Assembly: GCF_007995155.1 (NCBI RefSeq)
Contig: NZ_CP042593.1
Location: 228,001 to 292,000, forward strand
Origin: Cytobacillus dafuensis
Lineage (GTDB): Bacteria; Bacillota; Bacilli; Bacillales; Cytobacillaceae
Direction: 5' to 3'
Length of the DNA stretch: 64,000 bases
In this document: positions 1 to 64,000 of the stretch, one piece after another
How positions within the stretch are numbered: position 1 is the first letter of the stretch
How the letters are laid out: the number at the start of each line of letters is the position of its first letter
Notes under the pieces: generated by a model
Told to the model about the DNA's origin: nothing
Databases searched by the model: none
Seen by the model: only the letters and a program-made list of their open reading frames with translations
Program-made: the position numbers and the translations under genes

Positions 1-2
1 AT

Positions 3-146
3 AAAAGTGGAATGAAAAGGAAGAAAAAGACTGTATACCAGCATTTGAATCGGATTCAAGCAGGAGGATAAAGCGGGGAAGAACTTAATTTCTTAAAGCT
101 TCATTTACGGGAAATATTGAACATCTATAGACAGATGGTTGAATAG
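3..146 (+). pseudogene. possible decayed gene end, unrecognised
   Basis: One frame reads as about 22 residues rich in Lys and Arg, stops at 69-71, and continues in the same frame with a plausible amphipathic stretch to a second stop at 144-146. This could be the tail of a gene that starts left of the window and has gained a stop, or chance. No family was recognised. Confidence 0.15.
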
Positions 147-301
147 GATAGAGTTATCTATATATGAATAGGTTTTGATTTAGAAATTGTTAAACTTTAA
201 GGATTTTGTGAAAAAATTGTAAAAAATTCGTAGAAGTATTATTAGTCAAGTAATATGTAAAAAGAGGAGATAATTTACGAAGCCTAGATGTAAAAATTAA
301 A

Positions 302-493
302 TTGTCAGTGAGGAGTTTTATAAGAAGTCTTACTCCTAAACTTAAATATGGCTTGAGACTATCAACTTTACAAGATTCTATTGATACATTGATATATGCT
401 GCTTTGGTGTATGAAATAGGAGAAGATATCGAAGCAAGTTGGGTGCCTATCGAGAAAAATGTAAGTTTTTCTTATAGATTCAACCCGAATTGA
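302..493 (+). CDS. small hypothetical protein or gene fragment (63 aa)
   Basis: A TTG-started frame of 63 codons whose reading frame stays open upstream to about 254. The only good ribosome binding site, AAGAGGAG at about 262-270, lies in front of codons that are not usual starts (TTA at 275), so the present start is doubtful. The product is soluble-looking, with no motif I recognise. It may be the remnant of a longer gene. It precedes the DUF3995 gene on the same strand by 70 bases. Confidence 0.25.
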   Translation: MSVRSFIRSLTPKLKYGLRLSTLQDSIDTLIYAALVYEIGEDIEASWVPIEKNVSFSYRFNPN

Positions 494-563
494 TGATCAT
501 TATGCTTTTATTTCCTATTCATGTCGTAAATTTGTTTTTATTCATTTTATATGGGAGCTATCT

Positions 564-1052
564 ATGGAAATCAATAAGAGGTTTTTGTATTTAGGAGTTG
601 CATGGACATTATTATTTGCTTTCTTGAGTTTCTATTGGGCAATGGGGGGAATGTTTGGCGTTAGATCCCTAGGAGGTTCAATTTATGAAATGGCATTAAA
701 TCCATCACAATCGTTTTTAGCAATTGTTTGGATGACTGGATTCATAAAATTGCTCGGAGCAGTATTGCTGACAATGCCGTTAATGAAATGGAGAAATTCT
801 CTTATTCAAAAGTCACTCTATTTTGGAATAAAAATTTGTGGAATATTACTTTTTTTATATGGTTTGTTCAATTTCATAACAATCTCCTTGAATGCAATTG
901 GTGTTTTAGACTTTACATTAGACAGATACTCTGCCTTCTGGAGATTAGTTTTTTGGGAGCCTTACTGGATGCTCGGAGGTTTATGCTACTTTTTTTCTAT
1001 TAAAAAATTTCGGAATGTAGAGTTACAAGATACAATTTCATCTAAACAATAA
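564..1052 (+). CDS. DUF3995 family membrane protein
   Basis: A 162-residue protein with four strongly hydrophobic segments (about residues 8-28, 52-74, 86-112 and 124-145) and a short polar C-terminus. The first segment has the WAxGGxxG-like turn (YWAMGGMFG, about residues 24-32) usual in DUF3995 proteins, and the length fits the family. Function is unknown; the family is a small four-helix integral membrane protein of Bacilli and other bacteria. It appears monocistronic and converges on the phenylalanine hydroxylase operon, sharing the intergenic hairpin at 1125-1151. Confidence 0.75.
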   Translation: MEINKRFLYLGVAWTLLFAFLSFYWAMGGMFGVRSLGGSIYEMALNPSQSFLAIVWMTGFIKLLGAVLLTMPLMKWRNSLIQKSLYFGIKICGILLFLYGLFNFITISLNAIGVLDFTLDRYSAFWRLVFWEPYWMLGGLCYFFSIKKFRNVELQDTISSKQ

Positions 1053-1124
1053 CTAGGGTCGTAATTTAAAATGATAGCAATTGTATGAATTTTGAGCCTC
1101 CACAATTGGGTCCTGGATTTAATA

Positions 1125-1151
1125 GAAAGCTCAGGGCAACACTGAGCTTTC
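1125..1151. terminator. bidirectional hairpin between convergent genes
   Basis: GAAAGCTCAG at 1125-1134 pairs perfectly with CTGAGCTTTC at 1142-1151 around a 7-base loop. It lies 26 bases past the stop of the minus-strand pterin dehydratase gene and 72 bases past the DUF3995 gene. The T-tracts on either strand are weak, so efficiency is uncertain. Confidence 0.6.
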
Positions 1152-1177
1152 CATATTATTAAAAGTTTAAATCTCAT

Positions 1178-1468
1178 CTACTCCGCATCAAATAAATCTT
1201 CAATCTCCCGAGCAAGCTTGAAATCCAACTCCGTCAAACCATTTTCACTCCAGGAGGTGAGGGAGACAATCACCATTTTGTATTGAATATTGAAAAAAGG
1301 GTGATGGTTTTCCTTTTCCGCAAGGGATGCGATTTGATTAACGAAAGCGATCCCGTCTAAGAACTCTTTGAAACGAAAGCGGCATTCAATCCATTTGCTG
1401 TCGATTCTTTTCCACTTAGGTAGTGTGGTTAGTTGCAGGGATACTTCTTCTTCACTTAATAGTGTCAT
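1178..1468 (-). CDS. phhB: 4a-hydroxytetrahydrobiopterin dehydratase
   Basis: A 96-residue protein of pterin-4a-carbinolamine dehydratase type. The family signature is present: HHP at residues 55-57, then the SWSENGLTELDFKLA stretch at about 72-86 that forms the end of the fold. The enzyme dehydrates the 4a-carbinolamine made when an aromatic amino acid hydroxylase oxidises its pterin cofactor, so the cofactor can be reduced and reused. The start overlaps the stop of the upstream hydroxylase gene by 4 bases, which indicates translational coupling in a two-gene operon. Confidence 0.93.
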   Translation of the reverse strand: MTLLSEEEVSLQLTTLPKWKRIDSKWIECRFRFKEFLDGIAFVNQIASLAEKENHHPFFNIQYKMVIVSLTSWSENGLTELDFKLAREIEDLFDAE

Positions 1469-3195
1469 ACGGTTACATTCCTCCGATCGAAGATGACATC
1501 TAATCCATTTTTAATTAGTCGGACGTAGCGATCCTCCTTACTCAATTTTTTAAGCTGATCTAGTATTCGCTGTTTAAGTGATGATTCCCTGTCATGCTTT
1601 TCTAATAGTTCAAGGACTTCAAGCTGAAGAAGCCATTCTTCTGGGAATTCATCGAGAACTTTTCCTGCAATGATTTGGATGTGATGTCCATCCGTGAAAT
1701 TTGTTTCCCGAATTTGCCTTACTTCTGCATATAAATCTTCAAGAGGAGTATGAGTTTTTCCTTCTTGTTCATCGCATTCGTTTATTATTGGTTCACCATG
1801 GAATGACAGGTAATCGGCCGCGGTTGGGCGCGCAGATATGACTTGGCTACCCACCGCTAAATCATACGTACCCCAGGTTGGATGGAATAATACTTCATCC
1901 CCGTGTGTAACAAAGCATTCCGCTAAAGTGATTAAGACAAGTGAACCCTGATGAAAAACTAGGTCGGTCACATGACCAGAAACTTCAATACCACTTTCGA
2001 AAGTAATTTGCATCATCTTATTGATTTCAATGCCCAGCTTCTTCAGGCTCTCTTCCGTTTGATTCTCTAAATGAATGCCCCCATGAAGCTTTCCGATCGG
2101 TGCACTAAAGCCATCATGGTGTACATCGGTTCCGTGATGATTGAGCTGTTCATTTTGAATGGAAAGGGCACTAGGACCAGATGTTTTAACATAAATGGCT
2201 TCTCCATTCGTATCTTTAAGGATGTCACTGAATAGGCCAGTAATCTGAATGCCTGAATTGTACTCAATGTGAGCAATTTGGCAGGAAGCGATCGCTTTCT
2301 CGATGGCTTCTGTGCCGCCTTGACGAAAGGCCATCGTTTCACCGAATTTTGTTACTTCCTCAATCAATTGTTCAAAACTTTTGCAAACGAATAATTGGGT
2401 TTGCATGGATGTAACGTCGTAGCTAGTGGCAATCGCGTCCTCGATGGTGAACGGTCGTTTCGTCACATCGTCGGACAGGCAATGTTTACTTTCCCCTACA
2501 GAAGATAGTAGCCCGGCTCCAAAGATTTTTGGCTGATGAAGATTACCAATCAGACCAAATTCAACTGTCCACCAAAAGATTCGGGAGATTTGTTCGGCTT
2601 CAGAAAGACCCTTTACTGCCTGCTGCTTTTCCCTCAATTTATTTTTGGCTGCTTTGATTTCGTTCTCTGTTGATGTCGGACTCTCCATGACAATCGATAA
2701 ATGCCTTGTCGCTTCAAACACCTCATGCTCTTCTTTTGTAGCAAAAGCATTCGCACCGATATTTCCGATTAATTTTACAAACTTAGAGTATATTTCATCG
2801 AATATAATCGGTGCATGACCTGCCGCCTCATGAAGAATATCGGGGGCAGGAGTGTATTCGATATTGGTCTTCTGACGGATATCCGTCGCGATCGGGAGGA
2901 TGCCATGTGCCTGAAAATCAAAAAAGGCTGTCCCGGGAATCAATCCGTCAACAATGACGGCACCCCAGCCGATTTTTCCTAAATGTTTGTTCATTTCGCT
3001 CACTCTCGGAATGCTTTCAATATTAATTCCTGATGATTTTAAACCAGTCGTGAAGGCATCATGAGCAATGTCTTCAAGAAAATGATGATTCTGTCTCATT
3101 ACATAACGCCAAACCGCATGATCAATGGGACTGTATGCATTGTAATGCTGCCTTGCTATAAATGGTCGTAAGTGTACGGGTATGGATTGTTTCAT
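1465..3195 (-). CDS. phhA: aromatic amino acid hydroxylase (phenylalanine 4-monooxygenase type)
   Basis: A 576-residue pterin-dependent, non-haem iron hydroxylase, expected to convert phenylalanine to tyrosine. The iron site is visible: HEAAGH at residues 122-127 gives the two histidines, and WWTVEFGL further on gives the glutamate. The catalytic domain fills roughly the N-terminal 300 residues; most proteobacterial enzymes end there. The remaining 270 or so residues are an extension of unknown role that is also found in Bacillus homologues. An AAGGAG site sits 8-9 bases before the ATG. The pterin dehydratase gene follows with a 4-base overlap. Control is by a T-box leader and probably a repressor (see 3227-3542). 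Tyrosine rather than phenylalanine specificity is not proven from sequence. Confidence 0.92.
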   Translation of the reverse strand: MKQSIPVHLRPFIARQHYNAYSPIDHAVWRYVMRQNHHFLEDIAHDAFTTGLKSSGINIESIPRVSEMNKHLGKIGWGAVIVDGLIPGTAFFDFQAHGILPIATDIRQKTNIEYTPAPDILHEAAGHAPIIFDEIYSKFVKLIGNIGANAFATKEEHEVFEATRHLSIVMESPTSTENEIKAAKNKLREKQQAVKGLSEAEQISRIFWWTVEFGLIGNLHQPKIFGAGLLSSVGESKHCLSDDVTKRPFTIEDAIATSYDVTSMQTQLFVCKSFEQLIEEVTKFGETMAFRQGGTEAIEKAIASCQIAHIEYNSGIQITGLFSDILKDTNGEAIYVKTSGPSALSIQNEQLNHHGTDVHHDGFSAPIGKLHGGIHLENQTEESLKKLGIEINKMMQITFESGIEVSGHVTDLVFHQGSLVLITLAECFVTHGDEVLFHPTWGTYDLAVGSQVISARPTAADYLSFHGEPIINECDEQEGKTHTPLEDLYAEVRQIRETNFTDGHHIQIIAGKVLDEFPEEWLLQLEVLELLEKHDRESSLKQRILDQLKKLSKEDRYVRLIKNGLDVIFDRRNVTV

Positions 3196-3226
3196 AATAT
3201 AAATCTCCTTACATGGTTATTTATTA

Positions 3227-3242
3227 CTTAAACGCTTTTAAG
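3227..3242 (-). promoter_or_regulatory. second copy of the phh operator palindrome
   Basis: CTTAAAAGCGTTTAAG (minus strand) is identical over all 16 bases to the copy in the promoter at 3515-3530, exactly 288 bp away. It lies after the T-box terminator and about 30 bases before the phhA start. Six-base arms CTTAAA/TTTAAG enclose AGCG. Two identical operators across a leader suggest a DNA loop or a roadblock. The regulator is unknown; the centre loosely resembles LacI-family or cre-type sites. Confidence 0.5.
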
Positions 3243-3260
3243 TACGAAAGTAAAAGTATA

Positions 3261-3480
3261 AAAAAAATCCCTGCTGAATATTCAGCAGGGACGAGTTTAC
3301 TCGCGGTACCACCCTGATTGTAAGCAAAGAACTTACCACTTAACAGAATAACGGATAAACCGTCTTATTTCAGAAAAAGAAATAAGAAGCTCCAGAACCG
3401 TAATTCATGATCTCCTTTGTACTGGTTCGCAGCACCACCAGCTCTCTGCAACAGGGAAGATATCACTACTTCAATTCCTT
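3261..3480 (-). promoter_or_regulatory. T-box riboswitch leader of phhA-phhB, probably tRNA-Tyr type
   Basis: On the minus strand the leader shows the standard landmarks in order: the stem I base (GAAGUAG near 3472), the AGAGAG region with GGUGGUGCUGCGAACC (about 3447-3424), the T-box AGGGTGGTACCGCG at 3315-3302, and a terminator CCCTGCTGAATATTCAGCAGGG-type hairpin at 3290-3269 followed by a U run. The AGGG of the T-box can instead pair with the CCCU of the terminator arm to make the antiterminator. A UAC tyrosine codon at 3402-3400, within GAAUUACGG on the 3' side of stem I, is the best specifier candidate. This would switch on phenylalanine hydroxylation when tRNA-Tyr is uncharged. The specifier call is an inference. 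Confidence 0.92.
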
Positions 3481-3512
3481 CAAAGCATTTAAGTATAGAT
3501 ATGATGCTTTTT

Positions 3513-3542
3513 ATCTTAAACGCTTTTAAGCATTAAAGTCAA
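3513..3542 (-). promoter_or_regulatory. phhA promoter with embedded operator
   Basis: On the minus strand TTGACT (3542-3537) and TAAGAT (3518-3513) are spaced by 18 bases. The palindrome CTTAAAAGCGTTTAAG (3530-3515) sits between them and overlaps the -10 element, the classical place for a repressor. Transcription would begin near 3506, just upstream of the T-box stem I. Between here and the ugd stop at 3612 nothing else was seen. Confidence 0.6.
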
Positions 3543-3611
3543 GGGTGAATCTTTAAATTTTATGGAATTGGAAAATGTACGGGAGGCAAAAAGGTTATTC
3601 TTACTACAGAA

Positions 3612-4922
3612 TTATTTTAAAATAGCTCTGCCTACTGAATAATATTCAATATGATATTTAGAAACCATCTCTAAGGAAAAACAATTCCTTCCGTCAAAAA
3701 TAATTGGATGATTCATTAATATTTCATATTTTTCGAGAGGGAAGTCTTTGAATTCATCCCACTCAGTCGCGATAAAAACCATGTCTGAATTTGTTATGGC
3801 TTCCTCAATGGATGGAGCATAATGAATCTTTTCGCCCAAAACTTGCTTTGCTTCTTCCAGTACTAACGGGTCATAAGCCGTTACGATTGCGCCCTGCATA
3901 GTTAGCTCGGAAGCTATTTCAATGGCAATGGATCCACGTACATCGCTTGTATTCGGTTTAAAAGCTAACCCTAGTAATGCTATTTTTTTATCTTTTAAAT
4001 TGCCAAAACGTTGCAGTGCTTTATTCAGTAATAAATATTTTTGTTGTTTATTTACCTTTAGTACAGCTTCTAAAATATCAAGTGATTGTCCAGCTTCAGT
4101 AGCTTTTTCAATTAGACCACGAGTGTCTTTAGGGAAGCAAGAGCCCCCGAATCCAATTCCAGCTTTTAAGAATGGAGTTCCTATTCGTGAATCTAGTCCC
4201 ATTCCAAGTGATACATCTTCTATGTTGGCGCCAATATTTTCACATAAGTTTGCGATTTCATTAATGAAACTGATCTTGGTTGCTAAAAAAGCATTTGAGC
4301 TATATTTAATCATCTCAGCACTTAGTAGATCCGTCATAAAAATAGTTCTTCCGAAAGGTCGATGTATTTCCTCAATAATCGATGCTGCTTCTTTACTATC
4401 GGACCCGATCACAATCCGATCTGCATAAAAGGTATCATAAATTGCGGAACCCTCTCTTAAAAACTCAGGATTCGATACAATATTGATCATCACTTCATTT
4501 GTTAAATTCTCTTCAATTAACTGTTTAATGAATGTATTTGTGCCAACGGGAACAGTGCTTTTCGTGACTACGATTGTTTCTTGCTTCTTAATGTTTTCAG
4601 CAATCGTTTTTGCGGCCTCTTTGATATTGCTAAGGTCAACACTTCCATTTTGGGCAGTAGGGGTTCCTACTGTAATATAAATAACGTCGGCATCTGCTAA
4701 TGCTAATTTAGAATCATTTGTAAAGAATAATTGGTTGTTAGTAAGGTTTTTTTTCAATAAATCATTTAAATCAGGCTCATAAAAGGGGGATATCCCTTTT
4801 TTCATTTGTGCAATATTATGTTCATTAATATCATAACAAATAACTTGATGGCCTATTTCTGCTAGAGTCACGCCAGTAACCAGTCCTACATGCCCAGTCC
4901 CAACAATCGTTATATTCTTCAT
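3612..4922 (-). CDS. ugd: UDP-glucose 6-dehydrogenase
   Basis: A 436-residue enzyme that oxidises UDP-glucose to UDP-glucuronate with two NAD. It has the N-terminal Rossmann motif GTGHVG (residues 8-13), the central NPEFLREG segment (151-158), the catalytic cysteine in GFGGSCFPKD (C262), and a C-terminal UDP-binding domain. The start is set at 4922, not the longer frame at 4937, because GAGAGG lies 8 bases upstream. It is divergent from the Fur-regulated lipoprotein gene. With the UDP-glucuronate epimerase at 6487 it would supply UDP-GlcA and UDP-GalA to the glycosyltransferases of the same cluster. A role in teichuronic acid (as for TuaD) is an alternative. Confidence 0.94.
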   Translation of the reverse strand: MKNITIVGTGHVGLVTGVTLAEIGHQVICYDINEHNIAQMKKGISPFYEPDLNDLLKKNLTNNQLFFTNDSKLALADADVIYITVGTPTAQNGSVDLSNIKEAAKTIAENIKKQETIVVTKSTVPVGTNTFIKQLIEENLTNEVMINIVSNPEFLREGSAIYDTFYADRIVIGSDSKEAASIIEEIHRPFGRTIFMTDLLSAEMIKYSSNAFLATKISFINEIANLCENIGANIEDVSLGMGLDSRIGTPFLKAGIGFGGSCFPKDTRGLIEKATEAGQSLDILEAVLKVNKQQKYLLLNKALQRFGNLKDKKIALLGLAFKPNTSDVRGSIAIEIASELTMQGAIVTAYDPLVLEEAKQVLGEKIHYAPSIEEAITNSDMVFIATEWDEFKDFPLEKYEILMNHPIIFDGRNCFSLEMVSKYHIEYYSVGRAILK

Positions 4923-4970
4923 ATGTATTCCTCTCATTGCTGTATACTACTGTATTCACTTATATAAGAT

Positions 4971-5000
4971 ATTATAAGTTAAAAAATAAATGATAATCAA
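4971..5000 (-). promoter_or_regulatory. ugd promoter with partial Fur box
   Basis: On the minus strand TTGATT (5000-4995) and a perfect TATAAT (4976-4971) are spaced by 18 bases. The -35 region is overlapped by TGATAATCA (plus strand 4991-4999), the left arm of a Fur box; the right arm is poor. Co-regulation with the divergent lipoprotein by Fur is therefore plausible but not certain. Confidence 0.45.
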
Positions 5001-5107
5001 AAATTCGTTTAATGCAGTGTTTCTTTACTAAAAATGATATCCTAATTTAATTTTTACAGGCCGTTTTTTGCCTAATCAAAAAAGTGGTCTTTGGAAGAAA
5101 TTATTCA

Positions 5108-5162
5108 TTGACAATGATAATCGTTCTTATTATAATTCAATCGTGAATGAAAATCATTATCA
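5108..5162 (+). promoter_or_regulatory. sigma-A consensus promoter with Fur boxes
   Basis: A perfect TTGACA (5108-5113) and a perfect TATAAT (5131-5136) are spaced by exactly 17 bases. TGAAAATCATTATCA at 5148-5162 matches the Bacillus Fur box TGATAATnATTATCA with one mismatch and covers the initial transcribed region. A second, weaker box, TGACAATGATAATCG at 5109-5123, covers the -35. The arrangement predicts strong expression in low iron and tight repression when iron is replete. Confidence 0.88.
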
Positions 5163-5197
5163 ATTGTATATTACTCTAAAAGTCGGGGGAAATTATT

Positions 5198-6385
5198 GTG
5201 AAGAAAAAAGAACTAACAGCGATCTTTGCTAGTTTTTTATTGGCGGGTAATGTTTTAACAGCGTGCAGTACTAGTGATAAAGAGGCAAGTACTGAAGAGA
5301 AAAAACAGGAAGAATCAGTTGATAAAGAAGAAACAAAGAATGAAACAGAAGCTAAAGAAGTGAATTATGCAGAGGTTTTCGAAGAAGCTGTTACGGAATT
5401 GTCAAAAGCTAAAGAAGGAAAAGAAGTAGACTTTGATAAAGTGATTGAACTTTATCAAAACGACCTTCAAAGCTTAGTACAAGATAGAGATTCAGAAAAC
5501 GAAGATAAAATAGATCAGCATATTACTACCGCTTTACAAGCTGGTAAAGAAGGTACGATGGACAAGGTCGTTGTTAAGCAAATATTTGATAAATTAATGC
5601 AAAAAGTTTTCTACACATCGATTAAACATGACTTTAATGAGATAAATGAAAAATGGGGTAATAAAGAAGAAGTAGCAAAGGAAATGGAAGAGGCGAAGGC
5701 ATATTATTCAATTCTTCAATCTACAGTAGAAAAACGTGATAGTGCGTATGGCACAAATATGGTGAGTGTGATTGACGGTGGATTTGATGAGATCGAAAAA
5801 GCTATAGAAGCTGATGATCAACTAAGTTTCTTACTAGGTAAGCAAGTGGTTGATAAAACACTTATGAAAACTTTTTATCTAGCAACTGGTGCTATTCCAA
5901 ATGGATATGCAACAAAAGCGTCAGAGGCAGCTAAGACAAATAAGGAAGAAGCGGTTATCGAACAAGCAGAAGGTTGGGCTTTCTATCAGTCTCTATTCCC
6001 TTACTTGAATGGGCACGCTCCAGAAGAAGCAGCTTTCATTCAAGAGCAGTTTGATTTGCAAACGGATATTTCGACATTGAATGCTGCTGAAGTTAATAAG
6101 GCATTCATTCGTGGCTTCTCTAAAATCGCTCTTGATGAGTATGAGGAAAGTGTAGAAACTTGGGGAGAAGATAAATCTCCTGTAACAGCATTAGAAGGTG
6201 CACTATTTATAGACATCATTGGGGAAGATATTAAAGGGTTAATTGGAGAAGCAGAATACAGCAAACTTACCGAAAAAACTCAACAATATTTAGAAGCAGC
6301 TAAAGCAAAAGATAAACAAACTGGTGAGCCATTACTGAAAGAAATTCAAGCTACTTTACAAACAGTTATTGAAAAAGCAAAATAA
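5198..6385 (+). CDS. Fur-regulated lipoprotein with three-fold helical repeat, probable iron-uptake component
   Basis: A 395-residue secreted lipoprotein: signal peptide with lipobox LTAC (residues 20-23), then a charged Glu/Lys linker to about 55. The rest is helical and seems to hold three related units (about 104-205, 205-291 and 293-371). Each contains an AxxYY/AxxFY/AxxFI-type helix, for example AKAYYSILQSTVEKRD (166-181) and EGWAFYQSLFPYL (258-270). The same pattern occurs once in the FTR1 partner at 10788. I do not recognise a named family. Role in iron capture is inferred from the Fur promoter and the FTR1 genes downstream. The GTG start has GGGGGA 7 bases upstream. Confidence 0.75.
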   Translation: MKKKELTAIFASFLLAGNVLTACSTSDKEASTEEKKQEESVDKEETKNETEAKEVNYAEVFEEAVTELSKAKEGKEVDFDKVIELYQNDLQSLVQDRDSENEDKIDQHITTALQAGKEGTMDKVVVKQIFDKLMQKVFYTSIKHDFNEINEKWGNKEEVAKEMEEAKAYYSILQSTVEKRDSAYGTNMVSVIDGGFDEIEKAIEADDQLSFLLGKQVVDKTLMKTFYLATGAIPNGYATKASEAAKTNKEEAVIEQAEGWAFYQSLFPYLNGHAPEEAAFIQEQFDLQTDISTLNAAEVNKAFIRGFSKIALDEYEESVETWGEDKSPVTALEGALFIDIIGEDIKGLIGEAEYSKLTEKTQQYLEAAKAKDKQTGEPLLKEIQATLQTVIEKAK

Positions 6386-6402
6386 TGAATATTTTTGGGA
6401 GG

Positions 6403-6429
6403 AAGCCTTGTGAATTTTACAAGGTTTTT
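6403..6429 (+). terminator. weak terminator after the lipoprotein gene
   Basis: CCTTGT (6406-6411) pairs with ACAAGG (6419-6424), extendable with a G-U and A-U pairs, followed by TTTTT. The stem is short, so partial read-through into the epimerase gene at 6487 is likely. The lipoprotein may be made in excess over the rest of the cluster. Confidence 0.5.
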
Positions 6430-6486
6430 CCCTGTTTATCCCAGTATATAGTTTGTAAGAGGGATTCCTAACAATGAGGTGTTCAG

Positions 6487-7434
6487 ATGAAGATTATTGT
6501 AACGGGTGGTGCTGGTTTCATAGGGAGTCACCTTGCTAAGAGGCTCATTCAGGAAAATCATGAAGTATATGTGATTGATTGTATTCATCCCTATTATTCA
6601 CCTGAAAGAAAAAAGAAACAATTGGAGGATGTAGCGCGTGTTGGTTCCTTTCAATTTATTCAAAAGGACCTTTTAGATAGAGAAGAAATGATGGCTGTAT
6701 TTAAACAAATATCTCCACAAGTAGTTGTTCATTTAGCAGCTTTGCCAGGTGTTGCTTATTCAATTGAAGAGCCCCTTAAATATGTTGATTATGATATAAA
6801 AGCAACGATTAATGTGCTTGAAGCATCAGGTAAGTCAGGCGTTTCCAAAGTTGTATTTGCCTCATCTTCCTCTGTTTATGGCAATCAATCAGGGCCCTTT
6901 AAAGAAGAAATGGCAAACGGGGACGTTATTTCTCCTTATGCGGCTTCGAAATATTCAGCTGAATCTTTTTGCCGTGTGTATGAGTCCTTATTTGGTTTCC
7001 AGGTAAATATATTAAGATTTTTCACGGTATATGGTCCGTGGGGACGTCCAGACATGGCAATCGGCAGCTTTATCAAAAAGTTAATGCGTGGCGAGGAAAT
7101 CACTCTTTATGGAGAGGGAAGGGGGCGTGACTTCACTTACGTCGAAGACATCGTGAATGGGATTTATTTAACGATCAATAAGTTAACGAAAAGCGAGGTC
7201 ATAAATATTGGCTCAGGAAGAACGATTACGATGGACCAACTATTAGCCCAATTGAAATGGCACTTCCCTGATATGAAAATAATCAAAGCAACTTCTCGCG
7301 TAGGAGATGTCGTAAATACGTGGGCAGATATCGAAAAAGCCAAGCGATTATTGGGCTATGAACCACAAGTGGATTTTATCAAAGGACTATCAGACACGGT
7401 GAAGTGGGCTAAGGGAAATGAAACGATTCTTTAG
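6487..7434 (+). CDS. UDP-glucuronate 4-epimerase (NAD-dependent SDR epimerase)
   Basis: A 315-residue extended short-chain dehydrogenase. It has the NAD motif GGAGFIG (7-13), the serine run ASSSSVYG (125-132), and the catalytic YAASK (Y151, K155). RFFTVYGPWGRPDM (177-190) is the hallmark that separates UDP-glucuronate epimerases (CapI/GAE type) from UDP-galactose epimerases. The predicted reaction is UDP-glucuronate to UDP-galacturonate, following directly on the ugd product. The next gene starts within its last codons (17-base overlap), so it heads a tightly packed operon. Confidence 0.85.
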   Translation: MKIIVTGGAGFIGSHLAKRLIQENHEVYVIDCIHPYYSPERKKKQLEDVARVGSFQFIQKDLLDREEMMAVFKQISPQVVVHLAALPGVAYSIEEPLKYVDYDIKATINVLEASGKSGVSKVVFASSSSVYGNQSGPFKEEMANGDVISPYAASKYSAESFCRVYESLFGFQVNILRFFTVYGPWGRPDMAIGSFIKKLMRGEEITLYGEGRGRDFTYVEDIVNGIYLTINKLTKSEVINIGSGRTITMDQLLAQLKWHFPDMKIIKATSRVGDVVNTWADIEKAKRLLGYEPQVDFIKGLSDTVKWAKGNETIL

Positions 7435-8344
7435 AATTGGTTTTGCTGTTTTCATCCTCATTCTTTTTGCTTCCTTAACCTTTCAATATTTTGATTGGAA
7501 ACAAGTAGGGAAAGGTTTATTAGAATTACTTAAGCATCCTTATTTACTTGTCACCATTTGGGGTGTTTATTTCCTTTCTTTTTGTTTAAAAGCAAGGGCA
7601 TGGCAGCTTTATTTAAATGGAAGGGTCCTTTTTTCTACATGTCTTATAGGCATATTGTATAGCTTATTAGTGAATCATCTACTTCCAATAAAAGCAGGTG
7701 ATCTAGTAAGGGCAAAAATTTTAAGTAGGGATCATACGGTAAGCGATGAGGAAGCATTTCATTCTGTTTTTGTATTAAGAGCTTTGGATATGCTTTGCTT
7801 GATAGCGATTACTTTGATCGGCCTGCTAAGCCTAAAAGTAGGCTTTAAAATTCCTGTGTGGAGTATTGTAGCCGGAAGTGTTTTTTGTATCCTTGCACTA
7901 TTCGTTTTATATAAATATTTTCCTGATTTTTTAAAGAGGAATTTCACTTTATTTAAAAAGGCTTTTTCAGGTAGAAATGGTTTGGCCATTATTATATTAA
8001 CCTTTTTGAGCTGGGTTTTAGAGGGTGGAATGCTTTATGGAACGGTCCTTGTGTTAAAAGGAGACCTATCCGTATTGGAATCTGTTTTTGCAAATGGGAT
8101 TACAATTGTAGGGCAGTTTTTCCAAATTACACCTGGTGGTATCGGTAATTATGAAAGTTTTCTTGTATTTGCTCTTAGTTTATTTGGGTTTCCTCTGAAA
8201 GAAGGGTATACGATTGCAGTTATTACCCATTTTATGAAATTCTTATTTTCTTATTTAGCTGGAGCAGTTGTAATATTAATTTTTCCTGTTTCTTTAAAAA
8301 CAATAAAAGAATGGGTTAGGGTAAGAGGAGTGAGAGGCAAGTGA
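7418..8344 (+). CDS. flippase-like membrane protein (UPF0104 / LPG synthase TM family)
   Basis: A 308-residue polytopic protein with about seven to eight transmembrane helices across its whole length. Near the C-terminus TPGGIGNYESFLVFAL (about 242-257) is the conserved PGGxGxxE segment of the AglD_N/UPF0104 family, which includes the membrane half of lysylphosphatidylglycerol synthases. There is no catalytic MprF-type C-terminal domain. Stand-alone members are thought to move or modify lipid-linked products. It overlaps the epimerase by 17 bases and the next gene by 4. Here a role in flipping a lipid-linked sugar is plausible but inferred. Confidence 0.8.
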   Translation: MKRFFRIGFAVFILILFASLTFQYFDWKQVGKGLLELLKHPYLLVTIWGVYFLSFCLKARAWQLYLNGRVLFSTCLIGILYSLLVNHLLPIKAGDLVRAKILSRDHTVSDEEAFHSVFVLRALDMLCLIAITLIGLLSLKVGFKIPVWSIVAGSVFCILALFVLYKYFPDFLKRNFTLFKKAFSGRNGLAIIILTFLSWVLEGGMLYGTVLVLKGDLSVLESVFANGITIVGQFFQITPGGIGNYESFLVFALSLFGFPLKEGYTIAVITHFMKFLFSYLAGAVVILIFPVSLKTIKEWVRVRGVRGK

Positions 8345-9801
8345 AAAGTGCATCTAAATTTGAAAAAATGGCTGCACGCTGCTGGAACTTATTAAATGAA
8401 GGAAAGCCATTTACACCCATTTTTGTATTTGGAACCATGATTTTATTCCATGCTGCGATGTTGGGATCGGCAAATGTAGTAATGGATCTTTTGTTAGCGT
8501 TTATTTATGTGATCCCGTTATTAATAATCTATTTTATTTTTGATTTTCCGCTCTTTTTAAGGAATTATTTGTGGATTCCTTTTATGGTTTATTTGATCAT
8601 TTGGAATGATATTAATATAAGTTTACTTTTATTTTCAATAGGCCTCTATTTCTTTTTTACAGTGTTCTTCTGGGGAACATTATATTACCACTTAAGAATA
8701 GGGACTTCTTGGCTGAATTTTACTCGCTTTTGGAAACTTGTTTTAAAAAATAGTGATTCTACTAGTGGGAATGCCCAAGAACAGCTGCCGAAGTTCTTAT
8801 TGATTTTATCGATTTGGGAAATGATTTTTCAAGCCGAACGAGCAAATGAGGCTATTAATTTCGTAGCTCTTATTCTCTTTTATGCTTTTATTCTTGTGTT
8901 TGCCTACATTCTTCATCGGTATTTATTTGATTGGAAACCAAAAGTATATGAAACCCTTTCAAAGGATCAGGGGACACAGCCAGGAGAGGCCATTTCTGAT
9001 AAAGTCATTGTCATTGTAGTGGATGGGATGAGAAAGGAACGCTTTTATGAAGCGGATACTCCCTTTTTAGATTCTTTAAAAGAAAATGGCACAGAATATA
9101 TGAATATGGAAACGGTCTATCCGGCAAGAACCGTTGTTTGCTTTAGTTCAATGTTTACAGGAACCTATCCTTTTGAACATGGGATGACGTCCAATATGGT
9201 TTGGAAGTTAGGGATTAAAGTAGAAAGTATCTTTGATTCGTTAAGAAAAGTAGGTAAAAAGGGGAGACTTCTTGGAATCGCACATTTGGTAGATTCCATG
9301 GGGGACGATGTAGAAACCGTAACGGCGGTCATGCATAAAGATAAAGCTGACCCTAACATTATGGAAAGAGCAAAGAAAATCATGAAAGAGCAGGATCCTG
9401 ATTTATTCGTTGTTCAAATGATAGGGACAGACCAAGTCGGTCACAGTCAGGGAGTTTTATATGATGAATATTTGCAAAAAATCCATGAAGCGGATGTGTT
9501 AATTGAAGATTTTGTCTCTTGGTTAAAAAAGGAGGGCAAGATGGAGAATACGACTTTATTCATCTGTGCTGATCATGGCCAAGCGGATGGGATTGGAGGA
9601 CATGGACATTTAGATGAGGGTGAAAGATTTGTACCATTTATTGTTCATGGTCCCCACATTGAAAAGGGGAAAAAAATCGAAGAAAAACATAGCCTCGTTT
9701 CCTTGGCACCAACTTTATCATACTTGTTGGGAGCTCCTTTTCCTAGTCACAGCAGGGGAAGAGTATTGTTAGATGCAATTAGAAAGAAGGAAGAGGAATA
9801 A
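8341..9801 (+). CDS. membrane-anchored alkaline phosphatase superfamily enzyme
   Basis: A 486-residue protein. The first ~195 residues hold five or six membrane helices. From ~220 it is a type I phosphodiesterase/nucleotide pyrophosphatase domain with visible metal ligands: VVDG (D228), the likely nucleophile T264 in YPARTVV, GTDQVGHS (D364, H368), ADHG (D411, H412) and GGHGH (421-423). Such membrane forms transfer or remove phospho-head groups at the outer face. The substrate is unknown. A role in decorating the envelope glycan or lipid made by the neighbours is inferred. The GTG start overlaps the previous stop by 4 bases. Confidence 0.82.
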   Translation: MKSASKFEKMAARCWNLLNEGKPFTPIFVFGTMILFHAAMLGSANVVMDLLLAFIYVIPLLIIYFIFDFPLFLRNYLWIPFMVYLIIWNDINISLLLFSIGLYFFFTVFFWGTLYYHLRIGTSWLNFTRFWKLVLKNSDSTSGNAQEQLPKFLLILSIWEMIFQAERANEAINFVALILFYAFILVFAYILHRYLFDWKPKVYETLSKDQGTQPGEAISDKVIVIVVDGMRKERFYEADTPFLDSLKENGTEYMNMETVYPARTVVCFSSMFTGTYPFEHGMTSNMVWKLGIKVESIFDSLRKVGKKGRLLGIAHLVDSMGDDVETVTAVMHKDKADPNIMERAKKIMKEQDPDLFVVQMIGTDQVGHSQGVLYDEYLQKIHEADVLIEDFVSWLKKEGKMENTTLFICADHGQADGIGGHGHLDEGERFVPFIVHGPHIEKGKKIEEKHSLVSLAPTLSYLLGAPFPSHSRGRVLLDAIRKKEEE

Positions 9802-9803
9802 AC

Positions 9804-10589
9804 ATGAAAAAACAGAAAGTCATAGTATTTCTGCCGGCCTATAATGAAGAAGAATCGATTGGGAAAGTGATCGAAAGCATCCCTAGATCCTTTCATTATC
9901 AGGTCGAGGTAAAAGTGTTAGTTATCGATGACGGATCAAGAGATCAAACTGTCGATGTGGCGAAAAAAGCAGGAGCTGACTATATTGTCAGTTTTGATAA
10001 AAACCGCGGTCTAGGAGCGGCGGTTCGGGCAGGATTAAAGGAAAGTTATGAAAGAGGTGCAGATATCGCGGTCATGATCGATGCAGATGGAGAATACCCT
10101 GCTAACCAGATACCCGATTTATTGGCACCAATATTTAAAGGCGAAGCTGATTATACAATGGGTTCCCGTTTTCTAGGAACGATACAAGGTATGAAAATAC
10201 ATCGTCGTCTAGGTAATTATCTTTTTACCTTCATTCAAAGTTTGTTACTCAGAAAATGGATTCATGATGGACAGTCAGGTATGAGGGCTTTTACGAGGCA
10301 AGCTCTAGAACATGCAGAAATCGTCCATAATTATAATTATGCACAGGTTTTAACTTTAAACCTTGTCAGAAAGGGCTTTAGAGTGAAGGAAGTTCCGATT
10401 CAATATCAAGTTCGTTCGACGGGAGAATCGTTTATTACCTTTAAAGGCTATCTTTCATCTGTCATACCAGCCATATGGAAAGAAGCGAATAGAAAGATTC
10501 AGCATGTAAAGATCGATGAAAATGCTCATAGGTTGAATAATATGGATGCTTATCAAAATGAGGAAAATATTGATAATGCGGTTTTTTAA
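9804..10589 (+). CDS. family 2 glycosyltransferase, polyprenyl-phosphate sugar synthase type
   Basis: A 261-residue GT-A glycosyltransferase without membrane helices. It shows PAYNEEE (11-17), DDGS (42-45) and the metal-binding DADG (93-96), followed by GSRFLG and the DGQSGMRAF segment typical of dolichol-phosphate mannose synthase-like enzymes. It would load a sugar from a nucleotide donor onto polyprenyl phosphate at the inner face. A GT-C enzyme such as the one at 12787 could then use that carrier outside. It follows the phosphatase-like gene by 2 bases. A mobile repeat separates it from the FTR1 genes. Confidence 0.86.
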   Translation: MKKQKVIVFLPAYNEEESIGKVIESIPRSFHYQVEVKVLVIDDGSRDQTVDVAKKAGADYIVSFDKNRGLGAAVRAGLKESYERGADIAVMIDADGEYPANQIPDLLAPIFKGEADYTMGSRFLGTIQGMKIHRRLGNYLFTFIQSLLLRKWIHDGQSGMRAFTRQALEHAEIVHNYNYAQVLTLNLVRKGFRVKEVPIQYQVRSTGESFITFKGYLSSVIPAIWKEANRKIQHVKIDENAHRLNNMDAYQNEENIDNAVF

Positions 10590-10600
10590 AAAATTGAAAT

Positions 10601-10760
10601 TGTCGCAGATTAACGGGCTGTAAGACCCCCACTTCAAGAAGTTGAGTTAAGAATAAATTTCTAAGTGGGGGATCAAAAGTCCGTAAAAGCCCGATTGGTT
10701 CAACTAACCATCAGTGGGGGATGAAAGAAAACCCCCCACTGATTGAAGTTTCACTTTATC
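10601..10760 (+). repeat. bcr1-like short mobile repeat, copy 1
   Basis: A 160-bp element that begins TCGCAGATTAACGGGC and ends GAAGTTTCACTTTATC. It holds two strong hairpins: CCCCCACTT with AAGTGGGGG, and CAGTGGGGG with CCCCCACTG. It is nearly identical to the copy at 61632 and shares both ends with the copy at 12541. It fills the gap between the GT2 and FTR1-partner genes; without it they would be about 38 bases apart. The likeness to bcr1 of the B. cereus group is from memory. Confidence 0.75.
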
Positions 10761-10787
10761 CATTCAGATGATGTAGGGGGATCCTAA

Positions 10788-11543
10788 ATGAAAAAGCTTT
10801 TCATTTATTGTTTATTATTACTATTTAGTCTTACTCAATCGTTTCCGTTGACTGCCAAGGCATATACATACGGAGACCCGAATGAAGAAGCATTGGCAGA
10901 AGTCTATAAAAAAATGCTCATTGAACTTGACAAAAATCCTCCAGATTATGCCATAGCGGAAAAGCATTATAATACAGTTAAAGAAGAAGTCGACATGCAT
11001 ATGGGACCAGAGCCGTCAAAAGTTATTCTTCAAGATCTTGAAAATGAAGATAAAGATAAAGTCATTAAAGATATGGACCAACTGCTCGTATTAAATATTG
11101 CCAGACGCTTGGATAATACGGATAAAAACTTTTCGGAGTACGAAACGAGCAAGCGTTTATTAGCAAAGGGATTTGCAACATATGAAGCATTATCACCAAA
11201 AATTGAAGCAAGAAACCCTGAAACGGATAAAGAAATTAAATCGGAATTTGATAAGGCTCTAAATTCATTAGGAAATCCAGGACTTTTTGGCGTTGGACAA
11301 AAAGAGGCAGATAAGAATGCATTTGATGCTAGTAAAGATAAGATTTTTTCTTTATTGCAAAAAGAATTTGGCTTAAAGAGTTTAAAAGTTGGTCATTTTA
11401 ATGAGAATTCCACGAATACTAGCACCCAAAATAATGATTGGACAGATGTCTCCAACTTGAAAAATTGGCTGCCTCTAGTGGTTATCGTTGTTATTCTTGG
11501 CGCTGTTGTTATTTTTACGGTTCGCAAAAAGAAAAAATCATAG
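10788..11543 (+). CDS. membrane-anchored extracytoplasmic partner of the FTR1 permease
   Basis: A 251-residue protein with a signal peptide (about 1-26), a helical outer domain and one C-terminal membrane helix (about 225-245) followed by a KKKK cytoplasmic tail. The outer domain matches one repeat unit of the Fur-regulated lipoprotein at 5198: a KxxLAKGFATYEALSPKIEAR-like helix is followed by a second helix with FDKALNSL. It lies 38 bases before the FTR1 gene. An accessory iron-binding or oxidase-docking role is inferred; no metal motif is obvious. Confidence 0.75.
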   Translation: MKKLFIYCLLLLFSLTQSFPLTAKAYTYGDPNEEALAEVYKKMLIELDKNPPDYAIAEKHYNTVKEEVDMHMGPEPSKVILQDLENEDKDKVIKDMDQLLVLNIARRLDNTDKNFSEYETSKRLLAKGFATYEALSPKIEARNPETDKEIKSEFDKALNSLGNPGLFGVGQKEADKNAFDASKDKIFSLLQKEFGLKSLKVGHFNENSTNTSTQNNDWTDVSNLKNWLPLVVIVVILGAVVIFTVRKKKKS

Positions 11544-11581
11544 GTGTTTGTTGTTTCATGGTTGGGAGAGGAGAATAGTCT

Positions 11582-12502
11582 ATGGAAATACAAGCATTAT
11601 TAATTACCTTCCGTGAGGTTTTAGAGGCATTGCTTATCGTTGGTATCATAACAACGTATTTAAAAAGAGTGGGACGCAGCCAATTTACAAAGTATGTATG
11701 GCTAGGGGCTGGTCTTGCTGTACTTGCTAGTGTTGGCGTAGCGATGCTGTTCCAGGTTGTGTTTACAGGCTTTGCTTCAATGGGTAGCGAAATGTATTTG
11801 AAGATTGGGATTATGCTCGTTTCTGCTTTGTTGTTAACCCAAATGGTTTTTTGGATGTCTAAACAAAGTAGAGATATGAAAGCGAATATGGAAGGGAAGC
11901 TAGACCGTTTTATCACAACGGGGAATGTAGTAGGTATGGTTATTCACTCCTTTCTCGTTGTCCTTCGTGAGGGAATTGAGACCGTTTTTTTCTTTGCAGC
12001 CATTACCGGTGGAAATATTGGTGCTGCAATGGAAGGCTGGGGTGCCATTACTGGGGTTATCATTGCAGTCGTTGTTTCATATATCTTCTTTAAAGGAACG
12101 ATGAAGATTTCCCTTAAAATGTTCTTTAAAGTAACGGGTGTTTTCATCATATTTATTGCAGCCGGCCTATTAGTTCAAGCGATTTCGATGATGCAAGATT
12201 TAAATATTATCGGAAGTGTTAACCCGCATTTATATGATTTAACTTGGTTTTTGCCAGAACATCCAATCGATTATGATCACTACTTGCGTGATCACGGAGT
12301 AGCGCCCGTTCTGTCAGGAGATATTGGTGTTTTCCTTAAAGCATTATTCGGATATTCTTCTATGCCATCTGTAGAAGAAGTTATTGCCTATATCGGATAC
12401 TTTGTTGGTATATATTTATTAACTTCATATAAATCAAGTGGGAAAAATGAGAGCTTCAACAAGGAAGATCAGGTACAAGAATTGAAAGTAGAAGCAAAAT
12501 AA
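11582..12502 (+). CDS. FTR1 family high-affinity iron permease
   Basis: A 306-residue membrane protein with seven predicted helices and the two diagnostic iron-binding REXXE motifs in helices: REVLE (residues 11-15) and REGIE (129-133). The family (yeast Ftr1p, EfeU) moves iron across the cytoplasmic membrane, usually with an oxidase or periplasmic partner. No EfeB peroxidase or multicopper oxidase gene lies in the window. The C-terminal tail after ~285 is charged and cytoplasmic. Its partners appear to be the anchored protein at 10788 and the lipoprotein at 5198. Confidence 0.93.
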   Translation: MEIQALLITFREVLEALLIVGIITTYLKRVGRSQFTKYVWLGAGLAVLASVGVAMLFQVVFTGFASMGSEMYLKIGIMLVSALLLTQMVFWMSKQSRDMKANMEGKLDRFITTGNVVGMVIHSFLVVLREGIETVFFFAAITGGNIGAAMEGWGAITGVIIAVVVSYIFFKGTMKISLKMFFKVTGVFIIFIAAGLLVQAISMMQDLNIIGSVNPHLYDLTWFLPEHPIDYDHYLRDHGVAPVLSGDIGVFLKALFGYSSMPSVEEVIAYIGYFVGIYLLTSYKSSGKNESFNKEDQVQELKVEAK

Positions 12503-12540
12503 TATGACTCATAAGGTGTCTGGCATCCACATAATACCTT

Positions 12541-12708
12541 TATCGCAGATTAACGGGCAGTAAGACCCCCACTTCAAGTTTGCGAGAGAATCAAAGAAAC
12601 CTAAGTGGGGGATGAAAGCCGACTAAGAACGCCACGTCCTGTGGCAACGTCGGCACTAGCACGTCCTGTGCGTCGAAAAACCCCCACTGATGGAAGTTTC
12701 ACTTTATC
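12541..12708 (+). repeat. bcr1-like short mobile repeat, copy 2, with TTTAT flanks
   Basis: It has the same ends as copies 1 and 3 and the CCCCCACTT/AAGTGGGGG hairpin. The middle instead carries a duplicated ACGTCCTGTG motif with nearby complementary bases. TTTAT stands at both borders (12539-12543 and 12703-12707), as expected for target duplication of bcr1-type elements. It lies between the FTR1 and GT-C genes. Related GGTGTCTG(A/G)CA words at 12514 and 12747 flank it. Confidence 0.7.
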
Positions 12709-12786
12709 TAGAATCTCATTCGCTTATTGATACTAGATATTGTTCGTGGTGTCTGACACCTTTGCTTAAGAAAACGGTGACAAGGT

Positions 12787-14274
12787 ATGGATAAAAAAGA
12801 GGAAAAGGATAAAATTTTCAAATTAATCAATATTGGAATAGCTCTTACTAGCTTATTTTCGATCATGTTTTTACTTTGGACTCAATTAAACCACATCAAT
12901 TCCTTTGCTTCTACATGGGATCAGGTAGATTTTGCGCTCGCGTTAGATCGATACGATTTGATGGCTATGCAGCCGCATTTTCCAGGTTATCCCTATTTTA
13001 TTCTAGGCGGTTATTTTATTCATCAATTTGTTGACAATAAGGTGGCTTCACTGACTGTTTTTAATATTTTGTTTTACTTCAGTGCCCTGTATCCAATATA
13101 TAAACTGTCCAGGATACATGTTTCAAGATTATCTAGTTTAGTGATTGCTTCAATCATATACTCTTCGACGTATGTAATGGTGATGGTGAATCAACCCATA
13201 TCAGAAGGAGCAGCCCTAGCTGCTTTATGGTGGTATTTATGGAGTCTTCATTTGGCGATGAAAGGTAAGGGAGTAGGAATAAATATTTTGCCGCCACTGC
13301 TTTTAAGTATATTGTTAGGCATTCGATTATCCTATCTGCCATTCGCAGTGGGTTTACTGCTTCTCTTTTATAAAAAATGGAAAAATGGTGATTTTACATT
13401 TAAACAAATCGTTCGTTATTCCATATTTGCGATAATGTGTCAGCTCATTTGGGTAGGAGCACTTGTTTTTTCTGAAGGCAGTGTAAAGGGATTTGTAAAA
13501 TTGTCTTTAGCTTTTACAAGCGGCCATTTTAACGATTGGGGTAACTCGGCTGTCGCCAGTGATGTATCTTTTCTTGAAAGGATAAAAACATTAATCTTTC
13601 ATAATGTATTATGGACGGGTATTTCCGCTCAAAAGATTTTGTTAGCCGTGTTATACGGAATCGTTGTTAGCTTGTTTATTTATCAGTGGAAAAGGGGTAA
13701 ATTCAAACAGGAATTCACTCTTCACTTAGTATGGATCATGGGGATTTGTTATTTGATCTGGGCCGTTGTTGCACAAAACATTGATAAACCTAGACATATC
13801 CTTCCTTTAGTGATATTTTTTCTTTTTATTCTATTGATCCATGTATTAAAAGATACTAGAAACTCTTTACTATACATTATTTGTTATCTACTCATCATTT
13901 CACAAACGTATTATTCATCTAGGTTGATTGAACAACAAGCGAAGGAACTCCCAGCTACGTATCAATTAGGTAACTATTTGCAGTCTCTTGATGACTCAGC
14001 CGTTGTTTATGCCTGGGAAGAGACGAGGGTGTTACAGTACATGAATGTGACTATACCTTCCAAAAAGGTGCAAACTTATCAAGTTTTTCTACATGACAAG
14101 TCCTATTACCATAACAGAAAGATTTTAATAACGAATAAGGTAGTTGAAGGGTTTGCTGCTCAAGGGATAGACCTTACCGGTAAGATAAAAAAAATAAAAG
14201 AATTTCATTCTAATTCTATTTTTGATCCGGTTTATAATCATATTGTTTTGTATGAGTGGAGAAATGAATACTAA
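12787..14274 (+). CDS. GT-C type membrane glycosyltransferase
   Basis: A 495-residue protein with about ten to twelve membrane helices and a short soluble C-terminus. The first outer loop contains TWDQVDFALAL (about 38-48), the acidic loop expected in GT-C enzymes that use polyprenyl-phosphate sugars, followed by PHFPGYPYF. It fits the GT39/ArnT-like superfamily, but no exact family is recognised. It is the last gene of the cluster and is followed by a strong terminator. It is the natural acceptor-side partner of the GT2 enzyme at 9804. Confidence 0.75.
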   Translation: MDKKEEKDKIFKLINIGIALTSLFSIMFLLWTQLNHINSFASTWDQVDFALALDRYDLMAMQPHFPGYPYFILGGYFIHQFVDNKVASLTVFNILFYFSALYPIYKLSRIHVSRLSSLVIASIIYSSTYVMVMVNQPISEGAALAALWWYLWSLHLAMKGKGVGINILPPLLLSILLGIRLSYLPFAVGLLLLFYKKWKNGDFTFKQIVRYSIFAIMCQLIWVGALVFSEGSVKGFVKLSLAFTSGHFNDWGNSAVASDVSFLERIKTLIFHNVLWTGISAQKILLAVLYGIVVSLFIYQWKRGKFKQEFTLHLVWIMGICYLIWAVVAQNIDKPRHILPLVIFFLFILLIHVLKDTRNSLLYIICYLLIISQTYYSSRLIEQQAKELPATYQLGNYLQSLDDSAVVYAWEETRVLQYMNVTIPSKKVQTYQVFLHDKSYYHNRKILITNKVVEGFAAQGIDLTGKIKKIKEFHSNSIFDPVYNHIVLYEWRNEY

Positions 14275-14291
14275 TTTAAAATGATCCAATA

Positions 14292-14334
14292 AAAAAGAAA
14301 CTGATTTGGCTTTCCAAAATTAGTTTCTTTTTTA
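14292..14334 (+). terminator. strong terminator closing the iron/glycan cluster
   Basis: AAAAAAGAAACT and AGTTTCTTTTTT form the outer stem, with TTGG/CCAA inside, ending in a T-run. It lies just after the GT-C stop. Confidence 0.85.
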
Positions 14335-14417
14335 TTTTCATCATGTAATTCTTGAATCATTTCCATTGAATCATTTCCATTGAATCTTTACAAAATTAAC
14401 AATTTGGAATCCTTTAT

Positions 14418-14448
14418 TTGACACGTTCCAATTGAATTTTAGAATAAT
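14418..14448 (+). promoter_or_regulatory. promoter of the ABC importer operon with repeated operator-like word
   Basis: TTGACA at 14418-14423 and a TAGAAT at about 14440-14445 are spaced by 16 bases. The 11-base word TTGACACGTTC that starts here recurs exactly at 14570-14580, just before the gene. The second copy has no -10 element, so it is more likely a binding site. The nearby LacI-type fusion regulator (19672) is the natural candidate to bind both. Confidence 0.5.
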
Positions 14449-14569
14449 CAATCTCTCTTAACTTTGACATTTCTTATAGAATGTAAACCCTGTATTAATA
14501 ATGATAAGTCTCTGTAAATGGTATTGTTTAATAAAAAAACAGCTAATATAATTACCTTGCAAGACAAAA

Positions 14570-14580
14570 TTGACACGTTC
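14570..14580 (+). promoter_or_regulatory. downstream copy of the TTGACACGTTC word
   Basis: An exact 11-base copy of the word in the promoter at 14418, 152 bp downstream and about 13 bases before the ribosome binding site. A central CG is common in LacI-family operators. Likely an auxiliary operator or roadblock; unproven. Confidence 0.4.
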
Positions 14581-14608
14581 AAATATGTTAACAAGGAGAT
14601 GTACATGG

Positions 14609-15679
14609 ATGAAGAAAATTTGGTTGTTAGTCGTTGCCCTTGTTTTAAGTACTGCTTTAACAGCTTGTGGTGGTAATAAGGAATCTTCCAAAGGAGCTTC
14701 AGAAGCAAAAGATTCAAAAGATAAATCTTTAGTCGTTTATACAAACTCTGCTTCCGAGGGACGTGGAGATTGGTTAACTGAAAAAGCTGCCGAAGCTGGA
14801 TTTGACATTGAAATTGTGGAAGCAGGCGGTGGAGATATTTTCAACCGTTTAATTGCTGAAAAGAACAAACCTATAGCTGATGTTGTTTATGGATTAAATC
14901 AAATGGACTTTGAGAAATTACAAACAAATGATTTACTCGTTCCGTTTGAACCAGCATGGATCAATGAAATTCCGGAAGGCTCTAGTGACGTAGATAATTT
15001 CTATCATCCATTGGTTGAACAAAGAATTATTATGATTTATAACAAAGATGTTTATACAGAAGAAACGGCACCAAAAGATTGGACAGATTTAATTGAAAAT
15101 GAGGATTTTAAAGGAAAGTATCATGTTCCAACTAATTTGGGCGGAGGTACTAACCGTTCAGTAGTATATGGAATGTTAATGAGACATTTAGACCAAAATG
15201 GTGATTTAGGTATATCAGATGAAGGTTGGAAAGAAATTAAAACTTTCTATGACAATGGATATAAAACTCCTGAAGGCGAAGATGACAAGGCGAACCTTGC
15301 ATCAGGAAAAGTGCCAATTTCATTCACATTCTCAAGTGGATTACCAGGATATGAAGAGGCATTTGGTTTTGACGCTGGTATCGTTTCTCCAGAAATCGGA
15401 GTACCAACTACAGTTGAGCAAGTAGGAATTATTAATAAAGGAAAAGATCAAGATACAGCAGTTGCACAAGAATTTATAGATTGGTTTGGTAGTGCAGAGG
15501 TTCAAGGTGCTTGGGCTGAAGAATTTGGTTCTTTACCTGTAAATACAAAAGCTCTTGAAAAAGCTACAGACGAAATGAAACAAATTGCTGAAGACACAAC
15601 TATTCAGGAAATGGATTATAACTTCATTTCCGAGCATATTGAAGATTGGGTAGAGAAAATTGAGTTAGAAATTTTCTAA
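14609..15679 (+). CDS. ABC importer solute-binding lipoprotein
   Basis: A 356-residue lipoprotein with signal peptide and lipobox LTAC, then an extracellular solute-binding family 1 domain of the FbpA / 2-aminoethylphosphonate / polyamine-like subgroup (LVVYTNSASEGRGDWL near the start). The start at 14609 has AAGGAG 10 bases upstream; the longer frame from 14570 lacks one and would spoil the signal peptide. It heads an operon with ATPase, fused permease and a glycerophosphodiester phosphodiesterase. This suggests a phosphodiester or phosphonate ligand; ferric iron is the main alternative. A large hairpin separates it from the ATPase gene. Confidence 0.88.
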   Translation: MKKIWLLVVALVLSTALTACGGNKESSKGASEAKDSKDKSLVVYTNSASEGRGDWLTEKAAEAGFDIEIVEAGGGDIFNRLIAEKNKPIADVVYGLNQMDFEKLQTNDLLVPFEPAWINEIPEGSSDVDNFYHPLVEQRIIMIYNKDVYTEETAPKDWTDLIENEDFKGKYHVPTNLGGGTNRSVVYGMLMRHLDQNGDLGISDEGWKEIKTFYDNGYKTPEGEDDKANLASGKVPISFTFSSGLPGYEEAFGFDAGIVSPEIGVPTTVEQVGIINKGKDQDTAVAQEFIDWFGSAEVQGAWAEEFGSLPVNTKALEKATDEMKQIAEDTTIQEMDYNFISEHIEDWVEKIELEIF

Positions 15680-15724
15680 TTGGGAATAGGGAAAAACTAG
15701 ACACCCATATTGAAAATCGTATCC

Positions 15725-15798
15725 ACCTTGATTAGCCTCTGGTTAATCAAGGTAGGACTGAGCGGAGGATTCCCCTTCATCCGCTCAGTCCTACCTTG
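15725..15798 (+). promoter_or_regulatory. overlapping competing hairpins between binding-protein and ATPase genes
   Basis: ACCTTGATTA (15725-15734) pairs with TAATCAAGGT (15744-15753). The last bases of that arm also begin a perfect 19-bp arm, CAAGGTAGGACTGAGCGGA (15748-15766), which pairs with 15780-15798 around a 13-base loop. No T-run follows, so this is more likely an RNA stabiliser or processing element that raises binding-protein yield than a full terminator. Confidence 0.7.
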
Positions 15799-15891
15799 AA
15801 AAGATAAGGCGTAAGACTTTCATTTTTTACCCTATGAACCGTCGAACCAAATTTAGGATTTGGCGGTTTATATTTTGAAGGAGGAAGTCAG

Positions 15892-16923
15892 TTGATTAAC
15901 TTTCAAGATATCCAAGTAAAATTTGGTGATTTTGTAGCGATAAAGAACTTAAATTTAGAAGTAAAAAAAGGTGAGTTTTTTACTTTTTTAGGACCTTCTG
16001 GTTGCGGGAAGACTACGACATTAAGGACACTAGTAGGATTTATTACACCTACTAAAGGGAAAATTATTGTCGATGATGAGGATATTACGAATATCCCCAT
16101 TGAAAAACGACAAATTGGAATGGTATTTCAAAGCTATGCTTTATTCCCGACCATGTCTGTTTATGAAAATATTGCATTTGGATTAAAGGTTCAAAAGTAT
16201 AAAAAGGAAGAGATTAAAAAGAGAGTTGAAGAATTAGCTAGGGTTGTAGATTTAAAAGATGAACAGCTTATAAAAAATGTATCCGAATTATCTGGCGGGC
16301 AGCAGCAGCGTGTGGCCATCGCACGAGCATTGGCACTTGCCCCTAAAATTATCGTTTTAGATGAACCCTTGTCAAACTTGGATGCAAAGCTGCGAAAACA
16401 ATTAAGAAAAGAACTAAAAAAATTACAGCTTGAACAAGGGATAACAATGGTTTATGTGACCCATGATCAAGAAGAAGCGTTAACACTGTCTGATCGCATT
16501 GCTGTTTTTAATAATGGAGTGGTCGAACAAGTGGGTACACCAGAGGAAATTTATAATCAGTCGAAAACAGAGTTTGTATGTAATTTTATCGGTGATGCCA
16601 ATAGGATTAGTCAAAAAGTGATGGAAGAAATAGCGAAAAAAACGGATATGAAAGTAGATCCGGCAAAAAAATATTACATTCGAACAGAAAAAATTAAAAC
16701 AAAAGTGTTGAATACGGATACTCATTCCGTTGGACTAAAAGCAAAAGTGGCATCCAAAGAATTTTATGGAACACACTCTCAATATAAATATGAAATATTG
16801 GATTCAACCTTTATCAATATTGAAAAAGAGGATGGCAATTTTCAATATAACGAAGGGGACGAGGTAACATTATTCATTAACCCAAAAGACATACTGCAGT
16901 ATGAGGGTAATCATCATGAATAA
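15892..16923 (+). CDS. ABC importer ATPase
   Basis: A 343-residue nucleotide-binding subunit of the PotA/FbpC/MalK type. It has Walker A GPSGCGKTT (about residues 35-43), signature LSGGQQQRVAIARAL, Walker B with IIVLDEP, and the switch histidine in YVTHDQEEA. A C-terminal ~100-residue domain of TOBE type follows. It starts at TTG with GAAGGAGGAAG upstream. It overlaps the permease gene by 8 bases. Confidence 0.93.
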   Translation: MINFQDIQVKFGDFVAIKNLNLEVKKGEFFTFLGPSGCGKTTTLRTLVGFITPTKGKIIVDDEDITNIPIEKRQIGMVFQSYALFPTMSVYENIAFGLKVQKYKKEEIKKRVEELARVVDLKDEQLIKNVSELSGGQQQRVAIARALALAPKIIVLDEPLSNLDAKLRKQLRKELKKLQLEQGITMVYVTHDQEEALTLSDRIAVFNNGVVEQVGTPEEIYNQSKTEFVCNFIGDANRISQKVMEEIAKKTDMKVDPAKKYYIRTEKIKTKVLNTDTHSVGLKAKVASKEFYGTHSQYKYEILDSTFINIEKEDGNFQYNEGDEVTLFINPKDILQYEGNHHE

Positions 16924-18631
16924 ATTTTTTAAGGATCATGTTCAAAATAAATTATCCTTATGGATTGTTGGAATTATTCTCGCTTGGTTCATAATTGCTT
17001 TTCTCATCGTTCCAAATGTAAATATTCTCTATACGACCTTTTTTGCTGATGGTGCCTTTTCATTAGAACCCTTTCAAAAATTATTATCATCGGAAAGAGC
17101 GATGAAAAGTTTATTAAATAGCTTTTTATTAGGGATTACATTGGTGGTCACGGTGAACATTGTCGGGGTTTTCATCGTCTTGGTTACCGATTATTTTGAC
17201 ATCAAAGGCGCAAAAGTATTAAAACTTGGTTATTTTACTACTATGATCTATGGCGGACTCATTTTAGTATTCGGATATCAATTTATATATGGAAATTCAG
17301 GATTTTTAACGAAATTCTTAGTGGGAATCTTTCCAAATATGAATCCAGATTGGTTTATTGGTTATCCGGCTGTCGTGTTTGTGATGACATTTGCCTGTAC
17401 AACCAATCATATTCTCTTTCTTTCGAATGCAATTAGAGGCATAGATTATCAAACCATTGAAGCGGCAAAAAATATGGGTGCTTCACCTTGGAAAATTCTC
17501 ACGAAAATTGTTTTTCCTATTTTAAAGCCTATACTAACGACTTTATCCGTATTGTTATTTGCCTCAGGACTTGGAGCGATGTCTGCACCGTTAATATTAG
17601 GTGGAAAAGATTATCAAACGATAAGCCCCATGATTCTCACATTTGCTAATAGTATGAGTTCAAGAGATCTTGCTGCATTATTAGCGATATTTTTAGGAAT
17701 TACACAAATTGCTTTACTTTATGTGATTACGAGATCTGAGAAAAAAGGCTTCTATATGTCTATTTCAAAAGTAAAAACGAAAATCGTGAAGCAAAAAATT
17801 ACGAATAAATTTGCCAACTTTATTGTCCACTTTTTTGCCTATGTTCTATTTATCATCTATGTGCTGCCAGTTGGAACCGTCATTCTCTTTTCCTTTACCG
17901 ATACATATAGTATCAGCACTGGAACACTATCATTGGAACATTTTACTTTAGAACATTACATGAGAATCTTAACAGACGTTTCAGCTTATAAACCATTTAT
18001 GATTAGTTTTATCTATTCAGGATTAACGGCTATCATTGTTGTGGCTGCCATGTTATTGATTGCTCGATTAATCCACAAATATAATAATAAATTAACCACT
18101 TCTTTAGAATATTTACTTCATATTCCTTGGTTAATACCCGCTATCCTCATGGCTTTAGGTTTAATTATCACTTATGATAAACCGCTGCCTATTATGGGGA
18201 ATATTGTTTTAACAGGTACTCTGATCTTGTTACTAATTGCTTATATCATTGAAAAAATCCCTTTTACGTTGAGGATTTTGAAGGCGGCTTATTATTCATT
18301 TGATAGTTCACTCGAGGATGCAGCAAAAAATTTAGGAGCAAGAACGACCTATACCTTCATTAGAGTCATATTACCGATTGTTTTACCGACGACTATGGCG
18401 ATACTTGCATTAAATTTTAATAGTCTATTAGCAGAATATGATTTAACCGTATTTTTATATCATCCGCTTTTTCAACCGTTGGGTATTGTCATTCGAAATA
18501 GCACAGATCCAACAGCGTCTGTAGATGCAAGGGCGATGAACTTCGTTTATTCCGTTATCTTAATGTGTATATCTGCTACTGTTATTTACTTCGTTTACGG
18601 TAGAGGAAGTAACAAGAAAAATATTTTATAG
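16916..18631 (+). CDS. ABC importer permease, fused two-domain (FbpB/ThiP-like)
   Basis: A 571-residue membrane protein made of two tandem BinPD-type permease domains with about twelve helices. Each half has an EAA loop: TIEAAKNMGASPWKIL in the first half and SLEDAAKNLGARTTYTF in the second. Fused permeases are typical of ferric-iron, thiamine and some phosphonate importers. The start is put at 16916 because GAGGGT lies 7 bases upstream. It is followed within 10 bases by the phosphodiesterase gene. Confidence 0.92.
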   Translation: MNKFFKDHVQNKLSLWIVGIILAWFIIAFLIVPNVNILYTTFFADGAFSLEPFQKLLSSERAMKSLLNSFLLGITLVVTVNIVGVFIVLVTDYFDIKGAKVLKLGYFTTMIYGGLILVFGYQFIYGNSGFLTKFLVGIFPNMNPDWFIGYPAVVFVMTFACTTNHILFLSNAIRGIDYQTIEAAKNMGASPWKILTKIVFPILKPILTTLSVLLFASGLGAMSAPLILGGKDYQTISPMILTFANSMSSRDLAALLAIFLGITQIALLYVITRSEKKGFYMSISKVKTKIVKQKITNKFANFIVHFFAYVLFIIYVLPVGTVILFSFTDTYSISTGTLSLEHFTLEHYMRILTDVSAYKPFMISFIYSGLTAIIVVAAMLLIARLIHKYNNKLTTSLEYLLHIPWLIPAILMALGLIITYDKPLPIMGNIVLTGTLILLLIAYIIEKIPFTLRILKAAYYSFDSSLEDAAKNLGARTTYTFIRVILPIVLPTTMAILALNFNSLLAEYDLTVFLYHPLFQPLGIVIRNSTDPTASVDARAMNFVYSVILMCISATVIYFVYGRGSNKKNIL

Positions 18632-18640
18632 AAGAGGTTA

Positions 18641-19474
18641 ATGATGAAGATAATGAAAGAAAAACTAAACAACCAACCATTTTTAATCGCTGTTCATAGA
18701 GGAAGCAGCATGGGGAATATTATAGAAAATACAATCCCTGCTTTTTATGCGGCAGTTCAATCTCATGCAGATATTTTAGAAATTGATATTATCCGTTCGA
18801 TAGACGGGGACTTTTATGTCTTCCATGATGGGAATGAAAAAAGACTTTTAGGACAAGATCATAATATTAAAACCATGTCTTCAAACGAGATTGACTCCCT
18901 CTGTTATCGAAATAATAATGGTTCTGTTGTCAGTTATAAAGTAGATAAATTGGAAAATGTATTGAATACTTTTAGGGGAGACATTCTGTTAAATATAGAT
19001 CGCTCTTGGGAATATTGGGATACACTACTTCCTTTTCTTGATCAGTTTCATATGGAAGAGCAAATTTTATTGAAATCTCCCGTTCAAAATAGCTATTTGG
19101 ATCTTTTAAATGCCCATCCTGTAAAGTATGCGTACATGCCAATAGTTATAGAGCCTGCAGAGATAGAACGAGTTGAAGCGTATGAGAATATCAATCTGAT
19201 AGGGATGGAAATTATAGCTGTCAGCCAGGAAAGTCCATTTTTCCAAAATGAAACCATTCAAATGATAAAAGAGAAGGATTTACTCATTTGGATCAATGCC
19301 ATTAAACTGGACGACGACCATTTCTTGTTTGCGGATTATGATGATGATGCTTCTATCATAAAGGGTCCGGAATGTGGATGGAAAAAGATAATTGAAAAAG
19401 GGGCAGACATGATCCAAACAGATTGGCCAAGCCTTTTAAATAACTATAGAGAAAAGATAAAGAGCACTAGATAA
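18641..19474 (+). CDS. glycerophosphodiester phosphodiesterase family protein
   Basis: A 277-residue TIM-barrel enzyme without a signal peptide. The family residues are visible: the HRG in AVHRGSSMGN, ENT shortly after, EIDI (metal-binding Glu/Asp) and FHDG (catalytic His). It would hydrolyse glycerophosphodiesters, or a related phosphodiester, to an alcohol and glycerol 3-phosphate in the cytoplasm. Its place as last gene of an importer operon implies that it acts on the imported compound. Either ATG (18641 or 18644) may be used; GAAGAGG favours the second. Confidence 0.88.
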   Translation: MMKIMKEKLNNQPFLIAVHRGSSMGNIIENTIPAFYAAVQSHADILEIDIIRSIDGDFYVFHDGNEKRLLGQDHNIKTMSSNEIDSLCYRNNNGSVVSYKVDKLENVLNTFRGDILLNIDRSWEYWDTLLPFLDQFHMEEQILLKSPVQNSYLDLLNAHPVKYAYMPIVIEPAEIERVEAYENINLIGMEIIAVSQESPFFQNETIQMIKEKDLLIWINAIKLDDDHFLFADYDDDASIIKGPECGWKKIIEKGADMIQTDWPSLLNNYREKIKSTR

Positions 19475-19497
19475 TTTCTGCTTATAAAAAGGTACAT

Positions 19498-19540
19498 GCT
19501 GCTTCAAGCTCGGAATAAACCCGTTTTGAAGCAGCTTTTT
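19498..19540 (+). terminator. terminator of the importer operon
   Basis: GCTGCTTCAA (19498-19507) pairs perfectly with TTGAAGCAGC (19526-19535), followed by TTTTT. Confidence 0.88.
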
Positions 19541-19593
19541 ATATAGAGATGAATTAATTCTAAAAAGGCAAGAATTGTTAATTTTAAGTATAG

Positions 19594-19618
19594 TTTTTAT
19601 AAAAATATTTTATAAAAA
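19594..19618 (+). promoter_or_regulatory. AT palindrome upstream of the LacI-fusion regulator gene
   Basis: Eleven bases TTTTTATAAAA, a 3-base centre, and the exact inverted copy TTTTATAAAAA. It lies about 55 bases before the regulator start. It could be an operator or simply AT-rich promoter DNA. Confidence 0.35.
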
Positions 19619-19671
19619 GCAGTATTTGATAAAATAACATTAACCTTTTTTGTTTTTGTAGGAGTGAAAAT

Positions 19672-21843
19672 ATGGTAACGATATTAGATATTGCTAAAGC
19701 AGCTGGTGTCTCGCATGGAACGGTTTCAAATGTGTTGAATGGCAAAGGAAATGTGAGTTCTAAAAAAATGGAACAAGTTCTAAAGGCTGCAGAGGAATTA
19801 GGATACAATCTCCATAATAATGCGAAATTACTCCGTTCGGGCAAAAGTCAAACCATTATTATGATTTTACCTACTCTTTCATTAAATGAGTATGCCATAT
19901 TTTATGAAAGTGCATTAAAAGAGGCGACTGCAAGAGATTACCAAGTCAAATTGTATTGTACATTTGATAACCCAATTAAAGAAAAAGAAACTATTAAAGA
20001 GATTATCAAAGAAAGACCTTCAGGAATATTATCGGTTTCTTCGTTAGAGGATGCGAATGAATACTATCATCAACTTACGATTAATAAAAGTGATATTATT
20101 TTTATCAATCGTCATCCGAAAAATGCTTTAGAATTCATTTCTTTTGATTTTAAACAAGCAGGGAAAGAAATAGCCGAGTATTTGAATCATATGGATGTAA
20201 ATTCCATTGGTGTTTTTACAGAAGAAAATAAATGTTCTAATGAAAATGCCTTTATTTCATCTTTTATGAATCGAGTAGATAATAATACAGAGATTTGCCA
20301 ATCAAATATGGCGCATGAATATGAAAATGCCTTTCAATTGATCCAAAATACGTCATTTGATGTCATCGTTACGACCAACGCAACGAAAGCAGAAATGTTA
20401 ATAAAGGCCTATCATTATGGATCAACCGAACCTTTACCTAAAATCATTGCGATTGCACCGTTAAAAAATACTTATAGTAATGAAATGCTCTATTATTTTC
20501 AGGATTATGGCTATCTTGGTGAAAGTGTAGTTAAGAAAATGATCCTTAATATTCATTTAAAAGAGAAGAGCCATTCAAAACAATATCGTAATATTGGCTT
20601 TTTAAATGCACAGAATCATTATAAAAAGTTTAATTCGAATATTCATATTTTAACGATTGAATCACCAACCACTCAAGCACTGATGAAAATTATTCCACAT
20701 TTTGAAAAAAACACGAATATACGCGTCCATTTACATATCAAAAAATATACTGAGGTTTTTGATATTATCAAAGATGATGATAAATGGAAGAAGTATGACA
20801 TTATACGTTTAGATGTTGTGGGGCTATCATGGTATGGTCAGAAAATCTATAAGAATCTACAAGGCCTGGATACTAACTTGGATCGTGCCTTAGAAGATTT
20901 GCCCTATTTTATAAAAGATTACTATGCGAATATTAATGATGTGACCTATGCTTTTCCATTTGATATCAGTATTCAAATGCTGTTTTATCGAAAGGATATT
21001 TTTGAAAATGAGATTGTGAAACGAAAATATTATGAGAAGACGAAATCTAAATTAAAGATCCCAACGAATTTTGAAACGTATACTGAAATTCTGAAGTTTT
21101 TTAATGAAAGTGATTTTGATTTAGTAAAAGAATTAAAAGGGGCATCGATGATTACTGGGAATGCTGGAACGATCGCTGCTGAATATTTACTTAGATATTA
21201 TTCTCTTAAAGGCTCTCTTGTAAATGATTCCGAAATTGAACTAGATGACAGCATTGCTATAAATGCCATGAAATTGCTATATGAAAACTATAGAAATTCT
21301 AACGTTCTGGATGCGAATTGGTGGGGAGAAGAAGTCAACCAATTTGTTGATGGGAAAACGGCAATGGTCATCGGATTTATGAATTACTTATCAGTGGCAT
21401 CTCAAAGTAATATTAAGGATTCAATTGGAATCGCAAATGTACCGGGAGATACGCCTTTATTAGGTGGAGGTATTCTCGGAATTACAAAAGATACGGATCA
21501 ATTACAAGAAAGTATAGAGTTTTTAAATTGGATTAATACCAATGAAATTTCAGAACAACTCACGTTACTAGGAGGAAATACGGCGACTTATTTTCTATCG
21601 AATAGTTCGGTCGTGCATACAATGTATCCTTGGTTAAATAAAGCAAAAAAGATGATCATGAATGGTAAACGAGAAAACACTTTTGAAAATGGACAAAGTA
21701 TCAATATAAAACAAGCAGAAGAAAGTATCGGTCAATTTATCTTACAACTATTGGACGATGAACAGCCTGATTATGATAAATATTTGAAAAAAATAAATGA
21801 AGAGCTCCGTATGAAGCAGGAAGAATTAATTACTCATAGTTAG
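19672..21843 (+). CDS. LacI-type HTH / solute-binding-protein fusion transcriptional regulator
   Basis: A 723-residue cytoplasmic protein, about twice the usual LacI length. Residues 1-60 are a LacI helix-turn-helix and hinge (TILDIAKAAGVSHGTVSNVL). Roughly 60-305 is a LacI/periplasmic-binding-like sensor core. From about 315 to the end there is a second domain resembling an extracellular solute-binding protein family 1 (ILTIESPTTQALMKIIPHF, later AFPFDISIQMLFYRKDIF and KTAMVIGFM), with no signal peptide or membrane helix. It lies just downstream of the ABC importer operon and probably senses the same ligand. Likely targets are the TTGACACGTTC sites at 14418 and 14570. Confidence 0.85.
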   Translation: MVTILDIAKAAGVSHGTVSNVLNGKGNVSSKKMEQVLKAAEELGYNLHNNAKLLRSGKSQTIIMILPTLSLNEYAIFYESALKEATARDYQVKLYCTFDNPIKEKETIKEIIKERPSGILSVSSLEDANEYYHQLTINKSDIIFINRHPKNALEFISFDFKQAGKEIAEYLNHMDVNSIGVFTEENKCSNENAFISSFMNRVDNNTEICQSNMAHEYENAFQLIQNTSFDVIVTTNATKAEMLIKAYHYGSTEPLPKIIAIAPLKNTYSNEMLYYFQDYGYLGESVVKKMILNIHLKEKSHSKQYRNIGFLNAQNHYKKFNSNIHILTIESPTTQALMKIIPHFEKNTNIRVHLHIKKYTEVFDIIKDDDKWKKYDIIRLDVVGLSWYGQKIYKNLQGLDTNLDRALEDLPYFIKDYYANINDVTYAFPFDISIQMLFYRKDIFENEIVKRKYYEKTKSKLKIPTNFETYTEILKFFNESDFDLVKELKGASMITGNAGTIAAEYLLRYYSLKGSLVNDSEIELDDSIAINAMKLLYENYRNSNVLDANWWGEEVNQFVDGKTAMVIGFMNYLSVASQSNIKDSIGIANVPGDTPLLGGGILGITKDTDQLQESIEFLNWINTNEISEQLTLLGGNTATYFLSNSSVVHTMYPWLNKAKKMIMNGKRENTFENGQSINIKQAEESIGQFILQLLDDEQPDYDKYLKKINEELRMKQEELITHS

Positions 21844-21853
21844 TTGTAAAAGC

Positions 21854-21897
21854 AGGTTGCCCTAAAAGTATTTGCTCTTGGGGCAACTTATTTTTTT
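21854..21897 (+). terminator. terminator after the fusion regulator gene
   Basis: AGGTTGCCC near 21854 pairs with GGGGCAACTT at 21880-21889 (one G-U pair), followed by an A and seven Ts. Confidence 0.75.
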
Positions 21898-22004
21898 ATC
21901 TTAACTTGGATGTAGGTGCTTTTGTCTTATGATGTCGATAATTCTTTAAAATTCAATTTTTTGTCCGATAAAAGGATATAGGGTTTAATCTAGGAGGACG
22001 ATTA

Positions 22005-22400
22005 GTGAATATTAATGAAGTCATCAGCAAATTAAATGAAAGTATAGATGAGCTTGACTTAGTATCCTCAAGAAGATACATCGAGCAAAATATGGACATA
22101 TTAAATAATAATAAAAATCTACTAAAAAGTAATGCCAGAGTACTATTAGACTTTTTTACAAATAGTTTAGAGGCAGGAGTAAAACCCCTTAATAGACAGG
22201 AATTAAGTACAATTCATTCAATTAATACTTATGCATCTCGCTTTGATTTACGGGGTTTAAAGGTTTTTATTAAAGGAAAAGAAAACCTGCTTTTAAGAGC
22301 AGATGCTATACAATACTTAAATGCAGACGCTAAGATTATTTTAGAAGGAATGGGAGCAATTGAGAAAAGTGGCCAATCCGTTCCTGTTCCTAAAGTGTAA
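22005..22400 (+). CDS. hypothetical protein, 131 aa
   Basis: A GTG-started, soluble, mostly helical protein with AGGAGG about 11 bases upstream. No signal peptide, membrane segment or catalytic motif is seen, and no family is recognised. The C-terminal half (from about residue 85) reads like beta strands and ends in a Ser/Pro/Val-rich tail. It is followed by a strong terminator at 22468-22519, so it is a single-gene unit. Confidence 0.7.
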   Translation: MNINEVISKLNESIDELDLVSSRRYIEQNMDILNNNKNLLKSNARVLLDFFTNSLEAGVKPLNRQELSTIHSINTYASRFDLRGLKVFIKGKENLLLRADAIQYLNADAKIILEGMGAIEKSGQSVPVPKV

Positions 22401-22467
22401 TACTTAATTTTTTTAGTGAAAAGAAATTGCTTTGAATGACTAGCTTGATCATTAAGCTTACGAAATG

Positions 22468-22519
22468 AAAAACAAATAACCTGCTCCCTGTATTTTGGGG
22501 TGGCAGGTTATTTGTTTTT
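22468..22519 (+). terminator. strong terminator
   Basis: AAAAACAAATAACCTGC (22468-22484) pairs perfectly with GCAGGTTATTTGTTTTT (22503-22519). Confidence 0.92.
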
Positions 22520-22619
22520 TATTGGTCGGAGTAATTTAAGAATTTCTTAAGAATCGATTAAGAAATAAGTGAGTTTTAGGAACTAGAATAAACTTATCTT
22601 AACAGTGAGGGGAGAAGAA

Positions 22620-23330
22620 ATGATAAAACTTATTAAATTGGAATTGAGAAGTAACAGCATCAGCACCTATGTAGTTGCCAGCATGATGATTGCTATAGTC
22701 ATGTTAGGTTTCCTTTATCTTTTTGCCTATGCGCCAAAGCTGGATCCAAACGATAAAGATTTAGAGTTTTTTTTGGGCTATAGCAATCTTATTCCTTTGT
22801 TTGGGGTATTAAATATGACGGTTTTTTGCGTATTATCGGCTGTTATGTATTCTAAATTTATTATCGAGGATTATTCCGGAAATAGACCGATTTTACTTTT
22901 TTTATATCCGGTAAGCAGAAAAAAGATCTTATTTTCAAAATTAAGTGTTGTCGGTCTGTATACGATTTTTTCAATGATTATCAGCAATCTTATTATTTTC
23001 TTGATATTTGGTATAACAGAAAAATTTATGCATCTTGTAAGTGGGGACTTTACTGTTTCTATCATGCTGCAAGCTATAAAGATTACAGTCGTCTTGGCCT
23101 TTACAGCCGCCTGTATAGGAATAATTGCAACGGGCATCGGATTTATTAAGAAATCAGTTCCCACTACCATTATTTCCGCTGTTCTTTTGGCTTCGTCAAT
23201 ATGCAATATTGTGGTAAGTACAGCTTCAAATATGACGGTTATTTATATAGTCTGCTTAATTATAATGTTTATCGGAATACTCTTTTCGATCAATCTGAAA
23301 AACAAAGTAAATCTTATGGAGGTAGAGTAA
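22620..23330 (+). CDS. ABC-2 type transporter permease subunit, ATPase not adjacent
   Basis: A 236-residue membrane protein with six helices, resembling the permease subunits of bacitracin/lantibiotic-type ABC-2 exporters: an N-terminal cytoplasmic helix LIKLELRSN, then paired helices. The start at 22620 (GAGGGGAG upstream) is preferred to GTG at 22605. The ATPase gene that normally precedes it is missing; the gene before is unrelated and ends in a terminator. The 74-residue membrane protein gene follows directly. Confidence 0.75.
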   Translation: MIKLIKLELRSNSISTYVVASMMIAIVMLGFLYLFAYAPKLDPNDKDLEFFLGYSNLIPLFGVLNMTVFCVLSAVMYSKFIIEDYSGNRPILLFLYPVSRKKILFSKLSVVGLYTIFSMIISNLIIFLIFGITEKFMHLVSGDFTVSIMLQAIKITVVLAFTAACIGIIATGIGFIKKSVPTTIISAVLLASSICNIVVSTASNMTVIYIVCLIIMFIGILFSINLKNKVNLMEVE

Positions 23331-23555
23331 ATGGAACAAAGAATTGAAAATGCTATTGATCATGCATTTGAAAGCATTTCACCGCAACTTAACTTTATTA
23401 ATGTTGGTTTCGGTATTGTGCTTGTTATATTAGGGATTGTCCTCTATTACTCTGGCAAGCGTACGAAAGGAAAAAGTGGTAAAACAAATGCTGGTTTAAT
23501 TTGTGCGGCAATTGGTATCTTCGGTGTTGTGAATGGAATTATCCGAATGTTCTAA
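23331..23555 (+). CDS. small membrane protein, 74 aa
   Basis: The start follows the permease stop with no gap, so the pair is co-translated. It has a polar N-terminus (about 22 residues), a hydrophobic helix at about 25-42, a basic loop KRTKGKSGKT, and a second helix at about 51-70. No family is recognised. It may be an accessory subunit of the ABC-2-like permease. Confidence 0.75.
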   Translation: MEQRIENAIDHAFESISPQLNFINVGFGIVLVILGIVLYYSGKRTKGKSGKTNAGLICAAIGIFGVVNGIIRMF

Positions 23556-23646
23556 AGTAAAATATTTAACCTAATGGTAAGAAATAGATCGAACTAATAA
23601 GGTGTTTATATTCACTATGGAAAGCATAAAGGAGGTACTACTTTAA

Positions 23647-23763
23647 TTGGAATATCTCTTTTTAAAGTTCATTATCATAATTACTTTTAAATTTTTTATA
23701 TGGTTGTTACTTCTCATGGATACCGTGCATTTACTACTTAAGAAAATAATCAATCTTTTTTAA
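23647..23763 (+). CDS. possible 38-aa hydrophobic peptide
   Basis: A TTG-started short frame with GGAGG 11 bases upstream encodes an almost wholly hydrophobic first half (FLKFIIIITFKFFIWLLLL) and a basic end. Small hydrophobic peptides are common next to export genes, but the spacing is long and nothing else supports it. Confidence 0.3.
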   Translation: MEYLFLKFIIIITFKFFIWLLLLMDTVHLLLKKIINLF

Positions 23764-23769
23764 AAAAAG

Positions 23770-23804
23770 AAAGCCGATACCCAAATAATGGGTGTTGGCT
23801 TTTC
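23770..23804 (+). terminator. weak terminator-like hairpin
   Basis: AAGCCGATACCC and GGGTGTTGGCTT form a 12-bp stem with two G-U pairs, followed by TTTT. Confidence 0.5.
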
Positions 23805-23893
23805 CGAATAAGGGGGAAATTTTTTATATAAAAAGAAGGGAACATCCGTATTTAGGTAGAATGAAATACTTGAATAAAAGGAGGATGATCTCG

Positions 23894-24412
23894 TTGGAAA
23901 GAAGAGCTTTACTGGTATCCCCATTATCAAATTGCCATGCTGAAATTGGCCGCTGGCTATGGTGTTTAGAAGATGTTCGCCGAACCCTTATAACAAAATT
24001 GACTGGAATCAGCCAAAGTATACTCGACACAAAAATGGGTGAAAGGCAAACAATTGGCTCACTGTTATATCATATTGCATTAATCGAGGCAGATTGGTTA
24101 TACGAAGAAATCCTTTGTTCTGAATGGGATCCGGAAATACGTTCACTTTTTCCATTAGAAGACCGTCCAGAAGACGGCTCTTTGACTCATTTTGAGGGAC
24201 AAAGCTTAGAAGAACATTTTTACCGCCTTAATAAGGTACGCGAAGTATTTCTTTCCCACACTAGTTCAATGGACCTAACGGATTGGCGTAAACCGAGGGT
24301 ACTTGAACATTATGACGTTACACCTGAATGGGTTGTTTACCATTTAATTGAGCATGAATCACATCATCGAGGTCAGATTTTCCAATTGCTTAGGGAATTA
24401 TTGAATGATTAA
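23894..24412 (+). CDS. DinB family protein
   Basis: A 172-residue four-helix-bundle protein of the DinB/YfiT superfamily. The metal-binding histidines are in SLLYHIALIEADW and in the last helix, ESHHRGQIFQLL. The start is TTG at 23894, 9 bases after GGAGG; the longer frame would place the ribosome site inside the gene. DinB proteins of Bacilli are often thiol-dependent transferases (bacillithiol), but the substrate of this one is unknown. It is the first of three adjacent DinB-fold genes. Confidence 0.88.
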   Translation: MERRALLVSPLSNCHAEIGRWLWCLEDVRRTLITKLTGISQSILDTKMGERQTIGSLLYHIALIEADWLYEEILCSEWDPEIRSLFPLEDRPEDGSLTHFEGQSLEEHFYRLNKVREVFLSHTSSMDLTDWRKPRVLEHYDVTPEWVVYHLIEHESHHRGQIFQLLRELLND

Positions 24413-24451
24413 GAGAAATTTGTTCTTTTAAAGACAGGGTGGGACAAGCAA

Positions 24452-24955
24452 ATGGAAAATAACCGCGCTAAGAAAATGTACGATTACCACGTTTGGGCTA
24501 ACCAAAAAGTGTTCGAGCATTTAAAGCAATTACCTGATAGGATTTATAACAAGACGGTTAATAGTGTTTTCTCATCGATCTCAGATGTTATGATTCACCT
24601 ATATGCCACAGACATTACCTGGTTGGAGACGATGAAGGGAAGTAGCTACCATGATACTGTTCGAGAAGTTCAGCGTCGAAAGCTAGAAGCATCAGGAGCG
24701 TCGTTAGATGAACTTGAAGCGATCTATCATTCTCTTTCAGAGGAATACTACCGTTTTTTTGTAGAGCAGCAGGATCCAGAACGAATCATCATTACTGAGC
24801 ACCCTCAATATGGTCGCAGTGAGTTCGTACTTGCCGATCTTATTCACCATGTAGTAAATCATGGAACCTATCATCGTGGAAATGTGACAGCGATGCTGCA
24901 TCAACAAGGTGAAAGAGGCGTACCTACGGATTATGTATATTTTCTTTTTAAATGA
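24452..24955 (+). CDS. DinB family protein
   Basis: A 167-residue DinB-fold protein. The metal ligands are expected in VMIHLYATDITWL and NHGTYHRGNVTAML, the latter being the classical HxxxHR last-helix motif. The N-terminal MYDYHVWANQKVFEHL is also typical. It lies 39 bases after the previous DinB gene and 28 before the next. The three differ strongly, so they are not a recent duplication. Confidence 0.9.
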   Translation: MENNRAKKMYDYHVWANQKVFEHLKQLPDRIYNKTVNSVFSSISDVMIHLYATDITWLETMKGSSYHDTVREVQRRKLEASGASLDELEAIYHSLSEEYYRFFVEQQDPERIIITEHPQYGRSEFVLADLIHHVVNHGTYHRGNVTAMLHQQGERGVPTDYVYFLFK

Positions 24956-24983
24956 TAGCACTATTTAGAATTGAGGGATATAT

Positions 24984-25493
24984 ATGGTAAATGATAGATA
25001 TCCAATCGGTGAATTTATATGTGAAGAGAATATTTCTAAGGACCAAGTATTAAAGTGGATGGAAGAAATACGATTGCTTCCAAGTCAGTTATCAGAAAAA
25101 GTATGTCATTTAAGTGAAGAAGAATTAAGTCAGCCATATCGAGAAAATGGATGGACGATTCGTCAGGTGGTTCATCACATTGCAGATAGCCATACAAATG
25201 GTTATATTCGATTCAAATTGGCATTAACGGAAGATACACCTGCCATTAAGCCATACAATCAAGACGAATGGGCCAAGCTGCCAGATTCTAATATGCCGAT
25301 TTCTATTTCACTTAAAATCATCGATAGTTTGCATGAGCGATGGACTTATTTACTTCAAAGCTTAACAGATGAGCAATTGAAAAGAGCATTTCATCATCCT
25401 GACTCTGGGTTAGTTACACTTGCAAAGAGTATTGGCATTTATGCATGGCATGGCAAACACCACCTGGCACATATTAGAAATGCTTTGAACTAG
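24984..25493 (+). CDS. YfiT-type metal-dependent hydrolase / bacillithiol transferase
   Basis: A 169-residue protein of the YfiT/BstA branch of the DinB superfamily. It has the YPIGEF N-terminus, WTIRQVVHHIADSHTNGYIRFK with metal-binding His, and the C-terminal YAWHGKHHLAHI. BstA of related species conjugates bacillithiol to electrophiles. It ends the DinB run; a perfect terminator follows at 25601. Confidence 0.9.
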   Translation: MVNDRYPIGEFICEENISKDQVLKWMEEIRLLPSQLSEKVCHLSEEELSQPYRENGWTIRQVVHHIADSHTNGYIRFKLALTEDTPAIKPYNQDEWAKLPDSNMPISISLKIIDSLHERWTYLLQSLTDEQLKRAFHHPDSGLVTLAKSIGIYAWHGKHHLAHIRNALN

Positions 25494-25600
25494 TTATTTT
25501 TGGTTTGATCAAAATTTTTTATATAAATATAAAAATATTAAAGTAGAATCCATTTTGATCAATCTTTTTATCAAGACCTAAATTAAAAAAATAGATAAAT

Positions 25601-25646
25601 GAAAGGACATTACATATTTTATATGACTAATATGTAATGTCCTTTC
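25601..25646 (+). terminator. strong terminator after the DinB genes
   Basis: GAAAGGACATTACATATT (25601-25618) pairs perfectly over 18 bases with 25629-25646. The rest of the gap to 25781 shows no gene. Confidence 0.9.
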
Positions 25647-25780
25647 TTATTCCGTAATTGCTCCCTTTAATGGAATAACTAAAATAGGGTCTTATTCAAA
25701 AAAACACTTATGCTTCTTCAACTGACGCACCCGATCGTATAAGTGTAATACTTCACAATTTCCTCCAGAGGGTCCCCCTG

Positions 25781-26245
25781 CTACTTAATCAAGAACGTCT
25801 CCCCTGTTTCATCAAATGCATGCTTAAAATCAAATGCAAAAGAAGTGGGACCATGCTGAATATAATAGTTGTATCTCTTGAATGCCTCCTCCCATGAGAC
25901 ATCCTTCACCTTTTCTGTCCACCAAACTACATAAGAAAGGTGTTTCTCTGGATATGGCTCGATCCATCTGCTTCTATCTCGTAATGCTTGCATATGCTGC
26001 CCTGAATAGGTAAAGCGATATAAGGATTGAAGGCTTCTCCATATTGTTAATGTAAGAATAGGAGAACCATTTCCCTTTACGGTTTCTTCAGGGGAAGAGA
26101 CTCCTTCAGGTGAAAACGCCTCTATAAGTCCTGATTTAGTTGCCTGACGATATACTTCATTTCCCACTTGAAAAAATTCACGAGAGGCAGGGTGGTCATA
26201 GGGGTGGTTCAGCCTACCAACAGTATAGATTGAAACTAATGCCAT
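25781..26245 (-). CDS. DUF3291 family protein
   Basis: A 154-residue soluble protein with the DUF3291 pattern: an N-terminal strand LVSIYTVGRLNHP, a central LTIWRSLQSLYRFTYSGQH, and VVWWTEK near the C-terminal third. These are members of the dimeric alpha/beta-barrel (antibiotic biosynthesis monooxygenase-like) group. No function is known. It is a single gene, opposite in direction to its neighbours. Confidence 0.82.
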   Translation of the reverse strand: MALVSIYTVGRLNHPYDHPASREFFQVGNEVYRQATKSGLIEAFSPEGVSSPEETVKGNGSPILTLTIWRSLQSLYRFTYSGQHMQALRDRSRWIEPYPEKHLSYVVWWTEKVKDVSWEEAFKRYNYYIQHGPTSFAFDFKHAFDETGETFLIK

Positions 26246-26397
26246 ATACAGCCCTCCATCTATAGTCTTTTCCTAGATATATTCAAATGAAAATGTGAAA
26301 ATTCCTTATAAAGCTAACCACGATTCAGGAAGCTACTTTGTTAAGTGCAGAAGAAATCATTACAGAATGTGACGTTTTTTAAAATGATCATCGTAAC

Positions 26398-26440
26398 ACA
26401 CCATCTATATTAATGGATGGTGTTACGTGTGTTTATACCC
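26398..26440 (+). repeat. hairpin repeat, left copy flanking the AlkC-like gene
   Basis: CACCATC and GATGGTG form a hairpin, followed by TTACGTGTGTTTATACC. A 43-bp near-copy stands at 27401-27443 on the other side of the gene, about 1.0 kb away. Otherwise the stretch 26246-26544 shows no gene. Confidence 0.6.
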
Positions 26441-26544
26441 TCAAAATTACGCAATCGGAAAAGAGTCGTATAAATGAGGAAGAAGGGGAATTTCCCCTAT
26501 TTATTGAATATCTATTTAAAACCTGTTTGTGAGGAGGGAACTAA

Positions 26545-27357
26545 ATGATAGTGGATGAAGATATCCTCAACAGGAAGGGAGCTAAGAAAGTAAGCGAAAT
26601 TCCGAATGAGGTATTACAATTACTTAATCAAGGGAAATTAGAGAGTGTAAATCTTACAGAATGGCTAGCTATAAATCATATTGGATTACTTGAAAGTGTC
26701 TTACCGAAAATAGGGCATGAAGATAGTTTGAGATTTATTGTAGCAGAATTGGAAAAACAGAATGCAGAAACTGGAATGAAAGCTATACGAATGACAGGAT
26801 CTTTATTGGATAAAGTTATATCCAACGAAAAAGAGGACTTAATCTTAAAATTATCCAATCATATCTCAGATAGTGTGCGATGTTGGGCAGCGTTCATGAA
26901 TAAAAAACCAAATGACACGTTAGAAGATAAATTGACCTATATTCGACCTTTTGCAGCGGATCGACATTTTGGTGTTCGAGAAATTGCTTGGATGTCTATT
27001 AGAGAAGATCTTTCACAAAATGTAGAAAAAAGTGTGGAATTGTTAGTAGAATGGGCAAAAAGTGAAGATGAGAATATACGCAGGTTCTCTATAGAATCTA
27101 TTCGTCCTCGGGGTGTATGGTGTAAGCATATTGAAGTATTAAAACAAGAGCCTGATAAAGCACTTTCTATTCTTTATTTACTTAAATCAGATCCATCTAA
27201 ATATGTCCAAGATTCAGTTGGAAATTGGTTAAATGATGCTAGTAAAACGAAACCAGATTGGGTAATCAACTTATGTGAAGAATGGACAAATACTGATATA
27301 AAGTCAACTAATAGGATTATTAAAAAAGCCCAAAGAACCATATTGAAAAACAGTTAA
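26545..27357 (+). CDS. DNA alkylation repair protein, AlkC-like HEAT-repeat glycosylase
   Basis: A 270-residue all-helical protein. The motif IRRFSIESIRPRGVWC, followed by DPSKYVQDSVGNWLND, is characteristic of AlkC-type DNA glycosylases of the AlkC/AlkD HEAT-repeat superfamily, which excise 3-methyladenine-like lesions. GAGGAGGG lies upstream of the ATG. The gene stands alone and is bracketed by two copies of a 43-bp hairpin repeat, which hints at movement as a cassette. Confidence 0.8.
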   Translation: MIVDEDILNRKGAKKVSEIPNEVLQLLNQGKLESVNLTEWLAINHIGLLESVLPKIGHEDSLRFIVAELEKQNAETGMKAIRMTGSLLDKVISNEKEDLILKLSNHISDSVRCWAAFMNKKPNDTLEDKLTYIRPFAADRHFGVREIAWMSIREDLSQNVEKSVELLVEWAKSEDENIRRFSIESIRPRGVWCKHIEVLKQEPDKALSILYLLKSDPSKYVQDSVGNWLNDASKTKPDWVINLCEEWTNTDIKSTNRIIKKAQRTILKNS

Positions 27358-27400
27358 GTTTAAATAAGACACTTGTTAGTTAACAAGGAGCACAAAAAAT

Positions 27401-27443
27401 ACACCATCCATATTTATGGATGGTGTTATTTGTGTTTATATCC
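27401..27443 (+). repeat. hairpin repeat, right copy flanking the AlkC-like gene
   Basis: ACACCATCC and GGATGGTGT form a hairpin followed by TATTTGTGTTTATATCC, matching the copy at 26398 with a few changes. It may double as the terminator of the AlkC-like gene. Confidence 0.6.
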
Positions 27444-27515
27444 TTAAAAATAGTGAATTAGCTAATGCTTTATTTATAATCAGCCGTTGAATATATTCAT
27501 AAAATCACTCATTTT

Positions 27516-28610
27516 TTACTCTACTCTAAACATCTTAACGATATAAATAACAAGTACCTTTGCCATGGAATAAGCTGGGATAACAAATATGACTCCAATA
27601 ATACCCATGATATTTCCAGCTGTTAAAACCAACACAATAATTGTTAAAGGATGAATATTTAGTGTTTTCCCCATGATATGCGGAGAAATGATATTGCCTT
27701 CAATTTGTTGAGCAATTAACATGATAATTCCTACGTAAACAGCCATAATTGGATCTGTAAATAATGCAACTAGAAAGGCAGGTATAACTGCAATAAATGG
27801 GCCTAAAAACGGAATGACGTTAGTGAACATTCCAAATATAGCTAAAACAAGTGAATAGGGTAGGTCAATAATTAAATAGCCGATGTACAAAAGCGTCCCG
27901 ACAATGACACTGACGAGCATTTGACCTTGAATATAGGTAGAAATCGTCTTGTCCATTTCATGTATGATGTTTTTCACATGTTCATTTTTAGATTTTGGAA
28001 ACAAAGCAGCCACACTCGGTGCAAACCGATGACTATCTTTTAACATATAAAATAAAATAAATGGAACAAGCACAAGATAGAAGATCGTATTGATAAAACC
28101 GCCAATAAATCCGAAAGCACTTAGAATCCCATTTGCAATTCCATTTGCAATATTCCCTGCATTGGCTGCAATTTTAGTTTCTAATTTTTCACTCGCAGTT
28201 ATCAATGCATCTTGAACGAAGTCAGGGAAAGTACTCCGATTTTCCTGAATATACATAAACCAATCTGTTACGGTGGAAACCATCACTGGCAAATTATTCA
28301 CAAAATGTTTTAATTGATCATTGATAACCGGTCCAACCAATTTTATAAAGCCAATAATAAACAATATTATGGCAAGATAAGCAGCTAAAATGGCTAACCA
28401 TCTTGGTGTTTTCTTCTTTTCAAGCCATGCTACTAAAGGTCGGCATAAATAAAACAAAATACCGGCTACAACGAAAGGTAGAAAGATTGTTTTAAGGAAT
28501 ACAAAAATTGGATTTAATATAAACTTATTTGTATTTAATAAAAACACAATAATTAAAAACAAAATGATGGCAACCATACTTTTAAACCATCTTTTTTCTA
28601 ACATGTTCAA
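27516..28610 (-). CDS. AI-2E family transporter (UPF0118)
   Basis: A 364-residue membrane protein with about seven to eight helices and the long soluble loop between helices 3 and 4 that marks the family (about residues 100-170). Conserved late segments are present: IPFLGPFIAVIPAFLVAL and QQIEGNIISPHIMGK. Members export autoinducer-2, Na+/H+ or other solutes; the substrate here is unknown. The start is TTG at 28610 or ATG at 28604. The gap to 28953 (about 340 bases) shows no gene and no clear promoter. Confidence 0.88.
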   Translation of the reverse strand: MNMLEKRWFKSMVAIILFLIIVFLLNTNKFILNPIFVFLKTIFLPFVVAGILFYLCRPLVAWLEKKKTPRWLAILAAYLAIILFIIGFIKLVGPVINDQLKHFVNNLPVMVSTVTDWFMYIQENRSTFPDFVQDALITASEKLETKIAANAGNIANGIANGILSAFGFIGGFINTIFYLVLVPFILFYMLKDSHRFAPSVAALFPKSKNEHVKNIIHEMDKTISTYIQGQMLVSVIVGTLLYIGYLIIDLPYSLVLAIFGMFTNVIPFLGPFIAVIPAFLVALFTDPIMAVYVGIIMLIAQQIEGNIISPHIMGKTLNIHPLTIIVLVLTAGNIMGIIGVIFVIPAYSMAKVLVIYIVKMFRVE

Positions 28611-28952
28611 TTCCCACTCCCCAAAATTGGCTAATATTACCCCTATTTAAATATTATACCCAATTCACTGAAAATCCAATAATAATATGTCGGGACCAAT
28701 ATACGTATTAAACCATAATAAGTGTATTAATTCTCGGTCATAATCCAGTATCCAGTCAATAAATGCTTCATAATCTTTAAAGATTAGTAAGTTTTCCATG
28801 TTGATTTATAAATGATCTTATTAATCAGATGCCAAAATTTTAAGAATTAAGGAGATATTAAGGTGGAGTTTATGCATGTGTAATAAAAAGAGTCTATTAT
28901 AGTGTTAGATTAATAAAAACAGAAACACAGTAGTTTTATAGGCGGTGATTTA

Positions 28953-29447
28953 ATGTATTCTCATATGAATGCACCTCAACAACGATTATCCAGGGATGCA
29001 GTTAAAGTATGGATCATAACTGAATCGGTTACGAATCTAATCGGATTTATTATCCTTGGGGCTTTATTTTATCTTGACTATCGCTTTTCATGGAAGGAAT
29101 GGGTCGGCTGGATTCTGATTGCTATTACAGCAATCTCTTTGATAGGAGCTGTTTGGTCATTTATCAATCCGTTTCTACTTTATAAAAATTGGCGCTTTGA
29201 TGTTGATGAAGAGTTTTTACAATTGAAATCAGGTGTACTAAATGAAGTACATCAACTTGTCCCGATGACAAAAATTCAATCGGTTGCAACTAAACAAGGA
29301 CCGTTACTGAGAAAATACAGTCTCTGCTCTGTTTCGATTGAAACAATGGGGGCGTCTCATACAATTCCAGCTTTACCTAAAGATGCAGCTATTGAGTTAA
29401 GAAATCAGATTGCCCAATATGCAAAAATTAAGGAAGTGGGGCAATGA
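28953..29447 (+). CDS. PH domain (bPH2) membrane protein, YdbS-like
   Basis: A 164-residue protein with two membrane helices (about 27-48 and 56-77) and a C-terminal bacterial PH domain of type 2 (DVDEEFLQLKSGVLNEVHQLVPMTKIQSV). It overlaps the YdbT-like gene by 4 bases, the usual pairing in Bacillus. The pair has been linked to protection against antimicrobial peptides in B. subtilis and relatives. Confidence 0.88.
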   Translation: MYSHMNAPQQRLSRDAVKVWIITESVTNLIGFIILGALFYLDYRFSWKEWVGWILIAITAISLIGAVWSFINPFLLYKNWRFDVDEEFLQLKSGVLNEVHQLVPMTKIQSVATKQGPLLRKYSLCSVSIETMGASHTIPALPKDAAIELRNQIAQYAKIKEVGQ

Positions 29448-30955
29448 CAAAGGCAAAACGATACAATCCGCTTCTTATCCTTTTTGATCTCTGGACATTA
29501 ATCAAGAACTCCATTTTCTTTGTGATTTTTTTATTTGTGATCAAAGCTGGTTCGGAATCAACCTTCATTACATACGGTAGGATTATTTTTTTCCTAGCTT
29601 TCGGATTAACACTTATTTCAATAATTTTGAAATGGTTGACCCATAAATACGAACTCGATGATAGATCCTTTCATCTTTATAAAGGAATTTTCAGCAAATC
29701 TGAACGAACTATTCCTTTTTCTAAAATTCAGAACATCAATCGTCATACTTCTTTATTCCATCGGATATTTAAAGTAACTTCCATCAACTTTGAAACAGGA
29801 ATGGCAGGTGAGGATGCTGCTGTTAAATTCGAAGTCATTTCTCAAAAGGAAGCAGATAGGATGGAAGCGCATATGACAAGTGCTGTCCGTGATGAATGGA
29901 CGGCCATTCCTGCTAGCGATGATATAGATAGATCCTATTCGACTATAGAAGTTAAAGAAGGAAACTCAAATCGTATCACTCATTTTAAGCCGACAAAGAA
30001 TGATATTTTTAAAGCTTCCTTTACATCTCTTAGTTTTCTAGTCCTTATTCCTATACTTAGCTCTTTATATTTCAAAATCAATGAAATCTTTCATGTGGAA
30101 GATAAAGCAGTGGGTATTTTTGAAAAGCTAATAGGCTCTTGGTGGATGGTGACCATCATTTTTATTGTTCTTATTATTGCTTCTACCACTTTCGGAATCG
30201 TCAGGACCTTCTTAAAGTATGGGAAATATGAAATCTCATCAGACCATGGTCGTATCTATATTACAAAAGGTGTAATCGATGAAGCTGCCTTTTCCATTGC
30301 AAAAGAAAAAGTACAGGCGATTGAAATTAAACAGTCATTTTTGAAAAGAGTACTCGGACTAGCAGAAGTGAAGCTGACTAGTGCAGGTAGTTTGTCTTCA
30401 GGAGAGGATACACACGAGATAAACTCACTATATCCCTTCCTTCCTATTAAGAGAGCATATGAAATGGTTTCGGAGATTTTGCCATATTATGAAGTCACAC
30501 AAACGATGGATCGTCTCCCACGAAAATCCTTATGGGTACGCATGTTTATGCCAAGTTGGCTCTGGATCATTACTACAATTATTCTATATTATTTCAAGCC
30601 AACTGTTCTAAAATTAGAGCAAGCTTGGTTGATCCTATCTGTTGGCTTGTTCATTATTATCGTTATGTTAAGATTGCTAGATTTCTTTAATACTCGCTAC
30701 ATCTTAAATGATCATTTCATTCAGGTCAAAAAAGGAAGTTTGACCACCTCTTTATTCGTGTCAAAACGGGATAAGATCATTGAAGTGAAAGTAACTAGGA
30801 ATATCTTTCAAAAACTGCTGGGCCTCGCCTCAATTGGGACCATCAACCGGGCTAAACCAGTGCATCATGCTGGTGTTGACGATGTGCCATTAGAGCTTGC
30901 TGAGTCGTTTTACAAGTGGTATATGGGACGCAGAAATGAAATTGAGCTGGAATAA
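29444..30955 (+). CDS. PH domain (bPH2) membrane protein, YdbT-like
   Basis: A 503-residue protein with three bPH2 units, each after a pair of membrane helices. The repeated pattern is a basic strand, then FSKxQNI or AKEKVQAIEIKQ or KRDKIIEVKVTRN, then FQ/LKR..LGLA. The first and third units are the clearest. It is co-translated with the YdbS-like protein. Confidence 0.88.
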   Translation: MTKAKRYNPLLILFDLWTLIKNSIFFVIFLFVIKAGSESTFITYGRIIFFLAFGLTLISIILKWLTHKYELDDRSFHLYKGIFSKSERTIPFSKIQNINRHTSLFHRIFKVTSINFETGMAGEDAAVKFEVISQKEADRMEAHMTSAVRDEWTAIPASDDIDRSYSTIEVKEGNSNRITHFKPTKNDIFKASFTSLSFLVLIPILSSLYFKINEIFHVEDKAVGIFEKLIGSWWMVTIIFIVLIIASTTFGIVRTFLKYGKYEISSDHGRIYITKGVIDEAAFSIAKEKVQAIEIKQSFLKRVLGLAEVKLTSAGSLSSGEDTHEINSLYPFLPIKRAYEMVSEILPYYEVTQTMDRLPRKSLWVRMFMPSWLWIITTIILYYFKPTVLKLEQAWLILSVGLFIIIVMLRLLDFFNTRYILNDHFIQVKKGSLTTSLFVSKRDKIIEVKVTRNIFQKLLGLASIGTINRAKPVHHAGVDDVPLELAESFYKWYMGRRNEIELE

Positions 30956-31020
30956 AAGCTAGTTTTCATTTCTTGACTAATTAATCTTTTACGTGAAATA
31001 AAAGTTGAGCAGAAAAACCA

Positions 31021-31050
31021 AAGAAAACACTCATGCTGAGTGTTTTCTTT
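31021..31050. terminator. bidirectional terminator
   Basis: AAGAAAACACTC and GAGTGTTTTCTT pair around a 6-base loop, with As before and Ts after. It serves the convergent YdbT-like and TrmB genes. Confidence 0.85.
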
Positions 31051-31164
31051 GTTAAGCTAATAAGCAATTTTAAGCTTATTAACGTACTAAAGTAAAGTGT
31101 GTGTTCAATTATATTTCTGCTAATAAGATCGCATAAGAAAAACTAAGGTATTCGCCAAGTCTTT

Positions 31165-31923
31165 CTAATATCGAAGTTTCATTAAAACCTCTTTAATCTC
31201 TTCATCAGCCATTACTGTTTTCTTATACCGTTGGGTAATCTTTGTTAAAGCTACATCGTGATAGAAGAAATCAGTAAAAATCTTTACTAATGGCGGCGAC
31301 TGTGTTCGAATGGCTTGCCAATATGAATCTTCAATACCGGCAAACATCATTTCCTTCTCATCTACAATGATAATTCTGCTTCGCTCGAGCGTTTCATGGC
31401 TTTGATCAGGAATAAGTGTAGAGACGGTTGGTATGATTGTTTCAACCTCTCCAATTACATGAATAATGACTTCCAGCCCTTCTTTGTATTTCGATTCTAA
31501 TAATGGCAAGTATGTAACTAAGTCATCTGCCCATGCAGAAATAAAGATAGAACGTGTTGCTTTTAAAGATAATGCCTTTATGAATGATTGGATGGATTGA
31601 TTTTTTTTCAATGTCCATACACGGTCATCTACTTCGGTTTCTTCCACGTTTATTTTTTTTAGTTCTTCAATATGTAATTCAAAATCTGTTTTTAATTTTT
31701 CAATCATTGCGTCCATCGGCAATGCTGTATAGAGACGTTTCTTTTCAACCGTCGACTCCATCACAATTCCTTTTTCAGACAATCTGTGCAGAACTTCGTA
31801 TACTTTCGAACGAGGAACCCCGGATCGTTTAACAATAGCCGTTGCATCAAGTGCTTGATTAATTGTAATAAGCGATGAATATACTTGACTTTCGTATTGT
31901 GTAAAACCAAATTGCTGTAGCAT
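31165..31923 (-). CDS. TrmB family transcriptional regulator
   Basis: A 252-residue regulator. The N-terminal winged helix (FGFTQYESQVYSSL, then SGVPRSKVYEVLHRLSEKGIV) is that of TrmB. The C-terminal part has the phospholipase-D-like sensor fold of the family. The ATG at 31923 has AGGAGG 6 bases upstream; TTG at 31926 is less likely. It is divergent from an MFS exporter gene, so it probably regulates it through the inverted repeat at 32011. Confidence 0.88.
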   Translation of the reverse strand: MLQQFGFTQYESQVYSSLITINQALDATAIVKRSGVPRSKVYEVLHRLSEKGIVMESTVEKKRLYTALPMDAMIEKLKTDFELHIEELKKINVEETEVDDRVWTLKKNQSIQSFIKALSLKATRSIFISAWADDLVTYLPLLESKYKEGLEVIIHVIGEVETIIPTVSTLIPDQSHETLERSRIIIVDEKEMMFAGIEDSYWQAIRTQSPPLVKIFTDFFYHDVALTKITQRYKKTVMADEEIKEVLMKLRY

Positions 31924-32010
31924 CAAGATCCTCCTATTCTTTGTACAACCTTACCAATAGCATAGACTAAACACTCCTATAATTTCTAGTTGTTTATCTT
32001 TTTGTATAGT

Positions 32011-32030
32011 GTTACCCTTATGGTGGTAAC
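32011..32030. promoter_or_regulatory. inverted repeat, candidate TrmB-type operator
   Basis: GTTACC and GGTAAC enclose 8 bases. It lies directly after TATAGT (32005-32010), a likely -10 of the MFS gene, and 20 bases before its start, where a bound repressor would block transcription. Confidence 0.5.
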
Positions 32031-32049
32031 TTTTAAAGGTGGTGTTTTC

Positions 32050-33213
32050 ATGAATAAACGAGTGTATTTATTAACGATCGTTTCATTTGTGGTTGGATTA
32101 GTTGAATTAATACTTGGAGGAATTCTTGATTTAGTAGCTAATGATCTGGGGGTTTCTCTCGGGAAAGTCGGCATGTTAATTTCAATTTTTTCTTTAGTAT
32201 TTGCTATTTTTGGCCCCATTTTATTAGCCGCTACAGCTAAAGTAGAGCGAAAAAAACTAACATTAATTTCTCTAAGTGTTTTCTTTTTTGCTAACTTACT
32301 TGCTATGTTTAGTACAGGTTATGCCATGCTTATGCTTGCACGTATCATTTCTGCCATGAGCGGAGCTTTACTTATCGCCTTATGTGTAACGATTGCATCT
32401 AATATTGTTTCAGAACAATACCGTGCCCGTGCGATTGGCATTGTTTTTATGGGAGTTAGTGCTTCTTTAGTACTTGGAGTACCGGCGGGTCTAATGTTAG
32501 GTAATGCTTTTGGCTGGCATGCCCCATTTCTCATGATTACGATCTTAACAGCATTGTCCTTTTTCGGGATCTATTTCTTTATGGAACGCATTAACCCGAA
32601 ACCTGGTATTCCCTTTAGGGAACAGCTGCAGACATTGAAGAATGGCAGGATTTTATTGATTCAATTATCGTCATTTTTATTCTTAGCTGGACATATAACG
32701 CTTTATGCATACTTAACCCCATTCTTACAAATGACAATGGGGCTTGATGGTACATGGATTAGTATGATGTATCTCATCTTTGGTATTTCAGCGATTATCG
32801 GCGGTGGTATGGGTGGAATGCTGTCTGACCGCTTTGGACCGAAGAAAACAATTATTGGAGTTATGGCTGTATTTGCTGTATCGATTTTCACGATTCCGTA
32901 TACAACAAGTATTTTTCCGTTATTTTTAGTGGTGATGATGATTTGGAGTATGCTAAGTTGGGCGATTACCCCAGCGATACAAAGTTACTTAATTGAATCT
33001 GCACCAGAAACAGCTTCTATTCAGCAAAGCTTAAATAACTCTGCTCTCCATTTCGGAATTGCTTTTGGGTCCATGATTGGGGGTATTGTTATTGAAAATG
33101 CAACTGTTGAGATGAATGCAACGGTTGGTGGAATCTTTGTTCTTTTTTCTTTACTAATGTTTTCATTAACAATGGTTAATAAGAAAAAACATGCTGAGTC
33201 TTCAGCTGCTTAA
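32050..33213 (+). CDS. MFS transporter (DHA1-type drug/sugar efflux)
   Basis: A 387-residue major facilitator with twelve helices. The loop 2-3 and 8-9 motifs are visible (MLSDRFGPKK in the second half). The N-terminus is closest to the YdhP/AraJ-type DHA1 subgroup, which includes arabinose/purine and drug efflux pumps. The ATG at 32050 is preceded by AAAGGTGG; the longer frame from 31990 runs through the promoter and operator. Regulation by the divergent TrmB-type gene is inferred. Confidence 0.88.
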   Translation: MNKRVYLLTIVSFVVGLVELILGGILDLVANDLGVSLGKVGMLISIFSLVFAIFGPILLAATAKVERKKLTLISLSVFFFANLLAMFSTGYAMLMLARIISAMSGALLIALCVTIASNIVSEQYRARAIGIVFMGVSASLVLGVPAGLMLGNAFGWHAPFLMITILTALSFFGIYFFMERINPKPGIPFREQLQTLKNGRILLIQLSSFLFLAGHITLYAYLTPFLQMTMGLDGTWISMMYLIFGISAIIGGGMGGMLSDRFGPKKTIIGVMAVFAVSIFTIPYTTSIFPLFLVVMMIWSMLSWAITPAIQSYLIESAPETASIQQSLNNSALHFGIAFGSMIGGIVIENATVEMNATVGGIFVLFSLLMFSLTMVNKKKHAESSAA

Positions 33214-33284
33214 GACAAAAAACATTATCACTGATCATTTTTGAGTAGGTTTATATCACGAACGAATCAGGTTATTGATATGAC

Positions 33285-33328
33285 AAAAGAAAGTCTTTTA
33301 CACTTAATCAGTAAAAAGACTTTCTTTT
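33285..33328 (+). terminator. strong terminator after the MFS gene
   Basis: AAAAGAAAGTCTTTT (33285-33299) pairs with AAAAGACTTTCTTTT (33314-33328). The rest of 33214-33605 has no gene. It contains TGAAACCGGAATGCTTTGTC (33371-33390), which resembles the ECF promoter at 35609 with a shorter spacer. Confidence 0.9.
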
Positions 33329-33605
33329 TCATTATCTATGACATCCTTCATCTATTTTGAAAAAAAGTAATGAAACCGGAATGCTTTGTCTAAGTACCTT
33401 AACAATCGGATTTGGGAAGATAATGAGTTTTTAATTGGAAATATAAAATGTTACGTAATACAATACGTTATTGCAGTCAAAATACCTAATTGCTCAATGT
33501 TTCACAAATTATCCATGGACTATTAAGTTGTAAGAACTTATATTTTAGGTGTAGAGAGAAATAGTTGGAAGTAAAATGATTCTACAACGGGAGGAAGAAT
33601 GAATT

Positions 33606-34064
33606 ATGCCGATGACAACATTTAAAGCTACTGCTCATTTACAGCAAGGTGTTCAAGTTAAAGTTAAATCTCGTGATTTTGAGATAATCATTGATGAACC
33701 AAAGGAATTAGGTGGAACAGATACAGGGATGAATCCTGTCGAGCTAACTTTATCCGCATTAGGTGCTTGTCAAGCTATCGTAGCTCGTGTATACGCTAGA
33801 AAGTTTAAAATTGAATTTGATGATCTTTGGATTGATGTGGAAGGTGACCTTGACACAGATGGCTTTATGAATAAATCTGATGTCCGCCGCGGGTATTCTG
33901 ATATTCGTTTTAACATTCATATTGCTACAGATGCACCTAGAGAGAAAGTTGAGGAGTTTGTCGCGTTTATTGAAAAGACATGCCCGGTTGGGGATACCAT
34001 CGCTAACCCAGTAAACTTAAAATTGAATGAGATTATTTTAGAACCGAGAAAGGTCCATGTGTGA
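33606..34064 (+). CDS. OsmC family protein
   Basis: A 152-residue OsmC/Ohr-fold protein of the YhfA/SACOL1771-like branch. The two redox cysteines are at 55 (LGACQAIVA) and 126 (EKTCPVGD). Members reduce organic hydroperoxides or act as redox sensors. GGGAGG lies upstream. It is a single gene with terminator GGGCTGTAC/GTACAGCCC at 34103-34132. Confidence 0.9.
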   Translation: MPMTTFKATAHLQQGVQVKVKSRDFEIIIDEPKELGGTDTGMNPVELTLSALGACQAIVARVYARKFKIEFDDLWIDVEGDLDTDGFMNKSDVRRGYSDIRFNIHIATDAPREKVEEFVAFIEKTCPVGDTIANPVNLKLNEIILEPRKVHV

Positions 34065-34102
34065 AATTAAGACTCTTTTAAAACTTAAATACATTTCTCT
34101 AT

Positions 34103-34139
34103 GGGCTGTACGAAAAGGATATTGTACAGCCCTGTTTTT
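34103..34139 (+). terminator. terminator after the OsmC gene
   Basis: GGGCTGTAC (34103-34111) and GTACAGCCC (34124-34132) pair perfectly, followed by TGTTTTTA. It is also close to the stop of the convergent racemase gene. Confidence 0.85.
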
Positions 34140-34147
34140 ATTGGGGT

Positions 34148-34840
34148 TTATTTTTCTATTGCCATATTAACCGCTTCGATCGCATGAATGACGGTTGTAT
34201 CAAATAATAGAACTTCTGAATCCTCTTGTTTAACCAATAATCCAATTTCTGTACAGCCCAATATGATTCCTTCAGCCCCATTATCAACTAAACTCTTAAT
34301 AACTTTTTTATAATAATATCTTGACGATTGTTGAATATTTCCTAAACATAACTCTTCATATATAACTTTATTTATCATTTCTCGTTCAGTATGATTTGGC
34401 ACTAAAACCTGTATACCATTAGATTCTATTCTAGATTTATAAAAGTCTTGTTCCATTGTATACTTAGTACCTAATAGTCCTACAGTCGTAATATTTGATT
34501 TTTTTATTTGATTTGCTGTTGCTTCCGCTATATGTAAAATAGGTATGTTTATTTTTTCTTTAATAGTTTCAATTACTTTATGCATCGTATTTGTACAGAT
34601 AACAATAAATTCTGCTCCTCCTTTTTCTAATGAGTGAGCAACATTCCCTAATAATTCACCAGCTTTATCCCAATCACCTACTGCCTGATAACGTTCAATC
34701 TCCTCAAAATCAACGCTGTATAACAAGCATTTTGCTGAATGTAAACCACCTAATCTTTTTTTTACTTCTTCGTTTATAATTCGATAATATTCAACTGAAG
34801 ATTCCCAACTCATTCCGCCAATTAATCCAATCGTCTTCAT
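34148..34840 (-). CDS. aspartate/glutamate racemase family protein
   Basis: A 230-residue cofactor-independent racemase. It starts with MKTIGLIGGMSWESS and carries the two catalytic cysteines, C82 (ICTNTMH) and C196 (LGCTEIGLL). The substrate is probably aspartate or another acidic or broad amino acid (RacX/YgeA-like). It is a single gene with GGGGGAA upstream. No peptidoglycan or D-amino-acid genes adjoin it. Confidence 0.9.
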   Translation of the reverse strand: MKTIGLIGGMSWESSVEYYRIINEEVKKRLGGLHSAKCLLYSVDFEEIERYQAVGDWDKAGELLGNVAHSLEKGGAEFIVICTNTMHKVIETIKEKINIPILHIAEATANQIKKSNITTVGLLGTKYTMEQDFYKSRIESNGIQVLVPNHTEREMINKVIYEELCLGNIQQSSRYYYKKVIKSLVDNGAEGIILGCTEIGLLVKQEDSEVLLFDTTVIHAIEAVNMAIEK

Positions 34841-35017
34841 AAGTTCCCCCCATTTCTATTTTGTTGTCATAATACTAATTATTCATAAGAGCATCAATTT
34901 AATCTTCTAATGCAAAAATAGTTTAAATAGACATGCTTTGTCTACTATCTTGATATGTTATTAATAGAATTAGCAGATCATAAAACGGAAACTCCGAAGA
35001 CTATGTTAAATTTCCTT

Positions 35018-35206
35018 GTTGATTTCCGCTGCAGGCACTTAGCGATCGCGGGCGGTCCGGAAGCCTCCTCGTCGCTATCGCTCCTGCGGGGTCTTCCTTT
35101 GACTCGCTTTTCCCGCAGGACGTTGAATTATCATCCCCGAATAAACAGCGCACGAAGGAAATGCGAATGCATTTTCGAGGAGCTCGTACCTTCCGCTCCA
35201 ATCAAC
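35018..35206 (-). repeat. GC-rich interspersed repeat, copy 1
   Basis: This 189-bp element begins GTTGATTTCCGCT and ends CGCTCCAATCAAC; it is markedly richer in GC than its surroundings. The element at 58995 has the same ends in reverse order, so the two copies lie in opposite orientations. The inner parts differ. Open frames inside are by-products. Repeats of this look are common between Bacillaceae genes. Confidence 0.7.
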
Positions 35207-35372
35207 AACAAAATAGCATTTTCAACACTGAGCGTTAACACAGACCTGTTAAAAAGGGAATTATTGGGTAATTGTACATAAATCAATAAGAAAAGGAATA
35301 TTAAACCAAATGAATAGTATTTAAGATATACTTAATAGAGAAGTTTAGGAAAATATTAAAGGGGATAAGGAT

Positions 35373-35537
35373 ATGCAAAACGGGCTGTATATTTTATATG
35401 CTGTAATATTGGGTATCGTTTCATTTTTTACTGGTGAAATAGTCACGTTTGTGATGTTAGGTTTTATTTTTTTGGCCCTTAATAATATCAATTCAACATT
35501 AATGAAAATTTATAAAAACACTAAAAAAAATGAATAG
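35373..35537 (+). CDS. small membrane protein, 54 aa
   Basis: An ATG frame preceded by AAAGGGGATAAGG. It encodes two hydrophobic helices (about 4-18 and 23-38) separated by a Thr-Gly-Glu turn, and a Lys-rich tail. No family is recognised. It lies alone between the GC-rich repeat and the ECF sigma gene. Confidence 0.55.
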   Translation: MQNGLYILYAVILGIVSFFTGEIVTFVMLGFIFLALNNINSTLMKIYKNTKKNE

Positions 35538-35608
35538 CAGTAAAACTTTTAAAGTAACAACTAGGAGATTCGTGCTAATGGGTACGGATCTTTTTTCGAA
35601 TAGAAAAA

Positions 35609-35637
35609 TGAAACCGGAACACTAATTAAATCGTCTA
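35609..35637 (+). promoter_or_regulatory. ECF-type sigma promoter, likely autoregulatory
   Basis: TGAAACC (35609-35615) and CGTCTA (35632-35637) with 16 bases between match the tGAAAC-N16/17-CGTC pattern read by ECF sigma factors such as SigM, SigW and SigX. It stands 36 bases before the sigma gene, so positive autoregulation is likely. Confidence 0.75.
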
Positions 35638-35672
35638 AGTACGAATTTTGAAAAAAAGGGAGGTGAGCCGTT

Positions 35673-36242
35673 TTGTATTTGGAAGAGAAAAGCAACGCGA
35701 ATTATGCATGTGTAAGAGATGAAAATGTTGATGCTGTGATAGAAGGTTTGATGATGGAGTACGGTACAGAGTTGACCTCGCTCGCTTTTTCTTATGTGAA
35801 GGACGCGGCACAAGCGAAAGATATTGTGCAAAATGTTTTTATTCGTTGCTATCAGCATTTGAATCAGTTTAAAGGTGAAGCATCAATTAAAACATGGCTA
35901 TACCGAATTACAATTAATCAGTGTAAAGATTATTTGAAGAGCAGTTATTTTAAAAGGATTTTCTCGATTGAAAAGATGGAAAAAGTGGTGCGATCAGAGC
36001 AAAGTCCGGAGGCAGATTTGCTGGATAAGGACCGGAAAACGCAAGTGAAAAATATAGTTTTATCATTAAGACCAAAGTATAAGGAAGTCATATTTTTATA
36101 TTACTATAAAGATTTTTCAGTAGAAGAAATATCAGTTGTTTTGAAGGTTTCTGCGAATACTGTCAAAACAAGGCTGAAAAGAGGAAGAGAGCGGCTTAAG
36201 CAGTTATTAGAAGAGGGGGGATTTGAATGGGAGGATATATGA
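35673..36242 (+). CDS. ECF RNA polymerase sigma factor
   Basis: A 189-residue sigma-70 family factor with region 2 (SFAYVKDAAQAKDIVQNVFIRCY-like segment, residues about 34-56) and region 4 helix-turn-helix (YKDFSVEEISVVLKVSANTVK, about 149-169), and no region 1 or 3. It starts at TTG with GGGAGGTGAG upstream. It overlaps its presumed anti-sigma gene and has an ECF-type promoter of its own, which points to control of a cell-envelope stress regulon. Which B. subtilis factor it matches is not clear. Confidence 0.9.
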   Translation: MYLEEKSNANYACVRDENVDAVIEGLMMEYGTELTSLAFSYVKDAAQAKDIVQNVFIRCYQHLNQFKGEASIKTWLYRITINQCKDYLKSSYFKRIFSIEKMEKVVRSEQSPEADLLDKDRKTQVKNIVLSLRPKYKEVIFLYYYKDFSVEEISVVLKVSANTVKTRLKRGRERLKQLLEEGGFEWEDI

Positions 36243-37630
36243 ACAGAGATAAGAAGGTTCGAAACAGTGAATTATTTGAAGAAGTATCATTTAATGAGGA
36301 CGATCGCCATCAAGTACATATTGTACTTAAGGAAAGAAAGGTTCGACGGAATGTTTTCGGTAAAGGAAAGAGAGCTTTAGTGCCTGTGATCATTGGAATC
36401 ATGATTTTATGTGCAGGGATCTATTTGCCATCTAATCCAGTATTGGCATTATCAAAGCTTCCTTTCTTTGAATCAATATTTCAATTTTTTGGAGATAGCG
36501 GTTTAAAAGATGCTACCAAAGAGAATAAGCAAAATGTTCAACATCAGAAGAGTGAAGATGGTATGAGCATGGAAATACAAGAAGCTGTTTATGATGGAAA
36601 AAGGCTTTCAATCAGCTATGTTATCAAGTCTGAAAAGCCAATCAAGAATTATACTAGCCGTATGGTGAATTTTTATATCCCATTCGACGGCTTTCAAAAA
36701 GGAGGATTTATGTCCAATGATCAATTTAAGCAAGTGTCAGATCATGAAGTAATCGGCTACTCGACATTTACATACACAGGATCAGAAATGCCGGATGATA
36801 TCATGGTAGATTTTCTTTATAGAGGAACGACAGATTATACATCTGATAAGCAAAAAGAATTCAAATTTTTGTTTGAAGTTCCGGTTAAAAAGACCACTAA
36901 GATTGATACAGTAGTATTCAATAAAAAGAAAAGCTTTGAGGAAGAGGAGTTGAAACTGAAACAAATAAGCCTAAGCCCTATCTCAACGGTCATCAGCTTA
37001 CAATATAAAGCTCCTTATCAAAATAATCCGGATGATGTGGCGATGTCTATTCGCCTGCTTGATCAAGATAACAGAGTAATAAAGGAAGTTCCTGATGGAA
37101 TAGGATGGTTTGGTACACAAATAAAGGAAAATAATCGTTGGTATACATTAGAGGAAACAAATGAATTATTTGAACCGCTTGATAAGGAAATCAAAGAGAT
37201 TAAAATACAGCTGTTTAATAACCAAAACCAAGAGGATATTTTAGCTAATACGAAGGTTAAATTAATCGCCTTGCCAGAAGCAAAGAACCAGCTTCTTAAC
37301 CTTGGTGAAAGAGGGACGATGAAAATTACTGATATAAAGCAAGAAGAGGATTCTGCTGTGATCCGTTACGAATATAAAAGCAGCTTTGCCTTTTATCAAA
37401 ACTTTTCACCGCTCGTACTAAAAAGCGCAGATGGAAATTGGCATCATGGCATTGAAATGGAACGAAAATATCTTGGAAATGAAACGTATATGGTAGAAGA
37501 AATATTTCTTGATCTTCCTAAGGAAAAGTTAGAGGTGAGATATCTGCAGCAGAAAGCACCTGAGTTAATAGAAGAACTGGAAATACAGGTATCATCTGAC
37601 GAAATCAAAAAGGGCATCAAAGTACAATAA
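36239..37630 (+). CDS. DUF4179 domain anti-sigma factor
   Basis: A 463-residue single-pass membrane protein: a ~50-residue cytoplasmic N-terminus that would bind the sigma factor, one helix (about 46-64, VPVIIGIMILCAGIYLP), then a DUF4179 outer domain of about 100 residues and a large beta-rich C-terminal region. DUF4179 proteins are the usual partners of this type of ECF sigma factor. The start at 36239 gives an ATGA overlap with the sigma stop; ATG at 36227, also with a good ribosome site, is possible. Confidence 0.85.
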   Translation: MNRDKKVRNSELFEEVSFNEDDRHQVHIVLKERKVRRNVFGKGKRALVPVIIGIMILCAGIYLPSNPVLALSKLPFFESIFQFFGDSGLKDATKENKQNVQHQKSEDGMSMEIQEAVYDGKRLSISYVIKSEKPIKNYTSRMVNFYIPFDGFQKGGFMSNDQFKQVSDHEVIGYSTFTYTGSEMPDDIMVDFLYRGTTDYTSDKQKEFKFLFEVPVKKTTKIDTVVFNKKKSFEEEELKLKQISLSPISTVISLQYKAPYQNNPDDVAMSIRLLDQDNRVIKEVPDGIGWFGTQIKENNRWYTLEETNELFEPLDKEIKEIKIQLFNNQNQEDILANTKVKLIALPEAKNQLLNLGERGTMKITDIKQEEDSAVIRYEYKSSFAFYQNFSPLVLKSADGNWHHGIEMERKYLGNETYMVEEIFLDLPKEKLEVRYLQQKAPELIEELEIQVSSDEIKKGIKVQ

Positions 37631-37637
37631 CCAAGCT

Positions 37638-37673
37638 AGCGGTCAAAATGCTTAAGTCATTGACCGCTTTTTT
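37638..37673 (+). terminator. terminator of the sigma/anti-sigma operon
   Basis: AGCGGTCA (37638-37645) and TGACCGCT (37661-37668), followed by TTTTTT. Confidence 0.88.
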
Positions 37674-37789
37674 CAGGAGGGACAAGAAGCTAGGTGCTTT
37701 TTCTCTATTTGAACGGCCTCGTAATTGGTAGACACAAATAATGATTATGGGGTTCGTTTATGTACTAAAGCTTTTTTATCAAAAACTCT

Positions 37790-38686
37790 TTATCTTTTAA
37801 AAACATCAATGTCGATCAAGCCAATAGCTGAATTCATATCATAAAAGCCATCAATTTTCATTTTATCCTCAGTGGTTAACTCTGTAACATATTGTTGAAT
37901 ATAATTCAGCCAGTCATTTTCTAACTCATCCACGGTTTTCCCATAAACTTTCTGAAGTCTTTCAAGCAAATTATCTTTATTATAAATTTGTTCAAATTTC
38001 TCTATACCATATGTATCAATTAAATAGGTGACAAAAGAACCCGAATGAGTGTAGCTGATCCATTGTAGAGTATAGTCTTTATAATCTAGTAATGTTGGGC
38101 GGAATAACTCATCATCCTTGTTTACATCGATTAATTTGAATAATGGAATGGCTTTATTATTATCAATAAAATATTTCATCATTTTGTGTTCAGGATAACT
38201 CTGTTTTCCGTATTTGTTCTCCATAAAGGTAGCGTAACCCTCTTGTGTGAAATAACCTTTGCTAGAATCAAAATTATCCCCATACCCTAATAAAGTGTGT
38301 GTCATCTCATGCACTAGGGGATACTTATTAGTCCTAATAGAATAAAGCTTAATTTCTGACCTCAACCCCCAGGAAACTTGATTTCCCTCCAATAAAAAAA
38401 CATTTATTTTTTCAGACGGAACATAGTCCGGTTTTATTGATTGATGAACTACTTCATAAGAACTAAGGATTTCTTCCTTTATTGAATCCACTTTCTGTTG
38501 AGGGACTCCTATTGTATTGAAAATTTCAAATGTAATTTTTTTATCTTTAGTAATCACAATGTTTTCTTCCGTTTTTTCTGTATATGTATTTTCATTCGGT
38601 GAATTTTTTTTCTTTGGTACTGTAGTTTCATTAGAACACGCAGTTAGAACTAATATGCATAAAATGGCGTAAGTCAAACGATTCAT
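37790..38686 (-). CDS. lipoprotein with gluzincin-like metallopeptidase motif
   Basis: A 298-residue lipoprotein (lipobox LTACS). A low-complexity Asn/Glu/Thr linker is followed by a domain with HEMTH and, exactly 18 residues on, a Glu in TQEGYATF. HExxH-X18-E is the zinc signature of gluzincin peptidases such as family M1. A tail with WISYTHSGSFVTYLIDTYG resembles that fold as well. No full family match is recognised, so substrate and maturation are unknown. The start at 38686 has AGGGAGG 6 bases upstream; the longer frame to 38713 does not. Confidence 0.75.
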   Translation of the reverse strand: MNRLTYAILCILVLTACSNETTVPKKKNSPNENTYTEKTEENIVITKDKKITFEIFNTIGVPQQKVDSIKEEILSSYEVVHQSIKPDYVPSEKINVFLLEGNQVSWGLRSEIKLYSIRTNKYPLVHEMTHTLLGYGDNFDSSKGYFTQEGYATFMENKYGKQSYPEHKMMKYFIDNNKAIPLFKLIDVNKDDELFRPTLLDYKDYTLQWISYTHSGSFVTYLIDTYGIEKFEQIYNKDNLLERLQKVYGKTVDELENDWLNYIQQYVTELTTEDKMKIDGFYDMNSAIGLIDIDVFKR

Positions 38687-38868
38687 AAAATCCTCCCTTA
38701 ATAAAAGGTTCATAAGCGTCTAGAATAATATTAACATATTTTTCCTAATGAAATAATTGCTTCTTCACGGATGGGTGCATTTTTTATTATTGGCTGAAGG
38801 AATTATATGCATTTTTAATGAACGCTTGATCATGGGATACAAAAAAATCGTTCCATATTCAGCATAAT

Positions 38869-38898
38869 AAAAGAGCTTGGAAATTCCCAAGCTCTTTT
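38869..38898. terminator. bidirectional-looking terminator
   Basis: AAAAGAGCTTGG (38869-38880) pairs perfectly with CCAAGCTCTTTT (38887-38898). Between 38687 and 39052 this is the only feature seen. It most likely ends the minus-strand MMPL transcript. Confidence 0.8.
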
Positions 38899-39052
38899 GC
38901 ATTTACTTTAATTCTGGATCATTCGTTTAATTTTACTTTAAACTCAATTTGAGTTTCTATTTTGTATTCGTTCTTCCTTCAAAAAGTATGACGTGAACGA
39001 ATTTGTCTAAATCAACAATAAGGCAGCGCCGTTTGCAAATGATGAAATGAAC

Positions 39053-41185
39053 TTAATGCCAGTTTCCTGCTTTATATTCTCCCTTTCTAAATGGCAGCCA
39101 CCAATTCCACTTTCCAAATAGCTTCATTAAGCTAGGGACGAGTAAAAGTCGAATAATGGTCGCATCAATGGCAACTGCAATTGCAATTCCAACCCCGATC
39201 TGTTTTACCGGCATGACATCCGTAAAGGCAAAGGCCCCTGTTAAAACAATCATGATAAGAGCGGCTGATGTAATTATTTTACTCGTCGTCGCTAACCCCT
39301 CAACGGTTGCACGGTCATTGTCAAATGAATTCGCATACTCCTCCTGCATTCTCGAAATAAGGAATACCTCATAGTCCATGCTTAAACCAAACACAAGACT
39401 AAAGACAATGACAGGAATGATAAGGGCAATTGTCCCAGCCTCCAAGCCAAAATGGCCGTATTGGAATATATAGACGAGAATGCCAAACGTCGCAGAAAGT
39501 CCAACAATGTTCATCAATATCGCTTTAATCGGAATTAAAATCGACCGGAAGGCAAGCATCAAGATTAAAAAGGTCGAAACAATAATGACAGTAAGAACAA
39601 GCCCAATTTTATTAGCGATCTCATCGAATATTTCCTGATTAAATTTTGGCTGACCCCCGACCAAAAGGTCGAAAGAGGTGTCCTTCTCTGATAGATGACG
39701 TACCCAATCTTGTGCTTCATTTGAAGCTCCCGATGCTTTTAGCGTTACAGGAATGAACAGCTTATCATCTTTTACGAAGGAATCCCATACTGGTTCAAGA
39801 GTCGCTTTCATTTCCGGTGCTGCCCATGCTTGCTCCCATTCCATAGGCGATTTGATCCCGCTTAAAGAAAAGATGGTTGTCACCTGATCGACAAGTGAAT
39901 CATTCAGAAAATCATCTTCTAATTTCTGTATTTGTTCTAAGCCCTCTAAATCTTGCCAACCTTCCTCACGCGTCGCTACGACATATACAGAGGATTTCTC
40001 TCCAAGTCCAAATTCATCCTCAAGTATTTCATATGCTTGGCGTGAGTCATATGATTCAGGTAAAGAATCGATTTGCGGAATGGTTAAATTCATGTTCCGA
40101 GCAGGGATAAGAGCAATACTTAATAGAATGAGCGCCAATATTGTTATCGTAACAGGACGCTTGATTACACCATTTGCGAAAACGCGCCAACGATTCGTAC
40201 CATTTTGCTTTATTTTCAGTACTTGCCATTTATCAATTCGATCACCTAACACAATTAATATTGCAGGCAAAAGCGTTATCGAACTAAATACCGCCATCGT
40301 GACAACAATCATTCCGCCAATCGCGATATTTTGGAATATATCTACTTCAATGAATAACATTGCTCCAAGTCCAATAAACACACAAAAGGCAGAAAAGATA
40401 ACCGAACGTCCTGCCGTTCGAATCGTGGTGGAGACCGCTTCAAGCGAAGTGGACTTTTTCCGTTCTTCTCGATATCGACTAATAAACAGCAAAGCAAAAT
40501 CAATGCTTAATGCAAGACCGAGCATTGGAATAATATTAAGGACAAAAATAGAAAGATCGACTTGACCACCTAAAATCGTTAATGTCCCGAACGAGACAAT
40601 AATCGTACTTAAACCAATAATTAATGGGATGCATGAAGCCATAACGGTTCCAAATGCAAATAAGAGAACAATAATGGCAATCGGAAGACCAATCGCTTCA
40701 GCAATCATCAGATCTCGTTGACTAGCCGTATTAATATCTTTTGAAATCGCAGATGCTCCAGTTAAAACAATCCCTTTTTCATCTCCGATTGCGTCACGTA
40801 TTTTTGTTACAATTTCGGACATATCTGCATCTTCATCATCGAATTGAAGCATCGCATAAGAAAGATGCTCTTTATATAATGAAGGATCTTCCAATGGCGA
40901 AACAATTTGAGATGTAACACCCATTTCCTCAATTTTTTTAAGTGTCGCCTTTATTTTTTCATCACTCACTTGATCAAAAACAAGAAACATTGTCTCTACA
41001 GGCATATCAAATGTATTTGCAGCGATTTCCATTACTTCTTCATGCCCCCCATCCATCCGAAACCCATCGCCTTGAAGCATCGAAGGAAGGCGGATAGCGA
41101 AAAACGCCATCACTACTGTGAGCACAACCCAAGTGATCAAAATATATTTATAAGCTCCCGTTACAAACCGTGCTAGAGTGCGCAT
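39053..41185 (-). CDS. MMPL family RND transporter
   Basis: A 710-residue exporter with the RND/MMPL layout: helix 1, a large outer loop, five helices, then the same again, about twelve helices in all. Typical segments are FALLFISRYREER and SLVFGLSMDYEVFLISRMQEEY, the second carrying the conserved GLSMDYE. It resembles YdfJ of B. subtilis. The start is put at 41185 (GAGGGGAAAGAGAG upstream) rather than 41254. It lies 81 bases after the Lrp-type regulator gene on the same strand, so that regulator probably controls it. Confidence 0.9.
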   Translation of the reverse strand: MRTLARFVTGAYKYILITWVVLTVVMAFFAIRLPSMLQGDGFRMDGGHEEVMEIAANTFDMPVETMFLVFDQVSDEKIKATLKKIEEMGVTSQIVSPLEDPSLYKEHLSYAMLQFDDEDADMSEIVTKIRDAIGDEKGIVLTGASAISKDINTASQRDLMIAEAIGLPIAIIVLLFAFGTVMASCIPLIIGLSTIIVSFGTLTILGGQVDLSIFVLNIIPMLGLALSIDFALLFISRYREERKKSTSLEAVSTTIRTAGRSVIFSAFCVFIGLGAMLFIEVDIFQNIAIGGMIVVTMAVFSSITLLPAILIVLGDRIDKWQVLKIKQNGTNRWRVFANGVIKRPVTITILALILLSIALIPARNMNLTIPQIDSLPESYDSRQAYEILEDEFGLGEKSSVYVVATREEGWQDLEGLEQIQKLEDDFLNDSLVDQVTTIFSLSGIKSPMEWEQAWAAPEMKATLEPVWDSFVKDDKLFIPVTLKASGASNEAQDWVRHLSEKDTSFDLLVGGQPKFNQEIFDEIANKIGLVLTVIIVSTFLILMLAFRSILIPIKAILMNIVGLSATFGILVYIFQYGHFGLEAGTIALIIPVIVFSLVFGLSMDYEVFLISRMQEEYANSFDNDRATVEGLATTSKIITSAALIMIVLTGAFAFTDVMPVKQIGVGIAIAVAIDATIIRLLLVPSLMKLFGKWNWWLPFRKGEYKAGNWH

Positions 41186-41266
41186 ACTCTCTTTCCCCTC
41201 ACTATGTACGAATCGTTTTCCCTTTTTATACGATTTCTTGATCCAAACCAACATATTTTTTATTAG

Positions 41267-41683
41267 CTATAATATATTTTTTTCATGAGCAGATAACACA
41301 ATATTCGTTGATGGAGTACCATATGGCATCGCTTGATCAATAAAATGCTCTAATGTTTCGACTGATTTCGTCGCTACTTTAGCAATATAACTAATTTCTC
41401 CAGCTACTCGATAGCATTCGAGCACATCTGGATGTGTGTAACAAAATTGAGCGAGATTTTTACAATCCGTCGATTTAAATAAGACTAGCGCAACGATTGA
41501 ACGTTCAAGCTTATTCAAATTGATTTTAGCTTGATAGCCTTCGATCACATTCTGTTCCTCTAACTTTTTCACTCGTTCTGCAACAGCTGGTGCCGATAAG
41601 TGGACATGAGAAGCGATTTCCTTCATCGGCATCTTTGCATTTTGCTGAAGCCGTTTTAATATTTCATAATCAATGTGGTCCAT
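41267..41683 (-). CDS. Lrp/AsnC family transcriptional regulator
   Basis: A 138-residue regulator: N-terminal helix-turn-helix (IDYEILKRLQQNAKMPMKEIASHV, then LSAPAVAERVKKLEE) and a C-terminal RAM ligand-binding domain. The start at 41683 follows AAGGTGAG; the longer frame to 41764 runs into promoter DNA. It is divergent from the DJ-1/PfpI gene and upstream of the MMPL exporter gene. Confidence 0.9.
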   Translation of the reverse strand: MDHIDYEILKRLQQNAKMPMKEIASHVHLSAPAVAERVKKLEEQNVIEGYQAKINLNKLERSIVALVLFKSTDCKNLAQFCYTHPDVLECYRVAGEISYIAKVATKSVETLEHFIDQAMPYGTPSTNIVLSAHEKNIL

Positions 41684-41818
41684 TTTCTCACCTTTTTTTA
41701 TTAATAATTTTAACGATTTTTCAAGAAATATAAAAGTATATATATGAATATTCCTTTTTTGCATTATGTAACTGGAAGACCTGCTTATTTACAATTTACT
41801 ATAAAGGAGGCGTTCTAA

Positions 41819-42400
41819 ATGACAAAGATTTTATTACTGCTAGCAAATGGGTTTGAAGCTGTAGAAGCGAGTGTCTTTACAGACGTATTAGGGTGGAACA
41901 AATGTGAAGGCGATGGTTCTACGGAGGTCATTACAGCGGGGTTACATCCTCGACTACAATGTACGTGGAACTTTCAAGTAGCTCCTGAAAAGCTTTTGGA
42001 TGAGATCGAATTAGAAGAGTTTGATGCACTAGCCATTCCCGGAGGGTTTGAAGAAGCTCACTTTTATGATGATGCATTTAGTGAGCCATTTCAGAGAGTG
42101 ATCCAGCATTTCGATTATCATAAAAAACCGATTGCTTCGATCTGTGTGGCATCCTTAATGGTTGCACATAGTGGTGTTTTACAAAATCGAAAGGCAACCA
42201 CTTATAATCATCCAACTAGCAAGCGATTAGCACAATTAAAACAATACGGAGTGCAAGTTGTGAATCAACGGATTGTCCGTGACGAAAATATTATTACATC
42301 TTCCAATCCCGGTACAGCTTTTGATGTGGCATTTATGCTGCTCGAAATGTTAACGTCCAAGGAAAATACAGAGAAAGTTAAGGATTTAATGGGATTTTAG
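41819..42400 (+). CDS. DJ-1/PfpI family protein
   Basis: A 193-residue class I glutamine amidotransferase-like protein. The nucleophile elbow is SICVAS with C109, and the conserved Glu lies in LANGFEAVEAS (about 9-19). Members act as glyoxalases, deglycases or chaperones; the function here is open. AAGGAGG lies 9 bases before the ATG. It is divergent from the Lrp-type gene. Confidence 0.9.
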   Translation: MTKILLLLANGFEAVEASVFTDVLGWNKCEGDGSTEVITAGLHPRLQCTWNFQVAPEKLLDEIELEEFDALAIPGGFEEAHFYDDAFSEPFQRVIQHFDYHKKPIASICVASLMVAHSGVLQNRKATTYNHPTSKRLAQLKQYGVQVVNQRIVRDENIITSSNPGTAFDVAFMLLEMLTSKENTEKVKDLMGF

Positions 42401-42429
42401 TAGTTTAACAGGGATTCAAGGGGATTAAG

Positions 42430-42710
42430 GAAATCTTTTAAAAGCTGGTGCTTCAATAGCAGAAAAATAAATGATACTGTCGAACAAGGGTATTCAGTCG
42501 GCAGGCAATCATGGCTTAAAGTAAAAGCTCAATAGGCAGATGACAATTTTATCATACAGGTTGGCGGAAGAATCTTTGTTGTTGAAGAAGGGTATTGGTG
42601 TTAATGCTTCAAGAACATTTTGTTATGAAAGTCTTTCTAAGACTAAAGGTGTAGATTTATTCAATCGAATTCTTGATTCATTTATTTATTTTTTAATCTA
42701 GGATTAAGGT
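42430..42710 (+). pseudogene. unrecognised coding remnants
   Basis: Between the PfpI-like and VOC genes, short open stretches broken by stops read like protein, for example one with GYSVGRQSWLKVKA and, after a stop, FIIQVGGRIFVVEEGYW. A third stretch lies near 42608-42700. I could not name the parent gene. A decayed gene is suspected but not shown. Confidence 0.25.
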
Positions 42711-42736
42711 AGATGAAAACAAGGAGGAAATGCAAA

Positions 42737-43237
42737 GTGAGGCATTCACATTTATATGAAACACATATTAATACAAAAGATTTAAGTAAGGCAGTAGAAT
42801 TTTATCAAACGTTAGGTTTGGAACTGGCACACATCATTCCTGATAGGAAAGTTGCATTTTTTTGGCTGGGAGATCCGTCTGAAAAAGCACAAATGCTAGG
42901 GATATGGGAAGTACCAGATCATCAATTTTCACGCTCTCACTTTGCTTTAGGCGTAACGTATGATGAATTACTTAGTGTACCTGAGTTTCTTTCTAACTTA
43001 GGAATTGAATTGTCTGCATCCTTTGGTTTAGATACGAGTGAACCGATCGTACATACTTGGATGCCTGCAGCAAGTTATTATTTTGCAGACCCTGATGGCA
43101 ATTCTTTAGAATACATTACTGTTCTAGATCAAAACTCTAATTTAGAATTACCAATCATGCACTTAAGCAAATGGGAAGAAATCAATACAGTAAAAAATGT
43201 TAATAACCAGGAAGCATCACATAAAGTTAAGGATTGA
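42737..43237 (+). CDS. VOC family protein (glyoxalase / resistance fold)
   Basis: A 166-residue protein made of two beta-alpha-beta-beta-beta units. Metal or ligand positions are HLYETHI near the start, HFALGV mid-way and the family marker YFADPDGNSLEYI at about 115-127. GTG at 42737 is chosen because AAGGAGG lies 10 bases upstream; ATG at 42713 has none. The substrate is unknown: lactoylglutathione lyase-like, dioxygenase-like and drug-binding roles are all possible. Confidence 0.85.
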   Translation: MRHSHLYETHINTKDLSKAVEFYQTLGLELAHIIPDRKVAFFWLGDPSEKAQMLGIWEVPDHQFSRSHFALGVTYDELLSVPEFLSNLGIELSASFGLDTSEPIVHTWMPAASYYFADPDGNSLEYITVLDQNSNLELPIMHLSKWEEINTVKNVNNQEASHKVKD

Positions 43238-43323
43238 TCTTTTGTTACTAACTAGAAAAATCTGTTCAAACTTTATTTAATAAAGGGATATTTAAAAATA
43301 ACAAAAAATCCCTTGTCTGACTG

Positions 43324-43351
43324 TTGACAATTATAAGAAAAAAGTGGTAAT
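43324..43351 (+). promoter_or_regulatory. promoter of the leader-bmrCD transcript
   Basis: TTGACA (43324-43329) and GGTAAT (43346-43351) are spaced by 16 bases, about 60 bases before the leader peptide start. The -10 matches at four of six positions. Confidence 0.5.
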
Positions 43352-43414
43352 CTTCAAGAACACTAAACAATATTTTACAGGAAAAACAGAAGCTAAACAA
43401 AGGAGGAATGGGCA

Positions 43415-43489
43415 ATGAGAGATTTTAATGCTTGCTTTATAACAATTAATTTAATATATTGTCCATACCTATTTTCTGTAAAATTGTGA
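43415..43489 (+). CDS. bmrB-like leader peptide, 24 aa
   Basis: An ATG with AAAGGAGG 9 bases upstream encodes MRDFNACFITINLIYCPYLF plus four residues. Its codons 17-19 (CCA TAC CTA) are the left arm of the antiterminator stem, so translation and folding compete. It matches the role of bmrB in B. subtilis, whose translation sets read-through into the bmrCD exporter genes when ribosomes are slowed by antibiotics. Length and sequence differ from bmrB; the match is by position and mechanism. Confidence 0.7.
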   Translation: MRDFNACFITINLIYCPYLFSVKL

Positions 43490-43573
43490 ATTCATAACGA
43501 GAAGAAAGGTATGGGTGCGACTTCTATACCTTTTTTGAGATGCATGCTCTTTTTGAGGGTATGCATCTTTTTT
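43463..43573 (+). promoter_or_regulatory. ribosome-mediated attenuator with two tandem terminators
   Basis: CCATACCT (43463-43470, inside the leader peptide) pairs with AGGTATGG (43507-43514) to form an antiterminator. The same right arm is needed by terminator 1: AAAGGTAT (43505-43512) with ATACCTTT (43526-43533) and a T-run. The two folds exclude each other. Terminator 2 follows: GATGCAT (43539-43545) with ATGCATC (43561-43567) and six Ts. A ribosome over codons 17-19 would favour termination; a ribosome held earlier would free the antiterminator. Confidence 0.8.
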
Positions 43574-43610
43574 GTTGGGATTTTTTAGTGAATTGCTATA
43601 GAAGGAGTAG

Positions 43611-43673
43611 ATGATGATGTGGATTAGACAAAAAACAATGATTTTTAATAATGTGTTGCTGGACAGTGGGTAG
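43611..43673 (+). CDS. possible second leader peptide, 20 aa
   Basis: GAAGGAG followed after 4 bases by ATGATGATG opens a 20-codon frame that ends 38 bases before the exporter gene. It could couple translation to bmrC or be a chance frame. Confidence 0.3.
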   Translation: MMMWIRQKTMIFNNVLLDSG

Positions 43674-43711
43674 CTATGTTCACAGCTTGAGAGAGAAAGA
43701 AGGTTTGATAA

Positions 43712-45454
43712 ATGTTTGATGTATTAGTGAAGTTGGGTTGGTTTTTTAAACAGTATTGGAAACAATATACCATTGCGATTATCTTGTTAATGATTGCTAC
43801 TTTCTTAGAAGTAATTCCACCGTATTTACTTGGCTCCATTATCGATATTTTAACAGCTGGCGAAATGACAAAAGCGATATTGGTTCAATATATACTCATA
43901 TTCGTTGCGATTATTGTCTTCGGTTATTTTTTGAATTTCTTGTGGCAATATCGTTTATTTGAAGGGGCTCTTAATCTTGAAAAATTAATGCGTCGTAAAT
44001 TAATGCTTCAATTTTTAAAAATGACGCCAACATTTTATGAGAAAAATCGTACGGGTGACTTAATGGCGCGTGCGACAAATGATTTAAATTCTGTTTCATT
44101 AACAGCAGGATTTGGGATCATGACATTAATTGATTCTACTTTATTTTTGGGCACCATTATTTGTGCGATGGGTTTTATGATTTCATGGAAATTAACATTC
44201 TTCGCTATGCTGCCTGTGCCTATTATGGCTGTGCTCATTCAGTATTTAGGTAAGCTTGTACATGAACGATATATGAAGGCCCAGGACGCATTTGGCGAAC
44301 TAAATGATAGTGTTTTAGAATCTGTTGCAGGTGTACGTGTGATTCGTGCTTACGTTCAGGAGAAGAAGGATGAGGCTAATTTCGCTGATATGAGCGAAAA
44401 AGTGTACGAAAAAAATATGTATACAGCTAAGATAAACGCTTTATTCGGACCAATCACGAAAGTTGGAACGGGAATTAGCTATGTCGTGGCACTTGGTTAC
44501 GGAGCATTTCTAGTATCAAACGGTGAAATGTCGGTCGGTCAGCTCGTCACATTTAATGTCTATTTAGGGCTTGCAGTATGGCCGATTTTTGCCATTGGCG
44601 AGTTAATCAATGTCATGCAGCAAGGTAATGCTTCACTTGATCGTGTACAAGAAACCCTCGACTACGAAGCAGACGTTCAAAACACGAAAAATCCGGTTGC
44701 GATTCCGACACCGAGTACAATTGGATTCGATGATTTGATGTTTCAATATCCAACAAGCCAGGTGAAAAACCTACAGCAAATCTCTTTGTCACTTGAAAAG
44801 GGAGAGACGCTTGGGATTGTTGGGAAAACAGGTGCAGGAAAAACGACGTTCCTAAGACAATTACTACGCGAATATCCACTTGGTGAAGGTCAATTAACGG
44901 TTGGTGGGATTGATATCGCCTCGCAAACAAAAGAGCAGATTCTTGATTGGATCGGATATGTACCACAGGATCATGTGTTATTCTCACGTACAATTCGAGA
45001 AAATATTTTGTTTGGTAAAGAGGATGCAACAGATGCTGATATGGAGAATGCTATTCGCCTTGCATACTTTGAAAAGGATTTAGAAAATTTACCGATGGGG
45101 GTTGAAACCCTTGTTGGTGAAAAAGGGGTTTCTTTATCGGGGGGACAAAAGCAGCGTGTGTCGATTGCGCGTGCCCTTATTAAAGATCCTGAAATATTAA
45201 TTCTAGATGACTCACTATCAGCGGTCGATGCCAAAACAGAAGCTCGTATTATTAAAAATATTCAAAAGGAACGAAGTGGCAAGACAACGATCATTACGAC
45301 ACATCGTTTGTCTAGTGTGCAGCATGCAAATGAAATTATCGTCCTAGATGAGGGACAAATTACAGAGCAAGGAACACATGAAGAGCTTATCGGACAAAAT
45401 GGCTGGTATAAAGAACAATTTGACCGTCAGCAGCTAGAAGGAGGCGGGTCATGA
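43712..45454 (+). CDS. bmrC: multidrug ABC exporter half, BmrC/YheI type
   Basis: A 580-residue half-transporter: six membrane helices (1-310), then an ATPase domain. Walker A is GKTGAGKTTFL, the signature LSGGQKQRVSIARAL, and Walker B ILILDD. D500 stands where the catalytic Glu should be, the degenerate site known for BmrC. The N-terminal half follows YheI closely (KNRTGDLMARATNDL, ESVAGVRVIRAYVQE). It overlaps the second half-transporter gene by 4 bases. Expression is probably induced by translation inhibitors through the leader upstream. Confidence 0.9.
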   Translation: MFDVLVKLGWFFKQYWKQYTIAIILLMIATFLEVIPPYLLGSIIDILTAGEMTKAILVQYILIFVAIIVFGYFLNFLWQYRLFEGALNLEKLMRRKLMLQFLKMTPTFYEKNRTGDLMARATNDLNSVSLTAGFGIMTLIDSTLFLGTIICAMGFMISWKLTFFAMLPVPIMAVLIQYLGKLVHERYMKAQDAFGELNDSVLESVAGVRVIRAYVQEKKDEANFADMSEKVYEKNMYTAKINALFGPITKVGTGISYVVALGYGAFLVSNGEMSVGQLVTFNVYLGLAVWPIFAIGELINVMQQGNASLDRVQETLDYEADVQNTKNPVAIPTPSTIGFDDLMFQYPTSQVKNLQQISLSLEKGETLGIVGKTGAGKTTFLRQLLREYPLGEGQLTVGGIDIASQTKEQILDWIGYVPQDHVLFSRTIRENILFGKEDATDADMENAIRLAYFEKDLENLPMGVETLVGEKGVSLSGGQKQRVSIARALIKDPEILILDDSLSAVDAKTEARIIKNIQKERSGKTTIITTHRLSSVQHANEIIVLDEGQITEQGTHEELIGQNGWYKEQFDRQQLEGGGS

Positions 45455-47187
45455 GTACGAGTAAACGATTATTGAAATATGCTTTGGATTTTAAGCGGCC
45501 CATTTTTCTTGGATTATTTTTCTTAACAGCCGCAGTATTTACCGATCTTGCAGGTCCATTCATTGCAAAATATATTATCGATGAGCATATGACAATTGGA
45601 AGAATTGAAATCAAGCCGATTGCTTGGCTGCTTTGTTTATATTTTATTTTAGCCATTGCAACAGCTATTTTACGTTACTTTATGTTTATTTATTTGCAAA
45701 GTGGTGCAAACCGTGTTGTACAGAAATTACGTCAGGATGTATTTGGTCATATTCAAACATTGCCGATTCAGTATTTCGATAATCTGCCAGCTGGAAAAAT
45801 TGTGGCCCGTGTCACCAATGATACAGAAGCAATAAGAAATTTATATGTGACAGTCCTTTCTAATTTTGCAACAGGCCTTATTTCGATAGCAGGTGTATAT
45901 ATTGCGCTATTTATATTAAATTGGAAATTGGCGATCATTGCCTTAATCTTGCTTCCAATCGTCTATCTTTGGATGATTCTATATCGAAGATTTGCGTCGC
46001 GATACAATAAAGTGATTCGCAAAAAAATTGCTGATATTAATGCCATGATTAATGAATCCATTCAAGGCATGACCATTATTCAAGCCTTTCGTCGTGAAAA
46101 GCAAATGACGAAAGAATTTGATGAAATGAACGATGAACATTATGCCTATCAGCGAAAATTATTGTTATTAGATTCAGCAACGTCTTTTAACTTAGTAAAT
46201 ACGATTCGTCTCATGATGTTTTCGATTTTTATTATTTATTTTGGGACACAATCCCTTACGACAGCAGAGATTGTGTCATCAGGTACTCTATATGCTTTTG
46301 TCGATTATTTAACGAGACTATTCAATCCGATTACGCAAATCGTCAATCAGTTTTCACAGCTAGAACGCTCACTTGTGGCAGGGAACCGGGTGTTTGAAGT
46401 GTTAGATACAAATGGGGAAAAGGTATCGCAAGAAATGATGCCAAAATATGATGGGCATGTCCTATTCGAAGATGTATCATTCGCTTACAAAAACGATGAA
46501 TATGTTTTGAAAAATGTATCTTTTGAAGCGAATCGCGGTGAAACAGTGGCCCTTGTTGGCCATACGGGTTCTGGAAAAAGCTCCATTATGAATCTACTAT
46601 TCCGCTTCTATGATCCATCTAAGGGTAAGATTTATATTGATGGTATCGACGTAACGACTGTGCCAAGACAGACGATGCGCCAGCATATGGGCATTGTTTT
46701 ACAAGATCCATATTTATTTACAGGAACGATCGCGTCCAATGTCAGTTTGAATGATCCAAAAATTACACGGGAAAAGATAGAAGAAGCATTGAAAGCAGTT
46801 GGTGCGGAACGAGTTCTGAGCCATCTCGAAAAAGGAATCGATGAACCTGTTATCGAAAAAGGAAGCACACTCTCTTCTGGCCAGCGTCAGCTTGTTTCCT
46901 TTGCACGAGCACTCGCCTTTGACCCTGCGATTTTAATATTGGATGAGGCCACATCCAATATTGATACAGAGACAGAAGAAATCATTCAGCATGCGATGGA
47001 TGTTCTTAAGAAAGGACGTACGACGTTTATTATCGCACACCGTCTTTCAACCATTAAAAATGCCGACCGTATTCTTGTATTAGATCGTGGCGTCATTAAA
47101 GAACAAGGTACGCATGATGAATTGCTGGCTCATGGCGGCATTTATGACCAAATGTATCAAATGCAGGCAAAATCACTACAAGTATAA
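45451..47187 (+). CDS. bmrD: multidrug ABC exporter half, BmrD/YheH type
   Basis: A 578-residue half-transporter with six helices and an ATPase domain: Walker A VGHTGSGKSSIM, signature LSSGQRQLVSFARAL (a Ser in place of the usual Gly), Walker B with catalytic E499 in ILILDEATSNID. It therefore supplies the competent catalytic Glu in the heterodimer. B. subtilis BmrD is about 95 residues longer, so an insertion there is missing here. A YfiC or YknV relation is possible, but the adjacent YheI-like partner favours BmrD. Confidence 0.87.
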   Translation: MSTSKRLLKYALDFKRPIFLGLFFLTAAVFTDLAGPFIAKYIIDEHMTIGRIEIKPIAWLLCLYFILAIATAILRYFMFIYLQSGANRVVQKLRQDVFGHIQTLPIQYFDNLPAGKIVARVTNDTEAIRNLYVTVLSNFATGLISIAGVYIALFILNWKLAIIALILLPIVYLWMILYRRFASRYNKVIRKKIADINAMINESIQGMTIIQAFRREKQMTKEFDEMNDEHYAYQRKLLLLDSATSFNLVNTIRLMMFSIFIIYFGTQSLTTAEIVSSGTLYAFVDYLTRLFNPITQIVNQFSQLERSLVAGNRVFEVLDTNGEKVSQEMMPKYDGHVLFEDVSFAYKNDEYVLKNVSFEANRGETVALVGHTGSGKSSIMNLLFRFYDPSKGKIYIDGIDVTTVPRQTMRQHMGIVLQDPYLFTGTIASNVSLNDPKITREKIEEALKAVGAERVLSHLEKGIDEPVIEKGSTLSSGQRQLVSFARALAFDPAILILDEATSNIDTETEEIIQHAMDVLKKGRTTFIIAHRLSTIKNADRILVLDRGVIKEQGTHDELLAHGGIYDQMYQMQAKSLQV

Positions 47188-47298
47188 AGATTAGTAAGAG
47201 GGGAAGAGTTTCTCACTATATCTCAGCCAAATTATAGGAATGAAAAATAAAGTATTTTTGTTATGAGGAATGCTTTGCCAAGGAATTCAAACGTTGAA

Positions 47299-47541
47299 TG
47301 GTCTCATGAACGCCTGATGGGACCACTTCGCCATATGATTTAAGCATTTAGTGGTCTCATGAACGCCTGATGGGACCACTTCGCCATATGATTTAAGCAT
47401 TTAGTGGTCTCATGAACGCCTGATGGGACCACTTCGCCATATGATTTAAGCATTTAGTGGTCTCATGAATGACTGATGAGACCACTTCGCCATATGATCT
47501 AAGCATTTAATGGTCTCATGAACGCCTGATGAGACCACTTG
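47299..47541 (+). repeat. tandem array of 53-bp hairpin units (4 full and 1 partial)
   Basis: TGGTCTCATG recurs at 47299, 47352, 47405, 47458 and 47511, exactly 53 bp apart. Each unit holds GTGGTCTCAT and, after 9 bases, ATGGGACCAC or ATGAGACCAC, so each RNA copy folds as a 10-bp hairpin. In units 1-3 one pair is a G-U; in units 4-5 it becomes A-U, which keeps the stem. The linker CTTCGCCATATGATTTAAGC is also conserved. No T-runs follow. It lies 111 bases after bmrD. Confidence 0.85.
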
Positions 47542-47593
47542 GGTATGTAAGTTTCATTTATGTAACGCATAATAATATTTAAAAATTCTAAAA

Positions 47594-48586
47594 ATGGGGT
47601 TATTCTCTTTGAAACAGCAACTATACTCATATTGTTTAAAAGGCGATATTAATAAAGCTTATGACTATCTGCAAAGATTGGATGAAAATAAAAGCTTAGA
47701 AAAGCTTACAAAAAAATTCTACAATCGCTTTTTTTCTGAGAAGCCAGTATTTCAATATAAAGTAAAAGATACATGGATTAGAAGTATCATCAAAGTATAT
47801 AACCAATACTTTATTTCCGTATTAACCAATAAAATGAATAAGAAGGATGCTGAAAGTCTATTAATGAAGCAACTAATAGAGTTGTTACCAACCAATGAGA
47901 CTTTTGGTGATATAGATTCTGTTGAAGATCGATTAGCTGAAGAGTTTAAGATGAAAGGTTTCTATTTTCTTGGAGGAGTTACTCCGCCTTTTAGGGGTCC
48001 GTACATATGGGGGAAAGAAGAGTCAGTTGAATATGAAGTTTCACTTCCGACTGGCTCTAAAAAGGTAAATGTCATTTTTATGTCAGATTTTATTATGCAA
48101 AGCTGGCTGCATTTTGCTACATTTGGTGGAAGGACAGCAGGGGGATGGGCAACTAAAAATGCGTTGTATTGTGTAAAAGAAAGGTATGAGAAAGTTCTAG
48201 ATAAACCGGATTTTTTATACTCATACCTTGCTCATGAAGCACAACATTTTTCAGATTATGAAGACTTCCCCTGCCTACTTTCTCGAGACTTAGAGTACCG
48301 AGCAAAATTAGTAGAGCTCATCTATCACCCTTTAAATAATAAAGTTTTAATGAAGAAGTTTTTATCAGATGCAGACAATAATAAAGAAAATCCTCATCCT
48401 TATTCAAGTTTTGTCATTTGTACGAATTTATCAAAGGCAATCTTTAACCAAGACTATGAGAGTAATCTTGAAAAATGGAAAAAAATCGACTCTCACTTAT
48501 TAAGTAAGTACGCTAAAGAGCTATTTCAAAGACATACCGACCTACTAAACAAACATGGTAAAGATAAAGTAGAAGGTGTTATATAA
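47594..48586 (+). CDS. hypothetical protein with HExxH motif, 330 aa
   Basis: A soluble 330-residue protein with no signal peptide. HEAQH at 214-218, in the context YLAHEAQHFSDYEDFP, and a Glu at 234 (LEYRAKLVEL) suggest a zincin-type metallopeptidase or a metal-binding domain. The family is not recognised. The N-terminal 100 residues are helical. The start is uncertain: ATG 47594 has no ribosome site, and TTG at 47609 has only GGGG about 10 bases upstream. Confidence 0.7.
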   Translation: MGLFSLKQQLYSYCLKGDINKAYDYLQRLDENKSLEKLTKKFYNRFFSEKPVFQYKVKDTWIRSIIKVYNQYFISVLTNKMNKKDAESLLMKQLIELLPTNETFGDIDSVEDRLAEEFKMKGFYFLGGVTPPFRGPYIWGKEESVEYEVSLPTGSKKVNVIFMSDFIMQSWLHFATFGGRTAGGWATKNALYCVKERYEKVLDKPDFLYSYLAHEAQHFSDYEDFPCLLSRDLEYRAKLVELIYHPLNNKVLMKKFLSDADNNKENPHPYSSFVICTNLSKAIFNQDYESNLEKWKKIDSHLLSKYAKELFQRHTDLLNKHGKDKVEGVI

Positions 48587-48647
48587 AAAAGGATTCTAGA
48601 GTATTAGGTTAATATTATAAAAGGATAATGAAGGGACGTAATAACAA

Positions 48648-49085
48648 GTGGATATTAGAAAACCTAACGATTTAGAGCTTAATAAGGTTATGTTACTTTC
48701 TCCACAAGCTGTATTTGATGGCACTTTGGGTGAAGTAAAGCCGACAAATGAAAAAATTAAACATCTTGTTGAACCGCTACTTGAAAAGGGTTGCTATTAT
48801 TTAATAGCAACAGAAAACGATCATTTAATGGGCTGGATTCTTATAGGGGCAAGCAAAGATCAATTTACCGATAGGATGAATGGATTTATTTATGAACTAT
48901 TTGTTTTAGAAGAATTTAGAGGGAACGGGATTTCTAAAAGGTTAATGAAAACGGCCATTGACCATCTAAAACAAGATGGATATCCTGAAGTTCGACTAAG
49001 TGCATTTGCAGGGAATCATGCTATTAAATTATACGAAAAAATGGGCTTTAGCATAAGAACAGTTACAATGAGCTTGCCGTTATAA
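48648..49085 (+). CDS. GNAT family N-acetyltransferase
   Basis: A 145-residue acetyltransferase. The acetyl-CoA loop is FRGNGISKRLM (R/QxxGxG/A type, about 100-110), followed by the C-terminal HAIKLYEKMGFSIRTVTM strand pair. GTG start with AAGGGA upstream. Substrate unknown. Confidence 0.88.
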   Translation: MDIRKPNDLELNKVMLLSPQAVFDGTLGEVKPTNEKIKHLVEPLLEKGCYYLIATENDHLMGWILIGASKDQFTDRMNGFIYELFVLEEFRGNGISKRLMKTAIDHLKQDGYPEVRLSAFAGNHAIKLYEKMGFSIRTVTMSLPL

Positions 49086-49275
49086 GTAACTGGCTTCAAT
49101 AACATTTGCCCAATGCATGCACATTAAAGGTGGTTTGAAAAAAGCCAATGGTTATGGACAGCTATAACAGTGATTCCTCTTCTTCGTAACGGTTTCGCGT
49201 AGGTTAAGACTTTGCCCATTTCTGTAATAGGTGCTTTTTCACGAATATTCCCTAGATCTTTTGGAGGTGTTTGAA

Positions 49276-49464
49276 ATTAATAAAAGGATAAGAGTAATTC
49301 TTGGATTAGTTGGTAGCTTTATTTTATGCCTTTTTGGAGTATATGGTTTAGTGAGTGAGAATCCAATATCAAGTTTAGCATATGCCCCTATAATATTAGC
49401 GGTCGGTGGCTTTATTGGATTTATTGGAGGTATGATTGAACTTAAAAAAATAAATGGTGCCTAA
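49276..49464 (+). CDS. small membrane protein, 62 aa, with probable ATT start
   Basis: Two hydrophobic helices (about 7-25 and 34-52) joined by a short loop and ended by a Lys-rich tail. The only good ribosome site, GGAGGTG at 49263-49269, lies 6 bases before ATT at 49276; no ATG, GTG or TTG is at a proper distance. GTG at 49231 would extend the frame but has no ribosome site. Initiation at AUU, as in infC, is therefore suspected. No family is recognised. Confidence 0.5.
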   Translation: MNKRIRVILGLVGSFILCLFGVYGLVSENPISSLAYAPIILAVGGFIGFIGGMIELKKINGA

Positions 49465-49571
49465 ACAAACAGATGCATTCCTTAAAAGAGGGATGCTTAA
49501 TTTTTATTAAGAAAATTCATTGATCCATAGTGTATGCTTGCTCCAACAATTGTAGAGGGAGTCTGATTAAA

Positions 49572-50285
49572 TTGGAAAGACTATTAGAACAGCTAAAAAA
49601 AGCTGGAGTCCATATTATGAAAAATGATTTTGATATTCTTTTAGAAAATTTCAATGATGAATTAAATAATTCCAGTGAAATAGACGTTCTTATAAATGGG
49701 CTTATATCGAACATAACAAGAAGTGAACATAAAAAAATATTATTAGAATGTCCTATGACTCTCTTAAACAATTTGAGCAATACGAAAGAAAAAATGAAAA
49801 TCGTTGGTGAAAGAGTAATATTTACTAAGGATTTTTCGGAGCGATTGGCTATTTCGGTTCCACCTTATGAAGTATGGTCAATAACTGAGCCGAGGGCCAT
49901 ATCGTTTTTATCTGAAGTGATGGGTGTAGATAAAACAGAGAAATTTCTTATGAGTATGAGAAGTGAATTACCAACACAAGTGAATAAAATGTTTACTGTC
50001 TATGTCATTGACAATGACCCTATTGGTGTGGTGTTTCCTCATATTGAACCTGAAACAGATCAAGAAGGACGGATTTTTTGGATAGGAATTCATCCTAAAT
50101 TTCTTGGAAAAGGATTTGGAAAGGACCTGCATTTAATAGGGTTATACAGGTTGCATCATGAATTTAAGGCAAAATCTTATCTTGGGGCAACAAAAATAGA
50201 AAACCTCTCCATGAGAAAAATTATGAGTGCAAACGGATGCCATCAACATAAAAATAGTGTCATATCATTGGAATATTCCTTATAG
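49572..50285 (+). CDS. GNAT-like acetyltransferase
   Basis: A 237-residue protein. The C-terminal half (from about 130) has GNAT features: FWIGIHPKFLGKGFGKDLHLIGLYRL with the QxxGxG-type loop as FLGKGFGKDL. The N-terminal ~110 residues are a helical extension of unknown role. TTG at 49572 with AGAGGGAG upstream is chosen over ATG at 49530. It precedes the peptidase E gene by 17 bases, so the two may be co-transcribed. Confidence 0.78.
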   Translation: MERLLEQLKKAGVHIMKNDFDILLENFNDELNNSSEIDVLINGLISNITRSEHKKILLECPMTLLNNLSNTKEKMKIVGERVIFTKDFSERLAISVPPYEVWSITEPRAISFLSEVMGVDKTEKFLMSMRSELPTQVNKMFTVYVIDNDPIGVVFPHIEPETDQEGRIFWIGIHPKFLGKGFGKDLHLIGLYRLHHEFKAKSYLGATKIENLSMRKIMSANGCHQHKNSVISLEYSL

Positions 50286-50302
50286 AATGTGAGGGTTAAT
50301 AA

Positions 50303-51004
50303 ATGAGACAGATTATAGCAATGGGTGGAGGCGGTTTCTCAATGGAGCCAGATAACCTTCTGCTCGACCGGTATATACTAGCTCAAGTTAAGAAAGAGTT
50401 GCCAAAAGTATGTTTTATTCCTACTGCCAGCGGAGACGCAGCAGGCTATATTGAAAGATTTTATGAGGCATTTAAAACATTACAATGTCAGCCATCACAC
50501 TTATCGTTATTTGAGCCCAACTTTGAAGATTTAGAGCAATATGTACTTGAGCAAGACATTATATATGTGGGTGGAGGCAATACGAGAAATATGCTTCTTT
50601 TGTGGAAGGAATGGGGATTAGATAAAGCTTTGAGAAAAGCGTATGAAAACGGGACGATTCTTTCTGGACTAAGCGCTGGTTCAAATTGCTGGTTTGAAGA
50701 AGGACTAACAGACCCAATAAACGCACCACTACATAAAATAAATTGTTTAGGTTTTTTGAAGGGAAGCCATAGCCCTCACTATGATGGAGAGGAAAAAAGG
50801 AGACCCTCTTATCATCAATTAATCTTAGAGGGAAAAATGCAAGAAGGCTATGCAGCTGATGACGGAGCAGCGTTACACTTTGTAGATGAATCTTTAACTA
50901 AGACTGTAAGCTCAAGGCCAAAAGCGAAGGCTTACTTTGTTAAAAGTGAAGGTCGTAGAATTATTGAAACCGAATTGAACACCATTTACTTAGGTGATAA
51001 ATAG
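50303..51004 (+). CDS. peptidase E family protein (S51 dipeptidase type)
   Basis: A 233-residue protein of the class I amidotransferase-like fold. The catalytic serine is S124 in LSGLSAGSNCWF, and the GGGNTRNML segment at about 90-98 is typical of S51. Members cleave Asp-X dipeptides or related substrates. It is close behind the GNAT gene. Confidence 0.9.
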   Translation: MRQIIAMGGGGFSMEPDNLLLDRYILAQVKKELPKVCFIPTASGDAAGYIERFYEAFKTLQCQPSHLSLFEPNFEDLEQYVLEQDIIYVGGGNTRNMLLLWKEWGLDKALRKAYENGTILSGLSAGSNCWFEEGLTDPINAPLHKINCLGFLKGSHSPHYDGEEKRRPSYHQLILEGKMQEGYAADDGAALHFVDESLTKTVSSRPKAKAYFVKSEGRRIIETELNTIYLGDK

Positions 51005-51215
51005 GAAGTTTCTTCAACGAATGGGGGTGTTACTAGAAAAGTAGTAATGCTCTTTTCTTTCTTGAAGTTACGTGGCAGCCAAAATCACAGAAAGTGAATT
51101 TCAGTTGTATGAGCGAAGATAACTTACCAAAATCATCTGCTATAATCGCTACAAGAATTGAGTACCATAAGAATGACTTATGATTTAAAAACTATGTGTC
51201 TTAAAGGTGAATAAA

Positions 51216-51416
51216 ATGACTAAATTTACGAAATGGGCAGATATGGAGACTGAATCAAAAATAATTAAATGTAGTATAGGGAGCGTAATATTTCTATCTA
51301 TTGTAATAGCAGCACTTGTTCTTTTTATGATTGCTAATTTTCTTTTCAAAATTTACTTTTTGGATTATCGATTTGATGATGGAGAATTAGAGCCGCCTAT
51401 TGAGCAAACTGTTTAG
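51216..51416 (+). CDS. small single-pass membrane protein, 66 aa
   Basis: A polar N-terminus (about 18 residues), a hydrophobic segment (about 22-45) and an acidic, Pro-containing tail. ATG at 51216 follows AAAGGTGA at 8 bases. No family is recognised. Confidence 0.6.
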   Translation: MTKFTKWADMETESKIIKCSIGSVIFLSIVIAALVLFMIANFLFKIYFLDYRFDDGELEPPIEQTV

Positions 51417-51524
51417 TCGGCGGGTCAAGTCATATATAAGATACTGGCTAAACCTTGTTCATTTTCCATGACTTAGGGTACGATTAATATAGATAAAAAC
51501 AAGAATTATGTAAGGAGGGAAACT

Positions 51525-52073
51525 ATGCAAGAAACTACAAAACAAGAAATCTATTCTTGGATAAAATCAATTGCATTTGCTTTCATTATCGCTTTTATTT
51601 GTAAACAATTTCTTTTCACAACTACGACTGTATTTGGTGAATCAATGGAACCTACCTTTCAAGACCAAGATAAAGTGGTTTTGAGCAAAACGGCTGAAAT
51701 TCAACGATTTGATATGATAGTGTTTGATGCACCAGATGTTGAGGGTGAACACTATATTAAGAGGGTAATTGGCCTTCCAGGAGATCGTATTGAGATGAAA
51801 GATGATGTTCTTTATATTAATGGGAAAGCAATAGAAGAACCGTATTTGATAGAAAATAAAAAAGATAATCCATTTAATAATCTGACTGAGGACTTTTTAT
51901 TGGAAGAAAAAACAGGAAAATCCATTATCCCTAAAGATATGTTATTTGTAATGGGAGATAACCGTTTAGTGAGTAAGGACAGTAGATTTTTCGGACTTGT
52001 TCCCTATGATTCGGTTATTGGAGAAGTGAAATTTCGATATTATCCATTAGAAGAAATCGGCATACCTAAATAA
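51525..52073 (+). CDS. type I signal peptidase
   Basis: A 182-residue membrane-anchored serine protease with one N-terminal helix. Catalytic S40 lies in FGESMEPTF and the general base K79 in YIKRVIGLPGD; box E is MGDNRLVSKDSRFFG. It cleaves signal peptides from secreted proteins (SipS/T/W class; it is the short, P-type form). AAGGAGG precedes the ATG. It is a single gene with terminator. Confidence 0.93.
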   Translation: MQETTKQEIYSWIKSIAFAFIIAFICKQFLFTTTTVFGESMEPTFQDQDKVVLSKTAEIQRFDMIVFDAPDVEGEHYIKRVIGLPGDRIEMKDDVLYINGKAIEEPYLIENKKDNPFNNLTEDFLLEEKTGKSIIPKDMLFVMGDNRLVSKDSRFFGLVPYDSVIGEVKFRYYPLEEIGIPK

Positions 52074-52084
52074 AACAGAAGTAG

Positions 52085-52139
52085 GAGTTGCTAAGGTTCA
52101 AGGGAGATTGAGCAGATAGCAGCTCTTTTTTTTTTTTTA
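52085..52139 (+). terminator. terminator after signal peptidase
   Basis: GAGTTGCT (52085-52092) pairs with AGCAGCTC (52118-52125), with one G-U, followed by a run of 14 Ts. Confidence 0.85.
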
Positions 52140-52227
52140 TTAGCCAATGCAGATTTTTGGAAGAAGGATTTAATCTTTGTTGTACAGAAATGTAGTAAGT
52201 AATGAATTTTAAAATGGGTGGGATAAA

Positions 52228-52411
52228 ATGACAGGGCAAAAATTTGTAGATTCAGATACGAAAGAGGCAATTGAAGAGCTTCTTAAAGTAGTAAATCACC
52301 AAACTGCCTGTACTCTGGGCTACAGATTGTACTGAACATGTCATTCATTATTTCGAACAAAAGTATCCGCAAGATGAGCGACCTAGAAAAGCGATTGAGA
52401 GGCTAAATTAA
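52228..52411 (+). pseudogene. Imm5-like putative immunity protein, frameshifted remnant
   Basis: The first frame gives MTGQKFVDSDTKEAIEELLK and ends at a stop near 52334. In the +1 frame the text then reads WATDCTEHVIHYFEQKYP and DERPRKAIERL. LWAxDCxEHVL..FE..YPxDxRPRKAI is the start of the Imm5-like putative immunity protein family, which is normally about 180 residues. The segment covers only about 60, so it is a frameshifted and truncated remnant. Confidence 0.7.
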
Positions 52412-52507
52412 TTAAGAGTAAATTGGCTTGATATCAAGTTCTCTCGACCAAATAGGTAATAGACCAAATATGAAGAGAATAGGAATAATGTGGGACAGGG
52501 GATTTGT

Positions 52508-53281
52508 ATGGATTTCAAAATTGTATTTTTCGATGTTGATGGAACGATTACACACCATGAAGATGGCAGTATTTCAAATAATACTAAAGCAGCAATAAAA
52601 GCATTAAAAAACAAAGGAATAAGAGTGGTAGCGGCAACAGGAAGACCGTTATCTATGTGCAATGAAATAAGAGAATTGGGAATAGATACCTTCATCACCG
52701 CAAATGGCGGGTATGTGAAGCACAATCAAGAGATTATTCATAAAGTGCCGATGGATAAAAATATCATTCAAGAAGTGTTTGATTTTGCATACACAGAGAA
52801 CCATGGTCTGTCATTCTTCACTGAAGATTTTAGCATGAACGGTGTGCAAGGTACTGAAATCTTAAAAGCATTAAAGGAAACTTTGTCATTGAATGATTAT
52901 CCTGCTATCAATAAACATATTTATAATCAAGACGTATATCTAATGTGCTTGTATGCCGATGACAAAACTGCCCAGAAATACATTCAAAAATTCCCGCATC
53001 TAACCTTTAAAAGATGGCATCCTTTTGTGTTGAATGTATTGCAAGAAGAGATATCAAAATCTTTAGCGATCATAAAAGTTTTAAAGTATTTTGGGATTGA
53101 TCAATCTGAAGCAATAGCGTTTGGTGATGGAGATAATGACATAGATATGTTGGGACTAGTAGGACTTGGTGTAGCGATGGGGAATGGGACTGAACAGTTA
53201 AAAAAAGATGCAGATTTCGTCACGAAAAAATCAAGTGAAGACGGGATCGAGTTTGCATTAAAAAAGTACGGGGTCATTTAA
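52508..53281 (+). CDS. HAD superfamily IIB (Cof-type) phosphatase
   Basis: A 257-residue phosphatase. Motif I is FFDVDGTI (nucleophile and acid/base Asp), motif II AATGRP, and motif IV FGDGDNDIDML. The Cof-type cap is in between. Substrates are usually sugar phosphates or flavin/pyridoxal phosphates. ATG at 52508 with GGGG upstream is chosen over GTG at 52490. Confidence 0.92.
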   Translation: MDFKIVFFDVDGTITHHEDGSISNNTKAAIKALKNKGIRVVAATGRPLSMCNEIRELGIDTFITANGGYVKHNQEIIHKVPMDKNIIQEVFDFAYTENHGLSFFTEDFSMNGVQGTEILKALKETLSLNDYPAINKHIYNQDVYLMCLYADDKTAQKYIQKFPHLTFKRWHPFVLNVLQEEISKSLAIIKVLKYFGIDQSEAIAFGDGDNDIDMLGLVGLGVAMGNGTEQLKKDADFVTKKSSEDGIEFALKKYGVI

Positions 53282-53299
53282 CCATAAATGGGGGAGAGT

Positions 53300-54010
53300 A
53301 TGAATATCATAAAAAACATATCAATCCTTGTGATCTTAATGATTCTATTATCATCTTGCAGCACCTTCAGACCGTTAAGTGGTTGCCCAGATAGTGAAAT
53401 TGAATGGGTCGATATGGTAATGATCAATGATATAAAATATCAGCATCATTTTCCTGATCAGACTGATGGGAATATTCCTCTATCAATTGAAAAAGGCAGT
53501 GAGATTGGGAAAGTAACCTACAAGATGGCGGATAGTGCATGTAGTAATCACAAGACAAAAAATGGTGATGCTGCTTATTTAGAGAAGGGCACACCAATTT
53601 TTGAAATAAAAGGATATCCATCTTCATTTGTCGTCGTAGCGAATGATAGGGTGTTTGTAGCAGAAGAAAATAAAAAGGCCAAAACCGCAGGCGAATTATA
53701 CGCAATGGATCAGCTGGTGAAAAATATTTATATCGAAAGTACAGAAGATGGGAGTCGAATGCACACTTTCTCGCAATCTTCAAAAGATAAATTTCTAGAT
53801 GCCTGGTATCAATTAAAGTTAGAGGATGTAGAAAAATTATATAAAGAGGGGAAACAAGAAGGAAAACGTGTTTTCTTAGAGATTGAACTAAACAATGGAG
53901 TCACCTTTAGAGAACTTTACTGGGCTGATTCGAATACATTTCATTCTGGAGCAATTGGAAACAAGGAAATAAAAGAAATCATTGATCATGAATTATCAAA
54001 AAAGAAGTAA
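53300..54010 (+). CDS. lipoprotein of unknown function, 236 aa
   Basis: Signal peptide with lipobox LSSC near residue 20, then an extracytoplasmic domain with two Cys (GCPDSE and DSACSN). The gene is 18 bases past the HAD gene and may be co-transcribed. ATG at 53300 follows GGGGGAG. No family is recognised. Confidence 0.75.
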   Translation: MNIIKNISILVILMILLSSCSTFRPLSGCPDSEIEWVDMVMINDIKYQHHFPDQTDGNIPLSIEKGSEIGKVTYKMADSACSNHKTKNGDAAYLEKGTPIFEIKGYPSSFVVVANDRVFVAEENKKAKTAGELYAMDQLVKNIYIESTEDGSRMHTFSQSSKDKFLDAWYQLKLEDVEKLYKEGKQEGKRVFLEIELNNGVTFRELYWADSNTFHSGAIGNKEIKEIIDHELSKKK

Positions 54011-54011
54011 A

Positions 54012-54043
54012 AAAGCATTCAGGGCACTGTCCTTGAATGCTTT
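54012..54043. terminator. bidirectional terminator
   Basis: AAAGCATTCAGG and CCTTGAATGCTTT pair with one bulge, between convergent genes. Confidence 0.82.
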
Positions 54044-54049
54044 ATCACT

Positions 54050-54247
54050 TTATTCAGAGTGAATTTCCTGCACACGGCCAATCTGTCCATCGGTTAGCCT
54101 AACTTTAATACCGTGTGGATGGGTGCTTGATTTGGTGAGAATATCTTTCACGATGCCTCTCGTAAGCTTCCCCGTTTTTTGATCCGCTTTTAAAACAATA
54201 TCAACAGGCATGCCTGGTAATACGTCCTTCCGGTTTTGTCCGTTCAT
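54050..54247 (-). CDS. ywbE: YwbE family protein
   Basis: A 65-residue protein: GMPVDIVLKADQKTGKLTRG and VKDILTKSSTHPHGIKVRL are the conserved YwbE (DUF2196) segments. The function is unknown; the fold is a small beta barrel. It shares one base with the stop of the upstream gene (TAATG), so it is co-translated. Confidence 0.9.
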   Translation of the reverse strand: MNGQNRKDVLPGMPVDIVLKADQKTGKLTRGIVKDILTKSSTHPHGIKVRLTDGQIGRVQEIHSE

Positions 54248-54441
54248 TAGACACCCATTTTTCTGCGGGTATTGCTTGTTTTTTTGGTTTGCTGGCTTTT
54301 TAATTTTTTTGTTGAAAGGTCGCCATGCGCTTTTCCTTTACCAGCGGAGGCTTGGTTCTTTTTGTTTTCAAGCTGCTGCTTCATTGCCTCCTGCAGGCTG
54401 ATTTTCTTTTTAGGTGCTTCAGATTGATTATTCTCAGTCAT
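54247..54441 (-). CDS. small basic protein upstream of ywbE, 64 aa
   Basis: A Lys/Gln-rich, probably disordered protein with KKKISLQEAMKQQLENKK in the middle. The start at 54441 follows AAAGGAGGAG; the longer frame to 54531 lacks a site. Coupled to ywbE. No family is recognised. Confidence 0.65.
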   Translation of the reverse strand: MTENNQSEAPKKKISLQEAMKQQLENKKNQASAGKGKAHGDLSTKKLKSQQTKKTSNTRRKMGV

Positions 54442-54712
54442 AGAATCTCCTCCTTTTTGAATATGATATTTAGTCCAGTATAATCTATTTTCACTTGTTT
54501 GTGAAAGAACAACTAGATCAATTATTGACATTATATTATCGTTTTCTACGTTAAATCATTTAAAAATATTGTAGTGATGCAGGAGTGGGTAACAAATGAA
54601 AAAACATTCCTCCTTCATGTAAAAATTTGTTAATATTAACACATCTAATATAAACAAAAAATTCAAAAAATCAAGATTTTTAAAAGTCATTCTACTTTCG
54701 AGGGGTTGTGCA

Positions 54713-55897
54713 ATGAATAATAAAGCTGTTATTTTAGGTTGCAATTATTATATTGGTTTAAGTGCCATTCGTTGCTTAGGTGTGCACGGGATTCATACGG
54801 TGGCAGTGGATTATTCTAGTGAACATAATTACGCTGCGGATTCTAAATATTGTTCAGAGAGGCTTAGTGCTCCCCATTACAAAAATGAGAAAGATGATTT
54901 TGTTCAATTTTTAATAGATTATGCAAAAAGGCAAAGTGTCCCTCCCGTACTTATTCCATGTCATGATTCATACGTTGAGGTCATTGATCAACACCTAGAA
55001 GAATTAAAAGAATATTATCTGATTACGCAAACAGAGCAGGGACTTTGGACAAATATAATGAATAAAGAAATATTGAATGAAATAGCAAAGGAAAAAGGTG
55101 TTCTAATACCAGAAACAGTACGTGTAGAAGAAGAGAATTTCATTGAAAAAATCGAAGAAAACATAAAATATCCTTGTATTGTTAAACCCACTGATTCACC
55201 TGCATTCGTCGCAATATTTAGACGGAAGGTTTTTAAAGTCCAAAATAGAGAAGAGCTAGAAGCAGCGATCAAAAAAGCGAATGATGCTGGTTTAGAAGTC
55301 ATTGTACAAAGAATCATACCAGGGTTCGATGACCATATGTACACGTTTGATGCCTATTTAAATCAAGAATCGAAAGTCACACATTGGGTTAGTTGTCAAA
55401 AATATCGACAGTTCCCAATTAACTTCGGCGCTTCCGTGTATACTGTTCAAAAATATGTTCCAGAGCTGTATGAGATAGGTGCGAAGTTTTTAGAAGATAT
55501 TCATTATAAAGGTTTTGCAGAGATTGAGTTCAAAAAGGATGCCGAAACAGGAAAGTTTTATTTAATTGAAATCAATGCGAGGATTACGACCCTTAATAAC
55601 ATGCTCAATAAAGTTGGCGTTAACTTTCCTTATATAACTTATTTAGAGCTAACGAAACAAGAAATTGGAACAAAAGCAATAGAACATGATACTAATATAG
55701 CGTTTTGTTATGCGTATGAAGATATTTTAGCAATAAAAGATTATATGAAAACGGGACAACTATCCATTCCACAAATTATTCCTACATTATTTAAGAAAAA
55801 GACATATGCCATATGGGATTGGAATGATCCTAAACCGGCCATTTCATTTTTGAAGATGATGAATTCAAAGATGTTTAGTAGACTCTCGAAATCATAG
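54713..55897 (+). CDS. ATP-grasp carboxylate-amine ligase-like protein
   Basis: A 394-residue enzyme: N-terminal Rossmann-like preATP-grasp part (KAVILGCNYYIGLSAIRCL), then an ATP-grasp domain with YPCIVKPTDSP, VIVQRIIPG and the metal-binding IEINARITT near 291-299. It resembles carbamoyl-phosphate-synthase-like ligases joining a carboxylate to an amine. The substrate is unknown; surface polymer or peptide formation is possible. It stands alone with AGGGG upstream. Confidence 0.85.
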   Translation: MNNKAVILGCNYYIGLSAIRCLGVHGIHTVAVDYSSEHNYAADSKYCSERLSAPHYKNEKDDFVQFLIDYAKRQSVPPVLIPCHDSYVEVIDQHLEELKEYYLITQTEQGLWTNIMNKEILNEIAKEKGVLIPETVRVEEENFIEKIEENIKYPCIVKPTDSPAFVAIFRRKVFKVQNREELEAAIKKANDAGLEVIVQRIIPGFDDHMYTFDAYLNQESKVTHWVSCQKYRQFPINFGASVYTVQKYVPELYEIGAKFLEDIHYKGFAEIEFKKDAETGKFYLIEINARITTLNNMLNKVGVNFPYITYLELTKQEIGTKAIEHDTNIAFCYAYEDILAIKDYMKTGQLSIPQIIPTLFKKKTYAIWDWNDPKPAISFLKMMNSKMFSRLSKS

Positions 55898-55956
55898 GGG
55901 GATGCCAAAAGGGTAATCAATAATATGTTTGGTTTCTTTTTTTCATTGAGGGAGGT

Positions 55957-57114
55957 TTGTTGAAGGAGAATTCAGCAGGAGTTATAGAAAAGGAGTTGAT
56001 TCCAATTAAAACAAAAATTAATCACCCATTTATCTATTTTTTGATTGAACCAAATGTAGTTATTGTCTATCAAATTAAAACAAATAATTATTTAACCATA
56101 TCAGATATGATCAAAATTGACGTGTGGTTGACGTATGAAATAAATAATAAAGTTGAATTTGAGAAATTTAATCACGAAGAACACCAACCAGTCGAAGGAA
56201 GAGGGTTCTTTATAAATCAGGAAGATATGAACAAGATGGTGGAGGAAATAAATAAACATATTCAAAAAAAGCGATATTTAAAGGGGATGGGGAATCAACT
56301 TGGTGCGGTCCATATCGTTAATTCAGAATCTGCAGCCGGATCTTTAAGAGTAGGTCTTGAAAGACCAAAGACTGTAATTGGATTTCCAGACTCCTTTTCG
56401 ATTGGACCATTGTGGAAATTAGATGAAAAAATTGGTCAATCATACCGAAAAGAATGGTTATTTGAAAATATTAATTTTGAGCAGGAAGACTATGAATATG
56501 AAAATAAATTTACCAATACATTGCGTGAGATTGAGGATATAGCAAATGATGTTCCAATCTATATTTGGTATGGGAATAATGCTGATGAACAAACTGGTCT
56601 CCGTCTTTTACTCTATTTATTGCGAGAAAAGACAAATGAGATTTTTCTTATGAACTCAATAGAACTCTATGTGAGATATAGTGCTACCGAAGAAGAGCAA
56701 CCTATTTTCCATACAGGCCAAATGGCTTCAAAAAATTTAAGACTATTATTTGAAAATAACAAAGAGAACAAACCATTATCAGATAAAAAGCGTATTCAAT
56801 TTCATAAGGAATGGGAAAAACTGTCCCAAACTAAAGAAGTGTTACGTTTATGGATAGATGATGAAATTAAAGGTGTACCAAAACATCATTATGATCCACT
56901 CATCATCGAAACAATAGGAAAGCTGCATCATAAGCAAGGTACGAAAGATTTTATTAAGACTGGAAGTGTGATTGGCGAAATATTGACTCAAATGGATTCG
57001 TATATAAATTATTCCTTTTTAGAATATAGGATTCGTCATTTAATATACAGTGGGGTACTCGAGTTAAAGGGAATACCCAAATCAATGAGACATTATAGTG
57101 TAAAACTTCGGTAA
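55957..57114 (+). CDS. DUF1835 / DUF3658 domain protein
   Basis: A 385-residue protein. An N-terminal ~110 residues unlike the family are followed by a DUF1835 domain (VHIVNSESAAGSLRVGL, then VIGFPDSFSIGPLW) and a C-terminal DUF3658-type region. Function unknown. Two TTG codons (55957, 55960) follow GGAGG at a short distance, so the start is uncertain. Confidence 0.82.
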   Translation: MLKENSAGVIEKELIPIKTKINHPFIYFLIEPNVVIVYQIKTNNYLTISDMIKIDVWLTYEINNKVEFEKFNHEEHQPVEGRGFFINQEDMNKMVEEINKHIQKKRYLKGMGNQLGAVHIVNSESAAGSLRVGLERPKTVIGFPDSFSIGPLWKLDEKIGQSYRKEWLFENINFEQEDYEYENKFTNTLREIEDIANDVPIYIWYGNNADEQTGLRLLLYLLREKTNEIFLMNSIELYVRYSATEEEQPIFHTGQMASKNLRLLFENNKENKPLSDKKRIQFHKEWEKLSQTKEVLRLWIDDEIKGVPKHHYDPLIIETIGKLHHKQGTKDFIKTGSVIGEILTQMDSYINYSFLEYRIRHLIYSGVLELKGIPKSMRHYSVKLR

Positions 57115-57181
57115 TTCTCGGCGAAATTGGTGAAGTGACAAAGTATTCAGAAATAGAAGGAACATACAGGTGGTGGCTTCC

Positions 57182-57697
57182 ATGAAGTATTTGGCTGTAC
57201 TTATTATCATTTTATTTACTTTATCTGGCTGTAATAATGGTTACGATTCGCTGGAAAAAGCAGTACAAAGTCAATGGAAAACTCCGATAGAAATCATCAA
57301 CCAAGATGAAGATAAACAATTAGTCTACTATTTAGACCAGACTCAACATATCTTGGGTGTTTATCATTATGAGAAGGGAAAATACAGTTATGACAATGAA
57401 CAAAGTGTAGGAATAACATTTGAATCAGAGAGCGGTTTACCTTTTTTTATATCAGCTAATTATTTTGAAGGTGTAGGTAATATAATTCATGGTGCAATTA
57501 AAACAGATAAATATGAAGTAGAAAGGTTTGTTATTGAATATAAGAATGGAGAAACTCAGGAAATTAAAGCAAGAAACAATACATTTATTACTGAATTTCC
57601 ATCGTATCTAACAATAAGTGCAGTAGAATTTTTGGGGAAAGTTGAAAATGCTTATGGTTATGATAAGAACAATGAAATTGTTGAAAGTTGGAATTAG
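57182..57697 (+). CDS. small lipoprotein, 171 aa
   Basis: Signal peptide with lipobox LSGC (about 13-16), then a mature part of mostly beta type. ATG at 57182 with AGGTGG 9 bases upstream. No family is recognised. Confidence 0.75.
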   Translation: MKYLAVLIIILFTLSGCNNGYDSLEKAVQSQWKTPIEIINQDEDKQLVYYLDQTQHILGVYHYEKGKYSYDNEQSVGITFESESGLPFFISANYFEGVGNIIHGAIKTDKYEVERFVIEYKNGETQEIKARNNTFITEFPSYLTISAVEFLGKVENAYGYDKNNEIVESWN

Positions 57698-57737
57698 GTA
57701 TTCTACTTTAATAAATGTAGAAAAGCCGGAAGAAAAA

Positions 57738-57772
57738 AGGCAGCGCTGAATCAAAAATCAGGCTGCCTATTT
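57738..57772 (+). terminator. terminator-like hairpin after the lipoprotein gene
   Basis: AGGCAGC (57738-57744) pairs with GCTGCCT (57762-57768), with an extra CTGA/TCAG inside. The T-run is poor. Confidence 0.6.
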
Positions 57773-57878
57773 GTGTGTAATTAACTAAATTATACCACTA
57801 TTTTTTACGAATTATCAGTCTTTCTTTTTTCCATTTTGTTGGTAGTCTTATACTTAACACTAAAGGGAGGTAGATTTG

Positions 57879-58400
57879 ATGATTGATTATAGAATAATAC
57901 CAAGAGAAAACTTTACTGACAAAATTGGGGAACTTGTGTCTATGCTTGAACATACAAGAGCAGTTACACTGAGTGAAATTTCTAATTTAAGCCAAAGTGA
58001 ATTAGATTATTTACCAAATGAAGGTTCGAATTCTATCGGTTCTCTTTTATTACATATTGCGTCGATTGAGTTTGTTCATCAAGTTATCTCGTTTGAAAAA
58101 AGAGATTTGAATGAAGACGAATATTTAAAGTGGGGATCAGCTCTGGAACTTGGAGACAAAGCGAGAGATGTGATTAAAAATCACTCTCTTGAATATTATT
58201 TAGATGAATTATTTCAAATTAGAGAAAATACACTTACATATCTGAAATTGAAGAAAGATAGCTGGTTGTTTGAGGAAAATAAGTGGGGTAATGGTGTTTC
58301 TTATAATAATTATTATTTATGGTTTCATGTTATGGAGGATGAAATTAACCATCGTGGACAGATTAGAACAATTAAGCGATTGTTGGAAAATAATAAATAA
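57879..58400 (+). CDS. DinB family protein (DUF664-like)
   Basis: A 173-residue DinB-fold protein. Metal ligands are expected in SLLLHIASIEF and in the last helix, DEINHRGQIRTIKRLL. It is the fourth DinB-type gene in the window, far from the three at 23894-25493. ATG at 57879 lies 8 bases after AAAGGGAGG. Confidence 0.9.
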   Translation: MIDYRIIPRENFTDKIGELVSMLEHTRAVTLSEISNLSQSELDYLPNEGSNSIGSLLLHIASIEFVHQVISFEKRDLNEDEYLKWGSALELGDKARDVIKNHSLEYYLDELFQIRENTLTYLKLKKDSWLFEENKWGNGVSYNNYYLWFHVMEDEINHRGQIRTIKRLLENNK

Positions 58401-58485
58401 ATCTTATTCAGCTAAAGAGCAGTTTTATAAAACAAGAATAGTATGAAGTGATGGAAAAATAGTGGTAAAGAGGAAGGGGGATTTT

Positions 58486-58791
58486 ATGGCTGAAACGATT
58501 TTAATTATTATTTTGATGATTCCCATATATGGTTTGGTAACTTGGTCTTATTTTTATCCTGAAGAAAGTTTATTATTTGGGAAAAGATGGATGTATAAAG
58601 AAGAACCAGAGCTATCCAATGAAGTTATCCGTTATACTAAATTCGCATCAATGATAGTGATGATTGGATTACCCATTTTTGTAATTGGTTTCATCTTTGA
58701 TATTTACTTTCTTAGACTTACGTTGGTGGTAATCCCTGTATTAGTGGTACTTGGGGCATTTAAAATATTCACAGATGAAAAAGATTCTTAA
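58486..58791 (+). CDS. small membrane protein, 101 aa
   Basis: Three hydrophobic helices (about 3-22, 55-75 and 79-95) with a loop containing a YPEESLLFGKRWMYKEEPE segment typical of small Bacillus inner membrane proteins (DUF6199-like). ATG at 58486 follows AGGGGGA. Function unknown. Confidence 0.7.
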   Translation: MAETILIIILMIPIYGLVTWSYFYPEESLLFGKRWMYKEEPELSNEVIRYTKFASMIVMIGLPIFVIGFIFDIYFLRLTLVVIPVLVVLGAFKIFTDEKDS

Positions 58792-58803
58792 ACTATCGGT
58801 TAG

Positions 58804-58840
58804 CGATACTTCAATATCGAAGATCGTTTTTTTTTTTTTT
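58804..58840 (+). terminator. terminator
   Basis: CGATACTTC (58804-58812) and GAAGATCG (58819-58826) pair with one bulge, followed by 14 Ts. Confidence 0.75.
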
Positions 58841-58994
58841 GTTCAGCGAACAGAGTAGGTTAATGGAAGTATTTACCTATTCTACTTAAGTTGAGCGATT
58901 AATTTTTAATGGTAATACTAAATATATATATTATTAAGATAGGTTGTTTTCGTAAAGTTTGTTGTTTTTAATGCACTTTTATTTAACTATCTGA

Positions 58995-59121
58995 GTTGAT
59001 TGGAGCGGAGGGCACTTGACTCCTGCGGGAATGGAGGGAAGCGTGAGACCCCACAGGCGCAAGCGCCGAGGAGGCTCACGTCTCTCCCCGCGGAAAGCAA
59101 GTGACCGCAGCGGAAATCAAC
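58995..59121 (+). repeat. GC-rich interspersed repeat, copy 2
   Basis: A 127-bp element that begins GTTGATTGGAGCGG and ends GCGGAAATCAAC. The ends match the copy at 35018 in opposite orientation. Inside, GGCGCAAGCGCC and GTGAG/CTCAC form nested hairpins. The rest of 58841-59358 shows no gene. Confidence 0.75.
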
Positions 59122-59358
59122 GGGCAAAATTTGAAGGCAAAAGCAACAATATATGCGAAAAGAGCCTTAAGATAAGTAAGGAGCGACAAGATAGTTCGAA
59201 CTTCTGATGATTTTGATATATATTAATAATTGTATGTATAATGTTTAAATCTAGATTTCCTACATGAATCTAGTCTTCTTTGGAAATAAAATGATTATGA
59301 ATCCTTCTAAACGATCATTCGTGTAAGACAATTTTAAAAAAAGGAGAGGGGTTATCTC

Positions 59359-59613
59359 ATGGGAAAAATCGAAGTAGGCGAAATCTTTACAAATGACCAG
59401 GGCGAGGAAATTGAAGTGCTAGCAGTGGTAAATATGGAAGGGACAGAATACGTTGCAGTCGGCTTTGTGGAGGATCTTCAAGAAGAAATCGAGGAAGACA
59501 TTGATATTTTCTTTTTAAAGGTCAATCAGGATGGAGACTTCACAGCCATTGAAAGCGACGAGGAATTCGACAGAGTTTCTTCAGCTTTTGATGAAATAAT
59601 GCAAGAAGACTAA
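59359..59613 (+). CDS. DUF1292 family protein
   Basis: An 84-residue, very acidic protein. GEEIEVLAVVNMEGTEYVAVGF followed by acidic residues is the DUF1292 pattern (YrzB-like), although in this protein the family is usually found beside yrrK/yrrL and is here alone. AGGAGAGGGG lies upstream. Function unknown. Confidence 0.85.
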   Translation: MGKIEVGEIFTNDQGEEIEVLAVVNMEGTEYVAVGFVEDLQEEIEEDIDIFFLKVNQDGDFTAIESDEEFDRVSSAFDEIMQED

Positions 59614-59641
59614 TACTTTATAGGACAAAAAAGGGATTATG

Positions 59642-59667
59642 AAAACCTTGCTAATGCAAGGTTTTTT
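59642..59667 (+). terminator. terminator after the DUF1292 gene
   Basis: AAAACCTTGC (59642-59651) and GCAAGGTTTT (59656-59665), a 4-base loop and further Ts. Confidence 0.9.
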
Positions 59668-59861
59668 GTTGTTCAGCAATCGTGCACCATTCTTTCATAA
59701 GAAGTCGACTTTATTGATAGGTGGAGATTTTTAAAAGTGTTTAAGCTCTAACGGGGGCATTTCTACAATAAGTGGAAACGCTTTTTTATATTGATCGGCA
59801 GGTTATTTTAAGAAGGATAGTGGTGTCCTAATACAGAAGATATTCAGCAAACAGGTTTAAT

Positions 59862-59898
59862 TGAAGTAGTAGCTGCCATTTTGGTAGCTTTTTTTATT
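59862..59898 (+). terminator. orphan terminator-like hairpin
   Basis: AGCTGCC and GGTAGCT enclose ATTTT and are followed by a T-run. No gene ends just before it, so the transcript it serves is unknown; 59668-60046 has no convincing gene. Confidence 0.5.
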
Positions 59899-60046
59899 CG
59901 ACAAACAGGGTAGACTGTTTAATTCAATAAATTACCATTTGTTTCAACGGGAATAATCGTTATAATTGGTGTAAAATTACACTATAAGAACTGACTTCTT
60001 TTTGTTAGTTTGGAATTTTAATGTGTACATGAAAGGATGAAAAAAT

Positions 60047-60202
60047 ATGTTAAAAAAATCGATTATATTTGTAGTTGCAATAATGTTTATACTGGTGATT
60101 ATTTATAATTTCGCCGAAAGTGAAATGGTACATACTGGTGTAGCACCAGATAATTATAGCTTTATGGATGTAATAACATATATTTATCATGGTTTAATCT
60201 AA
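60047..60202 (+). CDS. small single-pass membrane protein, 51 aa
   Basis: MLKKSIIFVVAIMFILVIIY starts a hydrophobic N-terminal helix, followed by a short outer part ending in YIYHGLI. AAAGGAT lies about 9 bases upstream. No family is recognised. Confidence 0.55.
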   Translation: MLKKSIIFVVAIMFILVIIYNFAESEMVHTGVAPDNYSFMDVITYIYHGLI

Positions 60203-60252
60203 GCTGCACATAAGATATCAGAATTGATTTATGCAGGATGAAGAGAAGGATG

Positions 60253-61614
60253 TTAATTTATAAATTCCTTCTCTTTTCCTAATAATAAAGCGATCTCTTC
60301 TCCAAGTTTTTGAATTCCTTCTTCAATTTTTTTGTCTTCAACCTGGGAAACACTCAAACGGATAACATTTTCCTTTTTATATAAGGGTAGATACATACCG
60401 GTCGCATCTTGGATAAGAACATTCTTTTTCTTAAGGCTATTTACGAGATGAGCTGCCTTAATATTGGAGGGCAACTGAATGGTTGAATAAAATCCAGATT
60501 CGGCACCAGTATATGAAACATTTCTTGGAAGATATTTATGAAAAGCCTGTTTAAGAATTTTCCCTTTTTCACTATAAACTTTTCTCAGACCTTGTATATG
60601 CGCGTTATACATGCCGCTTTGCAGATAAATTTCCAAGGCTCCTTGAGTTATAACAGGGGTATGAACATCAGCTGCAAATTTTGCTTGGGTAAAAGCTCCT
60701 AAAAGCGAATCTGGTAGTACTACTGCCCCGAGCCGTAAGCCTGGCAATAAGACTTTCGAAAAACTTTTTGTGTATATTACTCTCCCCGAAGGATCATATG
60801 CAAACATAGGATCAGCCTTTCTCCTTGTATCTAGATCTCCCATATAATCATCCTCAATAATATATACATGATATTTTTGTGCCAGCTCTACGATTTTCTT
60901 CTTTTCCTGATTCGTATAACTATATCCGGTAGGATTCTGGAATCTTGAAACGGTATAGAAAAATTTAATTTTCCTTTGTTTAAAAATCTTTTCTAATTCT
61001 GTAAGATTAATTCCATCCTTTGTCATTTCTATTCCGATTGCATTCAATCCACGGGAGCGAATGGAATCAATAAAACTAAAATGGGTCGGTTGCTCAACAC
61101 AGATTTCCTCTTTCTCATTTGGAAAGGCTAGAGATACTAGAATATCTAATGCCTGCTGTGAGCCAGAGACTACAGCAATCCTATCTGGAGATGCAAAAAC
61201 TTGAAGTTCCTGTAGTTGCTTTGAAAGCTGAAGACGGAGTGACGTTAGACCAAGAGGTTCTGAGTATTGAAACATCTCTTCTTTATACAGATCGATTGCC
61301 TGATTCATACAATGCTGATAATCACGATAAGGCATATTCCATCTGTCAGGACCTGCGGATGAAAAATCAATTAATTCTTCAGTTAGATTAGGTTCTAAAT
61401 TACGGGTACCCACAAGAAAATAACCACTTTTGGGAACCGAATAGATTTTGTGTTCTTTTTCCATTTCACTGTAGGCTTTTACAATCGAATTTATACTGCA
61501 ACCAAAGGTTTTTGAGAGTGCTCGGATTGAAGGTAACTTTTCACCAGGCTTAAGATGTCCATCTGATTTTTGACCAAGTATATAATTTATTATTTCTTCA
61601 TACTTTCTCTCCAT
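60253..61614 (-). CDS. MocR/PdxR-type GntR-aminotransferase regulator
   Basis: A 453-residue regulator: N-terminal GntR winged helix (residues ~1-70; LKPGEKLPSIRALSKTFG), then a fold-type I aminotransferase domain. The PLP lysine is K287 in YTKSFSKVLLPG and the PLP-ring Asp lies in IIEDDY (253-257). Such proteins sense PLP or an amino acid and regulate a neighbouring gene, usually divergent. Here a mobile repeat (61632) sits between it and the divergent beta-lactamase gene. A pure aminotransferase role is less likely. Confidence 0.9.
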   Translation of the reverse strand: MERKYEEIINYILGQKSDGHLKPGEKLPSIRALSKTFGCSINSIVKAYSEMEKEHKIYSVPKSGYFLVGTRNLEPNLTEELIDFSSAGPDRWNMPYRDYQHCMNQAIDLYKEEMFQYSEPLGLTSLRLQLSKQLQELQVFASPDRIAVVSGSQQALDILVSLAFPNEKEEICVEQPTHFSFIDSIRSRGLNAIGIEMTKDGINLTELEKIFKQRKIKFFYTVSRFQNPTGYSYTNQEKKKIVELAQKYHVYIIEDDYMGDLDTRRKADPMFAYDPSGRVIYTKSFSKVLLPGLRLGAVVLPDSLLGAFTQAKFAADVHTPVITQGALEIYLQSGMYNAHIQGLRKVYSEKGKILKQAFHKYLPRNVSYTGAESGFYSTIQLPSNIKAAHLVNSLKKKNVLIQDATGMYLPLYKKENVIRLSVSQVEDKKIEEGIQKLGEEIALLLGKEKEFIN

Positions 61615-61631
61615 AAGTAACCCTCACATTC

Positions 61632-61791
61632 TATCGCAGATTAACGGGCTGTAAGACCCCCACTTCAAGAAGTTGAGTTAAGAGTAAATTTCTAAGTGGG
61701 GGGGTCAACAGCCCGTAAAAGCCCGATTGGTCCAACTAACAATCAGTGTGGGATGAAGGAACCCCCCTACTGATTGAAGTTTCACTTTATC
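61632..61791 (+). repeat. bcr1-like short mobile repeat, copy 3
   Basis: This 160-bp element is nearly identical to the copy at 10601, including the inner GTTGAGTTAAGA(A/G)TAAATTTCTAAG part. The second stem has decayed (CAGTGTGGG with CCCCCCTACTG). It stands 18 bases upstream of the MocR start, possibly within its promoter region. Confidence 0.75.
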
Positions 61792-61898
61792 TGTATAGGT
61801 ACAGATAACAATTTTATCATCTTCCAAAAAATAAAAGTCCCATATAGTATAAAATTAACAGAAGAGTAAATTTTCTTCATCAATAAAGGAGGCTATTT

Positions 61899-62726
61899 AT
61901 GAAAATGTACAAATCTAAAAATGGTTCAACAAAAAAACTCTTTAACGTAGCAGCATTCTTTTTAATTCCAATCATTTTGGTTTTTACATGTCTATCAACA
62001 GTAACTAAAGCAGAAGTGCAAAAAACAATGAAACTAGAAATTGAAGGGTTGTTTAATGGTAAAGAAGGAACAATGGTTCTTAAGAATTTAAAAAATGATA
62101 GCCTATATGTATATAACAGTGAAAGAAGCACAAAAAGGCTTACACCAGAATCAACATTTAAAGTGCCTAATTCTTTAATAGGGTTAGAAACTAGTGCACT
62201 AAGAGACGAGTATGAAGTAAAACGTTGGGATGGTGTTGTAAGGGAATTTGAAAGTTGGAATCGTGATCATTCATTAGCTTCAGCGATGAGGGAGTCAGCT
62301 ATATGGTTTTATCAGGATATGGCAAGGGATATAGGTGAAATAAAGATGCTAGAATATATGAACCAAATCGGGTATGGAAACGGAGATATATCAGGGGGAA
62401 TTGATAGATTCTGGCTCGATAGTACATTAAAGATTTCAGCAGTGGAACAAGTTGATTTCTTGGAAGACCTTGTAGAAGAAGATCTCCCTTTTAAAAAAGA
62501 AAACCAAAAAGTTGTAAAACGAATGATGATACAAAATGAACAAGACAATTATACGCTTCATGGGAAAACAGGAACAAGACTTTCGGATATGGGATTAGGA
62601 TGGTACATAGGATTTATCGAAACAGATAAAGAAACTTGGGTATTTGCAGTAAATCTTAATGGAACTGGAACACAAGCAAAAAATATTACAATCGAAGTAT
62701 TAAAGAAAATGCATATTATAAACTAG
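61899..62726 (+). CDS. class D beta-lactamase
   Basis: A 275-residue secreted serine beta-lactamase. N-terminal signal/anchor (about 13-37), then STFK (85-88) with the nucleophile and carboxylatable lysine, SAI (133-135, SxV in most), YGN (159-161), W172 in FWLD, and KTG (223-225). It matches the class D enzymes of Bacillus (BPU-1/BSU-1 type). TTTATG start with AAGGAGG upstream. No blaR/blaI genes are adjacent; the divergent MocR-type gene is the nearest regulator. Confidence 0.9.
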   Translation: MKMYKSKNGSTKKLFNVAAFFLIPIILVFTCLSTVTKAEVQKTMKLEIEGLFNGKEGTMVLKNLKNDSLYVYNSERSTKRLTPESTFKVPNSLIGLETSALRDEYEVKRWDGVVREFESWNRDHSLASAMRESAIWFYQDMARDIGEIKMLEYMNQIGYGNGDISGGIDRFWLDSTLKISAVEQVDFLEDLVEEDLPFKKENQKVVKRMMIQNEQDNYTLHGKTGTRLSDMGLGWYIGFIETDKETWVFAVNLNGTGTQAKNITIEVLKKMHIIN

Positions 62727-62783
62727 ATCTAGCAGTCAAAAGTATTTTTTCGATAAAAGATATTTTAGAAATAAGGTGAATTT

Positions 62784-63179
62784 GTGAAAGAGTACTTTTA
62801 TACAAAGGTTTTAGCTAGTTTGGTTGGAATAGTAATGACTATCTTGGCAATTATTTTTGGTTTATTTGCTTTAATTGGTATAGGATTATCAAACGCATGG
62901 AGTAGTGAGAACAGTACTTCTACAACTCAATACTCCTCTGTTTTTCCCATCTTTGTCATGATATTTTCTATTGGTCTATTTACATTCATTGGCTCGTTAA
63001 GACTTAAAAATAAAACATGGAATATTATCTATATTGGATTAATTGTACTTATTGGAATAGGTTTTATAATCACGTTTTTTGTAATTTGGGGGGCAATAGG
63101 ATTAAAAATTGAAATTTTTATTTTATTTATTGGATTCCTATATATATGTTTAGGGTATATGGCTTATAAAAAAAGATAG
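62784..63179 (+). CDS. membrane protein, 131 aa
   Basis: Four hydrophobic helices (about 8-32, 52-68, 77-96 and 103-125) and a Lys-rich end. GTG start with AAGGTGA upstream. It is 57 bases past the beta-lactamase gene. No family is recognised. Confidence 0.7.
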   Translation: MKEYFYTKVLASLVGIVMTILAIIFGLFALIGIGLSNAWSSENSTSTTQYSSVFPIFVMIFSIGLFTFIGSLRLKNKTWNIIYIGLIVLIGIGFIITFFVIWGAIGLKIEIFILFIGFLYICLGYMAYKKR

Positions 63180-63265
63180 AAATAATATTGCCTTATATGT
63201 TAAGGTCACATTTATCAAAAAGCAGTATAAATAACAAAATAACTAACAGTCAATTTAGCACATAA

Positions 63266-63300
63266 AAACGTTAGGGGATTTTTCCAGGCGTTTTTTTTTT
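63266..63300 (+). terminator. weak terminator-like hairpin
   Basis: AACG and CGTT with an inner GG/CC and a run of about nine Ts, after the small membrane protein gene. Confidence 0.5.
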
Positions 63301-63354
63301 ATCGAATATAATTTTTGTTCTTCAAATAAAGCTCTTCGTTAGTGCCTTATGATA

Positions 63355-63825
63355 CTATAAAAGTTTTTTAGCTCTTAATAAATCCTTTAATATTTCGCTT
63401 GAGTCTAGTGTAGCAACTTCTCCAAAGAACATATTAAAAGTAATCACATCCCCTTTAGGTGAATATTTTACGGATGATGCGTTTAAGTCATCATATTCAT
63501 CTGTTTTGAATCGAAGTTCCCATCCTCCTTCATTAAAAGGAATAAAATCTCCGTTCTTCCACTTTACGAGCCAATACTGATTAGTTGCCATTTTGTATTT
63601 TAAATCTTGCAAAAGTGCTTGAATCTCCTGAGCATTTTCCGTTAATAATGTTTCTACCCCATCTATCGTTACATACACTTCTTTAACTTGTTCAAATTCT
63701 TTATCCTGCCATGGCCTTTCCTTTTCAAAAAGAATATGTCGGACATCATCATCAACATAATTCCAATCTAAAAATAAGAAAATACCACAAATAATAACTG
63801 AAATAATAATAAAAGTTTTCTTCAT
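63355..63825 (-). CDS. membrane-anchored hypothetical protein, 156 aa
   Basis: One N-terminal helix (about 4-19) followed by an outer domain with YWLVKWKNGDFIPFNEGGW. The length and start fit the GGGGGAAGGG site. No lipobox with a proper cysteine is seen. No family is recognised. Confidence 0.72.
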   Translation of the reverse strand: MKKTFIIISVIICGIFLFLDWNYVDDDVRHILFEKERPWQDKEFEQVKEVYVTIDGVETLLTENAQEIQALLQDLKYKMATNQYWLVKWKNGDFIPFNEGGWELRFKTDEYDDLNASSVKYSPKGDVITFNMFFGEVATLDSSEILKDLLRAKKLL

Positions 63826-64000
63826 ATCCCTTCCCCCGAATTAAGAATATTTTTTTAACTAAAATGTATGTCAACGAAGGTTAGCTCCTAGTTAGTCTTA
63901 GTATAGCCATTCACTATTTATAAATTAATTTTAACATTAATTTTCCATTTCTCTTCAAAACGTTTGATATTTAAGCCCCTTATTTTTTCTGCAGGAATAA

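Follow-up and report, generated by a model that had tools for sequence, protein, structure and literature searches.

On balance, the locus described here probably encodes a Fur-controlled FTR1 uptake system, with FTRN and LIP, paired with its own surface-glycosylation pathway. The association of FTR1 with the sugar genes is real: when the gene neighbourhoods of relatives were compared, the two formed one conserved unit with Fur boxes, and the relatives shared the same genes in the same order. The locus lies in the window, i.e. the whole stretch of 64,000 nucleotides of Cytobacillus dafuensis DNA that was analyzed, and its features are listed in Table 1. The gene content, overlaps, consensus promoter and Fur boxes given in the initial annotation were all found again. 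Of its wider proposal, that FTR1 uptake is joined to a uronic-acid envelope glycan, the conserved unit with Fur boxes stood, while a core role for UGD and a single plain operon did not. A literature search found no description of such an FTR1-glycan system.

Table 1. Features of the FTR1-glycan locus; positions are those of the window.
Feature	Position	Strand	Description
UGD	3612-4937	-	Divergent; TuaD-like UDP-glucose 6-dehydrogenase; optional member
Sigma-A promoter with Fur boxes	5108..5165 (part); promoter 5108-5136	+	Promoter 12/12; predicted Fur boxes 11/14 (overlapping), then 13/14
LIP	5198-6385	+	Lipoprotein; invariant Cys23; all-helical in model
Terminator-like hairpin	6401..6429 (about 6400-6430)	+	LIP/EPI gap
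EPI	6487-7434	+	UDP-glucuronate 4-epimerase-type; Arg187 and Thr180
FLP	7418-8344	+	LPG_synthase_TM/flippase-like membrane protein
PDE	8341-9801	+	Membrane-anchored, alkaline-phosphatase-superfamily phosphodiesterase (predicted); metal ligands and Thr264 kept
GT2	9804-10589	+	Polyprenyl-phosphate sugar synthase-like transferase
Repeated element 1	about 10600-10760	none	Upstream of FTRN, at the Fur-box site of relatives
FTRN	10788-11543	+	Secreted domain and C-terminal membrane helix; constant FTR1 partner
FTR1	11582-12502	+	Short iron permease; two REXXE motifs
Repeated element 2	12545-12715	none	Like element 1, by eye; FTR1/GTC gap
GTC	12787-14274	+	GT-C membrane glycosyltransferase; ArnT-like fold in model

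Among the 101 genomes examined, LIP, PDE and the short FTR1 type occurred in an identical set of 23. Across 299 genomes of the class, PDE and FTRN were found together in 48 and FTRN alone in one (a fragmented contig), and four genomes held only PDE relatives without the metal ligands. Rather than occurring without FTR1 in most relatives, the sugar genes were thus found with it. Candidate cases of sugar genes without FTR1 (G172, G206, G236 and G237) were rejected, the PDE relatives being 33-35% identical and devoid of two or more metal ligands; no Fur box of at least 12/14 lay within 20 kb around them, and three of the genomes held long FTR1 only, G236 none. Longer FTR1 proteins were also present in genomes without the sugar genes, so the tie is specific to the short type. 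A scan of species-representative genomes yielded 215 stretches encoding PDE relatives, and no plasmid-borne copies were found in a plasmid collection at E 1e-30.

In 12 kb there were 29 promoter-like sites, fewer than the 41 of shuffled sequence; the promoter ahead of LIP, with its 17-base spacer, was the sole one to match in full. The score of the predicted Fur box TGAAAATCATTATCA (13/14), 50 bases upstream of LIP, was equalled in 0 of 200 shuffles. A partial Fur box had also been ascribed to UGD; its best site is the 11/14 box overlapping the promoter, which was not significant (p 0.14). With genes left out where a contig end truncated the upstream stretch, strong boxes preceded 69/76 LIP and 78/80 FTRN genes versus 2/198 control genes. 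The FTRN box matched at least 13/14 positions in 22 of 22 relatives and in 78/80, and all 14 in the upstream stretch of L142 (= L096). Where the sugar genes stood apart from FTR1, they had a strong Fur box of their own in four of five such genomes. No box of at least 12/14 was found at the sugar module of G157 or at the standard-order cluster L208, and in 20 rearranged or distant loci such boxes stood ahead of just 5 of 10 LIP and 4 of 11 FTRN genes, partly because another gene stands first. Upstream of EPI, sites of 11/14 (one of them 12/14) were seen for 21 of 74 genes in a wider search interval and were not counted as boxes; in a narrower interval ending at +10 there were 11/14 sites for 4 of 74. 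With predicted boxes at the promoter that are kept in relatives, the cluster would belong to the Fur regulon.

The sugar genes are packed as first described, with overlaps of 17 bases (EPI/FLP) and 4 bases (FLP/PDE) and a gap of 2 bases (PDE/GT2). The idea of one plain operon had to be given up: in relatives FTRN has a Fur box of its own, the second in the cluster, and LIP and FTR1 are often followed by hairpins, which set LIP apart from the sugar genes and FTR1 apart from GTC. The LIP/EPI hairpin was present in the window and in 54 of 71 other loci; read-through would therefore be needed for sugar-gene expression from the LIP promoter. Judged by its sequence, the window is a case in which the second Fur box is lost, with a repeated element in its place.

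FTR1 matched PF03239 with 143.7 bits (cut-off 25.3), and both REXXE motifs (R11, E12, E15 and R129, E130, E133) showed at least 90% conservation across 23 sequences; against the EfeU equivalog it scored 203.6 bits, under the cut-off of 255. No Pfam family was found for LIP above the family cut-off, or for FTRN and GTC at E 0.01. The sequences of all three had no relevant match in PDB, and the LIP model had none by Foldseek at E<=0.001. LIP may be weakly related to the FEA1-related lipoproteins of NF038033, which was matched by 19 of 23 LIPs at E<=0.01; the window LIP scored 31.1 bits and three distant LIPs 34 to 49, all below the cut-off of 250. In a check for imelysin-type kinship of LIP, the VIA rows lay mostly in residues 295-395 and resembled generic helical bundles. 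LIP and FTRN, both predicted to lie outside the membrane, appear related to each other (hhalign probability 92.9). The notion that FTRN is the detached N-terminal part of a long FTR1 was rejected: when its profile was set against those of four long FTR1 proteins, the probability was 4%.

The sugar genes gave matches to LPG_synthase_TM (FLP), Phosphodiest (PDE), Glycos_transf_2 (GT2) and an epimerase family (EPI). That EPI is of the UDP-glucuronate epimerase type, as initially assigned, is borne out by its residues: the putative carboxylate-binding Arg187 is present and aligns with residue 185 of 6zl6, which we take to be the B. cereus UDP-glucuronate 4-epimerase. The motif FTVYGPxxRPDM was found in 17 of 18 aligned rows, the exception being L092 (L103, for which no ORF was kept, was not part of the alignment). 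Of 22 relatives, 3 had no EPI in the cassette and one more had a remnant of it; EPI and FLP were also absent from several distant clusters, so that galacturonate would not always be supplied locally. A loss of uronate supply in such genomes was considered and rejected, because G050, G084, G069 and G090 have another FTVYGPxxRPDM epimerase and a nucleotide-sugar dehydrogenase elsewhere (in G050 and G084 just 29-33% identical to UGD).

UGD, of the UDP-glucose dehydrogenase family, is not a core member. It was linked in just 14 of 80 loci, and a tblastn search of the 20-kb loci from 22 relatives did not detect it; it is accordingly kept as an optional member. Enrichment of the TuaD type was modest (21/23 genomes with the cassette versus 52/78 without, p 0.03). 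In several lineages, a UGD-like gene is nevertheless part of the cluster; together with the residues of EPI, this fits a uronic acid.

In PDE, residues D228, T264, D364, H368, D411, H412, H421 and H423 were invariant in the alignment, which used 20 of 23 sequences. These would be the metal ligands and Thr nucleophile of the NPP/alkaline phosphatase superfamily, their roles presumably being those of NPP enzymes; no database match predicts the reaction. GT2 has no membrane helix by hydropathy. GTC, annotated from the start as a GT-C transferase, was modelled with a GT-C fold across the whole protein and resembles ArnT, with ALG12 ahead of ArnT in the Foldseek ranking.

The most likely product of the cluster is a uronic acid that is linked to undecaprenyl phosphate and then moved to a surface acceptor inferred to serve FTR1 uptake. 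From residues, family and fold we infer the donor sugar, the polyprenyl route and the GT-C transfer. UGD would supply UDP-glucuronate and EPI would convert it to UDP-galacturonate; GT2, perhaps anchored via the membrane part of PDE, would attach the uronic acid to undecaprenyl phosphate; FLP may assist the turning over of the loaded lipid, and GTC would carry out the transfer outside the membrane. As to the acceptor, the PDE reaction and the holding of iron, we conjecture that a lipid, teichoic acid or protein receives the sugar, that PDE might trim the product or add a phosphodiester, and that the acidic product might help LIP and FTRN to keep iron near FTR1.

The uronic acid could instead be put on LIP or FTRN themselves, for their stability or iron binding, which we consider rather unlikely. 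A parallel is the glycosylation of adhesins by the Pgf system of Streptococcus mutans, and GT2 weakly matches PgfS (67 bits, cut-off 500). The location and apparent kinship of LIP and FTRN would suit such a role, as would the position of GTC in three of five split genomes, beside FTRN-FTR1 and away from PDE and GT2; in the other two, however, GTC stands with PDE, and by eye the LIP and FTRN spacers hold no conserved Ser/Thr site. It seems improbable that the glycan takes the place of teichoic acids or modifies them under iron limitation and is merely co-regulated with FTR1. Teichuronic acid is made under PhoP control in phosphate limitation, UGD is TuaD-like, the superfamily of PDE includes envelope phosphotransferases, and separate sugar genes mostly keep their own Fur box; but the sugar genes are tied to a single type of FTR1, and shared regulation by itself does not account for their being present and absent together. 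That an FTR1 operon was inserted by chance next to unrelated sugar genes in the window genome is hardly credible: two like repeated elements flank FTRN-FTR1 (the first with at least 43 matches in the genome) and the cassette lies elsewhere on the chromosome than in most relatives, but gene order is kept in relatives, seven of which were inspected and have no repeated element between GT2 and FTRN, and co-occurrence across genomes refutes it.

Known FTR1 systems work with oxidases, peroxidases or helical iron-binding proteins. A permease coupled to a whole glycan pathway through shared presence, gene order and Fur boxes would represent a new mode of iron capture, and in many Bacillus-like bacteria the cluster suggests that iron is gathered by a route not yet described. 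Its function would also explain PDE relatives now annotated merely as 'alkaline phosphatase family protein' or 'sulfatase'. A bolder proposal, tentative and short of probable, is that FTR1 in Bacilli has, as an obligatory extracellular component, a uronic-acid glycoconjugate transferred by way of a polyprenyl carrier, i.e. a Fur-made, sugar-based iron receptor and a new class of machine.

Several known systems share parts of this design. In Klebsiella, Fur and RyhB are reported to control both capsule polysaccharide and iron uptake (PMC3423075). The likeness lies in Fur coupling a polysaccharide of the envelope to the acquisition of iron; the Klebsiella case differs in its separate loci and its capsule polymer, and is not known to have an FTR1-linked glycan cassette. 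The teichuronic acid (tua) pathway of B. subtilis, whose TuaD is resembled by UGD, also yields an acidic envelope glycan under nutrient limitation; it is a polymerising pathway under PhoP rather than Fur, and we know of no FTR1 in it. ArnC-ArnT, acting through undecaprenyl-phosphate-L-Ara4N, has the GT2 sequence and GT-C fold in common with the cluster, together with other sugar enzymes, a lipid A acceptor and, to our knowledge, no iron link.

The Rhizobium Rgt set, which also includes the LpsL epimerase and, as GT-C enzymes that transfer the sugar, RgtA-D, was compared by description and shares a UDP-GlcA epimerase, a GT2 polyprenyl loader and a GT-C transferase. RgtE is reported to make polyprenyl-phosphate-GalA, and the GT-C enzymes RgtD and RgtF to transfer its GalA (PMC7663294). 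The acceptor there is lipid A or the LPS core of Gram-negatives, unlike in the Bacilli cluster. We know of no FTR1 or Fur link for Rgt. In green algae, the secreted iron-assimilation protein FEA1 acts together with FTR1, a pairing comparable to that of LIP and FTR1 in the present locus; from the lipoproteins of NF038033 the window LIP and three distant LIPs differ by their low scores. With EfeUOB/YwbLMN the cluster has in common an FTR1-family permease, extracytoplasmic partners and iron control. It differs in that a Pfam search of its nine genes revealed neither an M75 EfeO nor a DyP peroxidase EfeB, in its short FTR1 with a separate FTRN that shows no kinship to the N-terminal region of the long form, and in the addition of a dedicated glycan pathway.

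The cluster is best read as an FTR1 uptake system accompanied by a purpose-made acidic glycoconjugate, which would be made for FTR1 uptake and would hold iron. The window spans positions 228001-292000 of a 4.92-Mb single-contig genome. A TuaD-like UDP-glucose 6-dehydrogenase gene (UGD) lies on the minus strand and is divergent from eight plus-strand genes, which encode a lipoprotein (LIP), a UDP-glucuronate 4-epimerase-type protein (EPI), a flippase-like protein (FLP), a membrane phosphodiesterase (PDE), a polyprenyl-phosphate sugar synthase-like transferase (GT2), a secreted FTR1 partner (FTRN), a short iron permease (FTR1) and a GT-C glycosyltransferase (GTC). Families were assigned using Pfam and NCBIfam; in Pfam, FTRN and GTC had no family match and LIP had none above the cut-off. 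The overlaps of 17 and 4 bases and the 2-base gap that the initial annotation described between the sugar genes were borne out by the gene coordinates, as was its consensus promoter (12/12 match). A Fur box of 13/14, a score reached in 0/200 shuffles, lies 50 bases upstream of LIP, and a second (11/14) overlaps the promoter. Feature coordinates are collected in the table.

Features of the window and of loci fetched from other genomes
Sequence	Coordinates	Strand	Feature
Window	3260-3540	-	Leader of a phenylalanine-hydroxylase-like gene, which we take to resemble a T-box; strong terminator hairpin
Window	5108-5136		Consensus promoter
Window	10600-10760		First repeated element
Window	12545-12715		Second repeated element
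Window	14570-21843		Downstream of GTC, by translations only: ABC transporter (binding protein, ATPase, permease), glycerophosphodiester phosphodiesterase-like gene, LacI-type regulator with binding-protein-like part
L096	8914-10367		PDE reading frame, broken near its end
L195	10548-11453		Fatty-acid desaturase-like gene beside LIP-FTRN (split genome, same family as L197)
L197	7425-10272		LIP and FTRN with PF07833 domain
L197	10412-11311		Fatty-acid desaturase-like gene beside LIP-FTRN (split genome)
L199	7313-8815		LIP with PF07833 domain

PDE, LIP and FTR1 were all searched in one set of 101 genomes (the source genome and 100 relatives). At orthologue level (PDE >740 bits, LIP >100 bits, short FTR1 >290 bits) the three occurred in an identical set of 23/101 genomes. 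The remaining FTR1 matches scored <81 bits, and most came from open frames 490-720 residues long. Weak PDE matches (<60 bits) in 55 further genomes are presumably other superfamily members. Gene order in 22 relatives (L086-L107, 17-20 kb each) was that of the window with few exceptions: LIP was on a separate contig in genome G080, EPI was missing from three loci, and in a fourth it was a remnant of 36 codons. The 80 most similar of 215 PDE relatives in species-representative genomes were then fetched. These carried FTRN and GT2 in 80 loci, FTR1 and GTC in 79 each, LIP in 76, FLP in 75 and EPI in 74, with full identical gene order in 68/80; the sole locus lacking FTR1 (L145, 9.1 kb) stops after FTRN. 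Because the fetched loci are the closest relatives, the search was extended to 299 genomes sampled evenly from the class, giving PDE in 52, FTRN in 49 and both in 48. In the single FTRN-only genome, a 4.7-kb contig carries LIP and FTRN. Identity is 33-35% for the four PDE-only proteins, each of which is missing at least two of the metal ligands conserved without exception across 20 aligned PDEs. A divergent PDE paralogue with at least two metal ligands lost was noted in L190-L193, from genomes without short FTR1, and is possibly a pseudoenzyme with another role. Since the genomes share descent, none of these counts represents independent events.

In most relatives (L088-L107, L110-L189) the cassette lies between etfBA-trxA and uvrC-lysC, the flanking genes trxA and uvrC being found in 50/80 and 55/80 fetched loci. 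The window copy sits elsewhere, and so has moved or was acquired.

The functional tie is best evidenced by rearranged clusters. In distant genomes (L204-L207, L209) the order is shuffled, yet LIP, FTRN, FTR1, GTC, PDE and GT2 stay together, some clusters being without EPI, FLP or both. Five genomes have the set split, with PDE-GT2 accompanied in one place by EPI, FLP, a UGD-like gene or GTC, and FTRN in another by LIP, FTR1 or GTC. FTR1 is at a third place in 2/5, and LIP was not detected in one (G385). PDE adjoins GT2 in every locus where both were found, whether among the 22 relatives, the 80 fetched loci or the distant ones.

Fur boxes were scanned with one 15-base consensus from -200 to +80 at a threshold of >=12/14. 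Boxes preceded LIP in 69/76 and FTRN in 78/80 of the fetched loci, and in 21/22 and 22/22 of the first set. Every other cluster gene except UGD had 0 or 1, and the control genes etfA, trxA, uvrC and lysC had 2/198 (0/63 in the first set). UGD-like genes had a box in 7/14, all seven being divergent and sharing the LIP intergenic region. Frequencies fell to 5/10 for LIP and 4/11 for FTRN in the 20 loci that are rearranged or distant, partly because another gene is often first. In split genomes the sugar module (PDE-GT2 with other sugar genes) began with a 13/14 box in 4/5 (L194, L196, L200, L202; none in L198), the FTRN piece had a box in 5/5 and lone FTR1 in 2/2. No box reached the threshold across 20 kb at each of the four PDE-only loci, or in the standard-order cluster L208.

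Terminator-like hairpins were found between LIP and EPI (54/71 loci), FTR1 and GTC (49/77) and GT2 and FTRN (22/78), against 4/139 shuffled sequences pooled from the LIP-EPI and FTR1-GTC intergenic regions. None was detected between EPI, FLP, PDE and GT2, nor between FTRN and FTR1. The ancestral plan was likely Fur promoter-LIP-hairpin-EPI-FLP-PDE-GT2-Fur promoter-FTRN-FTR1-hairpin-GTC, which would set enzyme levels below iron-protein levels. The window contains two similar repeated elements, each about 160 bases long and bearing inverted repeats. The first, with at least 43 matches in the genome (40 of 223 candidates scored), takes the place of the FTRN Fur-box/promoter stretch; FTRN and FTR1 may here be expressed by read-through from the LIP promoter or from another, as-yet-unfound promoter.

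Both REXXE motifs are present in FTR1. In FTRN a signal-like N-terminus is combined with a single C-terminal hydrophobic stretch, and the protein was apparently related to LIP by profile comparison (probability 92.9, E 3.6e-7). The same kind of comparison, made with four long FTR1 proteins, did not support FTRN as a relative of their N-terminal part. LIP was modelled as an all-helical lipoprotein (pLDDT 88.5) and matches FEA1-related lipoproteins weakly. In two distant genomes a C-terminal PF07833 (copper-amine-oxidase-N) domain, perhaps a wall-binding module, is present on LIP in both and on FTRN in one.

The genes are linked and Fur boxes accompany them. Residues, families and predicted fold point to a uronic acid and a polyprenyl route. 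Glycosylation of LIP or FTRN themselves and an envelope change co-regulated with FTR1 are rivals to the acidic glycoconjugate serving FTR1 uptake, for which the glycan acceptor, the PDE reaction and the holding of iron are conjectural.

No description of an FTR1-glycan cluster was found in open-licence full texts, subscription journals lying mostly outside the search. Capsule and iron uptake are both reported to be governed by Fur in Klebsiella, so the link between Fur and glycan is in itself already known. In enzyme set, the rhizobial Rgt galacturonate system (PMC7663294) is the closest analogue.
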